Source of the DNA: Halopseudomonas litoralis
GTDB taxonomy: Bacteria > Pseudomonadota > Gammaproteobacteria > Pseudomonadales > Pseudomonadaceae
DNA: 64,000 bases
Assembly: GCF_900105005.1 (NCBI RefSeq)
Contig: NZ_LT629748.1
Location: forward strand, 2,480,001-2,544,000
Reading direction: 5' to 3'
Of the stretch, positions 1-64,000 are shown in pieces. The notes under the pieces are model-generated. The model saw only the letters and a program-made list of their open reading frames with translations, was not told the DNA's origin and made no database searches. Position 1 is the stretch's first letter, and the number at the start of each line of letters is the position of its first letter. The position numbers and the translations under genes are program-made.

Positions 1-113
1 TGGGCCAGGTGGTTGGGACGGGTAGTGTCGGTGTACATGCCCGGGCGACGACGCACCGGGTCCAGACCGCTGAGTACTTCAATATCATCGGCGTTATAGG
101 ACGATTGGGACAT
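1..113 (-). CDS. parE: DNA topoisomerase IV subunit B, N-terminal fragment
   Basis: The first 37 codons of a leftward gene that runs out of the window. The translation starts [20 protein letters not shown] and continues with RRRPGMYT, the N-terminal block of the GHKL ATPase domain of ParE/GyrB. ParE rather than GyrB is chosen because this short acidic leader is typical of Pseudomonas ParE and because cpdA lies just upstream, as in other Pseudomonas. ParE pairs with ParC to decatenate replicated chromosomes. The gap to cpdA is about 100 bp and leaves no room for the YqiA-type esterase often found between the two genes. Confidence 0.9.
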
Positions 114-217
114 ATTGTCTCTGGGTTTCCTTGGTCATTCGAGGCGGGCATGGCGTCCCGCCGGGACAGATCAGCATAGTATCCTATTCATTACGACGGC
201 AGGCTGCCAGTCGTAGG

Positions 218-1033
218 CTAGTACCCGGATCCACCTGCTTCCGGCACAAAACAGCCCGCCGGCAGGCGTGACACCGCCGTTTCGATTCGGCCATCGTTAT
301 ACAGCCGCAACCAGCGATAGCCGGGTGGCTGTGTGTCTGTAGCGAAATCATCGCTGCCCACCGCGAATTGCACGCAGGTGGATGGCGCTGCCAGCAGGCG
401 GATGTGTCCGCGCTGCTGGTCCAACTTCTGGTGGATATGCCCCCAGAGCACAACGCGCACCCGCGGGTCATCATCCAACCGTGCAAACAGCTGGTCCGCA
501 TTACCCAGCCCCAGCGGCTCCATCCACTCGCTGCCAATCGGCACTGGATGATGATGGAGGCAGACCATCACATGGCGATCTCCGGCGCTCGCCAGTGCCT
601 CATCCAGCCGCAGAAGTTGCTGCTCATCGAGATAGCCGGCCACTGAGCCCGGCACACTTGAATCCAACAACAGGATGCGCCAGGCACCGACATCAACCCA
701 GGCACGATTGAGATCATGCTCTCCGCCGAGTGCGGCCATGCATGCCGCGTCGTCATGGTTACCGGGTATCCAGTGACAGGGTTTGGGGATTCGCGCCACG
801 GCGTCAATGAAGCGCTGGTAGGCCGGGACATCCCCGTCCTGAGTAATATCGCCGGTAGCCAGCACCAGATCAATGTCTGCTTGCTGCTCCAGCACCTGAT
901 CAATCACCGCATGCAGTGAGGCGAGTGTATCCAGCCCCAGCAAACGCTGGTCCGGACTGGAAAAGATATGGCTGTCAGTCAGCTGGACCACATGAATGGG
1001 TTCAGCGAAGAGAGTACTGTCGGTCGGCGGCAT
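218..1033 (-). CDS. cpdA: 3',5'-cyclic AMP phosphodiesterase CpdA
   Basis: A 271-residue class III metallophosphoesterase that hydrolyses cAMP and so tunes Vfr/CRP signalling in the cytoplasm. The metal-binding motifs are in order: QLTDSHIF near residue 17, ATGDITQDG near 60, GNHDD near 92, CLHHHP near 159 and WGHIHQ near 197. Length matches Pseudomonas CpdA. It is the last gene before parE in the leftward run nudF-DUF1249-cpdA. The ATG start is the one that places the first metal motif at the usual distance from the N-terminus. Confidence 0.92.
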   Translation of the reverse strand: MPPTDSTLFAEPIHVVQLTDSHIFSSPDQRLLGLDTLASLHAVIDQVLEQQADIDLVLATGDITQDGDVPAYQRFIDAVARIPKPCHWIPGNHDDAACMAALGGEHDLNRAWVDVGAWRILLLDSSVPGSVAGYLDEQQLLRLDEALASAGDRHVMVCLHHHPVPIGSEWMEPLGLGNADQLFARLDDDPRVRVVLWGHIHQKLDQQRGHIRLLAAPSTCVQFAVGSDDFATDTQPPGYRWLRLYNDGRIETAVSRLPAGCFVPEAGGSGY

Positions 1034-1144
1034 CTGGCCTTCTCTCAGAGGTTATTTGCCTGCCATGATCGCAATACAAATGCCGACAATCCAGTGATGA
1101 GCTGACTCAGGTGGCAGAAACTTGCGCTTGGCCACAGAATCGCG

Positions 1145-1600
1145 TCATCGATTGATCAGTACCGGCTGGGCGCTTTGCCCGTGACGCTGGCAATAGCCGA
1201 GCCACTCGCCGAGGAAACTGTTGAGCTGAAACTTCTCATCGGGCTGCAGCATCTGTTCATTCGGATAGGGGTAAACACCCTGGAAGCGCCGGCGGTTATA
1301 GGCGGCGACCACCTCGGCCATGCGCGCATCGTGGTACATGCGTACTTCCATGCTTGGCGGCGCAAACCAATCATGGCGTCTCTCATGCTGGAGCGTGAGC
1401 GTGGTGGTGTAACGGCAACGCTCGATGACCCGCATCACCAGACGCTGTTCCGTTTCATCTGTTGCGCTCAGCAGAATCTGCCGCTCATCCTGCACCGCCA
1501 GATCCGGCATCAGCTGATATAAACGGAAGAAGTTGGTTTCGCAGACGGCCTGCAACGAGGAAAGGTCAACCCGATAACGGCGCTTGCCCGCAACCATCAT
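1145..1600 (-). CDS. DUF1249 family protein (YqiB-like)
   Basis: A 151-residue cytoplasmic protein of the DUF1249 family, which has no established function but is habitually encoded between nudF and cpdA. The open frame extends further upstream, but the start at 1600 is chosen because its ATG overlaps the nudF stop as ATGA, a typical coupled start, giving a protein beginning MMVAGKRRYRVDLSSLQ. Visible conserved parts are the N-terminal CETNFFRLYQLMPDL stretch and a C-terminal PNEQMLQPDEKFQLN stretch. No signal peptide or membrane segment is seen. Confidence 0.85.
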   Translation of the reverse strand: MMVAGKRRYRVDLSSLQAVCETNFFRLYQLMPDLAVQDERQILLSATDETEQRLVMRVIERCRYTTTLTLQHERRHDWFAPPSMEVRMYHDARMAEVVAAYNRRRFQGVYPYPNEQMLQPDEKFQLNSFLGEWLGYCQRHGQSAQPVLINR

Positions 1601-2214
1601 GGTTGTGGCCCCGCATTGTCGCGAAGCGCCTGTCCATGCAGTTCGAGCCACTGCAGCGCGATGATGGTAGCGGCGTTGTCCAGCCGCCCTTCGGCCATTG
1701 CCGTCAGTGCGTCTACCCGCGACCAGACACTGACGCGGATATCCTCACCCTCTACGGCCAGTCCATGCAGGCCACCCGCGCCCCGGCTGTCCACCGTGGC
1801 GCAATACAGATATACCTGTTCGTTGCTGCCACCCGGCGACGGGAAATAACGAGTGATCGGTGTCAGGCTCAACAGTGTCAGCCCGGCTTCTTCTTGCGCT
1901 TCACGATGGGCGACCTGCTCGGCCTCTTCACCATCATCAAACAGACCGGCGACCAGTTCCAGCATCCAGGGATTGGTGCTTTTTTCCAGCGCACCGACGC
2001 GCACCTGCTCGATCAGTACCACCGCATCCTGCCAGGGGTCATAGGGCAATACGCACACCGCATCCGGCCTGACAAACAACTCACGCCGCAACGCCGGCCC
2101 CCAGCCGCCAGCAAACAGTCGGTGTCGAAGGGTCAATACATCCAGTTGGTAGAAGCCTCGAAAGCCGGCTTCACGGTGGATGATTTCCACATCGTCGCGG
2201 CTGAAATCAGTCAA
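1597..2214 (-). CDS. nudF: ADP-ribose pyrophosphatase (Nudix hydrolase)
   Basis: A 205-residue Nudix enzyme that cleaves ADP-ribose to AMP and ribose 5-phosphate. The Nudix box is complete: it starts with GLFDDGEE near residue 92 and ends in REAQEEAGL, matching GX5EX7REUXEEXGU. Length and the surrounding PFPGGSNE-like segment (PSPGGSNEQVYLY) fit the NudF/YqiE branch. It opens a leftward operon with the DUF1249 gene and cpdA, overlapping the next gene by 4 bp. Confidence 0.93.
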   Translation of the reverse strand: MTDFSRDDVEIIHREAGFRGFYQLDVLTLRHRLFAGGWGPALRRELFVRPDAVCVLPYDPWQDAVVLIEQVRVGALEKSTNPWMLELVAGLFDDGEEAEQVAHREAQEEAGLTLLSLTPITRYFPSPGGSNEQVYLYCATVDSRGAGGLHGLAVEGEDIRVSVWSRVDALTAMAEGRLDNAATIIALQWLELHGQALRDNAGPQP

Positions 2215-2350
2215 TTGGATAAACTCTCGATTAAAAGGATCATGCCATTAACCTCGCATATCCTAACCGTGACGGGCAAGGGTTTCTCGTCGGTGGGCAG
2301 ACGACACCCCGAAACACCTCAAACAGGAGGGGCGCTCGGATCGCCGCGAC

Positions 2351-2367
2351 GGCGTCCGCAGGACGCC
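2351..2367. terminator. GC-rich hairpin between thiC and nudF
   Basis: A perfect 7-bp inverted repeat (GGCGTCC, 3-base loop, GGACGCC) just beyond the thiC stop codon. There is no clear run of T on the thiC-coding strand, so it may be a transcript-end stabiliser or a REP-type hairpin rather than a classic intrinsic terminator. Confidence 0.35.
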
Positions 2368-2393
2368 ACCGGGCTTTGCTCAGAAGCTATCCA

Positions 2394-4298
<1,905 letters not shown>

Positions 4299-4360
4299 TT
4301 ACAGGGAACCGAAGCGGCACGGAACACCACCCCAGAACGGGGTAATGCAGAACGGCGCAT

Positions 4361-4441
4361 CTCGATTCCTACGCCGGTATTAACCGGATCAGGTTCAACG
4401 GGTGTCGTCTCAGCCGGCATAAAACCCCGGCACCCCGTCAA
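4361..4441 (-). promoter_or_regulatory. TPP riboswitch (THI element) of thiC
   Basis: On the minus strand the leader of thiC carries the two diagnostic blocks of the TPP aptamer: GCTGAGA followed by a CACCCGTTGAACCTGATC block and the GTTAATACCGGCGTAGGAA block. The closing P1 arm, GGGGTGCCGGGG, lies at the upstream end. Between the aptamer and the start codon is a small hairpin (ACCCC/GGGGT, 4329-4343) that could form part of the expression platform. It sits about 85 bp upstream of the thiC ATG, and the known role of the class is ligand-dependent shut-off of thiC. Confidence 0.93.
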
Positions 4442-4580
4442 GATGAGCCTGCAGCTTAGATGTTCATGTGATGAACGGCAAGCGAGGGACCGATGAACCG
4501 CTTCGGTTGCGCTTGACCGGCGGCCTGCAGCTCTTTAGCCTTGGTGGATTGACTTCTACCTCCATGCGAAGGACCTCTGC

Positions 4581-6038
4581 ATGCTGCGCCCCCTTTATGT
4601 CGCCATTGTGCTGGCAGGCCTGTCCGGCCCGGCCCTGGCCAAATCCGATCTGCTGACCATCTACCAGGAAGCCCTGCTCAACAGCGCCGATCTGGCTGCC
4701 GCTGAAGCTGACGCCCTCGCCCGCCAGGAAGCCCTGCCCCAGGCCCGCGCCCAGTTACTGCCCAATATCGGCCTGGGTGCCGGCCTCGCTCGGGAGTATG
4801 TCGATGTCGACGGCATGGGATCGGACGACTACTCGACGCATTACTATCAGGCCAGTCTGACGCAGCCGCTGTTTCGCGCCGACCGCTGGTTCAATTATCA
4901 GGCCGCCAAATCCCAGAGTGAACAGGCTCGCGTGGAGTTTTCCGCGACCCAGCAGCAACTGATCCTGGATGTGGCGTTGGCGTATTTCAACGTGCTGCGC
5001 GCCTCCGACAATCTGGCTACTGCCCGCGCCGAGGAAGCCGCATTCGAACGCCAGCTGGAACAGGCTCGCGAACGTTTTGAGGTCGGCCTTTCAGCCCGCA
5101 CCGATGTGCTCGAAGCACTGGCCGGATTCGACACCGCCCGCGCCACGCGCATTACCGCCACCACCAATCTGGATGTGAGCTACCAGGCTCTGACCCGCCT
5201 GACCAACCGCGATCATACTGATCTGCTCGGCATGAGCCACAACCTGCCGGTTCTTGCGCCGACTCCTGCCGATATGCAGCAGTGGGTTGAGACAGCCGCA
5301 GCGCAGAACCTGTCATTGCAGGCATCGCGCCTGGCCATCGACACCGCTGGCGATACACTGCGCAGCAGCAAGGCTGGCTACGCCCCGACAGTGGACGCCT
5401 TTGTGCGTTACAACGACAGCTATGGCGGCGCCCGTCTCGGCGGCGCCGGAGCCGGCATCGGGGGCGCTGGCATTGGTGGCGATACTGAGCTGACCCAGTT
5501 CGGCGTGGAAATGACCCTGCCCTTGTTTACCGGCGGTGGCACCACGTCGCGGGTGCGCGAATCAACCTTCCGGCTGACCCAGGCCGAACAGTCCAGCGAA
5601 GCCGAGTTGCGACGCATCGTCGAGCGTACCCGCAACCTGTTCCGTACGGTTACATCAAGCGTAGAAGAAGTGGAAGCCCGGCGTCAGTCGATCATTTCAT
5701 CCAAGGCCGCAGTGGATGCCACTCAGGCTGGCTATGAAGTCGGCACACGTAACGTGGTGGATGTACTGGATGCCCAGCGCAACCTGTATCGGGCGGTACG
5801 TGACTACAACGATGCCCGTTACAACTACATCATCGACAACCTGAATCTGAAGCAGGCTGCCGGCACGCTCAGTCCACAGGACCTGGAAGACCTTTCGACC
5901 TGGTTGAAAGCTGACTACGATCCGGACCGCGATTTCATCCCGCCGTTTACCCAGGAAGAAATGCAGCGCATGACCATCGGCAATCAGCCCCAGCCACCGG
6001 TGAATGAGCAGCAGAGACGGATGCGTACGTCGTTCTGA
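4581..6038 (+). CDS. tolC: TolC family outer-membrane channel protein
   Basis: A 485-residue precursor with a clear signal peptide (hydrophobic LYVAIVLAGLSGPALA, cleavage after about residue 20). The rest is long helical repeats ending in the TolC family hallmark RNVVDVLDAQRNLY near residue 393, which forms the trans-periplasmic tunnel. A glycine-rich insert (GARLGGAGAGIGGAGIGG, near 290) lies in the expected extracellular strand region. TolC proteins are outlets for type I secretion and RND pumps. No pump or adaptor gene is adjacent. It diverges from thiC and faces waaA. Confidence 0.88.
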   Translation: MLRPLYVAIVLAGLSGPALAKSDLLTIYQEALLNSADLAAAEADALARQEALPQARAQLLPNIGLGAGLAREYVDVDGMGSDDYSTHYYQASLTQPLFRADRWFNYQAAKSQSEQARVEFSATQQQLILDVALAYFNVLRASDNLATARAEEAAFERQLEQARERFEVGLSARTDVLEALAGFDTARATRITATTNLDVSYQALTRLTNRDHTDLLGMSHNLPVLAPTPADMQQWVETAAAQNLSLQASRLAIDTAGDTLRSSKAGYAPTVDAFVRYNDSYGGARLGGAGAGIGGAGIGGDTELTQFGVEMTLPLFTGGGTTSRVRESTFRLTQAEQSSEAELRRIVERTRNLFRTVTSSVEEVEARRQSIISSKAAVDATQAGYEVGTRNVVDVLDAQRNLYRAVRDYNDARYNYIIDNLNLKQAAGTLSPQDLEDLSTWLKADYDPDRDFIPPFTQEEMQRMTIGNQPQPPVNEQQRRMRTSF

Positions 6039-6055
6039 TTGTGGGAAGGCAGGCT

Positions 6056-6072
6056 GGGACGCTCTGCGTCCC
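6056..6072. repeat. REP-type hairpin between tolC and waaA
   Basis: A perfect palindrome GGGACGC-TCT-GCGTCCC in the 38-bp gap between the convergent genes tolC and waaA. Exactly the same 17 bases recur at 50513-50529, between gdhA and radA, another convergent pair, which marks it as a dispersed extragenic repeat and probable transcript-end element. Confidence 0.6.
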
Positions 6073-6076
6073 GCTG

Positions 6077-7333
6077 CTACAACCGCCGGGCGATACCCTG
6101 GAGGAGCCTTTCCAACGCCCCCTGATTGGCTTCAACCACCACCCGCCCCGCTTCTCCTGCAACCCGTGCCGAGGGCCGATCACTCAACCAGCCATTGACC
6201 TGCTCAGCCATGCCCTGCGCATCCGCCACTTCCACCAGCGCTCCGGCCCGCTCCAGCAACTCGCTGATCTCGGCAAAGTTGAAACGATGCGGCCCGGACA
6301 GTACAGGCAGACCAAGCGCCGCGGGTTCCAGATAATTGTGCCCACCACCTGGAATCAGTGAGCCACCGACAAAGGCCACATCGGCGCAAGCATAGAACTG
6401 CATCAGCTCACCCATGGTATCGCCCAACAACACCAGATCACTCGATGTCGGCATGTTGCCGGCACTACGCCGCACCATGCTCAGACCCGCCCCTTCTATC
6501 TGCCTGGCAACCGCATCGAAACGCTCAGGGTGGCGGGGCACCAGGATCAGCAACGCATCGGGATGTTGTTGCAGCACCTGCCGGTGCGCCGCCAGCACGA
6601 CTTCGTCCTCGCCAGAGTGGGTACTGGCGGCAATCCAGACCGGACGCTCACCCCACTGAGCCCGCCACTGCGCAGCCGTGGCCAACAGCTCCGCCCCCGG
6701 CTTGAGGTCGAATTTGATGCTGCCGGTCACCGTCAACGCTGTCTGGCGCACGCCCAGCATGAGGAAACGCTCAGCCTCGGCTGCGGTCTGCGCCGCCACC
6801 CAATCCAGCGCTGCAAACATAGGCCGCACCAGCCCTGACACTCGCTGATAGCCGCGGGCCGAACGCTCGGACAAGCGGGCATTGGCCAACACGACAGGCA
6901 CACCAGCCCGCCCGCACTCAGCCACCAGATTCGGCCACAATTCAGTTTCCATGATGATGGAAATGCGCGGTCGCAGCCGCCGAATGAGCCGCCGCTGCAG
7001 CCAAGGAAGGTCATAGGGCAGATAAGCATGCCCCACCTCGTCACCGAACAACTTGCGGATCTGTTCAGAGCCGGTCGGCGTCATGCAGGTAATAGTGACT
7101 GGCAGCTCCGGATGACGCTTGCGCAGCTCGCGCACCATGGGCGCTGCCGCGATCGACTCGCCCACGGACACGGCATGTACCCAGATGCCGCCGGCACGCA
7201 GGTCGCCGCTCAGGGCAAAGCGCTCGCGCCAGCGCCGCGCATAGGCTGGAGCGCGCCAGGCGCGGTACAGCAGGCGTGCCAGAATCAGCGGCAGACACAG
7301 GGTAAAGATCAGACTGTACAGAAAACGCGGCAT
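6077..7333 (-). CDS. waaA: 3-deoxy-D-manno-octulosonic acid transferase (Kdo transferase)
   Basis: A 418-residue GT30 enzyme that adds Kdo from CMP-Kdo to lipid IVA at the inner face of the inner membrane, the first step of LPS core assembly. The start at 7333 (MPRFLYSLIF) is preferred over one ten codons upstream because a GGAG sits 6 bases before it. An N-terminal membrane anchor is followed by the WVHAVSVGE motif and the C-terminal GGHNYLEPAALGLP motif. It heads leftward towards tolC. Confidence 0.95.
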   Translation of the reverse strand: MPRFLYSLIFTLCLPLILARLLYRAWRAPAYARRWRERFALSGDLRAGGIWVHAVSVGESIAAAPMVRELRKRHPELPVTITCMTPTGSEQIRKLFGDEVGHAYLPYDLPWLQRRLIRRLRPRISIIMETELWPNLVAECGRAGVPVVLANARLSERSARGYQRVSGLVRPMFAALDWVAAQTAAEAERFLMLGVRQTALTVTGSIKFDLKPGAELLATAAQWRAQWGERPVWIAASTHSGEDEVVLAAHRQVLQQHPDALLILVPRHPERFDAVARQIEGAGLSMVRRSAGNMPTSSDLVLLGDTMGELMQFYACADVAFVGGSLIPGGGHNYLEPAALGLPVLSGPHRFNFAEISELLERAGALVEVADAQGMAEQVNGWLSDRPSARVAGEAGRVVVEANQGALERLLQGIARRL

Positions 7334-7460
7334 TCCCTTCTCCAGAACCGGGTCGAGCGGCACAAACGCGGCATAGAGTAGCAGAAGTGACCTGCCCGGC
7401 TGCTAATGGCTATACTACGCGGGCAAAACCAGCCCCTTATTCTTGAAATCCGCGGAGCCC

Positions 7461-8627
7461 ATGAGCACACCCCTGCACACCGATATCTGTATTCTGGGCG
7501 GCGGCATCGCCGGTCTCTGGCTGAACGCGCGCCTGCGGCAACAAGGGTTCAGCACCCTGCTGGTTGAGCCACATGCTCTCGGCGGCGGGCAGAGCAGCAA
7601 GTCCCAGGGCATCATCCATGGCGGTACGAAATATGCGCTGAACGGCAAGCTGACCACTGCGGCGGAAGCCATTGCCGGCATGCCCAATCGCTGGCGTGCC
7701 TGTCTGGATGGCACCGGCGAGCTTGATCTGCGGGGAGCTCGAGTGCTTTCCGCCCATCATTACCTATGGTCCCCAGGCAACCTGATCAGCAATCTGGCCG
7801 GATTCTTCGCCAGCAAAGCACTGCGCGGCCGGGTAGACAGTGTCAAAGGCAAGGAGCTTCCGTCGGTATTCAGCAACCCCGCCTTCAAGGGCAAGGTCTA
7901 CCGCCTGGCCGAACTGGTGCTGGACGTGCCCGACGTCGTGCGCCATCTCGCAATACTCGGTGGGGACAGCCTGATCAGCGGCCCTGTGCAGATTGAAGGC
8001 AAGGATAGCGGCATCAGTTCGGTGCGGGTTGCCGACCAGCAGATCATCGCCCGTCGCTACGTGCTGACCGCCGGTGAAGGCAACGAAGCTCTTCTGCAAA
8101 GCGCCGGCATCACACAACCGGCCATGCAGCGCCGGCCCCTGCAGATGGTGCTGGTCAAGGGACCGAACCTGCCAGCACTCTATGCCCACTGCCTGGGCAA
8201 CAGTCCCAAACCGCGGGTGACCGTGACCACGCACCCCTGCAGTGACGGTCAATGGTGTTGGTATCTCGGTGGCGAGCTGGCCGAACAGGGTACCAACATG
8301 CCTGCCGACGCACTGATCCGACAGGCACAAAAAGAGATGCGCGAACTACTGCCCTGGGTCGATTTGCAGAGTTGCCAATGGACCACCTTGCCAGTCACTC
8401 GTGCTGAACCAGCACAGAGCGGACTGGTTCGTCCGGATAATGCCTACCTGCAAGCGGTAGGCAATACGCTGATCTGCTGGCCGACCAAACTGGCGTTGGC
8501 CCCTGACCTGAGTGACCAGGCTATCGCCGAGCTGGAGCGTCAGGCAGTCAAGCCTGAGCTGCCACAACCAAGCAGCGACCTGCCGCCGCCACCGGTTGCC
8601 ACCCCCGTCTGGGATAGGCTGTTCTGA
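7461..8627 (+). CDS. FAD-dependent oxidoreductase, glycerol-3-phosphate oxidase-like
   Basis: A 388-residue flavoprotein of the DAO superfamily. The N-terminal Rossmann motif ILGGGIAGLWLNARL binds FAD, followed by GGGQSSKSQGIIHGGTKYAL, which resembles the FAD-contact loop of glycerol-3-phosphate dehydrogenases. The ATG at 7461 with an upstream GGAG is chosen; an in-frame TTG lies six codons earlier. The downstream gene overlaps its stop by 1 bp. A homologous gene of unknown substrate lies near waaA in P. aeruginosa. The substrate cannot be told from sequence. Confidence 0.8.
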   Translation: MSTPLHTDICILGGGIAGLWLNARLRQQGFSTLLVEPHALGGGQSSKSQGIIHGGTKYALNGKLTTAAEAIAGMPNRWRACLDGTGELDLRGARVLSAHHYLWSPGNLISNLAGFFASKALRGRVDSVKGKELPSVFSNPAFKGKVYRLAELVLDVPDVVRHLAILGGDSLISGPVQIEGKDSGISSVRVADQQIIARRYVLTAGEGNEALLQSAGITQPAMQRRPLQMVLVKGPNLPALYAHCLGNSPKPRVTVTTHPCSDGQWCWYLGGELAEQGTNMPADALIRQAQKEMRELLPWVDLQSCQWTTLPVTRAEPAQSGLVRPDNAYLQAVGNTLICWPTKLALAPDLSDQAIAELERQAVKPELPQPSSDLPPPPVATPVWDRLF

Positions 8628-9439
8628 TGAAAACCCTACATCAATACCATCGTCCCCTCGGCAGCACTGGCCTGACGGTTTCTCCGCTCGGCCTTGGCAC
8701 GGTCAAGGTCGGCCGCAATCAAGGGGTCAAATACCCCAGCGGCTTCGAGCTGCCGGATGATCAGCAAGTGCGCGAACTGCTGGCACTGTCCCGTGATCTG
8801 GGCATCAATCTGTTGGATACCGCCCCTGCCTATGGCATCAGCGAACAACGCCTGGGCCCGCTGCTGGCAGGTCAGCGGCAGGAATGGGTGCTGTGCAGCA
8901 AGGTCGGAGAGGAGTTTGAGAACGGCGAGTCCTGGTTTGATTTCAGTGCACTGCACACACGTCATTCGGTGCACCGCTCGCTGCAACGCCTGCATACGGA
9001 CTACCTCGACTTGGTACTGGTGCATTCCAATGGCGATGACCTGCAGGTGCTCACCGAGGAAGTGTACCCAGCGTTGCAACAGTTGAAGCAGGAAGGCCTG
9101 ATCCGCGCCTTCGGTTTTTCCGGCAAGACCGTCGCCGGCGGCCTGCAAGCGCTGGAAAAAGGTGATTGCGCCATGGTTACCTGGAACCTGCGCGAGCAGG
9201 CCGAACGTCCGGTACTGGACTTTGCGCTGTCACACAACAAGGGCATTCTGGTAAAAAAAGCACTCGCCAGCGGGCATATCTGTCTTGAAGGCGAAGACCC
9301 GGTCCGCGCTGGGTTCGAGCTGGTATTCAGCCATGCGGCGGTGGGCAGCGCCATCATCGGCACTATCAACCCGACGCATCTGACGCAGAATGTCATCACT
9401 GTAGCCAACATCCTGGAGCAATCCGCTCTGAACATTTGA
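8627..9439 (+). CDS. Aldo/keto reductase family protein
   Basis: A 270-residue TIM-barrel aldo/keto reductase that would reduce an aldehyde or ketone with NAD(P)H. Family signatures include LDTAPAYGISEQRLG near residue 63 (the catalytic Asp and Tyr) and DYLDLVLVHSNGDD near 125. The ATG overlaps the preceding stop as TGATG, so the two proteins are translationally coupled and probably act on the same metabolite. The substrate is unknown. Confidence 0.85.
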   Translation: MKTLHQYHRPLGSTGLTVSPLGLGTVKVGRNQGVKYPSGFELPDDQQVRELLALSRDLGINLLDTAPAYGISEQRLGPLLAGQRQEWVLCSKVGEEFENGESWFDFSALHTRHSVHRSLQRLHTDYLDLVLVHSNGDDLQVLTEEVYPALQQLKQEGLIRAFGFSGKTVAGGLQALEKGDCAMVTWNLREQAERPVLDFALSHNKGILVKKALASGHICLEGEDPVRAGFELVFSHAAVGSAIIGTINPTHLTQNVITVANILEQSALNI

Positions 9440-9466
9440 GCGCGACCCAGGAGGCAAGGGGGCATC

Positions 9467-10339
9467 ATGGTTACCATCATTGCCCGCCACGATCCCGTGG
9501 CTTTCAAGACCCAGGCCATACACATCCAGGCCAGTCCTGAAGTATTGCGCTATACACCTGTCGGCAACCCGCTGAGTTTCGAGCAGATGCTCGAGCTGCG
9601 CCGGCCGGTGCAGGTGGACGATTCTGACTCTTTCGAGTTGACCGCAGCTAACCTGGGCGTCTCCGCCGATATCACCTTCCGCTGGCAGCAACGTGACTTC
9701 CGTCTGCTGGTCAGACAACAGCGCCCCGATCGTGGCGATGATGTACTGAAGCTGCTGTCCGGTTACGTACCCGCTCACGAGCTGCGCCTGCCGCTGCTGA
9801 CGCTGATGACCGAACTCGCCGAAGAACTCCTGCTGGAAACCGACCAGGGTTGGCTTCCCGGTCGCTATCAGGATATCTGGCTACCGACGCCCTATGCCGA
9901 CACATTGCTACCCGACCGCAACCGCTGGTATAGCCTCAGCCCTCATCAGGGCGCGGCAAGGGCCGTGCTGTGCCGGGAACTGAATCTGCTCGAACGCCCG
10001 CGTGCCTATGTACATTTGCCGACCAACTCATTGCAACTGGTCTACCATATGCACCTCAGCGTACCCCGCTGCGCCGACCTCAACGCCTTGCATGCCGACG
10101 AATCGCTGGATCCACAGAGCGGGCAGCTGCAAGCTCAGCTGGATCATCAGCAACCGGACCTGTATCTGGCCGAACTCATCGACGGCACGGCCAGCGGCCG
10201 AGTGTTTACTCTGGTTAAAGGCGAACTGATCGAGCAGCACCATCCTCATCTCATGCTCAGCGAAGCCTTTGCACCGCAGACTGGCTGGGTGGTGTCAGAC
10301 TCCCACTGCGCCTGGCCGAATGGCCTTGGGCTGTCATGA
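9467..10339 (+). CDS. Conserved protein of unknown function
   Basis: A 290-residue soluble protein, third gene of the operon with the FAD oxidoreductase and aldo/keto reductase (27-bp gap). I do not recognise a domain. It is rich in Leu and Asp/Glu, has no signal peptide or membrane span, and contains a central acidic-leucine stretch (MTELAEELLLETDQG) followed by a segment with aromatic residues (WYSLSPHQGAARAVLCREL). A similarly placed hypothetical gene follows the same two enzymes in P. aeruginosa, so a shared pathway is likely but undefined. Confidence 0.7.
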   Translation: MVTIIARHDPVAFKTQAIHIQASPEVLRYTPVGNPLSFEQMLELRRPVQVDDSDSFELTAANLGVSADITFRWQQRDFRLLVRQQRPDRGDDVLKLLSGYVPAHELRLPLLTLMTELAEELLLETDQGWLPGRYQDIWLPTPYADTLLPDRNRWYSLSPHQGAARAVLCRELNLLERPRAYVHLPTNSLQLVYHMHLSVPRCADLNALHADESLDPQSGQLQAQLDHQQPDLYLAELIDGTASGRVFTLVKGELIEQHHPHLMLSEAFAPQTGWVVSDSHCAWPNGLGLS

Positions 10340-10437
10340 ATAAACTTTCCACTCCTTAGACCTTGGTCGGATCGCAATGATGGCCCGCTGTTCCCTAGAC
10401 TGCCGGCTGTCCGTAATCACCCACTGGTATCAAATCC

Positions 10438-11934
10438 ATGTATAAAAGTCGTATTCGCATGACTGCGCTGCATGACAAGATCATGAGCGCGGCAGACGCT
10501 GCATTATTGATTGAAGATGGTATGACCGTCGGCATGAGCGGTTTCACCCGTGCCGGTGAAGCCAAGGCAGTGCCACAGGCACTGGTCGAGCGCGCCCGTG
10601 AACAGCCGCTGAAAATCAGCCTGCTGACCGGAGCCAGCCTGGGCAATGATCTGGACAAACACTTGACCGAGGCCGGCGTACTGGCTCGCCGGATGCCCTT
10701 CCAGGTGGACGCAACCCTGCGCAAGGCGATCAACCAGGGCAACGTCATGTTCATTGATCAGCACCTGTCCGACACCGTCGAGCAGATGCGCAACCACCAA
10801 CTGAAAATGCCCGATATCGCCGTTATCGAAGCAGTCGCCATCACCGAGGAAGGTCACATAGTACCGACCACCTCGGTCGGCAACTCCGCCAGCTTCGCCA
10901 TCTTCGCCAAGCAGGTCGTGGTCGAGATCAACCTGGCGCACAACCCGAATCTGGAAGGTCTGCACGACATCTTCATCCCGACTTACCGGCCTACCCGCAC
11001 ACCGATTCCCCTGGTCAGCGCCGATCAGCGCATCGGCAGCACGGCGATCCCGATCGACCCAGCCAAGATCGCCGCGATTGTCATTACCGACCAGCCCGAT
11101 TCCTATTCCACGGTTACCCCGCCGGATGAGGAAACCCAAGGCATTGCCAATCACCTGATCGGCTTCTTCGAGAAGGAAGTCGAAGCCGGCCGACTGCCGA
11201 AGAACCTGGGGCCGTTGCAAGCGGGTATCGGCAGCATCGCCAACGCGGTCATCTGCGGCTTTGTCGACTCCTCATTTGAAGACCTGGTGATGTACTCCGA
11301 AGTACTCCAGGACTGCACCTTCGAACTGATCGACGCCGGCAAGATGAAATTTGCCTCCGGCTGCTCCATCACCCTGTCCGGTCGTTGCAACGAGCGCGTG
11401 TTCGGCAACCTCGAAAAGTACAAGGACAAGCTGATCATGCGCCCGCAGGAAATGTCCAACCACCCGGAAATTGTCCGGCGCCTGGGCATCATCGGCATCA
11501 ATACCGCTCTGGAGTTCGATATCTACGGCAACGTCAACTCGACTCACGTCGGCGGTACCAAGATGATGAACGGCATCGGCGGCTCCGGCGACTTCGCGCG
11601 CAACGCCAACCTCGCGATTTTCGTCACCAAGTCGATTGCCAAGGGCGGCGCCATCTCCAGCGTCGTGCCCATGGTCAGCCATGTGGACCACACCGAGCAT
11701 GACGTGGATATCCTGGTTACCGAGCAGGGTCTGGCGGATCTGCGTGGTCTGGCGCCCCGTGAGCGTGCCCGTCAGGTAATCGACAATTGCGTGCATCCAG
11801 ACTACCGCGAAGCATTGAACGACTACTTCGACCGCGCCTGCGACAAGGGCGGCCACACCCCGCACCTGCTGCGCGAAGCCGTCGAATGGCACCTTAACCT
11901 GGAAGAGTTCGGCCACATGCGTGCCGCTGGCTGA
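10438..11934 (+). CDS. Succinyl-CoA:acetate CoA-transferase / acetyl-CoA hydrolase family
   Basis: A 498-residue class I CoA-transferase of the AarC/ScpC/Cat1 group, which moves CoA between short acyl groups such as succinate and acetate. Diagnostic parts are SGFTRAGEAKAVP near residue 34, the QAGIGSIANAV motif near 261 and YSEVLQD near 286, whose Glu (about 288) is the probable thioester-forming residue by analogy with AarC. GGSGDFARNA lies further on. It is a single gene with its own intrinsic terminator. An acetate-recycling role is inferred from the family. Confidence 0.9.
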   Translation: MYKSRIRMTALHDKIMSAADAALLIEDGMTVGMSGFTRAGEAKAVPQALVERAREQPLKISLLTGASLGNDLDKHLTEAGVLARRMPFQVDATLRKAINQGNVMFIDQHLSDTVEQMRNHQLKMPDIAVIEAVAITEEGHIVPTTSVGNSASFAIFAKQVVVEINLAHNPNLEGLHDIFIPTYRPTRTPIPLVSADQRIGSTAIPIDPAKIAAIVITDQPDSYSTVTPPDEETQGIANHLIGFFEKEVEAGRLPKNLGPLQAGIGSIANAVICGFVDSSFEDLVMYSEVLQDCTFELIDAGKMKFASGCSITLSGRCNERVFGNLEKYKDKLIMRPQEMSNHPEIVRRLGIIGINTALEFDIYGNVNSTHVGGTKMMNGIGGSGDFARNANLAIFVTKSIAKGGAISSVVPMVSHVDHTEHDVDILVTEQGLADLRGLAPRERARQVIDNCVHPDYREALNDYFDRACDKGGHTPHLLREAVEWHLNLEEFGHMRAAG

Positions 11935-11950
11935 TCCATCCGCCTGACCA

Positions 11951-11993
11951 CCCTGCTCCGCAGCTTCCATCACCGCTGCGGAGCAGGGTTTTA
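11951..11993 (+). terminator. Intrinsic terminator after the CoA-transferase gene
   Basis: A perfect 14-bp stem (CCCTGCTCCGCAGC pairing with GCTGCGGAGCAGGG) around a 10-base loop, followed by TTTTAT. It begins 16 bp after the stop codon and is a textbook rho-independent terminator. Confidence 0.9.
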
Positions 11994-12120
11994 TATGTCT
12001 TGCGTCACAAAACCCTCTCCTACTCGCGCCCTCTGCGCAATACTGTGAACTGGCGCACCTCCCTCGCTGACCGCCCTTGCTACCCTGCATGCTGAATCCA
12101 TCAACTGCCCGGGGCTCATC

Positions 12121-12597
12121 ATGGACGCCAGCGAAACCCGAGACAGATCCAATCGTCGTCTGTCAGTCTTCAGTATCATCATCGTCTTTTCAGCAACGAT
12201 GAGCATCAGCCTGCCCTCCCATGCCAGCGATCGCAGCGTCGAACGGCAAACCGTATTCAGCGACCACAACTATACGCCCAGACGCAGCGTCAACAGCATG
12301 CGCTCAGTGATGGCCGAAAAGGAACGAGACGGGCCAGTCAAGGCTCCGAAGATTGAAAGAAAAACGGAAAAAGTGAAGTGGCTCGACGCCCGAGGTACGG
12401 AAACCGAGTACCGCATGTATTACCAACATGACGGCATCACGCTGGACTTTGCCAGCGTCTGCAGCAATCACCGCAGCGGCTCAATCACTTATCGCAACTG
12501 CCGCAAAGCCGCCAGACAATGGTTCGGTACCAAGTGCAATGGCGGAAGTAGCGCAGGAAAGATGTATTGCCATGCGCGGAATGCGTTCAGGCCATAA
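12121..12597 (+). CDS. Small secreted protein of unknown function
   Basis: A 158-residue precursor with basic N-terminal residues, a hydrophobic segment (VFSIIIVFSATMSISL) and a likely signal cleavage near residue 36. The mature part is basic and has four cysteines in its last third (in ASVCSNH, YRNCRKA, TKCNGG, MYCHAR), suggesting two disulfides in a periplasmic or exported domain. No family is recognised. Codon use looks normal. It stands alone between a strong terminator and the convergent hldE. Confidence 0.65.
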   Translation: MDASETRDRSNRRLSVFSIIIVFSATMSISLPSHASDRSVERQTVFSDHNYTPRRSVNSMRSVMAEKERDGPVKAPKIERKTEKVKWLDARGTETEYRMYYQHDGITLDFASVCSNHRSGSITYRNCRKAARQWFGTKCNGGSSAGKMYCHARNAFRP

Positions 12598-12657
12598 GCT
12601 GGTGCGCGTCAGCAGAACCGAACGCTGACGCCACACCCGACTAAACTCAGCTACACC

Positions 12658-14100
12658 TCAAACAGAGCCTGCATCCGCACCCTGCTCACGAATCTTTTCA
12701 ACAATGGCCGTAGTCGAGCAACTATCGACGAATTTCAATACCTTCACTTCACCACCGTAGGCCTGCACTATGGACGCGCCCACCACCTGATCGATACCGT
12801 AGTCTCCGCCCTTGACCAGCACGTCCGGCCGCAGCTGCTCCAATAGTACTTCCGGAGTGTCCTCGGGGAAACTGACCACCCAATCCACAGCACCCAGCCC
12901 GGCCAGCACTGTCATGCGCCGCTCAACCGCATTGATCGGCCGCCCTGGGCCTTTCAGACGGGTCACGGAAGCATCATCATTGATCGCCACGATCAACCGA
13001 TCACCCTGACTGCGCGCCTCCTCCAGATAACCGACATGGCCAGCATGAACAATATCAAAACAGCCATTGGTAAAGACGATACGTTCCCCATGGGCACGGG
13101 CATCTTCCACAGCCACGATCAGCTGCTCAGCCGACAGCACGCCGAGCCCCGCACCCTGTTCATGCTGCACAGCACGGCGCAATTCAGGGGCACTGATGGC
13201 AGCGGTACCCAATTTTCCGATAACAATCCCGGCAGCCAGATTGGCCAGACCCACGGCATTGGGCAGCGATTCGCCAGCCGCCAGTGCGGTAGCCAGAGTG
13301 GAAATCACCGTGTCACCGGCACCGGTCACATCGAACACTTCCCGCGCACGGGCCGGCAGATGCATCTCTACCTCACCCCGTCGCAGCAACGTCATGCCCT
13401 GCTCGCTGCGGGTCACCAGCAGCGCTTCCAGATCCAGTTCTTCGATCAGTGCCATACCCCTGTCGACGAGTTCCTGCTCGGTGGAGCAGACACCCACCAC
13501 CGCCTCGAACTCAGCCAGGTTAGGAGTGATCAGGGTCGCACCACGGTAAATCGAAAAATCCTTGCCTTTGGGATCAGCCAATACCGGCAGATTATGCTCC
13601 CGGGCCAAGCTGATCAGCGCTTGATGGTTGACCAACGCACCCTTGCCGTAATCGGAGAGAATAACCACCTTGACCTGATCCAACAGCCCCTTGACTCTTT
13701 CGAGCACGGCAGCACCATCGGTCTCAAAGGGTTGCTCAAAATCGAGACGCAGCAATTGCTGGTGCCGGCTCATCACACGCAGCTTGGTAATCGTCGGCTG
13801 TTCTGGATGCGCCTGAAACGCACAATAGACCCCAGCCGCATTCAAACGCTGCTGCAAGCTGTCGGCTGCCTCGTCGGCGCCGGTCACGCCCACCAGCCAG
13901 GCAGGGGCACCCAGCGCTGCAATATTCAGCGCCACGTTACCGGCGCCACCGGGACGATCCTCCATCTGATCAACCTTGACCACCGGCACCGGCGCTTCCG
14001 GCGAAATACGATGAGTGGGGCCGTGCCAGTAGCGGTCCAGCATCACATCACCCACTACCAGAACCGGCGCGGAGTCAAAACGGGGCATGGTCAGTTTCAT
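12658..14100 (-). CDS. hldE: Bifunctional heptose-7-phosphate kinase / heptose-1-phosphate adenylyltransferase
   Basis: A 480-residue cytoplasmic enzyme making ADP-heptose precursor for the LPS inner core. The N-terminal PfkB kinase domain (to about residue 320) shows [22 protein letters not shown] and the DVTGAGDTV active-site motif. The C-terminal nucleotidyltransferase domain shows [12 protein letters not shown] with the HxGH signature. An ATG four codons upstream is an alternative; the MKLTMPRF start is preferred by similarity to Pseudomonas HldE. msbA lies 51 bp upstream on the same strand. Confidence 0.96.
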
Positions 14101-14151
14101 TGCATCACTCATTTATATTGGTTCCGATCCTTTGGTCTGGGTAATTACGTC

Positions 14152-15936
14152 TCAGACAACAGGCTTTTCATCCTGAAACTGCATGCTGTGCAACCGCGCG
14201 TAGTAGCCATTCTGTGCGATCAGTTCGGCGTGGCTGCCTCGCTCGACGATCTGACCCTTGTCCATCACCATGATGATGTCGGCCTTTTCAATGGTCGACA
14301 GACGATGAGCAATCACCAAAGCGGTACGTCCTTCCATGACACGATCCAACGCAGCCTGAATATGCCGTTCAGACTCAGTGTCCAGCGCCGACGTCGCCTC
14401 ATCCAGAATCAGAATAGGCGCATCGCGCAACAGGGCGCGGGCGATGGCCAGGCGCTGACGCTGGCCACCGGAAAGCAGCACGCCGTTTTCACCCACCAGC
14501 GTATCGAAGCCCTGGGGTAACTCCTCGATGAACTCGCGCGCATAGGCCGCCTCAGCTGCCTCGATGATGGCCTCGCGCGGCGCACCGGCCAGATCACCAT
14601 AGGCGATATTGTTAGCCACCGTATCGTTGAACAGAGTGACATGCTGAGTCACCAGCGCGATGTGCCGTCGCAGATTGCGCAGACGGTACTGCTCCACCTC
14701 AACGCCATCAAGCAGGATCTCGCCCTCGTCATGACTGTAGAAACGGGGAATGAGATTGGCAAGCGTCGACTTACCACTGCCCGAGCGCCCAACCAATGCC
14801 ACCATCTGCCCCGGCTCGACGGCAAAATTGATGTCCTGCAACACCACCTTGTCCGTCTCGGGATAATGGAAGGACAGATTCTTCACCTCGATACGGCCGC
14901 TGATGCGGTCGCGCTCTATGCTGCCAGTATCCTTCTCGGGCTCTTCGTCCAACTGCTCGAAGATACTCTCTGCCGCGGCGATACCCTTCTGGATATTGGC
15001 ACTGACTTCGGACAGCTGACGGATAGGTTTGGGCAGCATACCCGCCGCGGTAATATAGGCCACCAGGTCACCCGCCGTGGCATCCCCACGTAGGAACAGC
15101 ACCAGGAACATCACACCAGCCATGGCACCGTAGGTCACCAACTGCAGCGTGGGGGTAAATACCGCTCCGGTACGCACCATCTTCAACCCACGCAAGCGGT
15201 TGTTCTCACTAGCCTTTTCGAACCTATCGCTTTCATAAGTCTCGCCGCCGAAGCTGCGTACCACACGATACCCGGTGATGGTTTCGGAAGTGACGTGGGT
15301 CACGTCGCCCATGGCAGTCTGGATCTTCTTGCTCTGCTTGCGGAATTTCTTGCTGGTGCTGTTGACCAGTAGGCCAATCAGAGGCAGAACCGCAATCAGG
15401 ACCAGGGTCAGCTTCCAGTTCATCCATAACAGATAACCAAACAGGAATAGCACGGTCATGCCTTCCCGAAACACCACCTTGATCGCATCGGTGGCTGCCC
15501 CCGTCACCATGGTCACGTTGAAGGTCACCCGTGAGACCAAGTGGCCTGAATTATTGTTGTCGAAATAACGGTTGGGCAGGGTCAACAGATTGTCGAACAG
15601 CGCGGTCCGCAGGTCGTGGACCACTCCCAGGGACACCCGGGCAATGTAATAATTACCCAGAAAGGAGCCTATCCCCTGATACACCGCGATCAGTATGATG
15701 AACAGCGGAAAACCCCAGATCAGGGGGACACCGAGGAACTGCGCGCTAGCCCCTTCAGTCAGACCATCAACAAAATACTTCAGCATCCCGGCCATGGCCG
15801 GCTGGCTGGATGCAAAAATCATGAAACCAAAAATACTGACCGCAAAAGGCAGCCAGTAAGGTTTGACATAGCCAAGCAGACGCCCGTAGATACGAATACT
15901 CGAGCGGGCAAAACTTTCTTTCTGTGAATCCGACAT
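14152..15936 (-). CDS. msbA: Lipid A export ATP-binding/permease protein MsbA
   Basis: A 594-residue half-size ABC exporter that flips lipid A-core across the inner membrane. Six membrane helices occupy the N-terminal half. The ATPase half has Walker A GRSGSGKSTLAN, signature LSGGQRQRLAIAR, Walker B ILILDEATSALD and the switch His in IAHRLST. It shares a leftward operon with hldE, as in P. aeruginosa, so heptose supply and core export are co-expressed. Confidence 0.96.
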   Translation of the reverse strand: MSDSQKESFARSSIRIYGRLLGYVKPYWLPFAVSIFGFMIFASSQPAMAGMLKYFVDGLTEGASAQFLGVPLIWGFPLFIILIAVYQGIGSFLGNYYIARVSLGVVHDLRTALFDNLLTLPNRYFDNNNSGHLVSRVTFNVTMVTGAATDAIKVVFREGMTVLFLFGYLLWMNWKLTLVLIAVLPLIGLLVNSTSKKFRKQSKKIQTAMGDVTHVTSETITGYRVVRSFGGETYESDRFEKASENNRLRGLKMVRTGAVFTPTLQLVTYGAMAGVMFLVLFLRGDATAGDLVAYITAAGMLPKPIRQLSEVSANIQKGIAAAESIFEQLDEEPEKDTGSIERDRISGRIEVKNLSFHYPETDKVVLQDINFAVEPGQMVALVGRSGSGKSTLANLIPRFYSHDEGEILLDGVEVEQYRLRNLRRHIALVTQHVTLFNDTVANNIAYGDLAGAPREAIIEAAEAAYAREFIEELPQGFDTLVGENGVLLSGGQRQRLAIARALLRDAPILILDEATSALDTESERHIQAALDRVMEGRTALVIAHRLSTIEKADIIMVMDKGQIVERGSHAELIAQNGYYARLHSMQFQDEKPVV

Positions 15937-16103
15937 AAGCTCTTCGCGAAATGGAATCAGGCCGGGAGTTTATCACAGCGCATCCGCCTATAACCCTAGC
16001 GTCACCACAGCAAGCAAAGGCCTCTGCCTGCCCAGAGCTATCACTGCACATGAAGCAAAATTGCAGTTACGGTAAACTACCGTTTTGTTTCAGGGTCGTG
16101 TCA

Positions 16104-16700
16104 ATGCAGCCACTCAGTAGGGAGCAATACGATATCTGGCGCACAGGCGCGCAGGTACTGGAAAAAGATGCCCACGGCGAAAAGGTCCTGCGCCTGGCCG
16201 ACGGCACCTTTCTCAAACTGTTCCGACGCAAAAGCTGGTTCTCCAAGACTGCATTCCACCCACCGGCCAAGCGTTTTGCAGAAAACGCGGCAGAGCTGCA
16301 GCGCCTCGGCATCCCCTGCCCGCACGTCATCCAGCTTTACCAGATGAGCGAGCCATACCGCTCCGTCGTACATTACGAGCCATTGGCAGGCGAAACGCTT
16401 CGGCAACTGATGAGCAACGACACCAGCCTCGACCAGCTTGAGCTCTTTGCCCGTCTGGCTGAATTCATCACCAAGCTGCATGACTTGGGGGTGTATTTCC
16501 GCTCGCTGCATATGGGCAATATCGTTCTGACACCCGACAACGAACTGGGCTTGATCGATATCTCGGACATGCGCTGCTTGGGCCGCCCCTTGTCCCGACG
16601 AATGCGGGATAGGAATTATCGACATTTGCTGCGCTATGAGAGTGACTGGAAGCGAGTGAACCCATATGTGGAGACCCTATTCATGTTCAACAAGAGGTGA
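16104..16700 (+). CDS. Small LPS/InaA-type kinase-like protein
   Basis: A 198-residue protein of the Kdo/WaaP kinase-like clan. The residual kinase motifs are FLKLFRR (possible ATP-binding Lys) near residue 38, FRSLHMGNIVL near 132 in place of the catalytic HxD loop (here His is kept but Asp is not obvious), and LGLIDISDM near 152 for the metal-binding Asp. The frame is open further upstream, but MQPLSREQYD at 16104 with an upstream AGGGT is preferred. It diverges from msbA, matching the position of an LPS-region kinase gene in P. aeruginosa. Activity is uncertain. Confidence 0.75.
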   Translation: MQPLSREQYDIWRTGAQVLEKDAHGEKVLRLADGTFLKLFRRKSWFSKTAFHPPAKRFAENAAELQRLGIPCPHVIQLYQMSEPYRSVVHYEPLAGETLRQLMSNDTSLDQLELFARLAEFITKLHDLGVYFRSLHMGNIVLTPDNELGLIDISDMRCLGRPLSRRMRDRNYRHLLRYESDWKRVNPYVETLFMFNKR

Positions 16701-16771
16701 ACTGACCCTGTCCCAGCCTCACTTCATAAAGTTCTCAGGTTCGGTAGTTGTCAACAATGATGTCCGGTAAC

Positions 16772-17839
16772 TCATGCGGCACGTCTTTCCTTTTCTAATA
16801 ACTCCTCATGCAGATTGTCCGGGTTAAGCCAGACACTATCGATAGGTGTCCAGTTGCGTGTCGGGCGAGTTCTCCAGCGAGCCGGATTGGCCTGTTTCGC
16901 GGCTTCATAGACAGCAGTACGGCTGACCAGGATATCCCGGTCAAGGCCGACATGACGCTGCTCCGGCGTAACGAAGCGGATACCACTATGACGGTGCTCG
17001 GTGTTATACCAGCTCACGAAGCGCTGCACCCAGACACGGGCCTGGTCGATGTCCGCGAAGCGCTTAGCAGGATAGGCTGGACTGTATTTCAAGGTCTTGA
17101 ACATCGCTTCAGAATACGGATTGTCATTGCTCACCGATGGACGGCTGAACGAGGGCACCACACCCAGTTTTTGCAGTGTTGCCAGCATGGTGGCCCCTTT
17201 CATCGGGCTGCCATTGTCCGAATGCAGCACCAGCTGATCGCGGCGTATGCCATGACGTAGGCAGGCCTTGCTGATCAGAGTCGAGGCATGTGCTGAAGCC
17301 TCATTGTGGTGGATCTCCCAACCTACGATCATACGGCTGAAGATATCCATCACCAGATACAGACGGTAGAACTCTCCCTTCACAGCGGTCGGCAGGAACG
17401 TGATATCCCATGACCAAAGCTGGTTCGGTGCCGTAGCCACCCAGGCTTGCGGCTTTTCCAGGGTGCGTGGTGCGGCAGTCCGTCCACGGCGATGCGCCTG
17501 TTCATGCTCTCGCAGAACCCGGTAGAAGCTGGACTCACTGGCAATGTAGATGCCGTGGTCAGCCAACCGAGGAACAATCTGGCTGGGAGGCAAGCTCTGA
17601 TGTTCCGCGCTATTACACACAGCGAGAATCTGCTCCTTCTCCTGTGCGGTCAGGGCATGGGCGCTGCCCTTTCGGACAGCTCCTTTGCGCTGATCTAGCA
17701 GTGTCTCGCTGCGTTGCCAGCGGCGCAGCGTACGATCGGTCAGGCCGAGCACCCCACAGGCCAAGTGCTTGCGTGCACCTGCTTCTACCGCTTCGTCAAT
17801 CAAGGCAATGGCCATCTGTTTCATCGGCTCGGAGATCAA
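16772..17839 (-). CDS. IS3-family transposase OrfB (DDE integrase)
   Basis: A 355-residue transposase with an HTH-like N-terminus and an rve integrase core. The catalytic triad is visible as D in LWSWDITFL near residue 144, D in LVLHSDNGSP near 207, and E in NPYSEAMFKTLK near 244, with the usual 35-residue D-E spacing. The ATG overlaps the orfA stop by 4 bp (ATGA), so production seems to use coupled restart rather than the -1 frameshift of many IS3 elements. The gene looks intact. Confidence 0.92.
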   Translation of the reverse strand: MISEPMKQMAIALIDEAVEAGARKHLACGVLGLTDRTLRRWQRSETLLDQRKGAVRKGSAHALTAQEKEQILAVCNSAEHQSLPPSQIVPRLADHGIYIASESSFYRVLREHEQAHRRGRTAAPRTLEKPQAWVATAPNQLWSWDITFLPTAVKGEFYRLYLVMDIFSRMIVGWEIHHNEASAHASTLISKACLRHGIRRDQLVLHSDNGSPMKGATMLATLQKLGVVPSFSRPSVSNDNPYSEAMFKTLKYSPAYPAKRFADIDQARVWVQRFVSWYNTEHRHSGIRFVTPEQRHVGLDRDILVSRTAVYEAAKQANPARWRTRPTRNWTPIDSVWLNPDNLHEELLEKERRAA

Positions 17840-18348
17840 TCGTCCTCGCTGGTGCCCCAGATGGCCTGGGCTTTTTTTGACAGGGTCAGCAAGGCAGCCA
17901 CCTCCGCCAGGGCACGCTCCTTGCGCAGCAGTTCTTTTTCAAGCTTACGGCTCTTCTTGCGCTCTGCTGTCAGCTGCGCCTTGTCAGCCGGATGGCCGCC
18001 AGCATCCATACCCTCGAAGGCCTCCTTCCAGGCCTCCAGCTGCTCTGGGTACAGACCATGCTCACGACAATAGGTCGAGCGTTCGGCCTCATTCATGGAG
18101 GCGGTCTGGATGACCGCTGCCAGCTTGGCACGGGCATCCCAACGATCCGGGCTGGACGGTTTGGCTGGCACAACAAATCCTCTGGTCTGAAACTGCTTTT
18201 TCCAAGCATACAGCGTTGGCTCCGAAACACCGATCTCTCGGCTCAGATGGGCAACACTCTGATTATAGGGCGGCATCATCTTTCTGACGGTCTGCTCTTT
18301 GAATTCCGGGTTGTAACTGGGCACTGAATAAATCCGTCCGCCCCTCAA
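17836..18348 (-). CDS. IS3-family transposase OrfA (helix-turn-helix protein)
   Basis: A 170-residue first ORF of the insertion sequence. It has an HTH around residues 35-55 (LSREIGVSEPTLYAWKKQF) and a C-terminal heptad-rich coiled coil (LTAERKKSRKLEKELLRKER) typical of OrfA leucine-zipper regions. A GTG eight codons in (VPSYNPEFK) is an alternative start. It is directly upstream of orfB. Confidence 0.88.
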   Translation of the reverse strand: MRGGRIYSVPSYNPEFKEQTVRKMMPPYNQSVAHLSREIGVSEPTLYAWKKQFQTRGFVVPAKPSSPDRWDARAKLAAVIQTASMNEAERSTYCREHGLYPEQLEAWKEAFEGMDAGGHPADKAQLTAERKKSRKLEKELLRKERALAEVAALLTLSKKAQAIWGTSEDD

Positions 18349-18438
18349 GTATCAATGGTAAACGAGCGGACATCTATTGTGACTGAGGGGGGGTTGCCCC
18401 GCCTCACCTAATCAGTGTTCAACCTTGCACAAGACGCC

Positions 18439-18454
18439 GGGATGAAAACATCCC
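18439..18454 (-). terminator. Weak hairpin at the end of the rmlB-wecF-like operon
   Basis: A 6-bp perfect stem (GGGATG/CATCCC) with an AAAA loop directly after the last stop codon of the leftward sugar operon. It lacks a clear T run on the coding strand, so termination strength is doubtful. Confidence 0.3.
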
Positions 18455-18455
18455 A

Positions 18456-19580
18456 TTAAGAATACAACGACGAAAGAACGGATAGGGACCTGTCCTCCTC
18501 AGCACACACATTTTTTGCACTATCAAGCGGATCAAAACCAACCCCGTCAAAGAAACTCTCATCAATTTCTTTTATTCGATCATAAACATAAAGATTAATA
18601 CCATAACACTCTTCTAAAAATAAATGATTCGGGGAATTTCTTCGAACCGCAATTCGACCTCTACCCCATTTGGCGAAAAGTCTGGCAGTGCTCGCGCCAC
18701 CACGGTCCTGAAGAATAAGGTGGGTACATGAAGCCAGCATTGCGTTATACATCTGCGGTGGCATTGGAGCCAAGTATGTTATATTAAACAAGCCGCGCCC
18801 TATAACTTTTTGATATGCTCTAAATACCTCGACAAGAAGCCTGCGCCTTGGATTAATGAAACAAAATAACTGAATATCGGGTGAACGTTGTTGGAAAACA
18901 GGATTTTTCAAAAACTTAAACAGCTTCTTCCACGAAAACCCCTTCGTTTCCACAAGCACTCGCGCACCGCCAGCACCATATTCAAGGTTCTCACAGAAGA
19001 CTCTGCGCATCATTTCAGAATAACAATGAGGAAGCACGTCGAAAATTATACTAGCATCAAAAAACTCAATATCGTTCCTATCAGAAATCTCACGTATTTT
19101 TTCGTGAAAATAAGCTTTCGGCGCAATAAAAAACTTAACCTGCTCAATAACAGAAATACAATCACCTGAAATATCCAATTTCAAGTCTTCTACCAGCCGA
19201 CCATTAACAGCATGGTTCTTTTTCCAGCGATCGACCTCATCGTCCGTAATAAAAATATAAATTTTTTCAAGAAATTCATCACTAGCGCTAATCAGACGCC
19301 TGACAACTGGAGAGTTCCATTTAGTCAAAGACATGAATGTCAAGCTTTTCGCCTTAGACAAGCTTTCAATTTCCACATCCGCATAATTGAAGTAGGAAAC
19401 ACCAGTTAACCTGGGTGAGTTTACTGGTTGCCTACCACTTTTCAATACAATTGACACAACTTTCTCAGCTGGCAAGCCAAGCTTTGAAATCAGCGCATCT
19501 CCAAAAAGGTAGAAGAAGCGGTCACGATCGCCAATGAAAAAGACATGTTTTCCTTCAAAGTCCATCAAACTGTTATCCAT
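18456..19580 (-). CDS. Putative Fuc4NAc transferase, WecF-like (GT56-like)
   Basis: A 374-residue protein without signal peptide, last gene of the rmlB-rmlA-acetyltransferase-wecE operon. It is diverged, but the N-terminal KHVFFIGDRDRFFYLFGDAL and a C-terminal region (YNAMLASCTHLILQDRGG, then GRGRIAVRRNSPNHLFLEEC) line up by eye with the start and the nucleotide-sugar-binding part of E. coli WecF, which transfers Fuc4NAc to a lipid-linked acceptor. The operon makes exactly that donor. The start at 19580 overlaps the wecE stop by 8 bp; starts at 19619 (GTG) or 19565 are possible. Codon use is AT-rich. The assignment is inference from weak similarity plus context. Confidence 0.55.
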   Translation of the reverse strand: MDNSLMDFEGKHVFFIGDRDRFFYLFGDALISKLGLPAEKVVSIVLKSGRQPVNSPRLTGVSYFNYADVEIESLSKAKSLTFMSLTKWNSPVVRRLISASDEFLEKIYIFITDDEVDRWKKNHAVNGRLVEDLKLDISGDCISVIEQVKFFIAPKAYFHEKIREISDRNDIEFFDASIIFDVLPHCYSEMMRRVFCENLEYGAGGARVLVETKGFSWKKLFKFLKNPVFQQRSPDIQLFCFINPRRRLLVEVFRAYQKVIGRGLFNITYLAPMPPQMYNAMLASCTHLILQDRGGASTARLFAKWGRGRIAVRRNSPNHLFLEECYGINLYVYDRIKEIDESFFDGVGFDPLDSAKNVCAEEDRSLSVLSSLYS

Positions 19581-20703
19581 AGAATGATAAAACGGCGTCA
19601 ACAATATACTTGAGCTCACACTGTGCTATGTTAAAAAACATCGGCAGTCTCACCAACCGCTCACTTTCGTTGGTAGTAAAGCGATCCTCGTCGTGAAACC
19701 GCCCGAATGACCTTCCGGCTTTTGCTGAGTGTAGCGGCACATAATGAAATGCCCCAAGAATGTCCCGGCTTTTGAGGTGTTCAAGCAAAGCAGTACGCTC
19801 GCTCAGACCGGACGTTTTCAGATAGAACATGTGAGCGTTGTGCTTGCAATCTACAGGAATTGTGGCAAGGGTAACACGCCCTTCTAGCACCAGCGGCTGC
19901 AGTTGTTGCCAGTAATACTGCCAACTATTCAGTCTCGTTTCGTTGATCTCGGTTGAGTGCTCCAGCTGGGCCCACAGGTATGCTGCCTGCAGTTCACTGG
20001 GTAGATAGCTGCTGCCTATATCAACCCATTGGTACTTGTCTACCATCCCTCGGAAGAACTGGTTCCGGTTAGTTCCCTTCTCTCGTATTATCTCTGCACG
20101 CTCTGTAAACTGTTCATCGTTGATAATCAGCAAGCCGCCTTCACCGCCACTGGTGTAATTCTTAGTTTCATGAAAACTGAACGCCCCCAAATGACCAATC
20201 GTTCCCAGAGCGCGGCCTTTGTAGGTGCTCACCATCCCTTGGGCAGCATCTTCAATTACGTAGAGGTTGTGGCGCTCGGCAATGGCCATAATACTGTCCA
20301 TCTCACAGGCGACACCCGCATAGTGAACAGGTACGATAGCTCGCGTTTTGGGGGTAATCGCAGCCTCGATCCGATTTTCGTCAATATTCATGGTATCTGG
20401 TCGAATATCGACAAACACGATCTTTGCACCACGTAACACGAAGGCATTTGCCGTGCTCACGAAAGTGTAGCTCGGCATGATGATCTCATCGCCGGGCTGT
20501 GTGCCGATCAATACTGCAGCCAGTTCCAATGCCGCGGTGCACGACGGGGTCAGGAAAGTTTTTCTGGCTGGCAGATTGGCCTCGAACCAGTCCTGGCATT
20601 TCTTACCGAAAGGGCCATCGCCAGACAGTTTATTACTTATCAGCGCCTGCTTGATATATTGCTCTTCTGCACCTGTAACAGGGGGCTTGTTAAACGGGAT
20701 CAT
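19573..20703 (-). CDS. wecE: dTDP-4-amino-4,6-dideoxygalactose transaminase
   Basis: A 376-residue PLP-dependent sugar aminotransferase of the DegT/DnrJ/EryC1 family that converts dTDP-4-keto-6-deoxyglucose to dTDP-Fuc4N with glutamate. The PLP lysine motif FHETKNYTSGGEGG near residue 176 and the opening IPFNKPPVTGAE are almost those of E. coli WecE. VIEDAAQGM supplies the ring-stacking Asp. It overlaps the acetyltransferase gene by 4 bp (ATGA), so the two are coupled. The substrate is made by RmlA and RmlB encoded upstream. Confidence 0.92.
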   Translation of the reverse strand: MIPFNKPPVTGAEEQYIKQALISNKLSGDGPFGKKCQDWFEANLPARKTFLTPSCTAALELAAVLIGTQPGDEIIMPSYTFVSTANAFVLRGAKIVFVDIRPDTMNIDENRIEAAITPKTRAIVPVHYAGVACEMDSIMAIAERHNLYVIEDAAQGMVSTYKGRALGTIGHLGAFSFHETKNYTSGGEGGLLIINDEQFTERAEIIREKGTNRNQFFRGMVDKYQWVDIGSSYLPSELQAAYLWAQLEHSTEINETRLNSWQYYWQQLQPLVLEGRVTLATIPVDCKHNAHMFYLKTSGLSERTALLEHLKSRDILGAFHYVPLHSAKAGRSFGRFHDEDRFTTNESERLVRLPMFFNIAQCELKYIVDAVLSFYG

Positions 20704-21263
20704 GCTTGCTGCTCTTTAAGAAATTGTGCTTCGAGTTCCAACAAATCCTGTTTTCGGTCTTTGATTCTGCGCATAGGACTGCCTGCGTAAATACCCCACG
20801 GCTCGGTGCTTTTACTAATCAGCGTCATAGCACCGACTGAACATCCTTCCCGAACCGTCACCCCCGGGAAGATGATCGACCCAGCACCAACGATTACTTG
20901 TCTTTCCAGAATGACTTCGGCCAGATATTCGTTTTTAAACTTCTTTGGAATCAGAGAGTTCGCCATCGCAGCGCCGCTGTAATCATCAGACTGAGCAAAA
21001 ACCTTGACCCCGTAAGCTAAGGTGCAGAAGTCCGCAAGCTTTACACCTGGAGAACCACCAGCAACCAGGCACATCGGAGTAATATGACAATATCTCCCAA
21101 TCGATACCTTCCCTGACAGAATACAGAAGTCGTCGATCCGCGAATGGTCACCTAAGACGATGGTTCCAGGATTATAGATACTCGCTTTATCGCTAACTTT
21201 TACGTTTTCACCTACAGCTTTGAACCCCACCGCCTGTAGCTGCTCTTTGGTTAAATAAGCCAT
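20700..21263 (-). CDS. Left-handed beta-helix sugar N-acetyltransferase
   Basis: A 187-residue hexapeptide-repeat acyltransferase. Repeats such as SIGRYCHITPMCLVAGG and VGAGSIIFPGVTVREGCSVG predict a beta-helix, and the C-terminal GIYAGSPMRRIKDR is typical of these trimeric enzymes. Its place between rmlA and wecE suggests it N-acetylates dTDP-Fuc4N to dTDP-Fuc4NAc. E. coli uses an unrelated GNAT enzyme, WecD, for that step, so this would be a non-orthologous replacement. O-acetylation of another sugar is the main alternative. Confidence 0.8.
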   Translation of the reverse strand: MAYLTKEQLQAVGFKAVGENVKVSDKASIYNPGTIVLGDHSRIDDFCILSGKVSIGRYCHITPMCLVAGGSPGVKLADFCTLAYGVKVFAQSDDYSGAAMANSLIPKKFKNEYLAEVILERQVIVGAGSIIFPGVTVREGCSVGAMTLISKSTEPWGIYAGSPMRRIKDRKQDLLELEAQFLKEQQA

Positions 21264-21264
21264 C

Positions 21265-22146
21265 CTACCCCTCCGCCCTAACCAAAGCGCTCAAATATTC
21301 ACCGTAGTTATTCTTTTGGAGCTGTTTGGCCTGCTGTTCAAGTTGCTGTCTAGTCAACCAACCACTGTTATAACCAATCTCTTCAAGACAAGCGATTTTA
21401 TAACCTTGACGCTTTTCAATGGTTGCCACAAATTGCGCAGCCTCAAGCAAGCTTTCATGGGTGCCAGTATCCAGCCAGGCAAATCCTCTCCCTAATAGGT
21501 TGACGTTTAACTCACCTTTTTCCAAATACGCTCGGTTTACGTCTGTAATTTCCAGCTCACCACGAGCTGATGGTTGAACAGCTTTGGCAATATCGACCAC
21601 CTTACTGTCGTAAAAATACAAACCGGTTACCGCAAAGTGTGATTTTGGTTTAGAGGGCTTTTCTTCGATAGAGATAGCTTTCTGAGCACTATCGAACTCC
21701 ACTACGCCGAAACGTTCCGGGTCTTTAACCTGGTACCCGAACACTGTTGCCCCGCCCAGCTCTTCAACTTGATTCACAGCCTCGTGGAGTTTGGGAGTAA
21801 ACCCCTGCCCGTAAAAGAGGTTGTCGCCCAGTACCAGACAAACGCTGTCATTACCGATGAACTCTTCTCCAATGATAAAAGCCTGAGCGAGACCATCCGG
21901 GCTTGGCTGAACCTTGTAGCTAAGATTGATACCAAATTGTTCACCGTTGCCAAGCGCACGTTGGAAGCCAGACTGATCTTCTGGGGTGGTTATGATGAGA
22001 ATATCGCGGATGCCTGCCAGCATGAGTACGGACAGCGGGTAGTAGATCATGGGCTTGTCGTACACCGGCAGGAGTTGTTTTGAGATGCCGAGTGTTATGG
22101 GGTACAGGCGGGTTCCGGAGCCGCCCGCAAGTATTATTCCTTTCAC
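21265..22146 (-). CDS. rmlA: Glucose-1-phosphate thymidylyltransferase
   Basis: A 293-residue nucleotidyltransferase that makes dTDP-glucose from dTTP and glucose 1-phosphate. The signature [11 protein letters not shown] opens the protein, and [25 protein letters not shown] and [13 protein letters not shown] follow in the family order. Full length. It lies one base from the acetyltransferase gene and 54 bp from rmlB. RmlC and RmlD are not encoded here, so in this operon the product feeds Fuc4NAc rather than rhamnose. Confidence 0.96.
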
Positions 22147-22200
22147 TTTTACTTCCTTGGCCTAGTTCGGCTGAAGTTGATTTGGTTGCGAGGAGGCTGT

Positions 22201-23346
22201 CTACGCAGGGACAGCTCCCCTCTCATCGTTGGGGCCCTTCGGAGAATCTGGCTTTGACACTCCGAGGCGTTCGCGTTGGTAGCTGCCGTCTTGTACTCGT
22301 TGGCACCAGTCGCGGTTAGCCAAGTACCACAACACAGTTTTTTGGATGCCAGACTCGAAAGTTTCTTCGGGCACCCAGCCCAACTCCCGTTGGATCTTGC
22401 TTGCATCGATGGCATAGCGGCGATCATGGCCGGGCCGATCCTGGACGAAAATGATTTGATCGCGATAAGAACTATCCTTGGGCAACAGGTGTTGAAGGAT
22501 ATCGCAGATGGTCTGCACTACCACGATGTTCTGTTTCTCATTGTGGCCACCGATATTGTAGGTTTCACCCGTTTTGCCTTCCGTAAGAACTTTGTACAGC
22601 GCCCTTGCATGGTCATCAACGTAGAGCCAATCGCGAATCTGGTCGCCCTCGCCGTAAACGGGTAGGGGTTTGCCCTCGATGGCATTGAGAATCACCAGTG
22701 GTATGAGCTTTTCCGGGAAATGGTACGGACCATAGTTATTGCTGCAGTTGGTGATCAAAACCGGCAGGCCGTAAGTCCTTTGCCAAGCGCGGACCAGGTG
22801 ATCCGAACTGGCTTTGCTCGCTGAATATGGGCTGCTGGGAGCATAGGGAGTTTGCTCTGTGAACAGGAAGGGCTCCTCCCCCTCCCTCCCTCCCTCTACA
22901 AAAGCACCGAGATGTGTGGGATAGGGCAGATCCCCATACACCTCGTCTGTGCTGATGTGGTGGAAACGGAATCGGACTCTCTCTGCAGGCGCAAGCGTCT
23001 GCCAATACTGGCGGGTCGATTCCAGCAATGTGTAGGTACCCACGATATTTGTCTGGATGAAGTCAGCAGGACCATCGATAGAGCGATCTACATGGCTTTC
23101 GGCTGCGAGATGCATAATGGCGTCGGGTTGGTGTTTGGCCAATACATGGTCTACTTCCGCACGGTCACAGATGTCCACCTGCTCGAAACTGTAACGCTCG
23201 CTGGCGCTTACCTCGGCCAGGCTTTCCAGATTGCCGGCGTAGGTAAGCTTGTCGAGGTTAATTACTTCATTATCAGTGTTGTTTATGATGTGGCGAATTA
23301 CGGCGGAGCCTATGAAGCCGGCACCGCCGGTTATTAGTAGTTTCAT
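22201..23346 (-). CDS. rmlB: dTDP-glucose 4,6-dehydratase
   Basis: A 381-residue short-chain dehydrogenase-type enzyme making dTDP-4-keto-6-deoxyglucose. The NAD motif GGAGFIGSA, the STDEVYGDL loop and the catalytic Tyr-Lys in [11 protein letters not shown] are all present. The ATG at 23346 is chosen because a GAGAAAAA precedes it and the protein then begins MKLLITGG as in the family; the frame is open six codons further. The C-terminus carries a charged tail beyond the usual end (about 25 residues). It is the first gene of the leftward sugar operon. Confidence 0.96.
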
Positions 23347-23405
23347 TGAGTTTTTCTCAAACATGATCTGCCGTACGTTTGAACACGCCTTGTTGACGAG
23401 GCCGT

Positions 23406-23588
23406 CTAAAAACCAAGATAGCGAGTATTTTCTCTTATAGAATCAAAACGTTCATGCAAGAACACGATTAAAGATGGCCACTCGTCATAGGTGAAAGCAT
23501 ATCCACCTGGACGCCCTCCTGCAACGGCTCCGTCTGTGTCGAACAAAGCGGCCACCCCACCACCAGCGACATCGGGGCGTTCACCCAT
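23406..23588 (-). other. Short open frame of unknown origin upstream of rmlB
   Basis: A possible 60-residue product, MGERPDVAGGGVAALF at the start and [15 protein letters not shown] at the end, just before rmlB. The frame stays open for another 50 codons upstream, but that part runs antisense to an IS66 remnant and so is not a gene. The remaining piece reads like coding sequence (YAFTYDEWPSLIVFLHE) and may be the 3' end of a gene truncated by the IS66 insertion. I recognise no family. Confidence 0.2.
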
Positions 23589-23640
23589 ACGGAGATCGTA
23601 GCCAGAGAAAATGGGGTCACAATGCGTGATTCGGCAACCT

Positions 23641-23776
23641 CGTGAAGAGGCGGGTTTTGTATTGGACTGGCTGTACGTGCCGACCCGGCTGCCGACGCAG
23701 CGGTGCAGCGCCATCGACGAGCTACTGCCCCACCATTGCAAGCCAGCTACGCCTAGCGTGATGGCCGGACACTTAC
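23641..23776 (+). mobile_element. 3' remnant of an IS66-family element
   Basis: The plus strand encodes EEAGFVLDWLYVPTRLPTQR followed by CSAIDELLPHH, which matches the extreme C-terminus of IS66-family transposases (an LTRLPTHP...IDELLPHRW pattern). It is followed at 23757-23776 by CGTGATGGCCGGACACTTAC; its complement, GTAAGTGTCCGGCC..., resembles the GTAAGCGTC-type terminal inverted repeat of IS66 elements. Only the last 30 or so codons and the right end survive; the 5' part is gone. It lies between the two divergent sugar operons. Confidence 0.65.
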
Positions 23777-23781
23777 CAATA

Positions 23782-23810
23782 TTGCCCGGGATACCCGACC
23801 TGACTACAAT
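23782..23810 (+). promoter_or_regulatory. Candidate sigma-70 promoter of the neuB operon
   Basis: TTGCCC (23782-23787) and TACAAT (23805-23810) are separated by exactly 17 bp and lie about 130 bp upstream of neuB on the same strand. The -35 box begins only 5 bp beyond the IS66 end, so the promoter lies at the edge of the mobile-element scar. Seen by consensus only. Confidence 0.4.
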
Positions 23811-23942
23811 GTGCAGACTAGCTTCGCTACAGGCGTGAGCACAGAATCACAGGCTCCTTCCGCAGGCCTAGCGCGAGATCTCTTCGTGCCACGGTAAACT
23901 TTAGCAAGAGCACTCTAAACACCACCCAGTGATAGGCCCATC

Positions 23943-24992
23943 ATGAATCAACCTTTCATCGAAATAGCAGGAAGAAAAATCGGCAACGACTTTCCTCCGC
24001 TTGTTATAGCGGAAATTGGAATAAACCATGAAGGAAGCCTTCAGACTGCATTCGACATGGTGGATGCAGCTCATGCAGCCGGTATAGAAGTAGTAAAACA
24101 TCAGACACACGTCGTGGATGATGAGATGTCCGGAGCAGCGAAAAAGGTTATTCCAGGTAACGCAAATGTCTCCATATTTGAAATCATGGAACGCTGCGCC
24201 CTATCGGAAAGCGACGAGATTAAGCTCAAGGAGTACGTTGAAGCAAAAGGCATGATCTTCATCAGCACCCCTTTTTCTCGGGCAGCAGCAAACCGCCTGG
24301 CTAAAATGGATGTGCCAGCTTTCAAGATCGGCTCGGGCGAGTGCAACAACTATCCGCTACTGAAGCACATTGCTGGTTTTGGAAAACCCGTCATTCTGAG
24401 TACCGGGATGAATGATATTGAAAGTATCCGCAAGGCCGTCGATATTTTTTCCCAGGCGGGCGTCCCACTTGCCCTGCTCCACACCACAAATCTCTACCCA
24501 ACCCCACCGGAACTGGTTCGCCTGGGTGCGTTAGAAGAAATGATGCGCGAGTTCCCTGAGGTGGTTATGGGGCTATCGGATCACACCATTTCCAACCATG
24601 CGTGTTTTGCAGCCGTCGCTCTGGGCGCATCAATTCTGGAGCGGCATTTCACCGACAGAATGGATCGTCCAGGTCCGGACATAATCAACTCCATGGATCC
24701 CGGCGCCGCGTCAGAACTGATCGAAGGCTCCGAGCTGATATGGAAAATGCGAGGCGGTAGCAAAAAGGCAGCTCCAGAAGAAGCAGTCACAATAGACTTT
24801 GCCTTCGCGAGTGTCGTAAGCATCAAGGATATTGAGAAAGGCCAGGTCTTTACCGAAGAAAACATCTGGGTCAAGCGGCCCGGCACCGGAAAAATTCTCG
24901 CCGAACACTATGAGTCCCTTATCGGAAAAAAAGCCAGCAGGACGCTCGCGGCAGATGAGCAGTTGAGCTGGGACGATATCGTAAATGACTAA
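23943..24992 (+). CDS. neuB: N-acetylneuraminate (sialic acid) synthase
   Basis: A 349-residue enzyme condensing ManNAc with phosphoenolpyruvate to give Neu5Ac. The TIM-barrel shows [11 protein letters not shown] near residue 22, [14 protein letters not shown] near 127, ILSTGMND and the [14 protein letters not shown] loop near 179, then GLSDHT. A C-terminal SAF (antifreeze-like) domain covers about residues 285-345. Legionaminate and pseudaminate synthases are relatives, but their extra pathway enzymes (LegB/C/H, PseB/C/H) are missing here while a NeuC-type epimerase is present, favouring Neu5Ac. First gene of the operon; the next gene overlaps by 8 bp. Confidence 0.9.
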
Positions 24993-26130
24993 GAGAATAT
25001 TATTTATCTCTGGCACCCGGGCTGACTTTGGAAAGATAAAGCCCCTGATAAAATCTGTTCAAGATTCCGATGCTTTTAAGTATGGGGTTTTTGTCACCGG
25101 CATGCATTTGATGTCAAGATACGGACTAACTGTAAACGAAATCAAAAAGTCCGGGTTTGACCAGATCCATACCTATATAAATCAGATACCGGGAGAGGAT
25201 ATGGAATCCATCCTGGCTAACACTATAACCGGGCTGAGTCGCTATCTACATGAGCATCAGTATGATCTGATTGTAGTGCACGGCGATAGAGTCGAAGCCC
25301 TGGCGGGCGCAACCGTGGGCGCTCTCAGAAATATTCTTGTCGCTCACATCGAGGGTGGGGAAGTCTCTGGGACAATTGACGAACTGATGCGACATGCAAT
25401 TACCAAGATGTCACATATACATTTCGTAGGGAGCGATACGGCACGAAAAAGGCTAGTACAGCTGGGTGAGAATCCCACCAGCATTTTCACCATCGGATCC
25501 CCGGATATCGACGTCATGCTCTCGGACAGCCTGCCCGATATAAATGATGCCAAAAAACGATATGACATCCAGTTTGACAACTTTTCGATCGCCATGCTGC
25601 ACCCGGTTACGACATTACCTGAACTACAAGCCCAACACGCCAATATCTTTGTCGATAGCCTGATCAAGAGCGATTTGAACTATATCGTTATCTACCCAAA
25701 CAATGATGCGGGATCAGAAAATATTCTACAGGCGTATAAAAGACTGGAAGGGAGGGCGAACTTCAGGGTTTTCCCCTCATTACGCTTCGAGTACTTTCTA
25801 GCTTTGCTGAAAAAATCAAAATTCATAATTGGAAATTCAAGCGCCGGAATTCACGAAGCCCCGGTGTACTCAGTACCAACAGTTAACGTCGGCGAGAGGC
25901 AACACAACCGCATCAAACACTCCAGTGTTTATAATGTGGACTTTAAAGAAGTGGATATTCTGGAGGCAATTTCGAGCCTGCCTGCCACCAAGAATTCCCC
26001 TCCACTATTCCATTATGGCAATGGCGACAGCGCAGCCAAGTTTATGGAAGCGCTCGGAGATGATGGGCTTTGGACTAGGTCCCGGCAGAAATACTTTCAA
26101 GACATTGAGTTCGACAATGATAAACGGTAA
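24985..26130 (+). CDS. neuC: UDP-N-acetylglucosamine 2-epimerase (hydrolysing)
   Basis: A 381-residue enzyme that converts UDP-GlcNAc to ManNAc and UDP, supplying NeuB. Family landmarks are [14 protein letters not shown] at the start, [13 protein letters not shown] near residue 92, [14 protein letters not shown] near 115, a GSPDID turn near 171 and [14 protein letters not shown] near 283 for UDP binding. Full length. It overlaps neuB by 8 bp and neuA by 14 bp, so the three enzymes are translated as a coupled set. Confidence 0.92.
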
Positions 26131-26818
26131 ACGAATCCTGGCGCTTATCACCGCGCGGGGCGGCTCCAAAGGTATCCCAAACAAGAACATTAAACCCTTG
26201 AATTCCAAGCCCTTGCTCGCCTGGACAATTGAGGCGGCAAAAAAGTCCAAATATGTCGACAGGCTTGTCATATCTACAGACAGCCCCGAAATTGCGGATG
26301 TGGCCCGTTCTTTTGGTTGCGAAGTACCTTTTGTCAGGCCAGCCAGCCTGGCCCAAGACAATACGTCGAGTATGGACGTGATAGCTCATGCGCTCGATAA
26401 CCTAGAGGAGAGCTTTGATTACCTCTTGCTGTTGCAACCAACATCCCCGTTTCGTACGACCTACCAGATAGACGAATGCACCTTTCAAGCAGTGACTAAT
26501 GCTACGCCCATACTCGTTTCCGTCTCGGAATGTCACTCTCATCCAAGCTTTGTTTACACTCTGGAGGGGAGTAAGCTCCAGCCCGAATCAGGAAAAGTTT
26601 CGAAGCAGCTTAGGCGACAAGACCTACCCGCGACCTATGAGCATAACGGATCACTATACGTAGCGGATATCAACTATTTGAGATTGCACGAAAGTTTCAA
26701 CACCCCCGACACTGAGGCTTATATAATTAACGGCTACACCGCTATTGATATCGACACCCCGGATGACTGGACAATGGCTGAACTTATTGCTTTGGGACTG
26801 GAAAGACAGAACGCATGA
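26117..26818 (+). CDS. neuA: CMP-N-acetylneuraminate cytidylyltransferase
   Basis: A 233-residue CMP-sialic acid synthetase that activates Neu5Ac with CTP. The nucleotide-binding motif LITARGGSKGIPNKN is near the N-terminus, followed by LVISTDSPEIAD, LLLQPTSPFR and a C-terminal GYTAIDIDTPDDW. The frame is open far upstream inside neuC, but [10 protein letters not shown] at 26117 is the only start that gives the normal NeuA N-terminus. The product would feed the adjacent putative sialyltransferase. Confidence 0.93.
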   Translation: MINGKRILALITARGGSKGIPNKNIKPLNSKPLLAWTIEAAKKSKYVDRLVISTDSPEIADVARSFGCEVPFVRPASLAQDNTSSMDVIAHALDNLEESFDYLLLLQPTSPFRTTYQIDECTFQAVTNATPILVSVSECHSHPSFVYTLEGSKLQPESGKVSKQLRRQDLPATYEHNGSLYVADINYLRLHESFNTPDTEAYIINGYTAIDIDTPDDWTMAELIALGLERQNA

Positions 26819-27828
26819 GTACGGTATCAGTATACTTTGTCAAAACAGAGCTGGAATTACTTTCCTCGGAAATAATATCTCAGTCTTTTGAGCTCGAAAG
26901 CTACAATATACTGGCGTATCAGTCATCAGTTTCTCATAAGCCGGCCAAGCCGATCTTTGACGTAGCGATTCCGTTCACCAGCGCTAGCGCTAAAAGCTAC
27001 TTTTCCACGCACAAGTCAATACAGAATAGCTTAATCCAGATAGCAGAACGCATAAAATCCTATTCAACAAAACCAACGCAAATAAAAATCCATCTGCCGC
27101 GCATATCCACCTCGAAGTCCAACTTTTCCATCAACTACTTTAGCAAGATGTTTCCTTTCTCTGAAGTAATGATATGTATAATTCCCCATGGATTGATTAG
27201 CATAGACATCATCCCCCTCCCCCTTAAAAAGCGGCTGAAATTTCTCAAAAGAACCTGGGGGATAAACTCAATACTTTTCCCGAAACTGAGGTATTACTCG
27301 CCAAAGACTGATCTGATCGGAATATTAGATAAGAAGGTAAGGTATATTTACACATTCAAAGGAATGGAAAGCAATTACCCAAGCGACAAAGTACGCTTGT
27401 TGGAGGTGCCGGTCGGCGGGGCGCGCAACGATGGCAAAAAAGTAGCCGTAGTAGTAGGTCAGCCATTGCTCAAAGACGGATTTGCCACTGAAGAATCGGT
27501 TGAGCTAATCACGAAAGAGATCCATAGCTGGATTAAAGAAAACCACTTTGAGGCTGTATTTTACAGCAAGCATCCCCGGTCGTCAGATTACCTGGATTTT
27601 TATTGCGATGACTACGTCATCCTGGAGCAGAATGGTGCGATTGAACCTCTGCTTTGTGAAATACAGCCATACGCTATCATTTCCTGTTACAGCACAGCCC
27701 TAGCAATTGGCAAGTCGCTTCTCGGGAATAACGTGAGGTGTGTCTCCATCGGTTTGGATCATACTAATACGGACAAAAAAAGCGAGCTACGAGCGCATTT
27801 CCAGAAAGCCGATATAGAATACTGGTAA
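26815..27828 (+). CDS. Putative sialyltransferase (GT52/polysialyltransferase-like)
   Basis: A 337-residue protein with no signal peptide, overlapping neuA by 4 bp (ATGA) and ending the neu operon. It carries features seen in bacterial sialyltransferases of the GT52 and polyST clans: VVVGQPLLKDG near residue 212, an HP motif in FYSKHPRSS near 249, and a Ser/Thr motif in SCYSTALAIGK near 290. PHGLISIDIIP near 124 may line the acceptor side. By context it would move Neu5Ac from CMP-Neu5Ac to LPS or another surface glycan. Codons are strongly AT-biased compared with the core genes. Acceptor and linkage cannot be read from sequence. Confidence 0.6.
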   Translation: MSTVSVYFVKTELELLSSEIISQSFELESYNILAYQSSVSHKPAKPIFDVAIPFTSASAKSYFSTHKSIQNSLIQIAERIKSYSTKPTQIKIHLPRISTSKSNFSINYFSKMFPFSEVMICIIPHGLISIDIIPLPLKKRLKFLKRTWGINSILFPKLRYYSPKTDLIGILDKKVRYIYTFKGMESNYPSDKVRLLEVPVGGARNDGKKVAVVVGQPLLKDGFATEESVELITKEIHSWIKENHFEAVFYSKHPRSSDYLDFYCDDYVILEQNGAIEPLLCEIQPYAIISCYSTALAIGKSLLGNNVRCVSIGLDHTNTDKKSELRAHFQKADIEYW

Positions 27829-27849
27829 ACAGCTGCGCTCGGACATTAC

Positions 27850-28557
27850 TTACTTCGCTAACAGGGTTTGGTCACTTAGCCCTAGCTCTACAAAACAGTG
27901 GTCAAACAGCTTGCAAGCATCGTCTACTGAAAAATTATTGTCCCGTATACCTTTTACAAAAAATGCGTTGTCTTTCAAGGCATTCCGGTCTACCGAGCCC
28001 ACTGGTACCACCCCAACCGTCATATTCTCTAGACCATTTTGCTTACAAATATGATTTAGTATCGTCATCCGATGATGGCCGTCAATATAATTAAATATTC
28101 GCCCGTATTCAGGGTGGGCCAGATAATAGCCTCTAATGGCTCCGCCTTTCTTTGGTTTGTATCCGTTCTTCCGGATGGATTCGTACACATCGAAAAACCC
28201 GTTAATTTTTTTCCGAGCGCGGGCTTCCAGATCATGGCTATCCTTCTGAGAGCGATCTTTACCAGGGATAACCGCCCATGGCATCACCCACCATTCTGGG
28301 ATACGCGTCAACCCTTCGGGAAGAGCACTGAAGTTATCGGTCAACTTCCGGTCTCGGCAGACCATTATTTGAAAATAGCTTGTGCTCCTCCAATCGAACC
28401 CCTCTCGGCCATACTCATCATATTTTCTTAATAGTTCGGCATGTGGCAATTCGGTGCTGCGAGCCAGATTCTTACCAATCATTCTGCTTAGCGGGAACTG
28501 TTCAGAAGCCGCGCATGTCCGGTAGTTATAATAAGCCCTTTTTAATCCCTTCAACAC
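27850..28557 (-). CDS. Protein with ParB-like DGHHR motif, function unknown
   Basis: A 235-residue protein with a GTG start preceded by a near-perfect Shine-Dalgarno AAAGGAGG at 6-base spacing, unusually strong for this island. The only recognisable element is NYIDGHHRMTIL near residue 157, like the dGhHR motif of ParB/sulfiredoxin-fold domains that bind or hydrolyse nucleotides. Related single-domain proteins appear in surface-polysaccharide islands, but no role is established. It is convergent with the sialyltransferase gene (21-bp gap). Confidence 0.6.
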   Translation of the reverse strand: MLKGLKRAYYNYRTCAASEQFPLSRMIGKNLARSTELPHAELLRKYDEYGREGFDWRSTSYFQIMVCRDRKLTDNFSALPEGLTRIPEWWVMPWAVIPGKDRSQKDSHDLEARARKKINGFFDVYESIRKNGYKPKKGGAIRGYYLAHPEYGRIFNYIDGHHRMTILNHICKQNGLENMTVGVVPVGSVDRNALKDNAFFVKGIRDNNFSVDDACKLFDHCFVELGLSDQTLLAK

Positions 28558-28739
28558 GAATCGCCTCCTTTAGTCTCAGCCCCCACGAGGGCTGCGATCA
28601 GCTTGTCATCGAAAATAATTCTACACCGATGCGCGTCTCGGCGCCTTGTATGGTATGGGGCGGTTGCCGGGACTGTAGGTACTGGTACCGCGTGCGCCGC
28701 CCCGATGGAGCAATAATCCGAGGGCTAGCGGGGCAGCCG

Positions 28740-30161
28740 CTACCGCGGGAGCCTGTCGTCCAGCCACATCGCCAATTTGCTGTCGGCAGGCCAATTACGC
28801 ACAAAGCGCACGCGGTCCTTGGCCCAAGCCTTAGGCCATTTCGCATCGTTTCCATGCGCCTGCATCGCATCCAGATCAATCAACACTACCCGCCCGTCAT
28901 ACCACAACAGATTAGTCGCTTTGAAATCACCATGACTGATTCGCGCCTCAGCCAGCTGCTTGAAGGTGCGCAGCATTGCATCGGCCGTCTGCTTAACAGG
29001 AATGGCGTCACCCGCCTCTCCCAGATGCTCGAGGAGGTTCTGTCCTGGGCAGTACTCGGTAATCAGCCAGGCCTCTCGACGCAACAGTCCGATCCGCCGC
29101 TCTATCATGGCCAGCGGCTGCGGAGTGGCGATGCCGAGAAAGCTCAGGCGCCAGCCGGCCAGCCAGGAGTGCCATGCGCGACTGGGGCGCCAGAAGCGTT
29201 TCAGCCAATGCCCGAGACCCTTGATGTTGTAGCGTTTGATGACGACGTCACGACCGCCGATGGTGGCGCGGGTGACCGTGCTGCTGCCGCCGTCCTTTAG
29301 CAGTGGTATGCCTGTGAAGACGCTGTCGGGGTCGGCAAGTAGCGGTGCCAGGGCTTCCTGTTCGGAGCGCAATACTACGCTGTAACGCTGAAAGGTTTTG
29401 GTGACGGCGAATTGGCTGCAGTCGCGTAGTGTTTTGCTCAGAAAATCGTCCAACCGCCGCTGGCGCTCTGCCCGAATGGCTGCATTCAATTGCTCTCTAT
29501 CTAACTCCGGCAGCGGATTAATGACCAGATAACTCTGCAGCAGGGAGTCGATTTGTTTATCCCATTGCGGCTCAAGCTGGGCGAAGAACAGCGCCAGGTT
29601 GGTTTTCACAGCACTCTGGCGTAACGGCTTTCCGGGGTCGGTCACCTCAATGGCGTCGCCATCAATTACATAGATCTGCTGCTCGTGCTGCAGAAAGTTG
29701 CCGAGATGCAGGTCAGTTTGCGCCAGCCCCTGTTTGTGCATGGCAGCAATGGCCTGCAATGCCTCCTCAAGGATGGCAGTGGCGGCTGGGCTGCCCAGTC
29801 CTGTATCCGCGAGCTGATCCCAGCATTGTTGCAGGCTCTGCGAGCCTGCCAGGAATTCAGTAAGCAGATAGTAGCCCCCACCGGGCAGGTCGCCGCTGGC
29901 CAGCAGGTCCGGGGTGGGCTGGCCGGCACGCTGTAATGCTTGAATGCCGGCGCTTTCCCGTTGCCAATGGCGTTCGGCCCCTGTGGCGATGAACAGTTTG
30001 GCCAGCACTCGCTGGTCCTGCCACTCACCCTGCCCGACCAATCGTTTGCCCGGCAGCACACGCAGCCATTGCTGAATGGTCAGCGGTTCGCCGTCAAGCT
30101 GTACGCTCAGTGGCGCCGGAGGATGACGGCCGGCATCACGCAGTCTGGCTGTGGTGCTCAT
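28740..30161 (-). CDS. LPS core kinase-like protein with two kinase domains
   Basis: A 473-residue protein of the WaaP/InaA kinase clan with two copies of the fold. The first has AQTDLHLGNFL near residue 148 and IYVIDGDAIE near 167; the second has VVIKRYN near 307, ISHGDFKATNLLWYDG near 411 and VLIDLDAM near 430, so both catalytic Asp loops survive. Homologues are encoded next to the WaaP kinases in P. aeruginosa and are linked to phosphorylation of inner-core heptose. It overlaps the next gene upstream by 4 bp and ends the waaG operon. Confidence 0.85.
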   Translation of the reverse strand: MSTTARLRDAGRHPPAPLSVQLDGEPLTIQQWLRVLPGKRLVGQGEWQDQRVLAKLFIATGAERHWQRESAGIQALQRAGQPTPDLLASGDLPGGGYYLLTEFLAGSQSLQQCWDQLADTGLGSPAATAILEEALQAIAAMHKQGLAQTDLHLGNFLQHEQQIYVIDGDAIEVTDPGKPLRQSAVKTNLALFFAQLEPQWDKQIDSLLQSYLVINPLPELDREQLNAAIRAERQRRLDDFLSKTLRDCSQFAVTKTFQRYSVVLRSEQEALAPLLADPDSVFTGIPLLKDGGSSTVTRATIGGRDVVIKRYNIKGLGHWLKRFWRPSRAWHSWLAGWRLSFLGIATPQPLAMIERRIGLLRREAWLITEYCPGQNLLEHLGEAGDAIPVKQTADAMLRTFKQLAEARISHGDFKATNLLWYDGRVVLIDLDAMQAHGNDAKWPKAWAKDRVRFVRNWPADSKLAMWLDDRLPR

Positions 30162-30904
30162 TCGCGCCCCTCGAAAAATGCCAATACGGCTCTGATGCGT
30201 TTTTTATCGGCTGCTGTCAGACGCTGACGTTGCGTATACGCCAGATAAAATCGCAATCGATCCACACGCCGCAGGTGATATTTGCCCAACTTGTCGAGAC
30301 AGGCCAGGTCTTTGACGATGCGGTAATGCAGCAGCGGGCCCGGCCATTTTCTGCCAGCGGGGCAATCGATGAAATAAACCTGTGGGGATGCCGCGCGGTC
30401 GACCAGGATGTTGCGCCACTTGAGATCATTATGGGCAAATCCATGCTCATGCATGATCCGCGTGCCGCGCGCCACCTGGGCGATGACTGCATCAAGCCAA
30501 CTCCGATCGCGCAGGCGCAGACCCTTGTGCTTGGCCAGGTGCGCCAGGTCATCGGTGTCGTCGATGCCCAATGTGATCAGCGCGCCCCGACCAAAGCCCA
30601 GGCCGGAGCGCTCCATGCCATAAGCCACTACCGGTACTGTCGGGATGCCCCAGCGCTGGAATTTGAGCAGGTTTTCCCACTCGGCGCGTATCCGCGGACG
30701 GCCGATGAACCGACGCAGGTTCTTTCCTGCTTCGACATAACGCTTGATGTAATAGCAGCGTCCGTCCATGCAGAACCGGTGCACTTCACTGATGTCGTCA
30801 GTGGTGATGCTCTCCCCTTGCAAGGCAAATACGCTGGGTAGATCAGCAAACAGCTGTCCCGCTTCCCCGTCCGCAAAGGCGGGGTTGAGTACCCAGGTCT
30901 TCAT
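30158..30904 (-). CDS. Lipopolysaccharide core heptose kinase-like protein (WapP-like)
   Basis: A 248-residue kinase of the WaaP clan. Visible motifs are CYYIKRYVEAG with the ATP-binding Lys near 54, FAHNDLKWRNILVD with the catalytic Asp near 160, and VYFIDCPAG with the metal Asp near 180. Its position just after waaP and the length match the WapP-type kinase of Pseudomonas LPS core operons. ATGA overlaps tie it to both neighbours. Phosphorylation of a core heptose is inferred from family and context. Confidence 0.85.
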   Translation of the reverse strand: MKTWVLNPAFADGEAGQLFADLPSVFALQGESITTDDISEVHRFCMDGRCYYIKRYVEAGKNLRRFIGRPRIRAEWENLLKFQRWGIPTVPVVAYGMERSGLGFGRGALITLGIDDTDDLAHLAKHKGLRLRDRSWLDAVIAQVARGTRIMHEHGFAHNDLKWRNILVDRAASPQVYFIDCPAGRKWPGPLLHYRIVKDLACLDKLGKYHLRRVDRLRFYLAYTQRQRLTAADKKRIRAVLAFFEGRE

Positions 30905-31716
30905 TGCGGCTTGCCGGGTGCATATTTACGCTCGAAGCGCGTCTGCAGCCGTGCCGCCTTGCGCTCCAGCATGCTCAGCAGGACCGCCTCTTCTGCCAGG
31001 ATCTGGCGCAAGGGGCGCTGGAAATAGGTGCGCAGGAAGCGCAGTTTGTCGCGCTCGGTGAGGCCGATATTCAGTGCCGAGAAATACAGCCCCGCCAGAT
31101 CCTTGTCGCGCCAGCGGCGTGGAACAGCAGGTCGAATCTGCGCGCGGTGCAGATCGATCAGTGACAGTTTCAGGTTGTCCGCGGTCGGCTCGCTGTCGGT
31201 ATGCAGCAGGAAATGGCAGATGTAACAATCGCGGTGATTGACGCCGGCACGGTGCATACGCCCGGTCATGTCTGCCACTCTGTGGATCAGCGCGTGCTTC
31301 AGCGCCGGCTCCGGCGGGTGACTCGGCCAGTTGTGGCTGAGGTCTTCCAGGCTGATGGTTGGAGCGAGCTCCTCGGTAATGATGAAGGAATGCCGGTTGG
31401 CAGGATTGCCACCACGCTCACCAAAGGCGACGGCGGTCATGGTTGGCACGCCGGCCTCGGTCAACGCCGCGATGGCTTCCCATTCCTGATCAGCGCCGAG
31501 CACCGGCTTTTTCAAGGTGGACCAGTTCTTGAGTATCTCAGCCCAGCCCACTCCGCGGTGGATCTTGACGAAGTAGCCCCGCCCGTCCACTTCAGTGCGC
31601 AGGGTACGCCGCGCTTCAAGTTCCCGGAATACTTCGCCCTGGAGCTTCTCTACCTCGACAAAGGCGTCCCGACCAGCCCACAAGGTCTTGAAAGGCTCCT
31701 TCAGCACCAGCGTCAC
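30901..31716 (-). CDS. waaP: Lipopolysaccharide core heptose(I) kinase
   Basis: A 271-residue cytoplasmic kinase that phosphorylates heptose I of the inner core; in P. aeruginosa WaaP this is needed for LPS export. GYFVKIHRGVGW supplies the ATP-binding Lys near residue 51, and GVNHRDCYICHFLL carries the catalytic Asp at residue 163, the same number reported for P. aeruginosa WaaP. LSLIDLHRAQ follows with the metal-binding Asp. It overlaps waaG and the following kinase by 4 bp each. Confidence 0.95.
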   Translation of the reverse strand: MTLVLKEPFKTLWAGRDAFVEVEKLQGEVFRELEARRTLRTEVDGRGYFVKIHRGVGWAEILKNWSTLKKPVLGADQEWEAIAALTEAGVPTMTAVAFGERGGNPANRHSFIITEELAPTISLEDLSHNWPSHPPEPALKHALIHRVADMTGRMHRAGVNHRDCYICHFLLHTDSEPTADNLKLSLIDLHRAQIRPAVPRRWRDKDLAGLYFSALNIGLTERDKLRFLRTYFQRPLRQILAEEAVLLSMLERKAARLQTRFERKYAPGKPQ

Positions 31717-32834
31717 GCCAACTCTCCCAGAATCACATCGGCCGCCCGTTCCGGCATGCTGTAGAGGTCAGCATGCTCGGCGTAATCCAATGCATTTTCC
31801 TGCCATTCCCGGCGTGTTTCCGGATCATCCAGAATGCGCGCCAGCCATTCATTCAAGGTCTTCTGTTCAAAAGGATGCGGCACCACCAGGCCGCAATCGG
31901 CCTCTTCAATGTAGTGGGCGTAGCCGCACGCTTCGGTCGTCAGCACCGGCAAGCCGGCGACCAGCGCTTCGAGCAGGACGGTACCGGTATTTTCATTGTA
32001 GGCAGGATGGATCAGCAGATCGGCGCCCAGCAAAAAGCGCGGCACGTCATCGCGTCCTGCCAGTATCTGTACCCGGTCCGACAGGTTCAGAGTGCGAATC
32101 TGGCGCTGGAAGGGTGCCGGGTTATCCGCGCCGATCACGATCAACCGGGTACGCTGACGCAGCGCCGTCGGCAGCGCAGCAACGGCTTCCAGGGTCCGAT
32201 CCAGCCCCTTGGTCTTGAAGCCGGAACCGATCTGTACCAGCAGTAATTCATCGTCGGTCAGGTTGAATTCTTTCCGCAGGTCGGCACGAATCTCGGCGGC
32301 ATTGGCCGGTGCACGGCGATCAGTGGTGATGCCTGGCGGCAGCAGGTGAAAACGTTCGATCGGGGTGCGGTAATGCTGCATGAACAGCGGCAGCTGTACT
32401 TCAGAGATCATCAAAATCTCGGTGCGCCCTTCCGGCGCAAACACGGCACGTTCAGCGCTTGAGAAGTGTCGATAGCGTGGGCCGAACTGGTAGAGCCAGT
32501 TGCGCTGATTCTGCGCCTTGTCTTCATAACAGCCGTCGGCGGCATAGTAGACATCCAGGCCCGGCATTTTGTTGAAACCCACTACGCGGTCAACCGGATC
32601 ACGGGCCAGATCAGCCCGCACCCATTTGGAAAATTTCTCGTTGCGGCTATGGTTCGACAAGGCCTTGACTGGCACCAGCCGTATATCCCACCCGCTCGGC
32701 CGCTCCCCCTCCCACTCCATGACATAGACACGCACAGCATGCCCACGCTGCTCGCAGACCCGCGCAATGCGCAGAAAATCCCGCTGCAGACCACCGAAGG
32801 GAAAATATTTGTAGAGCAGAAAGGCCAGTTGCAT
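31713..32834 (-). CDS. waaG: UDP-glucose:(heptosyl)LPS alpha-1,3-glucosyltransferase
   Basis: A 373-residue GT4 (GT-B fold) glycosyltransferase that adds the first outer-core hexose. The start at 32834, MQLAFLLYKYFPFGGLQRD, is chosen because it matches WaaG N-termini and has GAGAG upstream; an ATG four codons earlier also exists. The C-terminal donor-site motif HPAYNENTGTVLLEALVAG includes the Glu pair typical of GT4. It heads the leftward operon waaG-waaP-kinase-double kinase. waaC and waaF, its usual upstream partners, are not here. Confidence 0.95.
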   Translation of the reverse strand: MQLAFLLYKYFPFGGLQRDFLRIARVCEQRGHAVRVYVMEWEGERPSGWDIRLVPVKALSNHSRNEKFSKWVRADLARDPVDRVVGFNKMPGLDVYYAADGCYEDKAQNQRNWLYQFGPRYRHFSSAERAVFAPEGRTEILMISEVQLPLFMQHYRTPIERFHLLPPGITTDRRAPANAAEIRADLRKEFNLTDDELLLVQIGSGFKTKGLDRTLEAVAALPTALRQRTRLIVIGADNPAPFQRQIRTLNLSDRVQILAGRDDVPRFLLGADLLIHPAYNENTGTVLLEALVAGLPVLTTEACGYAHYIEEADCGLVVPHPFEQKTLNEWLARILDDPETRREWQENALDYAEHADLYSMPERAADVILGELA

Positions 32835-32980
32835 CAGGACTCTCATTGTAGGTCTTGCTGAATGGCAAGGCCCGTGGATGGCCAGCCAGTGAATCTCCGC
32901 CTATAACGGAGGGTGATAACTCAGGTGCAAAGATTGGCGAGTTTAACACAGGTCGGCAACTGCCCGGCAGCATGCAACCA

Positions 32981-33016
32981 AACGCCAAACCCCGACCAAT
33001 GGCCGGGGCTTGCGTT
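32981..33016. terminator. Terminator after clpB
   Basis: A long near-perfect inverted repeat (AACGC...CCCCG / CGGGG...GCGTT, interrupted by one or two unpaired bases) begins 6 bp after the clpB stop. The clpB strand has GGGGTTTGGCGTTT on the 3' side, giving a modest T-rich tail. Confidence 0.6.
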
Positions 33017-33021
33017 GCAAC

Positions 33022-35589
33022 TTATCGTGTAAAGACGAAGTCTTCGCCTTCGACACTGGTCTTGATGGTGACTCCCGGTTCGAAATCGCCAGCAAGGATA
33101 CGCTGTGCCAGCGGGTTCTCGATCCAACGCTGGATTGCACGCTTGAGCGGGCGCGCGCCATACACCGGGTCATAGCCGACAGCCACGAGTTTCTCCAGCG
33201 CTTCGTCGCTCAGCTCCAGATTCAGTTCGCGCTCGGCCAGACGCTGGCGCAGACGCTCCATCTGAATCTCGGCAATCCCGCCGATCTGCTCCTTGCCCAG
33301 CGGCTCGAACACCACCACTTCGTCGATCCGGTTAACGAATTCCGGGCGGAAGTGCTGGCCGACCGCGTCCATCACCGCTGCGCGCTGAGCCTCCGGATCG
33401 CCGACCAGCTCCTGGATCTGCGCCGAGCCCAGGTTCGAGGTCATGACGATCACCGTATTACGGAAATCCACGGTACGCCCCTGACTGTCAGTCAGGCGGC
33501 CATCTTCGAGCACCTGCAGCAGGATGTTGAATACATCCGGATGGGCCTTCTCGACTTCATCCATAAGGATCACCGAGTACGGCTTGCGGCGTACCGCTTC
33601 GGTCAGGTAACCGCCCTCCTCATAGCCGACATAGCCCGGAGGTGCCCCGATCAGCCGGGCCACGGAATGCTTCTCCATGAACTCGGACATGTCGATGCGC
33701 ACCATCGCTTCCTCAGTATCGAACAGAAACTCGGCCAGTGCCTTGCACAGCTCGGTCTTGCCCACCCCGGTCGGGCCGAGGAACAGGAAGGAACCGCTCG
33801 GGCGGTTCGGGTCCGATAGTCCGGCGCGGGAGCGACGCACCGCATTGGAGACAGCCACCACTGCCTCATGCTGTCCGATCACCCGCTTGTGCAGCTCGTC
33901 TTCCATGCGCAGCAGCTTGTCGCGCTCGCCTTCCAGCATCTTGGATACCGGAATGCCGGTCCACTTGGAGACTACTTCGGCGATTTCCTCGTCGGTAACT
34001 TTGGTGCGCAGCAGTTGGTTCTCAGTCTTGGCGTGCTGATCAACCATCTGCAAGCTGCGCTCAAGATCCGGGATGATCCCGTATTGCAGCTCGGCCATGC
34101 GTGCCAAGTCACCCTTGCGGCGCGCAGCTTCCAACTCGGCCCGAGACTGCTCGATCTTTTCCTGCAACTGCCCAGCACCCTGCACTTCGGCCTTTTCCGA
34201 CTTCCAGATATCCTCGAGATCGGCGTACTCACGCTCGAGCCGAACAATATCCTCCTCAAGCTTCTCCAGCCGCTTGATGGTGGCTTCGTCGTCTTCCTTC
34301 TTCAGCGCCTCGCGTTCGACCTTGAGTTGAATCAACCGGCGATCCAGGCGATCCAGCTCTTCGGGTTTGGAGTCGATTTCCATGCGGATACGGCTGGCTG
34401 CTTCATCGATCAGGTCGATGGCCTTGTCCGGCAGCTGGCGGTCAGTGATGTAACGATGCGACAACTTGGCGGCAGCGATGATTGCGCCGTCGGTGATCGC
34501 CACCTTATGGTGCACTTCATAACGTTCTTTCAGGCCACGCAGGATGGCAATGGTGTCCTCTTCACTGGGCTCATCGACCAGCACCTTCTGGAAACGCCGC
34601 TCCAGCGCCGCATCTTTCTCGATGTACTGGCGATATTCGTCCAGGGTGGTGGCGCCCACACAGTGCAGCTCACCACGGGCCAATGCCGGCTTGAGCATAT
34701 TGCCCGCATCCATGGAGCCTTCGGCCTTGCCGGCGCCCACCATGGTGTGCAACTCGTCGATGAACAGGATGACCTGGCCTTCCTGTTTGCCCAGTTCGTT
34801 GAGCACGGCTTTCAGACGCTCCTCGAACTCGCCGCGAAATTTCGCGCCGGCGATCAGCGAGCCCATATCCAGTGACAGCAGACGCTTGCCTTTCAGGCCA
34901 TCGGGCACTTCGCCGTTGATGATGCGCTGCGCCAGCCCTTCGACGATGGCGGTCTTACCCACACCGGGCTCCCCGATCAATACCGGATTGTTCTTGGTAC
35001 GGCGCTGCAGTACCTGCACGGTGCGGCGGATCTCGTCATCGCGGCCGATCACCGGATCCAGCTTGCCGTCTTCGGCTTTCTTGGTCAGGTCAACCGTGTA
35101 TTTGTCCAGCGCCTGGCGAGACTCCTCGGCATTTGCGTCGTTCACAGTTTCGCCTCCACGCAGGTTGTCGATGGCGGTTTCCAGCGCCTTCTTCGATACG
35201 CCCTGGGCCAGCAGGATCTTGCCCAGGCGGGTGTTCTCGTCCATGGCCGCGAGTAGTACCAGCTCGCTGGAGATGAACTGGTCACCGCGTTTCTGTGCCA
35301 TGCCGTCGGCCTGATTCAACAGGCGGGCAAGATCGGTAGACAGGTTCACATCGCCGGTGGGGTTGGCGATGGTCGGCAGTTGATCAATCGCATCGCTGAG
35401 CTGCTGGCGCAGGCCACCAAGGTCGAAACCAACCTGCAGCAACAGAGGTTTGATCGAGCCTTGCTGCTGCTCGATGAGTGAAAGCATCAAATGCAGCGGT
35501 TCAATCTGGTTGTGGTCACGGCCGACCGCCAACGACTGCGCGTCGGACAGGGCCATTTGCAATTTACTGGTTAAGCGGTCAATACGCAT
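33022..35589 (-). CDS. clpB: ATP-dependent chaperone ClpB
   Basis: An 855-residue Hsp104-type disaggregase that works with DnaK on heat-aggregated proteins. The two Clp_N repeats are N-terminal. AAA-1 has Walker [15 protein letters not shown] near residue 205, a long coiled-coil middle domain spans roughly 400-530, and AAA-2 has [14 protein letters not shown] near 607. The ATG at 35589 gives the standard [11 protein letters not shown] start; the frame continues three codons upstream to a TTG. Heat-shock regulation is expected, but no clear sigma-32 promoter was assigned. Confidence 0.97.
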
Positions 35590-35700
35590 GAGTAGCAATC
35601 CTTATCGGCAGGCCGGAACCGGAGCTCCAGCAACATTCACTTAGATGAATGATAGATGAGGATTATTACTTCGCTTTCAAGGGGGTGACACTGATTCGTG

Positions 35701-36438
35701 TCAATTTTTTGTCGCAGAGTCCAGCCAGACCATAGAAGCGAAGCGACCGGTCTGCCCGTCACAACGATAGGAAAAGAAACGGATGGGGTCGCTGACGGTG
35801 CACAGTCCGCCGCCATAAATGGCTGTAACACCCGCCCCGTTCAGGCGCAGCCTGGCCAATTGATAGATATCTGCCAGATAATGACCGGCACGCTCGGACG
35901 GCTTGAAACACGCTGCAGCCGCGGCGCTGCTGAATATCTCGCGCACCTCGGGACCGACTTCGAAGGCGTCGGGACCAATAGCCGGCCCCAGCCAGACCAG
36001 CAGCTCTTCCGGCGGCACACCGAGCGCACTGATGGTGTTCTCGAGAATGCCTGCCGCCAGTCCGCGCCAGCCGGCGTGCGCTGCAGCCACTCGGGTGCCC
36101 GCCCGGTCACAGAACAGCACCGGCAGGCAATCGGCGGTCATGATAATGCAAGCCACATCCGACTCCAGCGTCCAGCTGGCGTCAGCCTCTTCTACCAACC
36201 CGGGCGCAGCTTCAACCACATCGGTACTGTGGGTCTGTTCCAGCCAGGCAAGGCGGCAGCCGAGCATGCGCCCGAGTTCCGCCCGATTGGCCAGCACGTT
36301 ATTCGGATCGTCGTCAACGTGGGTGCCCAGATTGAAGCCCTTGAATACACCCTGACTGCATCCGTCCTGGCGTGTTGTCACGCAGGTTCTGACCCACTCG
36401 GGGGCTGGCCAGTCGGCCTGCAGCCAGTGCTCTTTCAT
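35701..36438 (-). CDS. pgeF: Peptidoglycan editing factor / multicopper oxidase-fold protein PgeF
   Basis: A 245-residue member of the YfiH/DUF152 family. E. coli PgeF prevents mis-incorporation of serine in place of L-alanine in peptidoglycan, and relatives show laccase or nucleoside activity. Family metal and active-site residues are visible in WLEQTHSTDV near 65, TADCLPVLF near 101 and AAAHAGWRGL near 118. Translation is coupled to rluD by an ATGA overlap, the usual arrangement. Confidence 0.92.
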   Translation of the reverse strand: MKEHWLQADWPAPEWVRTCVTTRQDGCSQGVFKGFNLGTHVDDDPNNVLANRAELGRMLGCRLAWLEQTHSTDVVEAAPGLVEEADASWTLESDVACIIMTADCLPVLFCDRAGTRVAAAHAGWRGLAAGILENTISALGVPPEELLVWLGPAIGPDAFEVGPEVREIFSSAAAAACFKPSERAGHYLADIYQLARLRLNGAGVTAIYGGGLCTVSDPIRFFSYRCDGQTGRFASMVWLDSATKN

Positions 36439-37394
36439 TCTTCCAGCTCACCGTCGTGGCGCAACTGCGCCAGCAGTTCCTGCATATCGGCCGGCAGCGG
36501 CGCTTCCCAGCGCATCGGGCGGTTATCGTCCGGGTGCTCCAACTCCAGCCGTCTGGCGTGCAATGCCTGGCGCGGGAAGCCGCGCAGCATGGCGATCATT
36601 TCCTGCGTCGCGCCTGGCGGAATGCGCAACCGGCCGCCGTAGGTCTGATCCCCCACCAGCGGGAAGTTGATGTAACTCATGTGCACGCGAATCTGGTGCG
36701 TGCGGCCGGTCTCCAGCTTCACCTTGACGTGGGTATGGGCACGGAAGCGGCTGATCACTCGATAATGGCTGATAGCCTGCTTGCCGCCGGCCACCACCGC
36801 CATCTTCTGTCGATTGTGGCCATGTCGGGCAATCGGCTCGTCGACCTTGCCGCCCGCGGTCATGACGCCCACCACCACGCACTCGTATTCACGGGTGACG
36901 CTGCGGTTCTGCAACTGGATCACCAGATCGGTCTGGGCTTCCAGCGTCTTGGCAACCACCATGAGCCCGGTGGTGTCCTTGTCCAGCCGGTGCACGATAC
37001 CGGCACGCGGCACTTTTGCCAGCTCTGGGGCGTGATGCAACAAAGCATTGAGCAAGGTGCCATCCTGATGCCCGGCTGCGGGGTGAACCACCAACCCGGC
37101 TGGCTTGTTGATCACCAGCAGCGCGTGATCTTCATAGACAATATCCAGGTCGATGGCTTCGGGTTGCCAGTCGCCCTGCACTTCAAGCTCTGCGTCCAAC
37201 TCCAATAGTTGGTCACCATAAACGGTGTCGCGTGGGCGGATCTGCTTGCCATCAACTGTCAGAAAACCATCCTTGATCCAGCCTTGCAGGCGCGATCGGG
37301 AGTGGCTGGGGAACAATTGGGCAGCGACCTGGTCAAGGCGTTGACCACCGCACTCTGGGGTAACCTTTGCAGACAAGCGAATTCGTTCTGACAT
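36435..37394 (-). CDS. rluD: 23S rRNA pseudouridine(1911/1915/1917) synthase
   Basis: A 319-residue RluA-type pseudouridine synthase acting on helix 69 of 23S rRNA. An N-terminal S4 domain (SRSRLQGWIKDGFLTVDG) is followed by the catalytic GIVHRLDKDTTGLM, whose Asp is the nucleophile, and the RTHQIRVHM motif. The ATG at 37394 (MSERIRLSAKV) is preferred over one seven codons upstream. It diverges from bamD across about 170 bp, a conserved pairing in Pseudomonas. Confidence 0.95.
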   Translation of the reverse strand: MSERIRLSAKVTPECGGQRLDQVAAQLFPSHSRSRLQGWIKDGFLTVDGKQIRPRDTVYGDQLLELDAELEVQGDWQPEAIDLDIVYEDHALLVINKPAGLVVHPAAGHQDGTLLNALLHHAPELAKVPRAGIVHRLDKDTTGLMVVAKTLEAQTDLVIQLQNRSVTREYECVVVGVMTAGGKVDEPIARHGHNRQKMAVVAGGKQAISHYRVISRFRAHTHVKVKLETGRTHQIRVHMSYINFPLVGDQTYGGRLRIPPGATQEMIAMLRGFPRQALHARRLELEHPDDNRPMRWEAPLPADMQELLAQLRHDGELEE

Positions 37395-37566
37395 CAAGGG
37401 CTCACTGGAACGCACCGGTAACGCGCAATCCCTTTTGGTTTCGGCCCGGCGCTGTGGTTAAATACGGCTTCTTTGCCTGGCACAAGCTGTGCCGGGCAAC
37501 TGAGCTCAACTATAACAGGACGGCTGTCATGGCAACAGCGCGGGGTCGTCCATCCGGATGTCAAAC

Positions 37567-38565
37567 ATGTCGATAAAACATCTCCTGCTGGTCGGTCTGC
37601 TGAGTCTGCTGGCGGCCTGTTCATCTAACAAGGCAACGGTTCTGGATGAGTCGCTCAGCGAGTCTGAGCTGTATGTGCTGGCCCAGAAGAATCTGGATGC
37701 CAATAATTATAGTATGGCCATCGATTCTCTGCGGGCGCTGGAGTCACGCTATCCGTTCGGACGCTTCGCCGAGCAGGCCCAGCTGGAACTGATCTACGCC
37801 TATTATCAGAATATGGAACTGGAAGCCGCCAAGTCTTCCGCAGACCGCTTCATCCGTCTGCACCCGCAGCATCCCAACGTGGATTACGCCTATTATCTGC
37901 GCGGCATGACCTCCTTCACCCGCGACCGCGGCCTGTTCGAGCGCTTTCTGCCGCTGGACATGACCCGCCGCGATCCAGGTGCGGCACGTGATTCTTTCAA
38001 CGAATTCGCTCAGCTGGTCAGCCGCTATCCGGACAGCCGCTACGCGCCTGATGCACGTCAGCGCATGGTCTATCTGCGCAATCTGCTGGCGGCGTACGAT
38101 GCCCATGTTGGCCATTACTACCTCAAGCGTGGCGCTTATGTTGCGGCGGTCAACCGTGGCCGCTATATCGTCGAGAACTTCCAGCAGACGCCGTCTGTGG
38201 GTGATGGTCTGGCACTGATGGTCGAAGGTTACCAGCGCCTGGCCATGGACGAGCTTGCCAATAATGCGCTGCTGACCCTGCAGAGCAACTATCCCGAGCA
38301 CCCGAGCCTGAAGGATGGCGAGTTCCAGCATCATGTCGAGCCGGCACAAAAGGATACGGGTTGGGTCGAGTCGATGACGGTAGGCCTGCTCGACAAGGTC
38401 ATGACCCCGCCAGCGATGAACCGCGACACGCAGATGGAACGGGAAATGGAGCAGCAGTATCAAGAGGCTCTGAATGCCCTGCCCCGCGATATCAAGACAC
38501 CGCAACAGGAACAGAAAGCCAAGCGCTCCATCTGGAGTCGGCTGAGCTTCGGACTGTTTGACTGA
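37567..38565 (+). CDS. bamD: Outer-membrane assembly lipoprotein BamD
   Basis: A 332-residue lipoprotein of the BAM complex that inserts beta-barrel proteins. The lipobox LLSLLAAC places the acylated Cys near residue 18. Several TPR-like repeats follow ([40 protein letters not shown], and so on). An ATG three codons upstream is an alternative; the chosen start gives a normal short signal peptide. The C-terminus, RLSFGLFD, matches Pseudomonas BamD. Confidence 0.95.
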
Positions 38566-38581
38566 GCTGACTGACCGGCCC

Positions 38582-38628
38582 GGGCGCTAAGCGCCCACGG
38601 TGCAGCCCCCATGCAGAGCGTGGGGGGC
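38582..38628. repeat. Pair of extragenic hairpins after bamD
   Basis: Two adjacent inverted repeats: GGGCGC-TAA-GCGCCC at 38582-38596 and an imperfect GCCCCCATGC...GCGTGGGGGGC at 38605-38628. The second contains the same CAGAGCGTGGG core as the repeat near 50.59 kb, so it is probably a degenerate copy of the same REP family and may end the bamD transcript. Confidence 0.45.
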
Positions 38629-38743
38629 CATCAGAAGCCCAGCTTCAAGCCCCCTGAACACCGCAGCGAGCACCAAGGACTTGTTTGGCACGCTGTCCAT
38701 GTGCGATACACTGGCTCCAATTTCACAGGGAATCGCAACGGTC

Positions 38744-38977
38744 ATGGGTCTGATCAAACTTTTCATTCTGCTGGTACTGGCATATATCGCTTTTGTCTTC
38801 TGGCGACAGATGAAAGCTGCCCAGGCGGATAAACGCCGCGCGGCGCCACCACAGCAGCCTCCTAAAATGGTCCGCTGCGCACAGTGCCAGCTACACCTGC
38901 CGGAACACCTGGCCCTACGTCAGGATGACAAATGGTATTGCTGCAGTGAGCATCGCAATGTGGATCAGCAAGACTGA
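38744..38977 (+). CDS. PP0621-type small membrane protein with zinc-ribbon-like motif
   Basis: A 77-residue protein: one N-terminal membrane helix (LIKLFILLVLAYIAFVFW), a basic linker, then a CAQCQLHLPEH...YCCSEH segment with CxxC-type metal ligands. Genes like this sit immediately upstream of pilS in Pseudomonas. The ATG at 38744 is chosen; the open frame upstream is non-coding. It overlaps the start of pilS by 20 bp, which suggests coupled translation. Function is unknown. Confidence 0.8.
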   Translation: MGLIKLFILLVLAYIAFVFWRQMKAAQADKRRAAPPQQPPKMVRCAQCQLHLPEHLALRQDDKWYCCSEHRNVDQQD

Positions 38978-40550
38978 AACGGTTGATTCGCAACGCCCCA
39001 AGATACTGCGGATTTATAATGTCTATCGGGTAATTCTCGGGCTCTTCCTGACCCTGCTCACCAGCTCCGCCCTGCGTGACGGGCTGATCGATCTGCAGAA
39101 TCCCGATCTATACGAAAGCGCGAGCTGGATCTATCTGATCATCAATGTGCTGATTGCCCTGCTGCTGCATCAGGGCAAGCGCGACCTGCACCTGTTCGTA
39201 CTGGCATTCATCGATATATTCCTGTTGGCGGTGCTGTTCTATGCCGCCGGCGGCGCCAGCAGTGGGCTGGGCAACCTGCTGATCATTCCAGTGGCCACCG
39301 GCAACATTCTGCTGCATGGACGCATCGGCTTGCTGCTGGCGGCACTGGCCAGCCTGGCGTTGATCTATCTGACGTTCTTTCTCAGCCTGGCGCACCCGTC
39401 GATCAGTCAAAGCTACCTGCAGGTGGGCGTGCTCGGCTGTATTTACTTTGCTGTGGCCATGTTCGTACAACGGCTCAGTCGCCGTTTGCGGCTATCGGAA
39501 AATCTCGCCCAGCAACATGCCGCCAGCCTGGCCAGCATGGAAAAGCTCAACCAGTTGATCATTCAGCGCATGCGCACCGGCATCATGGTGATAGACGAGT
39601 CGCTGGAGGTACTGCTGGCCAACGAAGCTGCCGCACAGATGCTGGGCAAACCCATCATTCGCGGCATGGCGCTCGACAGCCTCGCCCCGGAACTGGGTCA
39701 GCGTCAGCGCCAGTGGCAGGTCAACCCCTCGATACGCGCCCTGCCCTTTCGCAACCATGTGGGCGCAGCGGAATTGATGGCCAACTTCAAACGCCTGCCT
39801 GCCGATGACCGGGAGTCTATTCTCATCTTTCTGGATGACCATGCGCAAATGGCGCAACAGGTTCAGCAGCTGAAACTGGCATCGCTCGGTCGACTCACGG
39901 CAAGCATCGCCCATGAGATCCGCAATCCACTGGGGGCGCTCAGCCACGCAGCGCAATTGCTGGTCGAATCGGAACATATCCATCCTCAGGACCAACGTCT
40001 GACCGAGATCATCCAGCAACACTCCAAGCGCATGAACAAGGTCATCGAAACCGTACTGGAATTATCCCGGCGCCGGCAGAGCGAACCCCAGCTGGTGGAC
40101 CTGACGCTGTGGCTGGCGCAGTTCGTCAGCGACTATAAGCAAACCAGTCCTGCCACTGACAGCATCGAATGCGAGCTGGAGAAGGAAGGCATTCTGACCC
40201 GCATGGACCCCAACCAGTTGAGCCAGGTGCTGAGCAATCTGTGCCATAACGCCTTCCGTTACAGTGGTGCGCCGGACAGCCAACGGACAATCTGGCTGAA
40301 GCTGTATGAGAATGCCGAGACCGGTTTGCCAACGCTGGAGGTCATCGACCATGGGCCGGGCATTGATGATCGTCACCTGAGTCAGGTATTCGAGCCCTTC
40401 TATACTACCGAGTCCGCCGGCACCGGTCTGGGCCTGTATATTTCCCGGGAGTTATGCGAGAGCAACCAGGCAATCCTGGAGTATGAGCGGCTGGAGCCCC
40501 GCGGCAGCTGCATGCGGATAGTCTTCGCCCATCCCAAACGGCTGGTATGA
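38958..40550 (+). CDS. pilS: Sensor histidine kinase PilS
   Basis: A 530-residue inner-membrane kinase controlling type IV pilin transcription. Six hydrophobic segments fill residues 25-180, a PAS-like linker follows, then the phospho-acceptor LTASIAHEIRNPLGAL near 312 and ATPase boxes SNLCHNAFRYS, DHGPGID and GTGLGLYIS. The ATG at 38958 (MWISKTETVD) with GTGAG upstream gives the same length as P. aeruginosa PilS. pilR follows after 39 bp. Confidence 0.93.
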   Translation: MWISKTETVDSQRPKILRIYNVYRVILGLFLTLLTSSALRDGLIDLQNPDLYESASWIYLIINVLIALLLHQGKRDLHLFVLAFIDIFLLAVLFYAAGGASSGLGNLLIIPVATGNILLHGRIGLLLAALASLALIYLTFFLSLAHPSISQSYLQVGVLGCIYFAVAMFVQRLSRRLRLSENLAQQHAASLASMEKLNQLIIQRMRTGIMVIDESLEVLLANEAAAQMLGKPIIRGMALDSLAPELGQRQRQWQVNPSIRALPFRNHVGAAELMANFKRLPADDRESILIFLDDHAQMAQQVQQLKLASLGRLTASIAHEIRNPLGALSHAAQLLVESEHIHPQDQRLTEIIQQHSKRMNKVIETVLELSRRRQSEPQLVDLTLWLAQFVSDYKQTSPATDSIECELEKEGILTRMDPNQLSQVLSNLCHNAFRYSGAPDSQRTIWLKLYENAETGLPTLEVIDHGPGIDDRHLSQVFEPFYTTESAGTGLGLYISRELCESNQAILEYERLEPRGSCMRIVFAHPKRLV

Positions 40551-40589
40551 TCCTTCTTTTCTGAACCGTACGAACGCATGGAGCACCAC

Positions 40590-41930
40590 GTGAACAACCC
40601 GCTGGCACTGATCATCGACGACGAGCCCGATATACTTGAGCTGCTCGACATGACGTTGGGGCGGATGAACATCAATACCCGCAGTGCGACCAACCTGACC
40701 CAGGCGCTGGCATTGCTCAACAGCCAGCGTTTCGACCTGTGTCTGACCGACATGCGCCTGCCTGACGGTGACGGTCTGAGCGTGGTGCGTCACATTCAGC
40801 AGCACTGTCCCAACACTCCGGTAGCGATGATCACGGCGTACGGCAGTCTGGATACCGCCATCACTGCATTGAAATCCGGCGCCTTCGATTTCGTCACCAA
40901 GCCGGTGGACCTGCAACGCTTGCGCGAACTGGTCAACAGCGCCCTGCTGCTCAGTCGCCCCGTGGCTGAGCCAGCCGCGCACGACGCAGACGATCCGATT
41001 CTCGGCGCATCGCCGCCGATTCAGCAACTGCGTCGGCAGATAGCCAAACTCGCCCGCAGTGAAGCTCCCCTGTATGTCAGCGGCGAGTCCGGCAGCGGCA
41101 AGGAACTCGTTGCGCGGCGTATCCATGCGCTGGGCCCGCGGGCATGCCATCCGTTCGTGCCGGTGAACTGTGGCGCGATTCCTTCGGAGCTGATGGAAAG
41201 CGAGTTTTTCGGACACCGCAAGGGCAGTTTCACCGGCGCGGTGGCCGATAAGCCTGGGCTGTTTCAGGCCGCCAACGGCGGCACACTGTTTCTCGATGAA
41301 GTTGCCGACCTGCCGCTGTCCATGCAGGTCAAGCTGCTGCGCGCCATTCAGGAAAAGGCCGTACGCCCGGTCGGCACCCAGCAGGAAGAGGCAGTGAATG
41401 TGCGGCTGCTCTGCGCCACCCACAAGGATCTCGCCCTGGAAGTGGCTGAGGGGCGCTTCCGCCAGGATCTGTTCTACCGTATCAATGTCATCGAACTGCG
41501 CGTCCCGCCACTGCGCGAACGGCGTGAGGATATTGCGCTGATAGCCCAGCGCATCCTCGGCCAACTGGCCCACCGGGCCGGCGTCAAGGTACCCGCCGTG
41601 GATCCGGACTGCATGGAACGCCTGAGCAATTACCGCTTCCCCGGCAACGTTCGTGAACTGGAGAATATCCTGGAGCGCGCCTTCACTTTGTGCGAAGGCG
41701 ACAGCATCACCGCCGCCGACATTCAGCTCAACAGCAGCCCGATCCCCGGTGACGAAGCCGCGCTGACACAGATCGATTCACTGGAAGACTTCCTCGATGA
41801 CATCGAACGCAAAGCACTGACCCTAGCGCTGGAAGAAACCCGCTGGAACAAGACCGCCGCCGCCCGCCGCCTGGGTCTGACCTTCCGGTCATTGCGTTAC
41901 CGGTTGAAAAAACTGGGACTGGAAGACTGA
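40590..41930 (+). CDS. pilR: Sigma-54-dependent response regulator PilR
   Basis: A 446-residue NtrC-type activator phosphorylated by PilS. The receiver domain has the DDEP acidic pair and the phospho-acceptor Asp in LCLTDMRLPDG near 50. The AAA+ domain has GESGSGKE near 166 and the sigma-54 contact motif GSFTGA near 210. A Fis-type HTH (NKTAAARRLGLTFRSLRYRL) ends the protein. The GTG at 40590 is chosen because GGAG lies 6 bases upstream; an ATG four codons earlier has no ribosome site. It abuts thiO with no gap, stop to stop. Confidence 0.94.
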   Translation: MNNPLALIIDDEPDILELLDMTLGRMNINTRSATNLTQALALLNSQRFDLCLTDMRLPDGDGLSVVRHIQQHCPNTPVAMITAYGSLDTAITALKSGAFDFVTKPVDLQRLRELVNSALLLSRPVAEPAAHDADDPILGASPPIQQLRRQIAKLARSEAPLYVSGESGSGKELVARRIHALGPRACHPFVPVNCGAIPSELMESEFFGHRKGSFTGAVADKPGLFQAANGGTLFLDEVADLPLSMQVKLLRAIQEKAVRPVGTQQEEAVNVRLLCATHKDLALEVAEGRFRQDLFYRINVIELRVPPLRERREDIALIAQRILGQLAHRAGVKVPAVDPDCMERLSNYRFPGNVRELENILERAFTLCEGDSITAADIQLNSSPIPGDEAALTQIDSLEDFLDDIERKALTLALEETRWNKTAAARRLGLTFRSLRYRLKKLGLED

Positions 41931-43031
41931 TTACCGGCGCTGAACACGCCCTTCGATCCGGTAAGGCGCCGGATCGACGATCGGCCTTCTGCCCAGCATG
42001 AGATCAGCCAACAGACGGCACGACGCCGGCGCCAGTACCAGACCGTTGCGGTAATGTCCGGTGTTCAGCCAGAGCCCGGGATAATCCGGCACCTGACCGA
42101 TATAAGGCACTCCTTCGGGCGAGCCCGGGCGTAACCCGGCCCATTGCATGACTGGCTCCTGCTCCGCCAGTGCCGGCAGCAACTGGACCGCCGATGCGCG
42201 CAACGAGCTCAATGCAACCTCGGTGGTAGTTTTGTCGAAGCCTTCGTGTTCCAGGGTGCTGCCGATGAGAATATGCCCATCACACCGGGGAATCGCGTAG
42301 CGCCCAGCATGCAGCACCATGCTCTGCAGCCAGTTCGGATCAGCCTTGTACAACAGCATCTGGCCTTTCACCGGCTCTACCGGCAGCGCCAAACCCAGCG
42401 TGGCCAGGCAGTCACCGCTCCAGGCTCCTGCGGCCAGTACTACTGCATCAGCACGCAGTATGTCGCCGGCACAATCGACGCCTGTAACCCGCCCGTGCTC
42501 GACCAGCAGGCGTGCATCAGGCGTCTCTTCCAGCACACGGCATTCGGGAATGGTTGTCAGATAATCACGCAAGGCTGCCATCAGCCGCGGATTGCGCACA
42601 TTAGCCAGGTCCGCCTGCCACAGCGCGCTATCGTAACCCTCAGCTAACACCGGTACCTGTTGGTAGATGAAGTCGGCCTCGACGCTGCGCAATGGCTTAT
42701 CCTGGCGCTCAGCCCAGGCCAGCGCGTCAGCCTGCTCGTCAGAATCGAGCCAGAGCAAGCCGCACGGGGTTACCTGCGGATCGATGCCGGTGCGCTCAGC
42801 CAGTCGACGGCCCAATCCGGGATAAAAGTTCTGGGAGAAATCCGACAAGGCGCTGACCGCCTGACTGTATCGCCATGGATACAAGGGAGAAACTATGCCA
42901 CCGCCGGCCCATGAGGCTTCCCGCCCAATCTGCCGACGCTCGATCAAGGTAACGCGGGCGCCGGCGTCCAGCAGATTGAGTGCGGACAGGCAGCCGATGA
43001 CGCCACCTCCTACAATCACCACATGTTGCAT
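41931..43031 (-). CDS. thiO: FAD-dependent glycine oxidase ThiO-like
   Basis: A 366-residue DAO-family flavoenzyme, likely making the iminoglycine needed for the thiazole of thiamine. The FAD motif VVIVGGGVIGCLSALNLL opens the protein, EASWAGGGIVSPLYPWRYS follows, and WAGLRPGSPEGVPYIG and NTGHYRNGLVLAP come near the end, all typical of ThiO. The ATG at 43031 has GGAGG upstream; the longer open frame is not supported. It sits beside pilR as in other Pseudomonas, though the minor pilin genes that usually follow are not here. Confidence 0.87.
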   Translation of the reverse strand: MQHVVIVGGGVIGCLSALNLLDAGARVTLIERRQIGREASWAGGGIVSPLYPWRYSQAVSALSDFSQNFYPGLGRRLAERTGIDPQVTPCGLLWLDSDEQADALAWAERQDKPLRSVEADFIYQQVPVLAEGYDSALWQADLANVRNPRLMAALRDYLTTIPECRVLEETPDARLLVEHGRVTGVDCAGDILRADAVVLAAGAWSGDCLATLGLALPVEPVKGQMLLYKADPNWLQSMVLHAGRYAIPRCDGHILIGSTLEHEGFDKTTTEVALSSLRASAVQLLPALAEQEPVMQWAGLRPGSPEGVPYIGQVPDYPGLWLNTGHYRNGLVLAPASCRLLADLMLGRRPIVDPAPYRIEGRVQRR

Positions 43032-43201
43032 GTCAGGCGCCCCTCCCGGCTGAACCTTCGGTTCGTGACAAAGTCGGCTCAGGCTTGGGCTCACCGGTCA
43101 TATGACTACCTTCTACCTACCCTTCGCTATCAATGGTTATGACACGAAACCGGATAAAGCGAGTATCATACGCGCAGTTTTTAGTAAGAGGCGACATGTA
43201 A

Positions 43202-44689
43202 ATGACAGCAAAAGATGTAGACGTATTGCTGGTCGGTGGTGGCGTCATGAGCGCCACGCTCGGAATGTTGCTCAAACAGCTCGATCCAAATATGACCATT
43301 ACCCTGGTCGAACGTCTGGATCACGTTGCTCACGAGAGCACGGATGGCTGGAACAATGCCGGCACGGGGCACGCCGGTTATTGTGAGCTGAACTACACTC
43401 CCCAAGCCGATGATGGCAGCATCACAATCAACCGCGCACTGTCGATCAACGCGAACTTCGAGGTGACCCTGCAGTTCTGGTCCTACCTGGTCGAACAGCA
43501 GATCCTGCCAGCGCCCGGCAAATTCATCAATCCAACGGCACACCAGAGTTTTGTCTGGGGCGAGAACGACGTTGCCTTCCTGCGCAAACGTCATGAACTG
43601 CTCAGCGCGCACCCTCTCTTCGCCGAGATGCAATACAGCGAATCACCGGAAAAGCTCAATGAGTGGATGCCTTTGGTCATGCGTGATCGCACAGACGGTG
43701 TACCCGTTGCCGCGACCCGTGTCGAGCATGGTTCCGATGTCGATTTCGGCTCGCTGACCCGCAGCATGATCAAACATCTGGTGACCCAGGACAACTTCGA
43801 CCTGCTCCTCAGCCATTCGGTCAAGAGCATGCGCAAGAGCAAGCGCGGCCATTGGCGCGTGGCAGTGAAAGACGAACACAGCGGTGAAGACAAGCAGTTC
43901 AACGCCCGCTTCGTGTTTCTCGGCGCCGGCGGCGGCTCCCTGCCCCTGCTGCAGAAATCACACATCGATGAAAGCCAGGGGTACGGCGGCTTCCCGGTCA
44001 GCGGCCAGTGGCTGGTGTGCAGGAAACCGGAGATCGTTCAGCAGCACCATTCCAAGGTTTATGGCAAAGCACCGGTTGGTGCGCCGCCCATGTCCGTACC
44101 GCACCTGGACACGCGCATCATCAACGGCGAGCCCGCCCTGCTGTTTGGCCCCTTCGCCGGGTTCACCACCAAGTTTCTGAAGAAAGGCTCGGTGTTTGAT
44201 CTGTTTTCCTCGGTACGCCCTTACAACGTTGCGCCGATGATGGCAGTCGGTCGCGACAATATGGACCTGACCAAGTATCTGATCGCCGAATCCTTCCAGT
44301 CGCACAAGGATCGCGTGGCTTCGCTGCGCAACTTCTTCCCCGACGCCAAAGAGGAAGATTGGACGCTGCAGAACGCCGGCATGCGCGTCCAGATCATCAA
44401 GAAGGATGCCGAAGGACATGGCAAACTGGAGTTCGGTACCGAAACCGTCGCCGCCAAGGATGGTTCCCTGGCTGCGCTGTTGGGCGCCTCTCCAGGCGCA
44501 TCGACGGCGGTACAGGCCATGATCGATGTTCTGCAACGCTGCTTCAAGGATCGAATGGCCAGCCCGCAATGGCAGGCCCGCATGAAGGAACTGGTGCCCT
44601 CTTACGGCCAGTCCCTGATTGATGACGCCGAGCTACTCAAGACGGTCCGCGATCGCACACTGAGTACGCTCAACCTGCGCCGCGACTGA
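43202..44689 (+). CDS. mqo: Malate:quinone oxidoreductase
   Basis: A 495-residue peripheral membrane flavoprotein that oxidises malate to oxaloacetate and passes electrons to quinone, replacing or supplementing malate dehydrogenase in the TCA cycle. It shows VLLVGGGVMSATLGMLL, the Mqo-specific GWNNAGTGHAGYCELNYTP near residue 49, and the C-terminal GASPGASTAVQAM motif. Full length, single gene. Confidence 0.96.
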   Translation: MTAKDVDVLLVGGGVMSATLGMLLKQLDPNMTITLVERLDHVAHESTDGWNNAGTGHAGYCELNYTPQADDGSITINRALSINANFEVTLQFWSYLVEQQILPAPGKFINPTAHQSFVWGENDVAFLRKRHELLSAHPLFAEMQYSESPEKLNEWMPLVMRDRTDGVPVAATRVEHGSDVDFGSLTRSMIKHLVTQDNFDLLLSHSVKSMRKSKRGHWRVAVKDEHSGEDKQFNARFVFLGAGGGSLPLLQKSHIDESQGYGGFPVSGQWLVCRKPEIVQQHHSKVYGKAPVGAPPMSVPHLDTRIINGEPALLFGPFAGFTTKFLKKGSVFDLFSSVRPYNVAPMMAVGRDNMDLTKYLIAESFQSHKDRVASLRNFFPDAKEEDWTLQNAGMRVQIIKKDAEGHGKLEFGTETVAAKDGSLAALLGASPGASTAVQAMIDVLQRCFKDRMASPQWQARMKELVPSYGQSLIDDAELLKTVRDRTLSTLNLRRD

Positions 44690-44743
44690 TCTTCCAGCGT
44701 TATGCCCGCCGGCGGGCGCTGAACTACCTGCCGGCGAGCTCTA

Positions 44744-45487
44744 TCACTGTTTTGTCACATCCAGCTCGACTCCCTGTGCCTGCAACCGATCAAAGGCAGC
44801 ATCCAGATCCGCTTTCAGTTGCTCGACAAACCCCGAATGGCGAGACAGTACGAACCGCATGGGGTGATTGGCCACTTCGATATAGGGGAGCGGCGCCATG
44901 TTCAGGTCCTGCAATACCACGTCCACCTGAGCTCGATAATCCAGCAGATAATCACCACGCCCCCGCAACAACATCTTCACTGCACCGCTGTGCGAGTTGC
45001 TCTTGTGCAGAGTCAGGTCCAGCGCGGGATCGGCGAGAATATCCTTCAAAGCACTGGTATAAGTGAAGTTGGTGATCGTGATGACACTTTTACCACGCAG
45101 CCCCTGCGGCCAGTCCGGTGGGGGCTCACCCGCAAGGTAATAAAGATTGATACCGACCTGCCCCATGTCACGCTCGGTAAGCAGAGTGTCATTATCCAAC
45201 CCCGGCTTGTTCAGCACGCCGGGCCATAGATGCACGTCACCGCTTTCCAACCCCAACCAGATCCGCGCTGCCGGCAGAATCTGGACCTGCGCCTCATACC
45301 CCGCTTCATTCAGCAATCTCCGAGTCAATTCAACAGCCTTGCCCGTCGGTCGGCCTGACTCATCCAGCTCCGAATAACCTGGAAAATCCATAAAGGCCAC
45401 TCGTATCTCGGGTTTCTGCTGCGCCAGTACTGCTGAGCTGGAAAACAGAAGGAGCAATATCAACCAGCCTCTTGCGGTCGCCTTCAT
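44744..45487 (-). CDS. Periplasmic solute-binding protein, family 3
   Basis: A 247-residue precursor with a signal peptide (GWLILLLLFSSSAVLAQ). The mature part has the fold of amino-acid-type binding proteins (SBP_bac_3): IRVAFMDFPGYSELDESGRP near the start and a long lobe ending in VELDVTKQ. The usual ligand-binding Arg is not obvious, and no permease or ATPase gene is adjacent, so it may be a stand-alone sensor or scavenger. A GTG two codons upstream, with GAGG closer to it, is an alternative start. Confidence 0.75.
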   Translation of the reverse strand: MKATARGWLILLLLFSSSAVLAQQKPEIRVAFMDFPGYSELDESGRPTGKAVELTRRLLNEAGYEAQVQILPAARIWLGLESGDVHLWPGVLNKPGLDNDTLLTERDMGQVGINLYYLAGEPPPDWPQGLRGKSVITITNFTYTSALKDILADPALDLTLHKSNSHSGAVKMLLRGRGDYLLDYRAQVDVVLQDLNMAPLPYIEVANHPMRFVLSRHSGFVEQLKADLDAAFDRLQAQGVELDVTKQ

Positions 45488-45610
45488 AAGCACTTGTCCT
45501 CGATAGTCCTTGAGTTTTTCTTGTATATTTCGAGCCTAACCAGCCCTCTCAGGATTGCAAGTGCAAGCCATGTCGCCGTAAGGGAAGAATTTTTTCGCTG
45601 AGTGATACAA

Positions 45611-45644
45611 AAAACCCCTTGCCGGTCGCTCAGCAAGGGGTTTT
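45611..45644. terminator. Bidirectional terminator downstream of glyA
   Basis: A perfect 12-bp stem AAAACCCCTTGC / GCAAGGGGTTTT with a 10-base loop. The A run before and T run after make it work on both strands. It ends 19 bp from the glyA stop and insulates it from the gap upstream of the solute-binding gene. Confidence 0.9.
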
Positions 45645-45662
45645 GTCATTGCACTCTACTGC

Positions 45663-46919
45663 TCAGTCACCGTAAACCGGCAGACGGGCGCAGATGGCCT
45701 TGACCTGCTCACGAACGCGATCGATGACGGACTCGTCACCCATGTTGCCCAGGATGTCGCAGATCCAGCCGGCCAGCTCGCGGCACTCGGATTCCTTGAA
45801 GCCACGCGTGGTCACCGCCGGCGTACCGATGCGCAGACCGGAGGTCACGAACGGCGAGCGCGGATCGTTCGGCACGGCATTCTTGTTCACGGTAATGAAC
45901 GCGCGACCCAACGCAGCGTCAGCATCCTTACCGGTAATGTCCTGCTTGATCAGCGACAGCAGGAACAGGTGGTTCAGCGTACCGCCGGATACCACATCAA
46001 AACCACGCTCGATGAACACCTCGGCCATCGCCTGGGCATTCTTCACCACCTGCTGCTGGTAAGCCTTGAACTCGTCGCTCATGGCTTCCTTGAAGCAGAT
46101 CGCCTTGGCCGCAATCACATGCATCAGCGGGCCACCCTGACCACCGGGGAATACCGCGGAGTTGAGCTTCTTCTCCAGTGCCTCGTTGGCACGGGCCAGA
46201 ATCAGACCGCCACGCGGGCCGCGCAGGGTCTTGTGGGTAGTGGTGGTGACCACGTCAGCGTGAGGCACAGGGTTGGGGTAGACGCCCGCCGCAACCAGAC
46301 CGGCAACGTGAGCCATGTCGACAAACAGGTAGGCACCGACCTTGTCGGCAATCTCGCGGAAACGCGGGAAGTCCAGAATCTGCGAATAGGCGGAGAACCC
46401 AGCGATGATCATTTTCGGCTTGTGTTCAACGGCCAGACGCTCGACTTCGTCATAGTCGATCAGACCGGTATCGGTGTTGATGCCGTACTGCACAGCGTTG
46501 TACATCTTGCCGGAGAAGTTGACCGACGCACCATGCGTCAGGTGACCACCATGGGCCAGGCTCATGCCGAGTACGGTATCACCGGCCTGCAGCAGAGCCT
46601 GGAACACGGCGCTGTTGGCCTGGGAGCCGGCATGCGGCTGCACGTTGGCATAATCAGCGCCGAACAATTCCTTGGCACGGTCGATGGCCAGCTGCTCAGC
46701 CACGTCCACGAACTCACAACCGCCGTAGTAGCGCTTGCCCGGGTAACCTTCGGCGTACTTGTTGGTCAGCACCGAACCTTGCGCCTGCATGACCGCAGGA
46801 CTGGTGTAGTTCTCGGATGCGATCAGCTCGATGTGCTCTTCCTGACGCTGGGCCTCCTGTTGCATGGATGCCCACAACTCGGCGTCGAAAGTGGCAATAT
46901 CGTTGGAACGGCTAAACAT
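45663..46919 (-). CDS. glyA: Serine hydroxymethyltransferase
   Basis: A 418-residue PLP enzyme that interconverts serine and glycine and charges tetrahydrofolate with a one-carbon unit. The PLP lysine is in [16 protein letters not shown] near residue 228, and the [14 protein letters not shown] and [14 protein letters not shown] substrate segments are intact. The ATG at 46919 ([12 protein letters not shown]) has a GAGGG upstream and gives the normal length; the frame is open 33 codons further without support. Confidence 0.97.
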
Positions 46920-47156
46920 GTCACGGCCCTCTGCCAGGATGTACAAATAAAAAAGAGGCCGCATTTTACCCCAACCGGCACAAACTGGCACATGAAAAGC
47001 ATTCAGGCCGTCGGACAACCTCTTTCAAGTAGCGATGCATACAGGCCAGTGGGCTGCATGTTTGCCCTCTGCATCGACTTCAGCTAGCCTTGCCAACCAT
47101 CCAGCACCGTTCCAGGTGCCGTTCCTTTTTATACAGTTATCAAGGTTTGCGTCCAC

Positions 47157-48821
47157 ATGGCCCAATACGTATACAGCATGCATCGGGTAAGCAAGGTTGT
47201 CCCCCCGAAGCGGCAGATCCTCAAGGACATCTCCCTCTCCTTTTTCCCCGGCGCCAAGATCGGCGTGCTGGGCCTGAACGGCTCGGGTAAATCCACTCTG
47301 CTGCGCATCATGGCCGGCGTGGACACCGAGTTCGACGGCGAAGCGCGCCCGATGCCCGGTATCAATGTCGGTTATCTGCCGCAGGAGCCGCAACTGGATG
47401 CGGACAAGACAGTGCGAGAGATCGTCGAAGAAGCTGTGAGCCAGATAACGAACGCCCAGGCACGCCTCGATGAAGTCTATGCAGCCTACGCTGAACCGGA
47501 GGCTGATTTCGACGCGCTGGCCGCGGAGCAGGCCAAACTGGAAGCCATTCTGCAGGCCGCCGATGGGCATAATCTGGCTCGCCAGCTGGAAGTCGCTGCC
47601 GACGCCCTGCGCCTGCCGCCATGGGATGCACTCATCGGTCATCTGTCCGGTGGTGAAAAACGCCGTGTAGCCCTGTGCCGGCTGCTGCTGTCAGCACCTG
47701 ACATGCTGCTGCTCGACGAGCCAACCAACCACCTGGACGCCGATTCCGTCGCCTGGCTGGAGCAGTTCCTGCATAACTTCCCCGGCACCGTAGTGGCGAT
47801 TACTCACGACCGCTACTTCCTGGATAATGTCGCTGGCTGGATTCTCGAACTGGACCGCGGCCACGGTATCCCATTCGAAGGCAACTACTCGCAATGGCTG
47901 GAATCCAAGGCCAACCGTCTGTCTACCGAGGCCAAGCAGGAAGCCTCCCATGCCAAGGCAATGAAAGCCGAACTGGAGTGGGTCCGCCAGGGCGCCAAGG
48001 GTCGTCAGTCCAAATCCAAGGCTCGTCTGCAGCGCTTCGAGGAAATGCAATCCCAGGAATTCCAGAAGCGCAGCGAAACCAACGAGATCTATATTCCCAC
48101 CGGCCAACGCCTGGGTGATCAGGTCATCGAGCTGCACAATGTATCCAAGGGTTATGGCGACCGGGTGCTGATCGATGATCTGTCTCTGACCATACCCAAG
48201 GGTGCGATTGTCGGCGTGATCGGTGGTAACGGCGCAGGTAAATCCACCCTGTTCCGCATGCTGACCGGCAAGGAACAGCCCGACAGCGGCAAGATCGTCA
48301 TTGGTGACAGCGTACAGATTGCCAGCGTTGATCAGAGCCGTGACGAGCTGGATGGCAGCAAGACCGTCTGGGAGCAGGTGTCCGACGGATTCGACATGAT
48401 CAAGGTCGGCAACTATGAAGTGCCGTCACGTGGTTATGTCGGCCGCTTCAACTTCAAGGGCGCTGATCAGCAGAAGTTCGTCAAGGATCTCTCCGGTGGT
48501 GAGCGTGGCCGTCTGCATCTGGCATTGACGCTGAAACAGGGCGCCAACGTGCTGCTGCTCGACGAACCCTCCAACGACCTCGATGTGGAAACGCTACGTG
48601 CCCTGGAAGAAGCCTTGCTGGACTTCCCCGGCTCTGCGATCGTGATCTCCCACGACCGCTGGTTCCTGGACCGTATCGCCACGCACATTCTTTCCTATGA
48701 GGATGATGCCAAGGTGGTATTCTTCGAGGGCAACTACACTGAATTTGAAGCCGACCGTAAAAAACGCCTGGGCGAAGCCGCAGCGCAGCCGCATCGTGTC
48801 CGCTACAAAAAACTGGCATAA
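47157..48821 (+). CDS. ettA: Energy-dependent translational throttle protein EttA (ABC-F)
   Basis: A 554-residue soluble ABC-F ATPase that binds the ribosomal E site and gates the first peptide bond according to the ATP/ADP ratio. It has two ABC cassettes: Walker A GLNGSGKSTLL and GGNGAGKSTLF, signatures LSGGEKRRVAL and LSGGERGRLHL. An arm insert with many Lys/Glu residues and the PtIM linker (QGAKGRQSKSKARLQRFEEM) lies between them. The C-terminus, HRVRYKKLA, is typical. Confidence 0.95.
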   Translation: MAQYVYSMHRVSKVVPPKRQILKDISLSFFPGAKIGVLGLNGSGKSTLLRIMAGVDTEFDGEARPMPGINVGYLPQEPQLDADKTVREIVEEAVSQITNAQARLDEVYAAYAEPEADFDALAAEQAKLEAILQAADGHNLARQLEVAADALRLPPWDALIGHLSGGEKRRVALCRLLLSAPDMLLLDEPTNHLDADSVAWLEQFLHNFPGTVVAITHDRYFLDNVAGWILELDRGHGIPFEGNYSQWLESKANRLSTEAKQEASHAKAMKAELEWVRQGAKGRQSKSKARLQRFEEMQSQEFQKRSETNEIYIPTGQRLGDQVIELHNVSKGYGDRVLIDDLSLTIPKGAIVGVIGGNGAGKSTLFRMLTGKEQPDSGKIVIGDSVQIASVDQSRDELDGSKTVWEQVSDGFDMIKVGNYEVPSRGYVGRFNFKGADQQKFVKDLSGGERGRLHLALTLKQGANVLLLDEPSNDLDVETLRALEEALLDFPGSAIVISHDRWFLDRIATHILSYEDDAKVVFFEGNYTEFEADRKKRLGEAAAQPHRVRYKKLA

Positions 48822-48868
48822 AAACCCGGTTTGAGAAAAAAGTCACATTCTCAGTGAACTTTTTCGAG

Positions 48869-48901
48869 CCGCCGTCTGCGACTAAAACGCGCAGGCGGCG
48901 G
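48869..48901 (+). terminator. Hairpin between ettA and gdhA
   Basis: A 12-bp stem with one G-T pair (CCGCCGTCTGCG / CGCAGGCGGCGG) about 50 bp after ettA. No T run follows, so it is a doubtful terminator. The rest of the 285-bp gap is AT-rich near 49000-49060 and likely holds the gdhA promoter; no consensus boxes were firmly assigned. Confidence 0.4.
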
Positions 48902-49085
48902 TGTCATCTGAAAATTCATGAAAACGCTTCTAAAACAAGCAGCTGCAGCCTGATTGCCGTCACTGCAATCACCTCCGCGACAGCGCTCAGAAGCGACTTT
49001 CCGCATCAACATTCTGTATGTTTTTTTGTGAAGCGCTATTTCAGACCGTGCTCACCTCTGATAAATTTGCGCCATTACGCCTTAA

Positions 49086-50447
<1,362 letters not shown>

Positions 50448-50486
50448 TCTAACACCCACCTCACGCTCCGCACAACCCGATCGTTC

Positions 50487-50603
50487 CCACGCTCCGCGTG
50501 GTAACGCCTGGTGGGACGCTCTGCGTCCCGACCTCAACCGTGGCAGGCTGCTAGTTCGGACGCTGGAGCGTCCACGGCGGAGCTCCCACGCAGAGCGTGG
50601 GAG
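50487..50603. repeat. REP cluster of four hairpins between gdhA and radA
   Basis: Four short palindromes in about 120 bp: CCACGCTCCGCGTGG (50487-50501), GGGACGCTCTGCGTCCC (50513-50529), GGACGCTGGAGCGTCC (50558-50573) and CTCCCACGCAGAGCGTGGGAG (50583-50603). The second is identical to the hairpin at 6056-6072. Such clusters are common Pseudomonas extragenic repeats, here between convergent genes. Confidence 0.75.
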
Positions 50604-50629
50604 CTATCGTCTAACTCTACCCCGCAACT

Positions 50630-52006
50630 TCAATCAAACAACACACCCAACGCCTCATCCAGCCGGGTCACCGGCACTACCTGCATGCCCTTGGGTGACT
50701 CCTTGGGTGCATTGGCCTTGGGCACGATAGCCCGGGTAAAACCGTGCTTGGCGGCTTCCTTCAAACGCTCCTGGCCACTGGGCACAGGGCGGATCTCACC
50801 GGAAAGGCCCAACTCGCCAAACACCATCAGATCCATCGGCAACGGCCGGTTGCGCAGACTGGAAATGACCGCCGCAAGCAGCGCCAGGTCCGCTGCGGTT
50901 TCCAGCACCTTGACGCCACCGACCACGTTGACGAATACATCCTGATCATAAGTCGGCACACCGCCATGGCGGTGCAGCACAGCCAGCAGCATGGCCAGAC
51001 GGTTCTGATCCAGACCCAAGGTCACTCGCCGCGGGTTGCCCAGATGACTGGTATCGACCAGCGCCTGCACTTCCACCAGCATCGGCCGCGAGCCTTCCCA
51101 GGTAGACATCACTACACTGCCTGGAATCGGCGCATCGTAGCGCGACAGGAAAATTGCCGACGGGTTTGAGACCTCCTTCAAGCCTTTATCGGTCATGGCA
51201 AACACGCCGAGTTCATTGACGGCACCGAAGCGGTTCTTCACTGCGCGCAGCATGCGCAGGCGGCCATCAGCCTCACCCTCGAAGTACAACACGGTATCGA
51301 CCATGTGCTCCAGCACACGCGGCCCGGCCAGCGAGCCTTCCTTGGTTACATGGCCTACCAGGAAAATAGCGGTGCCGCTCTGCTTGGCATAGCGCACCAG
51401 TAGCGCTGCGCTTTCTCGTACCTGAGCCACGCCGCCGGGAGCCGACTGCAACTGCTCGGTGAAAATGGTCTGGATCGAATCGACCACCATCACCTTGGGC
51501 TGTTCACGCCGCGCGGTGCCGACGATGCTTTCGATGCAGGTCTCAGTCATGACCTTGAGCTTGTCTTCCGGCAAGCCCAGCCGTTTGGCACGCATGGCAA
51601 CCTGCTGCTGGGATTCTTCGCCGGTGACATACAGCGCTGGAATATTCTCCGCAAGACGGCATAAGGTCTGTAGCAGGATGGTCGATTTACCGATCCCCGG
51701 ATCACCACCAATCAGCACCACCGAGCCGCTTACCAGGCCGCCACCCAATACCCGATCAAGCTCGGACGAGCCGCTGGGTTGGCGAGGCATTTCCTCGGTA
51801 GACACTTCTGCCAGCGTACGCACCTGAGCGAGTTCCCCCGCCCAATTGGCGCCGCGTGAAGAACCGCCGCTGCCGCCGACCGGGGTGGTGTCAATCATGG
51901 TCTCGACCAGGGTATTCCATGCCTGGCATTCGCTACATTGCCCAGCCCACTTGGTAGAGGTAGCACCACACTCGGTGCAGCCATAGAGTCGCTTGTTCTT
52001 CGCCAT
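50630..52006 (-). CDS. radA: DNA repair protein RadA
   Basis: A 458-residue RecA-like ATPase that drives branch migration in recombination repair. The N-terminal zinc finger CTECGATSTKWAGQCSEC, Walker A GGDPGIGKSTIL, the RadA-specific KNRFGAVNELG motif and a C-terminal Lon-like domain (GLSGEIRPVPSGQERLKEA) are in the usual order. Several adjacent ATGs (52009, 52006) and a TTG exist; MAKNKRLYGC is the family start. Confidence 0.95.
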   Translation of the reverse strand: MAKNKRLYGCTECGATSTKWAGQCSECQAWNTLVETMIDTTPVGGSGGSSRGANWAGELAQVRTLAEVSTEEMPRQPSGSSELDRVLGGGLVSGSVVLIGGDPGIGKSTILLQTLCRLAENIPALYVTGEESQQQVAMRAKRLGLPEDKLKVMTETCIESIVGTARREQPKVMVVDSIQTIFTEQLQSAPGGVAQVRESAALLVRYAKQSGTAIFLVGHVTKEGSLAGPRVLEHMVDTVLYFEGEADGRLRMLRAVKNRFGAVNELGVFAMTDKGLKEVSNPSAIFLSRYDAPIPGSVVMSTWEGSRPMLVEVQALVDTSHLGNPRRVTLGLDQNRLAMLLAVLHRHGGVPTYDQDVFVNVVGGVKVLETAADLALLAAVISSLRNRPLPMDLMVFGELGLSGEIRPVPSGQERLKEAAKHGFTRAIVPKANAPKESPKGMQVVPVTRLDEALGVLFD

Positions 52007-52258
52007 CATCAATCCATAAATATTTTCAGCCAGCTGCCACTATACTGCTCAGTTGATAATAAATCCTGACGGACAATGAAGATCTCGGGTTCACTGAGGC
52101 TCTATACCGCAGCCGGGAACCATGGCCGCAATGTGAACAGGCAATGAATGACGTGGTCGAACATACCGCCAGCTCAACGCGCTCCGGTATGTCACGGCGC
52201 TACAGAGTGCGTTGAAGTAAGATATAAAAAGCCACGACGGTATACAGGAGATTTAAAC

Positions 52259-52669
52259 ATGAGTCTGATTCAGGAATTCAAAGCTTTCGCCGTGCGCGGT
52301 AATGTCATGGACATGGCCGTGGGGATCATTATCGGTGCCGCTTTCGGCAAGGTGGTTTCATCCTTTGTTGGCAACGTCATCATGCCGCCATTGGGGCTAT
52401 TGATCGGCGGGGTGGATTTCAGCGACCTGGCCGTGGTGTTACGCGAAGCCCAGGGCGAGCTGGAAGCCGTCACCCTCGGCTATGGCGCCTTCATCCAGAG
52501 CGTGGTGGATTTTCTGATCATTGCAGCGGCTATCTTTGTCGCCGTCAAAGTCATGAACAATCTCAAGCGCAAGGAACAGGAAGCGCCCTCCGCTCCTCCT
52601 GCGCCCAGTACCGAAGAAGTGCTGCTGACCGATATCCGTGATCTGCTCAGGCAGCAGGCCAACAAGTAA
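52259..52669 (+). CDS. mscL: Large-conductance mechanosensitive channel MscL
   Basis: A 136-residue pentameric inner-membrane channel that vents solutes on hypo-osmotic shock. The N-terminal [20 protein letters not shown] and first helix [16 protein letters not shown] are highly typical, and a second helix ([18 protein letters not shown]) precedes the cytoplasmic tail. The ATG at 52259 has a perfect AGGAG 8 bases upstream. The frame is open further 5', but that part is not similar. Confidence 0.96.
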
Positions 52670-52683
52670 AGCGGTCATCATTT

Positions 52684-52706
52684 CGAACGGGCGGCCGTCC
52701 CGTTCG
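52684..52706 (+). terminator. Hairpin after mscL
   Basis: An 8-bp perfect stem (CGAACGGG / CCCGTTCG) 14 bp after the mscL stop, without a T tail. Probable transcript-end structure. Confidence 0.4.
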
Positions 52707-52793
52707 ATATGATGCGCGAATATATACTACGGTGATCCGGCACATCGGCCTGCGCTATACTGACCGCCCCTGACTCGATTACCCGGCCCGCCA

Positions 52794-53924
52794 ATGCACG
52801 TCTGTGATACCCCCTTCGGTACTCTCCAGCTCGACCGCTATCCGCCTACCCGCAACCCGACATTGCAGCCATTCGATGCGGCCGACATGTACCTGCTGCA
52901 AACTCACGCAGACATGACACCCGCTGCTGGCCCAGTGCTGGTGGTCAACGACAACTTCGGCACTCTGGCCTGCGCGCTGGCGCTGGCAGGCACGAGAGTA
53001 TTGAGTTGGGGGGACTCGCATCTGGCTGAGCGCGCACTGCAGCTGAATGCCGGGCATAATCAGCTACCGGATAATGCAGTGGCGTTCGTCGACAGCCAGG
53101 AGTTACCCACAGGCACCTTCGCGCGGGTGCTACTACGCATTCCGAAAAGCCTCGCCTTGCTGGAAGATCAGCTCAATTGCCTGCGCCCGCTATTAGCTGG
53201 TGATAGCCTGTTGATCGCCGGCGCAATGCTCAAGCACCTGCCGCCCCGCGCCGGCGACCTGCTGGCGCTGTATGTCGGCTCCTACCAAGCATCTCTGGCC
53301 TGGAAGAAGGCACGTTTACTGACTGCTCGATTTGACAGCACCCTAGCCCCTGCCACACCACAGTTAACCACTCACTACACCCTGCCTGATAGCAATTGCC
53401 AACTCGCTAACCTGCCTGGCGTGTTCTCGCGTGAGCGGCTGGATATCGGTACCCGCGTCATGCTCCCGTGCATCCCGCAGGCGGATGGCGTGGTACGCAT
53501 TGTCGACCTGGGTTGCGGTAACGGTGCGCTGGGCATCCAGGCTGCCCGGCTCAATACCGAGGCGCAGTTGACCTTCGTTGACGAGTCTTTCGCCGCCATT
53601 GCTTCCGCGCGGAAAAACTTTCGCCTTGCCTGTCCCGGACGTGACGCCGTGTTTGCCGTCAGCGACGGCCTGATGGAGGCCAACCCCGCCAGCGCCGACC
53701 TGGTACTGTGCAACCCACCCTTCCATCAGCAACAGGTGATCGGCGATGAAATCGCCATGCGCCTGTTCCAGCAGAGCCGCGATGCGCTTGTACCCGGCGG
53801 CACCTTGCTGGTGGTAGGTAATCGTCATCTGGGCTACCACGTCAAACTGCGGCGCTTCTTCGATGTTGTGGAGCAGATCGGCGGCAACAGCAAGTTTGTG
53901 GTGCTGCGCTGCCTGCGCGGTTGA
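52794..53924 (+). CDS. rlmG: 23S rRNA (guanine-1835-N2)-methyltransferase
   Basis: A 376-residue enzyme with two tandem methyltransferase-like domains. The N-terminal one is degenerate. The C-terminal one has the SAM motif VDLGCGNGALG near 237 and the N2-guanine signature CNPPFHQQ near 306. The ending, GYHVKLRRFFDVV...NSKFVVLRC, resembles RlmG rather than RsmC. Single gene reading away from mscL. Confidence 0.85.
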   Translation: MHVCDTPFGTLQLDRYPPTRNPTLQPFDAADMYLLQTHADMTPAAGPVLVVNDNFGTLACALALAGTRVLSWGDSHLAERALQLNAGHNQLPDNAVAFVDSQELPTGTFARVLLRIPKSLALLEDQLNCLRPLLAGDSLLIAGAMLKHLPPRAGDLLALYVGSYQASLAWKKARLLTARFDSTLAPATPQLTTHYTLPDSNCQLANLPGVFSRERLDIGTRVMLPCIPQADGVVRIVDLGCGNGALGIQAARLNTEAQLTFVDESFAAIASARKNFRLACPGRDAVFAVSDGLMEANPASADLVLCNPPFHQQQVIGDEIAMRLFQQSRDALVPGGTLLVVGNRHLGYHVKLRRFFDVVEQIGGNSKFVVLRCLRG

Positions 53925-53948
53925 TCCGTGCAGGTTGTACACACTTTC

Positions 53949-54214
53949 TGTGGATAACTCTGTGAACAGGCTTGTAGTAACTGCGTCTGGACCATAGAGG
54001 GACAGGCCTTGCCGCAATGAGTTCAAAAAACAACCAATGTGGACCGGCCAGTCATTCCCAGAAGCAGCGGAATGACTCCAGGCGGCGCGTTATGGGTCTT
54101 TCGGTATTTGTCCAGTAAAAAACATGTGACTCGGTGCGCTTTCCCAACAACAGGCGATTGACAACCGAGGGAAGAAATGGCCTTGGCAAAGTCTTCCACA
54201 CAATCTGTGGATAA
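53949..54214. promoter_or_regulatory. Two perfect DnaA boxes in a 357-bp intergenic region
   Basis: TGTGGATAA, the complement of the consensus DnaA box TTATCCACA, occurs at 53949-53957 and again at 54206-54214, each followed by CTCTGT. Weaker candidates lie beside them (TTGTACACA at 53935 and TCTTCCACA at 54192). The gap between rlmG and the Lon-like gene contains no gene; the middle (about 54100-54130) is AT-rich. This may be a DnaA-titration or DnaA-regulated site, or a remnant origin-like region. Confidence 0.6.
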
Positions 54215-54281
54215 CTCTGTAGACAGTACTGGGAAAGGTTGCTCTAGAGCATGCCGGACCGGACGTCCGGCGCTACGCTCA

Positions 54282-56729
54282 TTATTTGATCAGCGGGTCG
54301 ATACCCGGATCGCTCGGGGTGTCATCCCGGGCTCCGCCCTCCTCGCTGGGCTGATTGCGGTGGTTGATGGTCTTCAGCCGCTGCACGACCCGTTCGTTTA
54401 TCGACCCTTCCGGAAAGTTGCCTTCGGCATCCGGCGTACCGGCATCTTCGCCAGCCAGCAGACCGAGTGCCTCGTCGACATTATCCACCGCGTAGATATG
54501 GAACAGTCCGGCTTTGGCCGCATCCAGTACCGTCTGATGAAGCATCAGGTTCGGCACATTGGAACGCGGGATGATCACGCCCTGCTCACCGGTCAGGCCG
54601 CGCGCTTCACAGAGCCGGAAGAATCCCTCGATCTTGACGTTGACCCCACCGATCGCCTGCACCTCGCCGAACTGGTTGATCGAACCGGTAATCGCGAAAC
54701 ACTGCTTCAATGGCACCTTGGACATGGCCGATATCAATGCACAGACCTCCCCGAGCGAAGCGCTGTCACCATCGATATAACCGTAGGATTGTTCCAGCGC
54801 GATACTCGCAGAGATCTCCAGTTGGTGGTCCTGTGCGTAACGGCTACCAAGGTAGCCCGTAAGGATCATGACGCCCTTGGAGTGAATCGACTGCCCGAGG
54901 CTGACTTCCCGTTCGACATCCACAATACCGCTATTGCCGGGGTAGACCGTCGCGCTGATACGTGCCGGCATACCGAACACCGAATCGCCCACGGCCAATA
55001 CCGTCAGGCCATTGCATTTGCCGATCGCTGCGCCATCGGTGTCGATCAGAATCACGCCGGACAGCATGTCCTCACGGATGCGTGAACTGGCTCGCCCGGT
55101 ACGTGTTTCCTTGGCCTGCAGCGCGCGTTCGATATGTCCGGTATCGGTTATCCGATCATCAGCAAGCTCGCGGACCAGATCCGCCTCGGCGACCAGTTGG
55201 AAAATATCGCTGATGCTGGCTGACAGGTGCTGCTGATGCTCGGCCAGTCGCGCGCTGTAGGTAAGGATCCGCGCCACAGCAGCTACTGTCAGCGGCGCCA
55301 TACCTTCTTCGTCTACCCGGGTCTTGAGCAGTTGCGCCATGCCTTCGATACTGTCAGGCGTACGCGGCAGATGGTCATCGAAGTCCACCAGCACGCGAAA
55401 CAGTTCCTGGAAATCCGGATCGTAATCCTGCAACGTGTAATACACCCGGCGCGAGCCGATCAATATCACCTTGACCGATAACGGAATCACCTCCGGCGTC
55501 AGAGTCACCGTGGTCAGTCGTCCGAGGTCCGCCCAGGGTGATTCAATTTTCAACTCACGTGCATGCAAGGCACGCTTGAGGGCTTCCCAGACGAAGGGCT
55601 CAGAGAGCAGCTTCTCCGCCTCCAGCACCAGATAACCATGATTGGCCCGGTGCAACGCGCCGGAGCGGATGTGCCGATAATTAGTGACCAGGGCGCCCTG
55701 CTCGGAGCTGTATTCGACACGTCCGAAAAGATTGTCGTAGGACGGATGCGGCTCATGGACCACAGGCGCGCCACGTGAGCCGGGATGATCGATCACCAGG
55801 TTGGGACTGTAATGTTCGATGAGTGCAGCCTTTTTAGCGGCCTCGGGGCGGGCATCCGCCGCACGCTCATCGGCCATCAGCTCGATCACCACCTTCAACA
55901 GATTCTGGCGGATCGCCTCGATGTATTCACATACGCCAAGATTATCACAGTAATGTTCAGTCAGAGGTGCCAGCAGAGGTTGAAGGGCATCGGTGATGGT
56001 CTGTTCATTCAGCTCGCGCAGCTGATTGCTGGATTCACGTTTCCATTGCGGAAGGCTCGCCAGAGCCTCGTTGAGCACCTCTTCAAGCACCGAAATATCA
56101 GCGTGAAAACGTTCCCGTTCGGCTTCCGGCAGCTGGGCAAATTCCGCCTCGTCCAATCCCTTGCCGTCACGCATGGGCGTGAAGGCCAGATTCTGGCCAT
56201 CCCGGTAAAGAGCAATATGGCGCTCCAAGGCCTTGCGTTCCACAGTATCGATGGCGCCGTCATAGCGCTTGTTGAAGTTGCGATCGATCGCGCTCTTCTT
56301 CTGCTGAAAGGCCGGATGCTCGAATACTGCCGGGAAGGTGGCCAGGAGGTTATCAATCAGCTGATGAATATCCTCGATCAGCTGAGCAGCCGTGCCAGGC
56401 GCCATGTGCAGCGCCTTCGGCTCCCGGGTTTCGTCAAAGTTGTTGACGTAAACACAGTCCTGGGGTGTGGCCATGCGTTTGGCTTCGGCCCGCAGATACC
56501 GCATCGCGTAGGAGAAACGCCCTGTGCCCGGCTCACCCATGACGAACATATTGTATCCCGAGCGACGCATGGCGACGCCGAACTGCATGGCCTCTACAGC
56601 GCGGTCCTGGCCGAGAATACCCTTGAACGGCTCCAGATCATCTGTGGACGAGAACCCCAGACTCTCAAGGTCTATCGGGACGGTCAATTGTTCTGGTGAT
56701 AAGCGTATCGGGCCGGTTTTAATCATCAA
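54282..56729 (-). CDS. Lon-like ATP-dependent protease (AAA_32 / Lon_C)
   Basis: An 815-residue protein with an N-terminal AAA-type ATPase region (MGEPGTGRFSYAM near residue 64, with Arg where classical Walker A has Lys, as usual in this family) and a long helical insert. The C-terminal Lon-type proteolytic domain has its catalytic Ser in YIDGDSASLGE (residue 656) and Lys in GVNVKIEGFF (residue 699); the 43-residue spacing equals that of Lon. It lacks the Lon N-domain. Substrates are unknown. The ATG is 33 bp from the next gene on the same strand. Confidence 0.9.
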   Translation of the reverse strand: MMIKTGPIRLSPEQLTVPIDLESLGFSSTDDLEPFKGILGQDRAVEAMQFGVAMRRSGYNMFVMGEPGTGRFSYAMRYLRAEAKRMATPQDCVYVNNFDETREPKALHMAPGTAAQLIEDIHQLIDNLLATFPAVFEHPAFQQKKSAIDRNFNKRYDGAIDTVERKALERHIALYRDGQNLAFTPMRDGKGLDEAEFAQLPEAERERFHADISVLEEVLNEALASLPQWKRESSNQLRELNEQTITDALQPLLAPLTEHYCDNLGVCEYIEAIRQNLLKVVIELMADERAADARPEAAKKAALIEHYSPNLVIDHPGSRGAPVVHEPHPSYDNLFGRVEYSSEQGALVTNYRHIRSGALHRANHGYLVLEAEKLLSEPFVWEALKRALHARELKIESPWADLGRLTTVTLTPEVIPLSVKVILIGSRRVYYTLQDYDPDFQELFRVLVDFDDHLPRTPDSIEGMAQLLKTRVDEEGMAPLTVAAVARILTYSARLAEHQQHLSASISDIFQLVAEADLVRELADDRITDTGHIERALQAKETRTGRASSRIREDMLSGVILIDTDGAAIGKCNGLTVLAVGDSVFGMPARISATVYPGNSGIVDVEREVSLGQSIHSKGVMILTGYLGSRYAQDHQLEISASIALEQSYGYIDGDSASLGEVCALISAMSKVPLKQCFAITGSINQFGEVQAIGGVNVKIEGFFRLCEARGLTGEQGVIIPRSNVPNLMLHQTVLDAAKAGLFHIYAVDNVDEALGLLAGEDAGTPDAEGNFPEGSINERVVQRLKTINHRNQPSEEGGARDDTPSDPGIDPLIK

Positions 56730-56762
56730 ACTTCCCTTGGGAGACAGGCGTTATATAGCGAG

Positions 56763-57611
56763 TCAGTGTAAACCATCGACTTCCGGTTTGCCCCCGAACT
56801 CCCTGACCAGCTCCCGCACCAGCGGCTTCATGAAGAAGCTGCTGGCCGGCATGAGATCCACCTGCAAACCGCGTTCATGCAGCTCACTCGCCACCACCGG
56901 GCCGACCGCGGCGATCTTCAGGCGTCCGAGAATGTCACACAGCGCCTGCTCACCCACCGAACGTCGGCCGATCTGGAAAAGTCGCCGCACCTGCGTGGCA
57001 CTGGTGAAGGCAATAACATCCAGCCTGCCGGCGGCCATCTCGGTTATCAGCGCATCAACCCGGGCATCTTCGACATCGTCGGCATAAACGTAAGGTGCAA
57101 CCGCTGCGACCTCGGCGCCCGCCTCGTGCAGAAAATCCATCAGCAGAAGGTTAGGGTCGCTGCCATACAGCTGCACGGCAATACGGCGACCGCGCAGATC
57201 TTCCGATTGCAGTGTGCGAATGATGCCGGCGGTGGTCGGTTCGACTGCCACGAGGTCCGCCTTGAGGCCCACCGTACGCAGCGCCGCACCGGGCTTGGGG
57301 CCACGAGTTATCTTGCGTACCTGTGCCAGCCGCACAATGAACTTCTCGCGCACATTGTCCCCGGCCCGTTCGGCTGCTGTCAGCAGGCGGCGTATGCCCT
57401 CACCGGTCAGCACGATGAAATCATCCCAGGGTTGGCTATTGAACCGATTCAGCCAGTCCCGTATCGGTTGCTGGTCCTGCGCATCATGAATGGCCACCAA
57501 GGGGCAGCGTACAACCTCTGCACCGCGCTTCAGCAGCATATTCGCAAACAGATCAAGCTCGCGGCTCTCAGGCAGGGCGACACGGCGGCCCGCCAGGGGA
57601 AGGTCAGACAT
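56763..57611 (-). CDS. Uroporphyrinogen-III synthase (HemD) family protein
   Basis: A 282-residue two-lobed HemD-fold protein. It has the N-terminal GRRVALPESRELDLFANML, the FIVLTGEGIRRLL segment (replacing the F-TS-A-V pattern of typical HemD), and DVIAFTSATQVRRLF near residue 201, the best-conserved HemD motif. It is not near hemC or hemX, so it is more likely a paralogue than the housekeeping HemD. The ATG at 57611 (MSDLPLAGRRV) is chosen; the open frame upstream is short. It follows the orphan ccoN on the same strand, which hints at a heme link. Confidence 0.75.
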   Translation of the reverse strand: MSDLPLAGRRVALPESRELDLFANMLLKRGAEVVRCPLVAIHDAQDQQPIRDWLNRFNSQPWDDFIVLTGEGIRRLLTAAERAGDNVREKFIVRLAQVRKITRGPKPGAALRTVGLKADLVAVEPTTAGIIRTLQSEDLRGRRIAVQLYGSDPNLLLMDFLHEAGAEVAAVAPYVYADDVEDARVDALITEMAAGRLDVIAFTSATQVRRLFQIGRRSVGEQALCDILGRLKIAAVGPVVASELHERGLQVDLMPASSFFMKPLVRELVREFGGKPEVDGLH

Positions 57612-57678
57612 GCTTGCACCCATCATCAATGAAAAGCGCATTGTGCTGGCGATCCCGCATGGCAGCAAGCAACGGATC

Positions 57679-59124
57679 CTAGTGACTTACCTCTACCAGC
57701 GAACCCTGCTCCTGCACGCCGACGCCACGAATGGTCATCATGCAATTGAAGGCCATCAGTAACATGCCCGCCGCAAAGATACCGCCGCCGATCATCCGTA
57801 CGATATAGCCTGGATGGCTGGCTTCCAGCGCCTCGACAAAGGCGTAGGTCAAGGTGCCATCAACGTTTACCGCACGCCACATCAGGCCCTGGGTGATGCC
57901 GTTGACCCACATGGCGACGATATACAGCACGGTGCCCATCGTCGCCATCCAGAAATGCAGATTGATCATGCCGATACTGTACATGCCGTCACGCCCCCAC
58001 AGCCGCGGCACCATGTGATAGAGCGCACCGATGCTGATCATCGCCACCCAGCCCAGCGCACCAGCGTGTACGTGGCCGATGGTCCAGTCGGTGTAGTGCG
58101 ACAACGCATTGACTGTCTTGATCGCCATCATCGGGCCTTCGAAGGTGGACATGCCATAGAAGGCCAGCGCCACTACCAGAAAACGCAGGACGGGGTCAGT
58201 GCGCAGTTTGTGCCAGGCCCCGGAGAGCGTCATCATGCCGTTGATCATGCCACCCCAACTTGGCGCCAGCAGGATGATCGACATCACCATGCCAAGCGTC
58301 TGCGCCCAGTCTGGCAGTGCGGTGTAATGCAGATGGTGCGGTCCGGCCCAGATATACAGCGCAATCACCGCCCAGAAATGCACGATGGACAGGCGATAGG
58401 AGTAGATCGGACGCCCAGCCTGTTTGGGTACGTAGTAGTACATCAGGCCGAGAAAGCCCACCGACAGAATGAAGCCCACCACACTGTGACCGTACCACCA
58501 TTGGATCATGGCATCAGCCGCCCCGGCGTAGACCGGATAAGACTTGAACAGCGAGACCGGCACGTCGATATGGTTCACCACGTGCACCAGCCCGGTGACA
58601 ATGATGAAAGCGCCGTAGAACCAGTTGCCGACATAGATATGTTTGACCTTGCGCCGGGCGATAGTGCCGAAGAACAGGTAGCCATAGGCAACCCAGACCA
58701 CGGTGATCAGCGTCGCGATGGGCCAGATCATTTCAGCATATTCCTTGCTGGTGGTGAGGCCGCTGGCGTAGCTGACGATGACGGCAACCAGAATCGTCTG
58801 CCAGGCCCAGAAGACGAAGTTGGCCAGCCTATCGGATACCAGCCGTACCCGGCTGGTGCGCTGCACTACATAAAGGGATGTAGCAAACAGGGCGCCGCCA
58901 CCGAAGGCGAAAATCACCAGGTTGGTATGGATCGGCCGGAGGCGCCCGAAACTGAACCAAGGCAGGTCGAAATTGAGCGCGGGCCAGACCAGCTGGGCCG
59001 CCAGCACGACCCCCATGGCCATGCCGAGTACACCCCATACTAGGGTCATGACGGTGAACTTGCGAACAACATCGTAGTTATAGCCGGACTCGGATGAGCC
59101 CGCTGAAGCTGAGGGGTGAATCAT
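57679..59124 (-). CDS. ccoN: Orphan cbb3-type cytochrome c oxidase subunit I
   Basis: A 481-residue integral membrane heme-copper oxidase subunit with about 12 helices. Heme and copper ligands are visible: His in [15 protein letters not shown] near 66, the CuB His in WYGHSVVGF near 212, the His pair in [10 protein letters not shown] near 263, and heme His in [14 protein letters not shown] near 350. The ATG at 59124 has GGAG 6 bases upstream. The partner genes ccoO, ccoQ and ccoP are absent, so this is an orphan isoform that would have to assemble with subunits encoded elsewhere, as orphan CcoN isoforms do in P. aeruginosa. Confidence 0.93.
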
Positions 59125-59176
59125 GGAAACTCCGTGAAGCAAGGCAGGCGAGCAAACGCGGATAGTTTGCGCCCCC

Positions 59177-59220
59177 TGTTAACTAAAGACAAATCAATAA
59201 TAACTAATGCTTAGTTAACA
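59177..59220. promoter_or_regulatory. Inverted repeat in the ccoN-iclR gap, candidate operator
   Basis: TGTTAACTAA (59177-59186) and its exact reverse complement TTAGTTAACA (59211-59220) are separated by an AT-rich 24-bp spacer, in the 111-bp gap between the IclR gene and ccoN, upstream of ccoN. A second, partial TAACTAA half-site lies in the spacer. It could be an operator for the neighbouring IclR protein or the ccoN promoter's control site. Confidence 0.5.
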
Positions 59221-59235
59221 AATAATGCACCATCT

Positions 59236-60045
59236 TCAGTAAAACATCTTGGCGCTTAACTCCTTGCTGGCTTCCAGCAACACCGGCAGAAAGCGGGCTT
59301 CCAGTTCCTGCCGGGTTATCCGGCCGACATGCGTGCCGACATTGAGCGCGGCCAACACCTGGCCGGCGGAGTCTTTCAGCGGGACGGCCAGTGAGCGCAG
59401 GCCGATTTCCAACTCCTGATCGGTCACCACCCAGCCACGCCGACGAACCTCGGCAACGGCCGAGCGGACTGCTTCGGGCGTGTGCAGTGTGCGGCTGGTC
59501 CTGGCCTTCAGGTTGGCATGCTCGAGATAGTCTTCCAGCGCCGTATCATCCAGCCCCGCTAACAGGATCAGACCCATGGAAGTGCAGTAGGCGGGCAGAC
59601 GACTGCCGATGCTGAGGTTTACCGATATCAGGCGCAATGGGATAGAAGAGCGCGCGACATAGAGGATCTCGTCGCCTTCCAGCGTCGCCATGGAGAAAGC
59701 TTCCTGCAACTTGTCGCTGAGGCGATCCAGAATCGGTTGCGCGGTCACTGCCAGCGGCGTCGATGACAGATAGGCATGCCCCAGCGTCAAGACCTTCGGC
59801 AGCAGTGAGTAAGTGCGCCCGTCAGTCGTAGCATAACCAAGCTTGATCAAGGTCAGCAGGCAACGGCGTACCGCTGCGCGGGATATCTCGGTGCGACGGC
59901 TGATTTCGGCGATGGTGAGATGGCGTTTGCGCTCCTGAAAGGCATGAATCACCACCAGCCCGCGTGCCAGAGAGGTCATGAAATTCGGGTCGCCGGTCAG
60001 TGCATCGATGCGCTTGGCAGGCGAAGCAATGATGGGCGGCGCCAC
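59236..60045 (-). CDS. IclR-family regulator, PcaR/PobR-like
   Basis: A 269-residue regulator: a winged HTH at about residues 23-85 (LTIAEISRRTEISRAAVRRC) followed by the IclR effector domain (LPAYCTSMGLILLAG, GWVVTDQELEIGLRSLAVPL). The last motif and FMTSLARGLVVIHAF resemble regulators of aromatic (beta-ketoadipate) catabolism such as PcaR. The called start is a GTG at 60045, three bases from where an OprD fragment ends, so the true N-terminus may have been lost; the ATG at 59979 is an alternative. A benzoate/protocatechuate effector is inference. Confidence 0.85.
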   Translation of the reverse strand: MAPPIIASPAKRIDALTGDPNFMTSLARGLVVIHAFQERKRHLTIAEISRRTEISRAAVRRCLLTLIKLGYATTDGRTYSLLPKVLTLGHAYLSSTPLAVTAQPILDRLSDKLQEAFSMATLEGDEILYVARSSIPLRLISVNLSIGSRLPAYCTSMGLILLAGLDDTALEDYLEHANLKARTSRTLHTPEAVRSAVAEVRRRGWVVTDQELEIGLRSLAVPLKDSAGQVLAALNVGTHVGRITRQELEARFLPVLLEASKELSAKMFY

Positions 60046-60047
60046 CC

Positions 60048-60314
60048 GCCACCGTTGGTGGCCTGGACATCGACGTTGTCACCGGTAATGTAACGCACCC
60101 CCGCGATCAGTCCTGGAACGCCCATGGCAGCGAAGTCGTAGTCATAGCGCAGCTGCCAGGAACGCTCGTCGGCACCGGCGAATTCATAGGTTGGCACCTC
60201 ATTGCCCAGCGGGGTGACGTTGTTGAACACGCGGGAAAAAGCGTTATCGCCGAATATGGTCTGATAACCGACCATCAAGCTATGCCCGTCATGTCTGGCC
60301 GAGAGCTGCGAGAA
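60048..60314 (-). pseudogene. Internal fragment of an OprD-family porin gene
   Basis: The minus strand encodes LSARHDGHSLMVGYQTIFGD followed by ERSWQLRYDYDFAAMGVPGL and RYITGDNVDVQATNGG, which is the C-terminal barrel region of OprD-type specific porins (the SWQxRYDYDFxxxGxPGL motif is diagnostic). The fragment has no start, signal peptide or C-terminal strand: it is cut at about 60314 by a benE fragment and at about 60048 by the IclR gene. Aromatic-acid porins of this family often accompany benE. Confidence 0.8.
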
Positions 60315-60460
60315 TGCAGACCCAGGAAGGACATGCCCGAGGCCATCACCAGAAAGGTGGATCAGCGCCGCTTCACGAATGGGCCCGCATAAGAGATCAC
60401 CGTCTCGATGAAACCAGCAACCACCGCGGAGAGGGAAAAATCTCTGAGTAAGGTTTTCAT
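60315..60460 (-). pseudogene. Shredded benzoate transporter gene (benE remnant)
   Basis: Reading leftward from an ATG at 60460, MKTLLRDFSLSAVVAGFIET then VISYAGPFV is the N-terminus of the BenE benzoate/H+ symporter, ending at a stop at 60362. In the next frames one reads REAALI and then TFLVMASGMSFLGL, which resemble the last membrane helix of BenE (REAALxTFLVTASGLTLLGIG). The middle of about 330 residues is missing, and at least one frameshift separates the pieces. The remnant is not functional. Confidence 0.7.
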
Positions 60461-60701
60461 CGATTCGGAGTCAGCAGCCGATCCGTGCGATTACCGCACA
60501 CTATCAGTTTGGTCAGATGAGCCGATGAGCACTGGAAGCCAGCAACGGACAGGCGTGCAAACGCGCTGGGCAAGGGCGCTCAGGTGGAATCGTCAGGCAT
60601 TGATGAAAGCGGATGACAGAGAAAGTCGGCAGCCGGTGCCGGGAGGGATCAGCCAGCCCGGAAGCGCTGAATCCGCAACCGGGCTGAGCTACAGGGAGGG
60701 T
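60461..60701. other. Non-coding spacer between the benE scar and the Cache gene
   Basis: No supported gene. It contains an imperfect inverted repeat near 60651-60684 (CAGCCCGG...CCGGGCTG) downstream of the leftward Cache-domain gene that may end its transcript. A long plus-strand open frame across it is the shadow of the Cache gene. Confidence 0.5.
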
Positions 60702-61589
60702 TTATTCAGCGTCAGCTTGAGCATCGCTGCCGTTATTGGGCTGGTAATAGCCCACGGCGACCAAATAGTTACCGACCTTGCGGGCATAGGCACGCTTTTG
60801 CTCGGTATCACCAGTGATCGGGTGCTTCCACTGGTAATCAAACTCAGCCGTCTCGCTGGTGGCAACTTTGTCCAGCGCCTCCTGGCCGAAGGGCTTGCCG
60901 GCCTCGTCAGCCAAAGCACCGAAGTCACGCCCGACCAGACGCAGGTTGGAGCCATGGGCGACGAAGCGTTGGCTATCCAGCTCGACCACAAACACGTAGA
61001 GATCATCCTGATAGAAGCGCTGATCCAAGGCGTTGATGGCAGTAAAGGTTTCCCGCGGATTGCGGCTTACCGCCTCGCTTGCCGTCTCCAGCAATTGCAA
61101 CGCCTGCTCGGAACTGGCGCGGGGCTGGTAATAGCCCACCGCAAGCACGGTATCGCCTACCCGCTGGAAGTACACATGCTTGGTGATCTTACGGCCACCG
61201 GTATTCCAGCTGCCCCAGGGATAATCCGCCTCAATTATTTTACCGTTTTCAGGCTGACTCAGCGCGTGCTGGAACTTGGGCTTGAGCTCGTCATCGATGG
61301 TATTCATGATGTCCCGTCCGATCAGCATGACCGACGGCCCACCACTGGCCAGCATGATGCCATTGGTGTTGATCGCGAATACGTAGAGATCATCCTTGAC
61401 GAAGGGCCCCTGCCGGCTGAACACGGCCAGCGCCTTGTCACCGTTCTCCTTGTAGTAATCGACGGCTTCGGTGAGCAGGGCGCGGGCGGCATTCGCCTCT
61501 TCCTGCTCCGCATTCGTCTGGGCCTGCAATGGCAGAATCAGGCTTGCAGCCAGTAATATCAGAAATCGGTACATCTTCTTTGCCAGCAT
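60702..61589 (-). CDS. Secreted/periplasmic double-Cache-domain protein
   Basis: A 295-residue protein with a signal peptide (MYRFLILLAASLILPLQAQ) and two tandem Cache (sCache) repeats. Each repeat contains a DDLYVFxxx strand (near residues 67 and 193) and ends in AVGYYQP (near 151 and 275), so the internal duplication is obvious by eye. Cache domains bind small ligands, usually for chemoreceptors or kinases, but no transmembrane signalling module follows, so it is a free periplasmic binder. The ATG at 61589 has AAGGA upstream. Ligand unknown. Confidence 0.85.
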   Translation of the reverse strand: MLAKKMYRFLILLAASLILPLQAQTNAEQEEANAARALLTEAVDYYKENGDKALAVFSRQGPFVKDDLYVFAINTNGIMLASGGPSVMLIGRDIMNTIDDELKPKFQHALSQPENGKIIEADYPWGSWNTGGRKITKHVYFQRVGDTVLAVGYYQPRASSEQALQLLETASEAVSRNPRETFTAINALDQRFYQDDLYVFVVELDSQRFVAHGSNLRLVGRDFGALADEAGKPFGQEALDKVATSETAEFDYQWKHPITGDTEQKRAYARKVGNYLVAVGYYQPNNGSDAQADAE

Positions 61590-61754
61590 TGTCTTTTCCT
61601 TTTCCCCACTAATATCATTTTTATTTTCCACCAAGCCCGTGAAGCTTGAGTTTCTTAAAGGTAGCATGGCAATGGATCGCAGGCTCTCTACTCGGCGCTT
61701 CGCAATTGTCTGACTGATAGTCACTGAGGAAAATCCCCTCGCTTTGTCAACATG

Positions 61755-62645
61755 CTATTTCCCCATCAACCTACCCTGCTCCCGCTCCGCCATCTCCCGC
61801 AGAAAATCCCAGGTCACCCGCATCCGCGCAATATCCTTGAGTTCGATAGGCATCAGCATCCAGAAAGTACGAATGAAACGGATCTGCGCCGGCATGATCA
61901 GCTGTAGCCGGGGGTCCTGGTCGGCTGTAAAGGCCGGCAGGATGCCCAGCCCGGCACCCGAAGCAATGGCTTCCTGCTGCGCCAGCACACTGGTGCTGCG
62001 TACCCCGACCGCGCCGGAACCGGCGATTTCATCAAGAAACAGCAGGTCCTTGCTGAACACCAGATCATCCACATAACTGACGAAGCGGTGCTGTGCCAGA
62101 TCGTTGCGGCTGGTGATCGGGCCGTGCTGCTGCAGGTAATCCTTGCCGGCATACAGGCGCAACACATAGTCAGTGAGCTTGGTAATGATGAACGGCCCGC
62201 GCTCTGGGCGCTCCAGGGTGATGACGATATCGGCCTCATGGCGGGACAGGCGCACGGCGCGCGGCAGCGCCAGCAGATCGAGGTGCAGGTGCGGGTGGCG
62301 GTGACTGAGCTCACTCAATTGGCCGGCCACCAGCATGGTGCCGTAACCCTCGGTAGCACCGATGCGCACCTGGCCGGACAGGGTTTCACCCGGATTGGGC
62401 AGCGCCTGTTCGATACGCACGCTGGCCCCTTCCATCAACTCCACTTGCGGCAACAGGCTGCGCCCGGCTTCGGTCAGGGTGTAGCCACTGGTATCACGGA
62501 GGAATAGCGCCACGCCGAGACTTTTCTCCAAGGCCTGCAGCCGTCTGGATACCGTAGTGTGGTCCACGCCGAGGCGCCGCGCCGCTGTGGTCAACCGCCC
62601 TGCTCTGCTTAATTCGAGAAAAAACCGCAGGTTATCCCAATCCAT
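61755..62645 (-). CDS. LysR-family transcriptional regulator
   Basis: A 296-residue LTTR. The N-terminal winged HTH ([20 protein letters not shown], then [18 protein letters not shown]) is followed by a periplasmic-binding-like effector domain ([20 protein letters not shown]). It diverges from mmsA across 124 bp, the classic layout for a LysR protein controlling its neighbour, so control of valine or propionyl-type catabolism is plausible. The effector is unknown. Confidence 0.92.
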
Positions 62646-62769
62646 AACACCGCCCTGTGCAAAAACGCAGACCCAACTTGCGAATGAGCCAATTGTTTAT
62701 AGGAAAAATGCACTGCTACTATCCATGACATCTTTCAAGACGACAAGGGCGGCTGCCCAGAGGACCATA

Positions 62770-64000
<1,231 letters not shown>

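Follow-up and report, generated by a model that had tools for sequence, protein, structure and literature searches.

Four overlapping genes at 23943–27828 (+) of the window, i.e., the whole 64,000-nt stretch of Halopseudomonas litoralis DNA analyzed here, encode NeuB, NeuC, and NeuA together with a GT-B protein resembling sialyltransferases. The first gene, neuB (23943–24992, +; 349 aa), encodes an N-acetylneuraminate synthase, which condenses ManNAc and PEP to Neu5Ac (PF03102, 224 bits, plus SAF). It is followed by neuC (24985–26130, +; 381 aa), encoding a hydrolyzing UDP-GlcNAc 2-epimerase that converts UDP-GlcNAc to ManNAc (Epimerase_2, 260 bits), and by neuA (26117–26818, +; 233 aa), encoding a CMP-nonulosonate cytidylyltransferase (CTP_transf_3, PF02348, 95 bits). 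The fourth gene (26815–27828, +; 337 aa) encodes a putative sialyltransferase. The successive overlaps are 8, 14, and 4 bp, and all coordinates given for this overlapping operon in an earlier note on the same DNA hold. A mechanical ORF list places the neuA start at a TTG (25829) within neuC; we prefer the ATG at 26117. The cassette ORFs are not chance products; when the stretch was shuffled 200 times at the single-base level, stop-free runs in the three forward frames reached 206 codons at most.

The G+C content of the cassette is 47.1%, compared with 59.3% for positions 1–16700 and 59.0% for positions 28740–64000. Between 23300 and 28000 there are 5 promoter-like sites (shuffle mean, 6.3), i.e., no excess, and 7 terminator-like sites (shuffle mean, 5.0). 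Two copies of what we take to be the JUMPstart/ops octamer occur in the window, at 24753 (+) within neuB and at 7905 (−), neither of them in a leader. At the DNA level, E. coli neu genes gave no match.

The cassette is flanked by genes for lipopolysaccharide (LPS) biosynthesis. hldE (12658–14112, −; 773.6 bits over 521) and msbA (14152–15936, −; 810.7 bits over 602) form one border of a variable core interval. Next to the cassette lies a dTDP-4-amino-sugar cassette (18456–23364), comprising a GT-B-fold orphan (18456–19619, −), wecE (19573–20703, −), a hexapeptide acetyltransferase gene (20700–21263, −), rmlA (21265–22146, −), and rmlB (22201–23364, −). On the other side is an LPS inner-core block (28740–32846) with two genes for Kdo/WaaP-family kinases (28740–30161 and 30158–30904, both −), waaP (30901–31716, −; 446 bits over 170), and a GT4 gene in the waaG position (31713–32846, −). 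The location between hldE-msbA and waaG-waaP proposed in the earlier note is thus borne out, with HldE, MsbA, and WaaP scoring over their cut-offs and waaG represented by the GT4 gene in its position.

The predicted sugar product

NeuB aligns with the Neisseria meningitidis-type SiaC/NeuB chain 1xuu at 483 bits, compared with 129 bits for the pseudaminate synthase 8h2c. Published work gives Asn or Tyr at nmNeuB position 184, and Gly where Pse synthases have Phe, as the marks of Neu-type synthases; its authors grade the Gly/Phe position as mostly, not strictly, conserved (PMC7371886). The Gly/Phe column is nmNeuB 133 in our ungapped NeuB alignment and 132 in that paper (PMC7371886). By this rule, which was derived from a small set of synthases, the window NeuB is of the Neu type, with N184 and KIGSG as its active-site residues. 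Its score on the NCBIfam model NeuB_NnaB (TIGR03569) is 391.9, just below the cut-off of 399.65; the Pseudomonas lopnurensis NeuB scores 392.3 on the same model. The score on the PseI synthase model is 216.7 (cut-off, 340.25), and the residues also differ from those of PseI.

NeuC scores 405.9 on TIGR03568, above the cut-off of 235.9, and has a 10-residue motif in common with the GNE chain 4zht and unlike that of the diNAcBac epimerase chain 5zlr. The best PDB matches of NeuA are the CMP-Neu5Ac synthetases 6ifd and 1eyr; its best NCBIfam model is PseF, at 171.8, below the cut-off of 205.7. The window NeuB finds its nearest match in the meningococcal enzyme and carries Neu-type residues, and NeuC has a GNE-like motif; the product of the cassette is accordingly most likely Neu5Ac. 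Sialic acid is a sugar familiar chiefly from the surfaces of animal cells. The NeuB and NeuC residues thus support the product named in the earlier note, and argue strongly for Neu5Ac rather than another nonulosonate.

The fourth protein

The fourth protein exceeds the gathering score of PF07388 (A-2_8-polyST, polysialyltransferase) by 6 bits (29.4, cut-off 23.3). It had been described as “GT52/polyST-like”; because its score on the GT52 model PF07922 is below the cut-off (16.8, cut-off 26.1), the description should read polyST-like (PF07388). In a structural second look with a predicted model, solved sialyltransferases occupied rows 1–23 among the 50 rows listed, with a bacterial polysialyltransferase as the best match. 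In Foldseek's own order, sialyltransferases made up 4 of the 50 rows listed, the first at rank 6, and 5wc6, which we take to be MhPST, was not among the listed rows. GT52 chains were not among the listed rows in either ordering, which has no bearing on the fold. PDB searches with the sequence, both single and as a profile, found no sialyltransferase. The model predicts a GT-B fold closest to those of sialyltransferases. The HMM search proposed in the earlier note places the 337-aa protein in a sialyltransferase Pfam family, not a non-sialyl one, and the available evidence supports its assignment as a sialyltransferase of the PF07388 family.

Two elements of the fourth protein, the HP motif H253-P254 and the pair S293-T294, are invariant in alignment A1; roles for the HP motif and the Ser/Thr pair in sialyltransferases are described in earlier work, which also describes a D/E-D/E-G catalytic-base motif as conserved in bacterial polysialyltransferases (PMC5517516). 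At the aligned place, the fourth protein lacks D/E-D/E-G and has P124-H125-G126, and Pro-His-Gly is found in 18/18 aligned family members. From the alignment and predicted secondary structure, H125 probably stands at the catalytic-base position. The Pro-His-Gly change allows the mechanism of sialyltransferases to be probed sharply at a single residue.

Distribution and interpretation of the cassette

The transferase is rare, being found in 2/398 genomes of the Pseudomonadaceae. Comparison of related genomes, as suggested in the earlier note, located the same cassette in the LPS core loci of Alloalcanivorax mobilis and P. lopnurensis, the latter (genome G822) belonging to the same family as the window; among 36 same-genus relatives, none has the transferase. 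Ten of these 36 relatives have a pseudaminate operon in the msbA-waaP interval (e.g., PseB/C/F/G/I in L084); across relatives, this slot is filled by nonulosonate genes of another type or by glycosyltransferase genes. The msbA-waaP interval is, then, a nonulosonic-acid slot in this genus. The suggestion that sialylation would be unusual in a Pseudomonadaceae LPS locus is correct for the Neu5Ac type but not for nonulosonic acids as such: an acidic sugar is ordinary there, and the sialic-acid version is the odd one.

A tblastn search of plasmids and phages gave no match to the transferase. Across 32 PF07388 loci, most of which extend only ~1.5 kb on each side, a neuA- or neuC-like sequence adjoins the PF07388 gene in two (the window and P. 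lopnurensis), so the cassette neighborhood is not general across the wider family. Of 37 stretches from relatives (L063–L099), 14 have WaaL-like genes by profile search, as do L003 and L004. The window and the 10 Pse slots have none, although there is one in L099, a Pse stretch counted as partial. We draw no rule from WaaL, because it occurs together with the cassette in A. mobilis and P. lopnurensis.

We favor, with a probability of roughly 0.7, a horizontally acquired, self-contained cassette whose fourth protein puts Neu5Ac on the LPS core. This reading builds on the gene content, order, families, predicted fold, rarity, and slot of the cassette, all of which we regard as established. NeuC would hydrolyze UDP-GlcNAc to ManNAc, NeuB would condense ManNAc with PEP, and NeuA would activate the resulting Neu5Ac to CMP-Neu5Ac. 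The fourth protein would then transfer Neu5Ac onto the LPS core while this is still growing on the cytoplasmic side, ahead of its flipping by MsbA. The cassette occupies the outer-core slot that relatives devote to a pseudaminate operon or to different outer-core genes. The low G+C content and the absence from 36 relatives suggest acquisition from outside, and the position of the cassette suggests the LPS core as acceptor. Several results weigh against this reading: the sub-cut-off scores of NeuB (TIGR03569) and NeuA (PseF), the narrow margin on PF07388, the lack of sialyltransferases in the PDB sequence searches and their few rows in Foldseek's own order, the missing D/E-D/E-G motif, the orientation of the cassette against the core operon, the unexceptional number of promoter-like sites, a possible UDP-diNAcBac route elsewhere in the genome, and the small set behind the NeuB residue rule.

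Neu5Ac might instead be made and transferred to an exopolysaccharide, an O-antigen unit, or a protein. LPS is tied to the cassette by position alone, the cassette is transcribed in the direction opposite to the core operon (which we counted against a core acceptor), and a second polysaccharide locus is present in the genome; elsewhere, one Wzy_C/O-antigen-ligase-family protein is encoded amid GT4 genes. We nevertheless consider a non-core acceptor unlikely: the neighbors scanned (11.3–32.8 kb) included no recognizable gene for a flippase, a polymerase, or capsule export, the LPS core locus also hosts the cassette in two other species, and the slot in relatives is used for nonulosonate genes of another type or glycosyltransferase genes. 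A polysialic acid capsule with the fourth protein as its polymerase would fit the PF07388 family name, the best match in the second look, and Sinorhizobium pSymB, where neuABC lies beside a gene of the polyST family and an ABC exporter of the capsule type. We give this almost no weight, since the fourth protein lacks the motif conserved in those polymerases and since PF05159 (KpsC/S) was found in 0/3 cassette genomes, of which completeness is known for the window's genome only, vs 2/14 control genomes. The same lack of Kps genes points to a single capping residue, not a polymer.

The product itself might be legionaminic acid, if NeuC and NeuB used UDP-diNAcBac from a second locus. Legionaminate-specific enzymes are, as the earlier note had it, absent from the cassette, but a WbpM-like protein, an aminotransferase, and a NeuD/PglD-type acetyltransferase are encoded elsewhere in the genome, where a Pgl-type/UDP-diNAcBac route is possible; the case against this alternative therefore had to be made from residues. 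It is also favored by a PF07388 protein, more distantly related but likewise carrying the PHG motif, that adjoins LegB, and by the whole-chain PDB scores of NeuC (diNAcBac epimerase, 199.6; GNE, 187.5), which do not separate GlcNAc from diNAcBac enzymes. Against it stand the GNE-type motif of NeuC and Asn 184 of NeuB, where Tyr is reported for Leg synthases (PMC7371886). The LegC model scores 188 and 173 in the whole genome (cut-off, 420), and the LegB model scores 110 on the neighboring rmlB product, the one protein compared (cut-off, 475). Cassette-bearing P. lopnurensis has no NeuD-family acetyltransferase over the cut-off in a genome whose completeness is not established. Taken together, legionaminate is a very unlikely product.

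Returning to Neu5Ac on the LPS core, we tentatively offer a broader proposal, in which our confidence is limited. Complete nonulosonic-acid modules may be exchanged for one another at the msbA-waaP interval of this genus, in many cases Pse and here Neu5Ac, and the PF07388 branch of the Neu5Ac module may use H125 of its invariant Pro-His-Gly in place of the Glu/Asp catalytic base, and hence cap the core without forming a polymer. The slot comparison provides natural pairs, i.e., one locus with Pse or Neu5Ac, for the effect of acidic-sugar choice. Bacterial Neu5Ac has mostly been studied as host mimicry by pathogens. P. aeruginosa, according to one review, imports Neu5Ac without synthesizing it de novo and is listed with Neu5Ac in its LPS (PMC9631793). 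Self-sialylation in Pseudomonadaceae, if true, would raise the question of its purpose: charge, phage receptors, or hosts.

Comparison with known systems

In Neisseria and Haemophilus, lipooligosaccharide (LOS) is sialylated by the GT52 enzymes Lst and LsgB, respectively. The proposed system is similar in that a short LPS core is capped by a GT-B sialyltransferase dedicated to the task; it differs in that its enzyme falls below the GT52 cut-off and its sugar genes lie within the core locus itself. GT38 polysialyltransferases such as MhPST differ from the window enzyme at the D/E-D/E-G motif, replaced here by Pro-His-Gly, and no KpsC/S was found with the window cassette. The neuA-neuB-neuC-polyST set on Sinorhizobium meliloti pSymB shares the four functions, the overlapping genes, and the NeuB and NeuC motifs. 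Unlike the window cassette, it has its own gene order, adjoins the capsule-type exporter, and encodes a transferase with Glu-Glu-Gly at the motif. Loktanella rosea LOS is described as having neuraminic acid on core Kdo (PMC3210612). That marine bacterium is an alphaproteobacterium, and its likeness to the proposed system, a neuraminic acid in the LPS core, concerns its known LOS structure. Lastly, the same-genus pseudaminate operons between msbA and waaP share the slot and a nonulosonate pathway with the window cassette, while the sugar and the enzymes differ.

The neu cassette and its neighbors

As the earlier note proposed, neuB, neuC, neuA and a putative sialyltransferase gene lie at 23943-27828 on the forward strand with overlaps of 8, 14 and 4 bp, between hldE-msbA and the waaP/waaG block. 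The start codon of neuA is the ATG at 26117; a mechanical ORF list starts the frame further 5', at a TTG within neuC. When the stretch was shuffled base by base 200 times, the longest stop-free run was 206 codons. The G+C content of the cassette is 47.1%, versus 59.3% for positions 1-16700 and 59.0% for 28740-64000. Pfam matches are NeuB plus SAF, Epimerase_2 and CTP_transf_3, with A-2_8-polyST (PF07388; 29.4 bits, cut-off 23.3) for the last protein (26815-27828, 337 aa). The "GT52/polyST-like" label given to that protein earlier therefore holds for PF07388 but not for GT52, whose score is below the Pfam cut-off. New here are the comparison of the slot among relatives, the finding of the cassette in two more species, the lack of KpsC/S capsule gene matches, and Pro-His-Gly in the transferase at the place of the expected D/E-D/E-G catalytic motif.

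Several neighboring features are also of interest. An opposite-strand ORF of 111 aa (23406-23741), in the 578-bp gap 5' of neuB (23365-23942), may be a remnant of a lost gene. Convergent with the cassette is a reverse-strand gene (27850-28557) whose 235-aa product has a DGHHR stretch and no family match; tblastn finds no counterpart of it in the stretches from relatives. A dTDP-4-amino-sugar cassette ends with a 387-aa protein (18456-19619, reverse strand) that matches no Pfam or NCBIfam family, has a GT-B-like AlphaFold model, and perhaps represents an undescribed glycosyltransferase family; its 19 other homologs include named ones from Marinobacter, Oceanimonas, Vibrio and Aliivibrio. An IS3-family transposase pair (16772-18348, reverse strand) marks the edge of the island, and its larger protein has two partial matches (89-91% identity) in L062, a second polysaccharide locus of this genome.

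Distribution of the cassette and of its slot

Among the 58 genomes of the relatives sample, the transferase was found solely in the window's own; across the family it occurs in 2 of 398 genomes (the window's own and the Pseudomonas lopnurensis type) and across the class in 3 of 369, two of these matches being weak and partial (35.6 and 19.4 bits). By contrast, PF07388 overall has matches in 37 of 390 order genomes, 31 above cut-off. A scan of genome contigs yielded two further loci, in Alloalcanivorax mobilis (L003) and P. lopnurensis (L004). In both, the order is neuB-neuC-neuA-transferase, and the surrounding LPS core locus contains waaG- and waaP-like genes. Within the genus, 0 of 36 other genomes have the transferase. 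Six of 18 transferase homologs agree in the length of their longest contig with one of the 120 listed NeuC relatives, which suggests, but does not prove, joint travel of the genes. In L003 (11040-12185) and L004 (5933-7108), a polysaccharide-pyruvyltransferase-like gene adjoins the cassette; none was seen in the window. The L004 protein matches PF04230 (72.6 bits), and its L003 counterpart is 47% identical to it. A PF07388 cousin elsewhere (L037, 1393-2439), which also has Pro-His-Gly and adjoins LegB, is perhaps a legionaminyltransferase.

WaaP is present in 36 of 37 genus genomes, the window's own included. In the 35 WaaP-bearing relatives, we sampled the slot from waaP towards msbA over at most 20 kb; msbA was not reached in 12, where the stretch ended with the contig (L064, L072, L089, L092, L096) or at the 20-kb limit (L066, L069, L073, L081, L082, L090, L091). 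With proteins from the pseudaminate operon of one relative's stretch (L084) as queries, PseB, PseC and PseI were found together in the slot of 10 of 36 relatives (G036, G015, G032, G012, G018, G033, G006, G034, G002 and G019), with PseF matched in 6 and PseG in all 10 (27-30% identity outside L084). Model scans cover L084 only, where PseI (502), PseC (552), PseB (554) and PseF (300) score over cut-off and PseG (141) under its cut-off of 153.6; the remaining nine slots were assigned by tblastn alone. G016 has PseB and PseC, then the contig ends; in G029 the set adjoins msbA-hldE, with waaP ~90 kb off; and G007, G024 and G022 have Pse genes at other places. Neither neuC nor the transferase has a match within the relatives' stretches (L063-L099). 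WaaL-like genes occur in 14 of these 37 stretches and in none of the ten Pse slots, L099 having both WaaL-like and Pse genes.

With Pse genes in the slot of 10 of 36 relatives, a nonulosonic acid is common at this position; that of the window is of another kind. The earlier note held that endogenous sialylation would be unusual in a Pseudomonadaceae LPS locus; this stands for the Neu5Ac type, the window's NeuB being the sole one with Asn and KIGSG among 18 genus genes, but not for nonulosonic acid at the slot. We found no literature on sialic acid in Halopseudomonas or nonulosonic acid in Stutzerimonas, and nothing relevant on sialic acid in Alcanivorax, judged by titles and abstract openings. 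Loktanella rosea carries neuraminic acid on core Kdo, according to an excerpt of PMC3210612. In excerpts of a review (PMC9631793), P. aeruginosa takes up Neu5Ac without de novo synthesis and is named among bacteria with Neu5Ac in LPS; on that account, sialic acid on the Pseudomonas surface is not new as such.

Identity of the sugar

The gene content is as the earlier note read it and, within the limits of sequence, Neu5Ac is the probable product. NeuB scores 483 bits against the meningococcal NeuB/SiaC chain versus 129 against pseudaminate synthase 8h2c. In an excerpted active-site comparison (PMC7371886), meningococcal position 184 is Ser in Pse enzymes, Tyr in Leg enzymes and either Asn or Tyr in Neu enzymes, and a further position mostly, not strictly, sets the Phe of Pse enzymes apart from a Gly common to the Neu and Leg types (column 133 by our ungapped alignment, 132 as written there). 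Asn and KIGSG occur in NeuB of the window, L003 and L004, while the L084 synthase has Ser and KIASF. The 37 genus genomes have 18 NeuB-family genes, spread over 17 of them. Asn together with KIGSG is confined to the window's gene; Ser goes with KIASF in 15, and two 643-aa frames have Ser without a match to the motif pattern searched. Counting against Neu5Ac, NeuB is 8 bits under the TIGR03569 cut-off.

Also counting against Neu5Ac, a gene trio at C1:1.942-2.002 Mb might produce UDP-diNAcBac: a protein we call WbpM-like (PF02719, 412 bits), an aminotransferase and a NeuD/PglD-class acetyltransferase (225, cut-off 160.8). The WbpM-like protein stays under the cut-off of the PseB model (158), as does the aminotransferase with the PseC (224) and LegC (190) models. 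Against such a route, none of the genome's aminotransferases reaches the LegC cut-off, and no NeuD-class enzyme scores over cut-off in P. lopnurensis, a carrier of the same cassette whose genome completeness is not stated; in A. mobilis one does (209.4).

The closest PDB chains to NeuA are CMP-Neu5Ac synthetases and its top NCBIfam model is PseF, under cut-off; NeuA has no discriminating value for the choice of sugar. NeuC is over the TIGR03568 cut-off (405.9 versus 235.9), with about equal PDB scores for the diNAcBac epimerase 5zlr (199.6 bits) and GNE chain 4zht (187.5). At the GGE motif, its ten residues are GNE-like, whereas 5zlr differs with GGEITEGAYD. The NeuB residues and this NeuC motif are shared with two plasmid-borne neu loci, from Sinorhizobium meliloti and Alistipes, the latter having Leu for Val.
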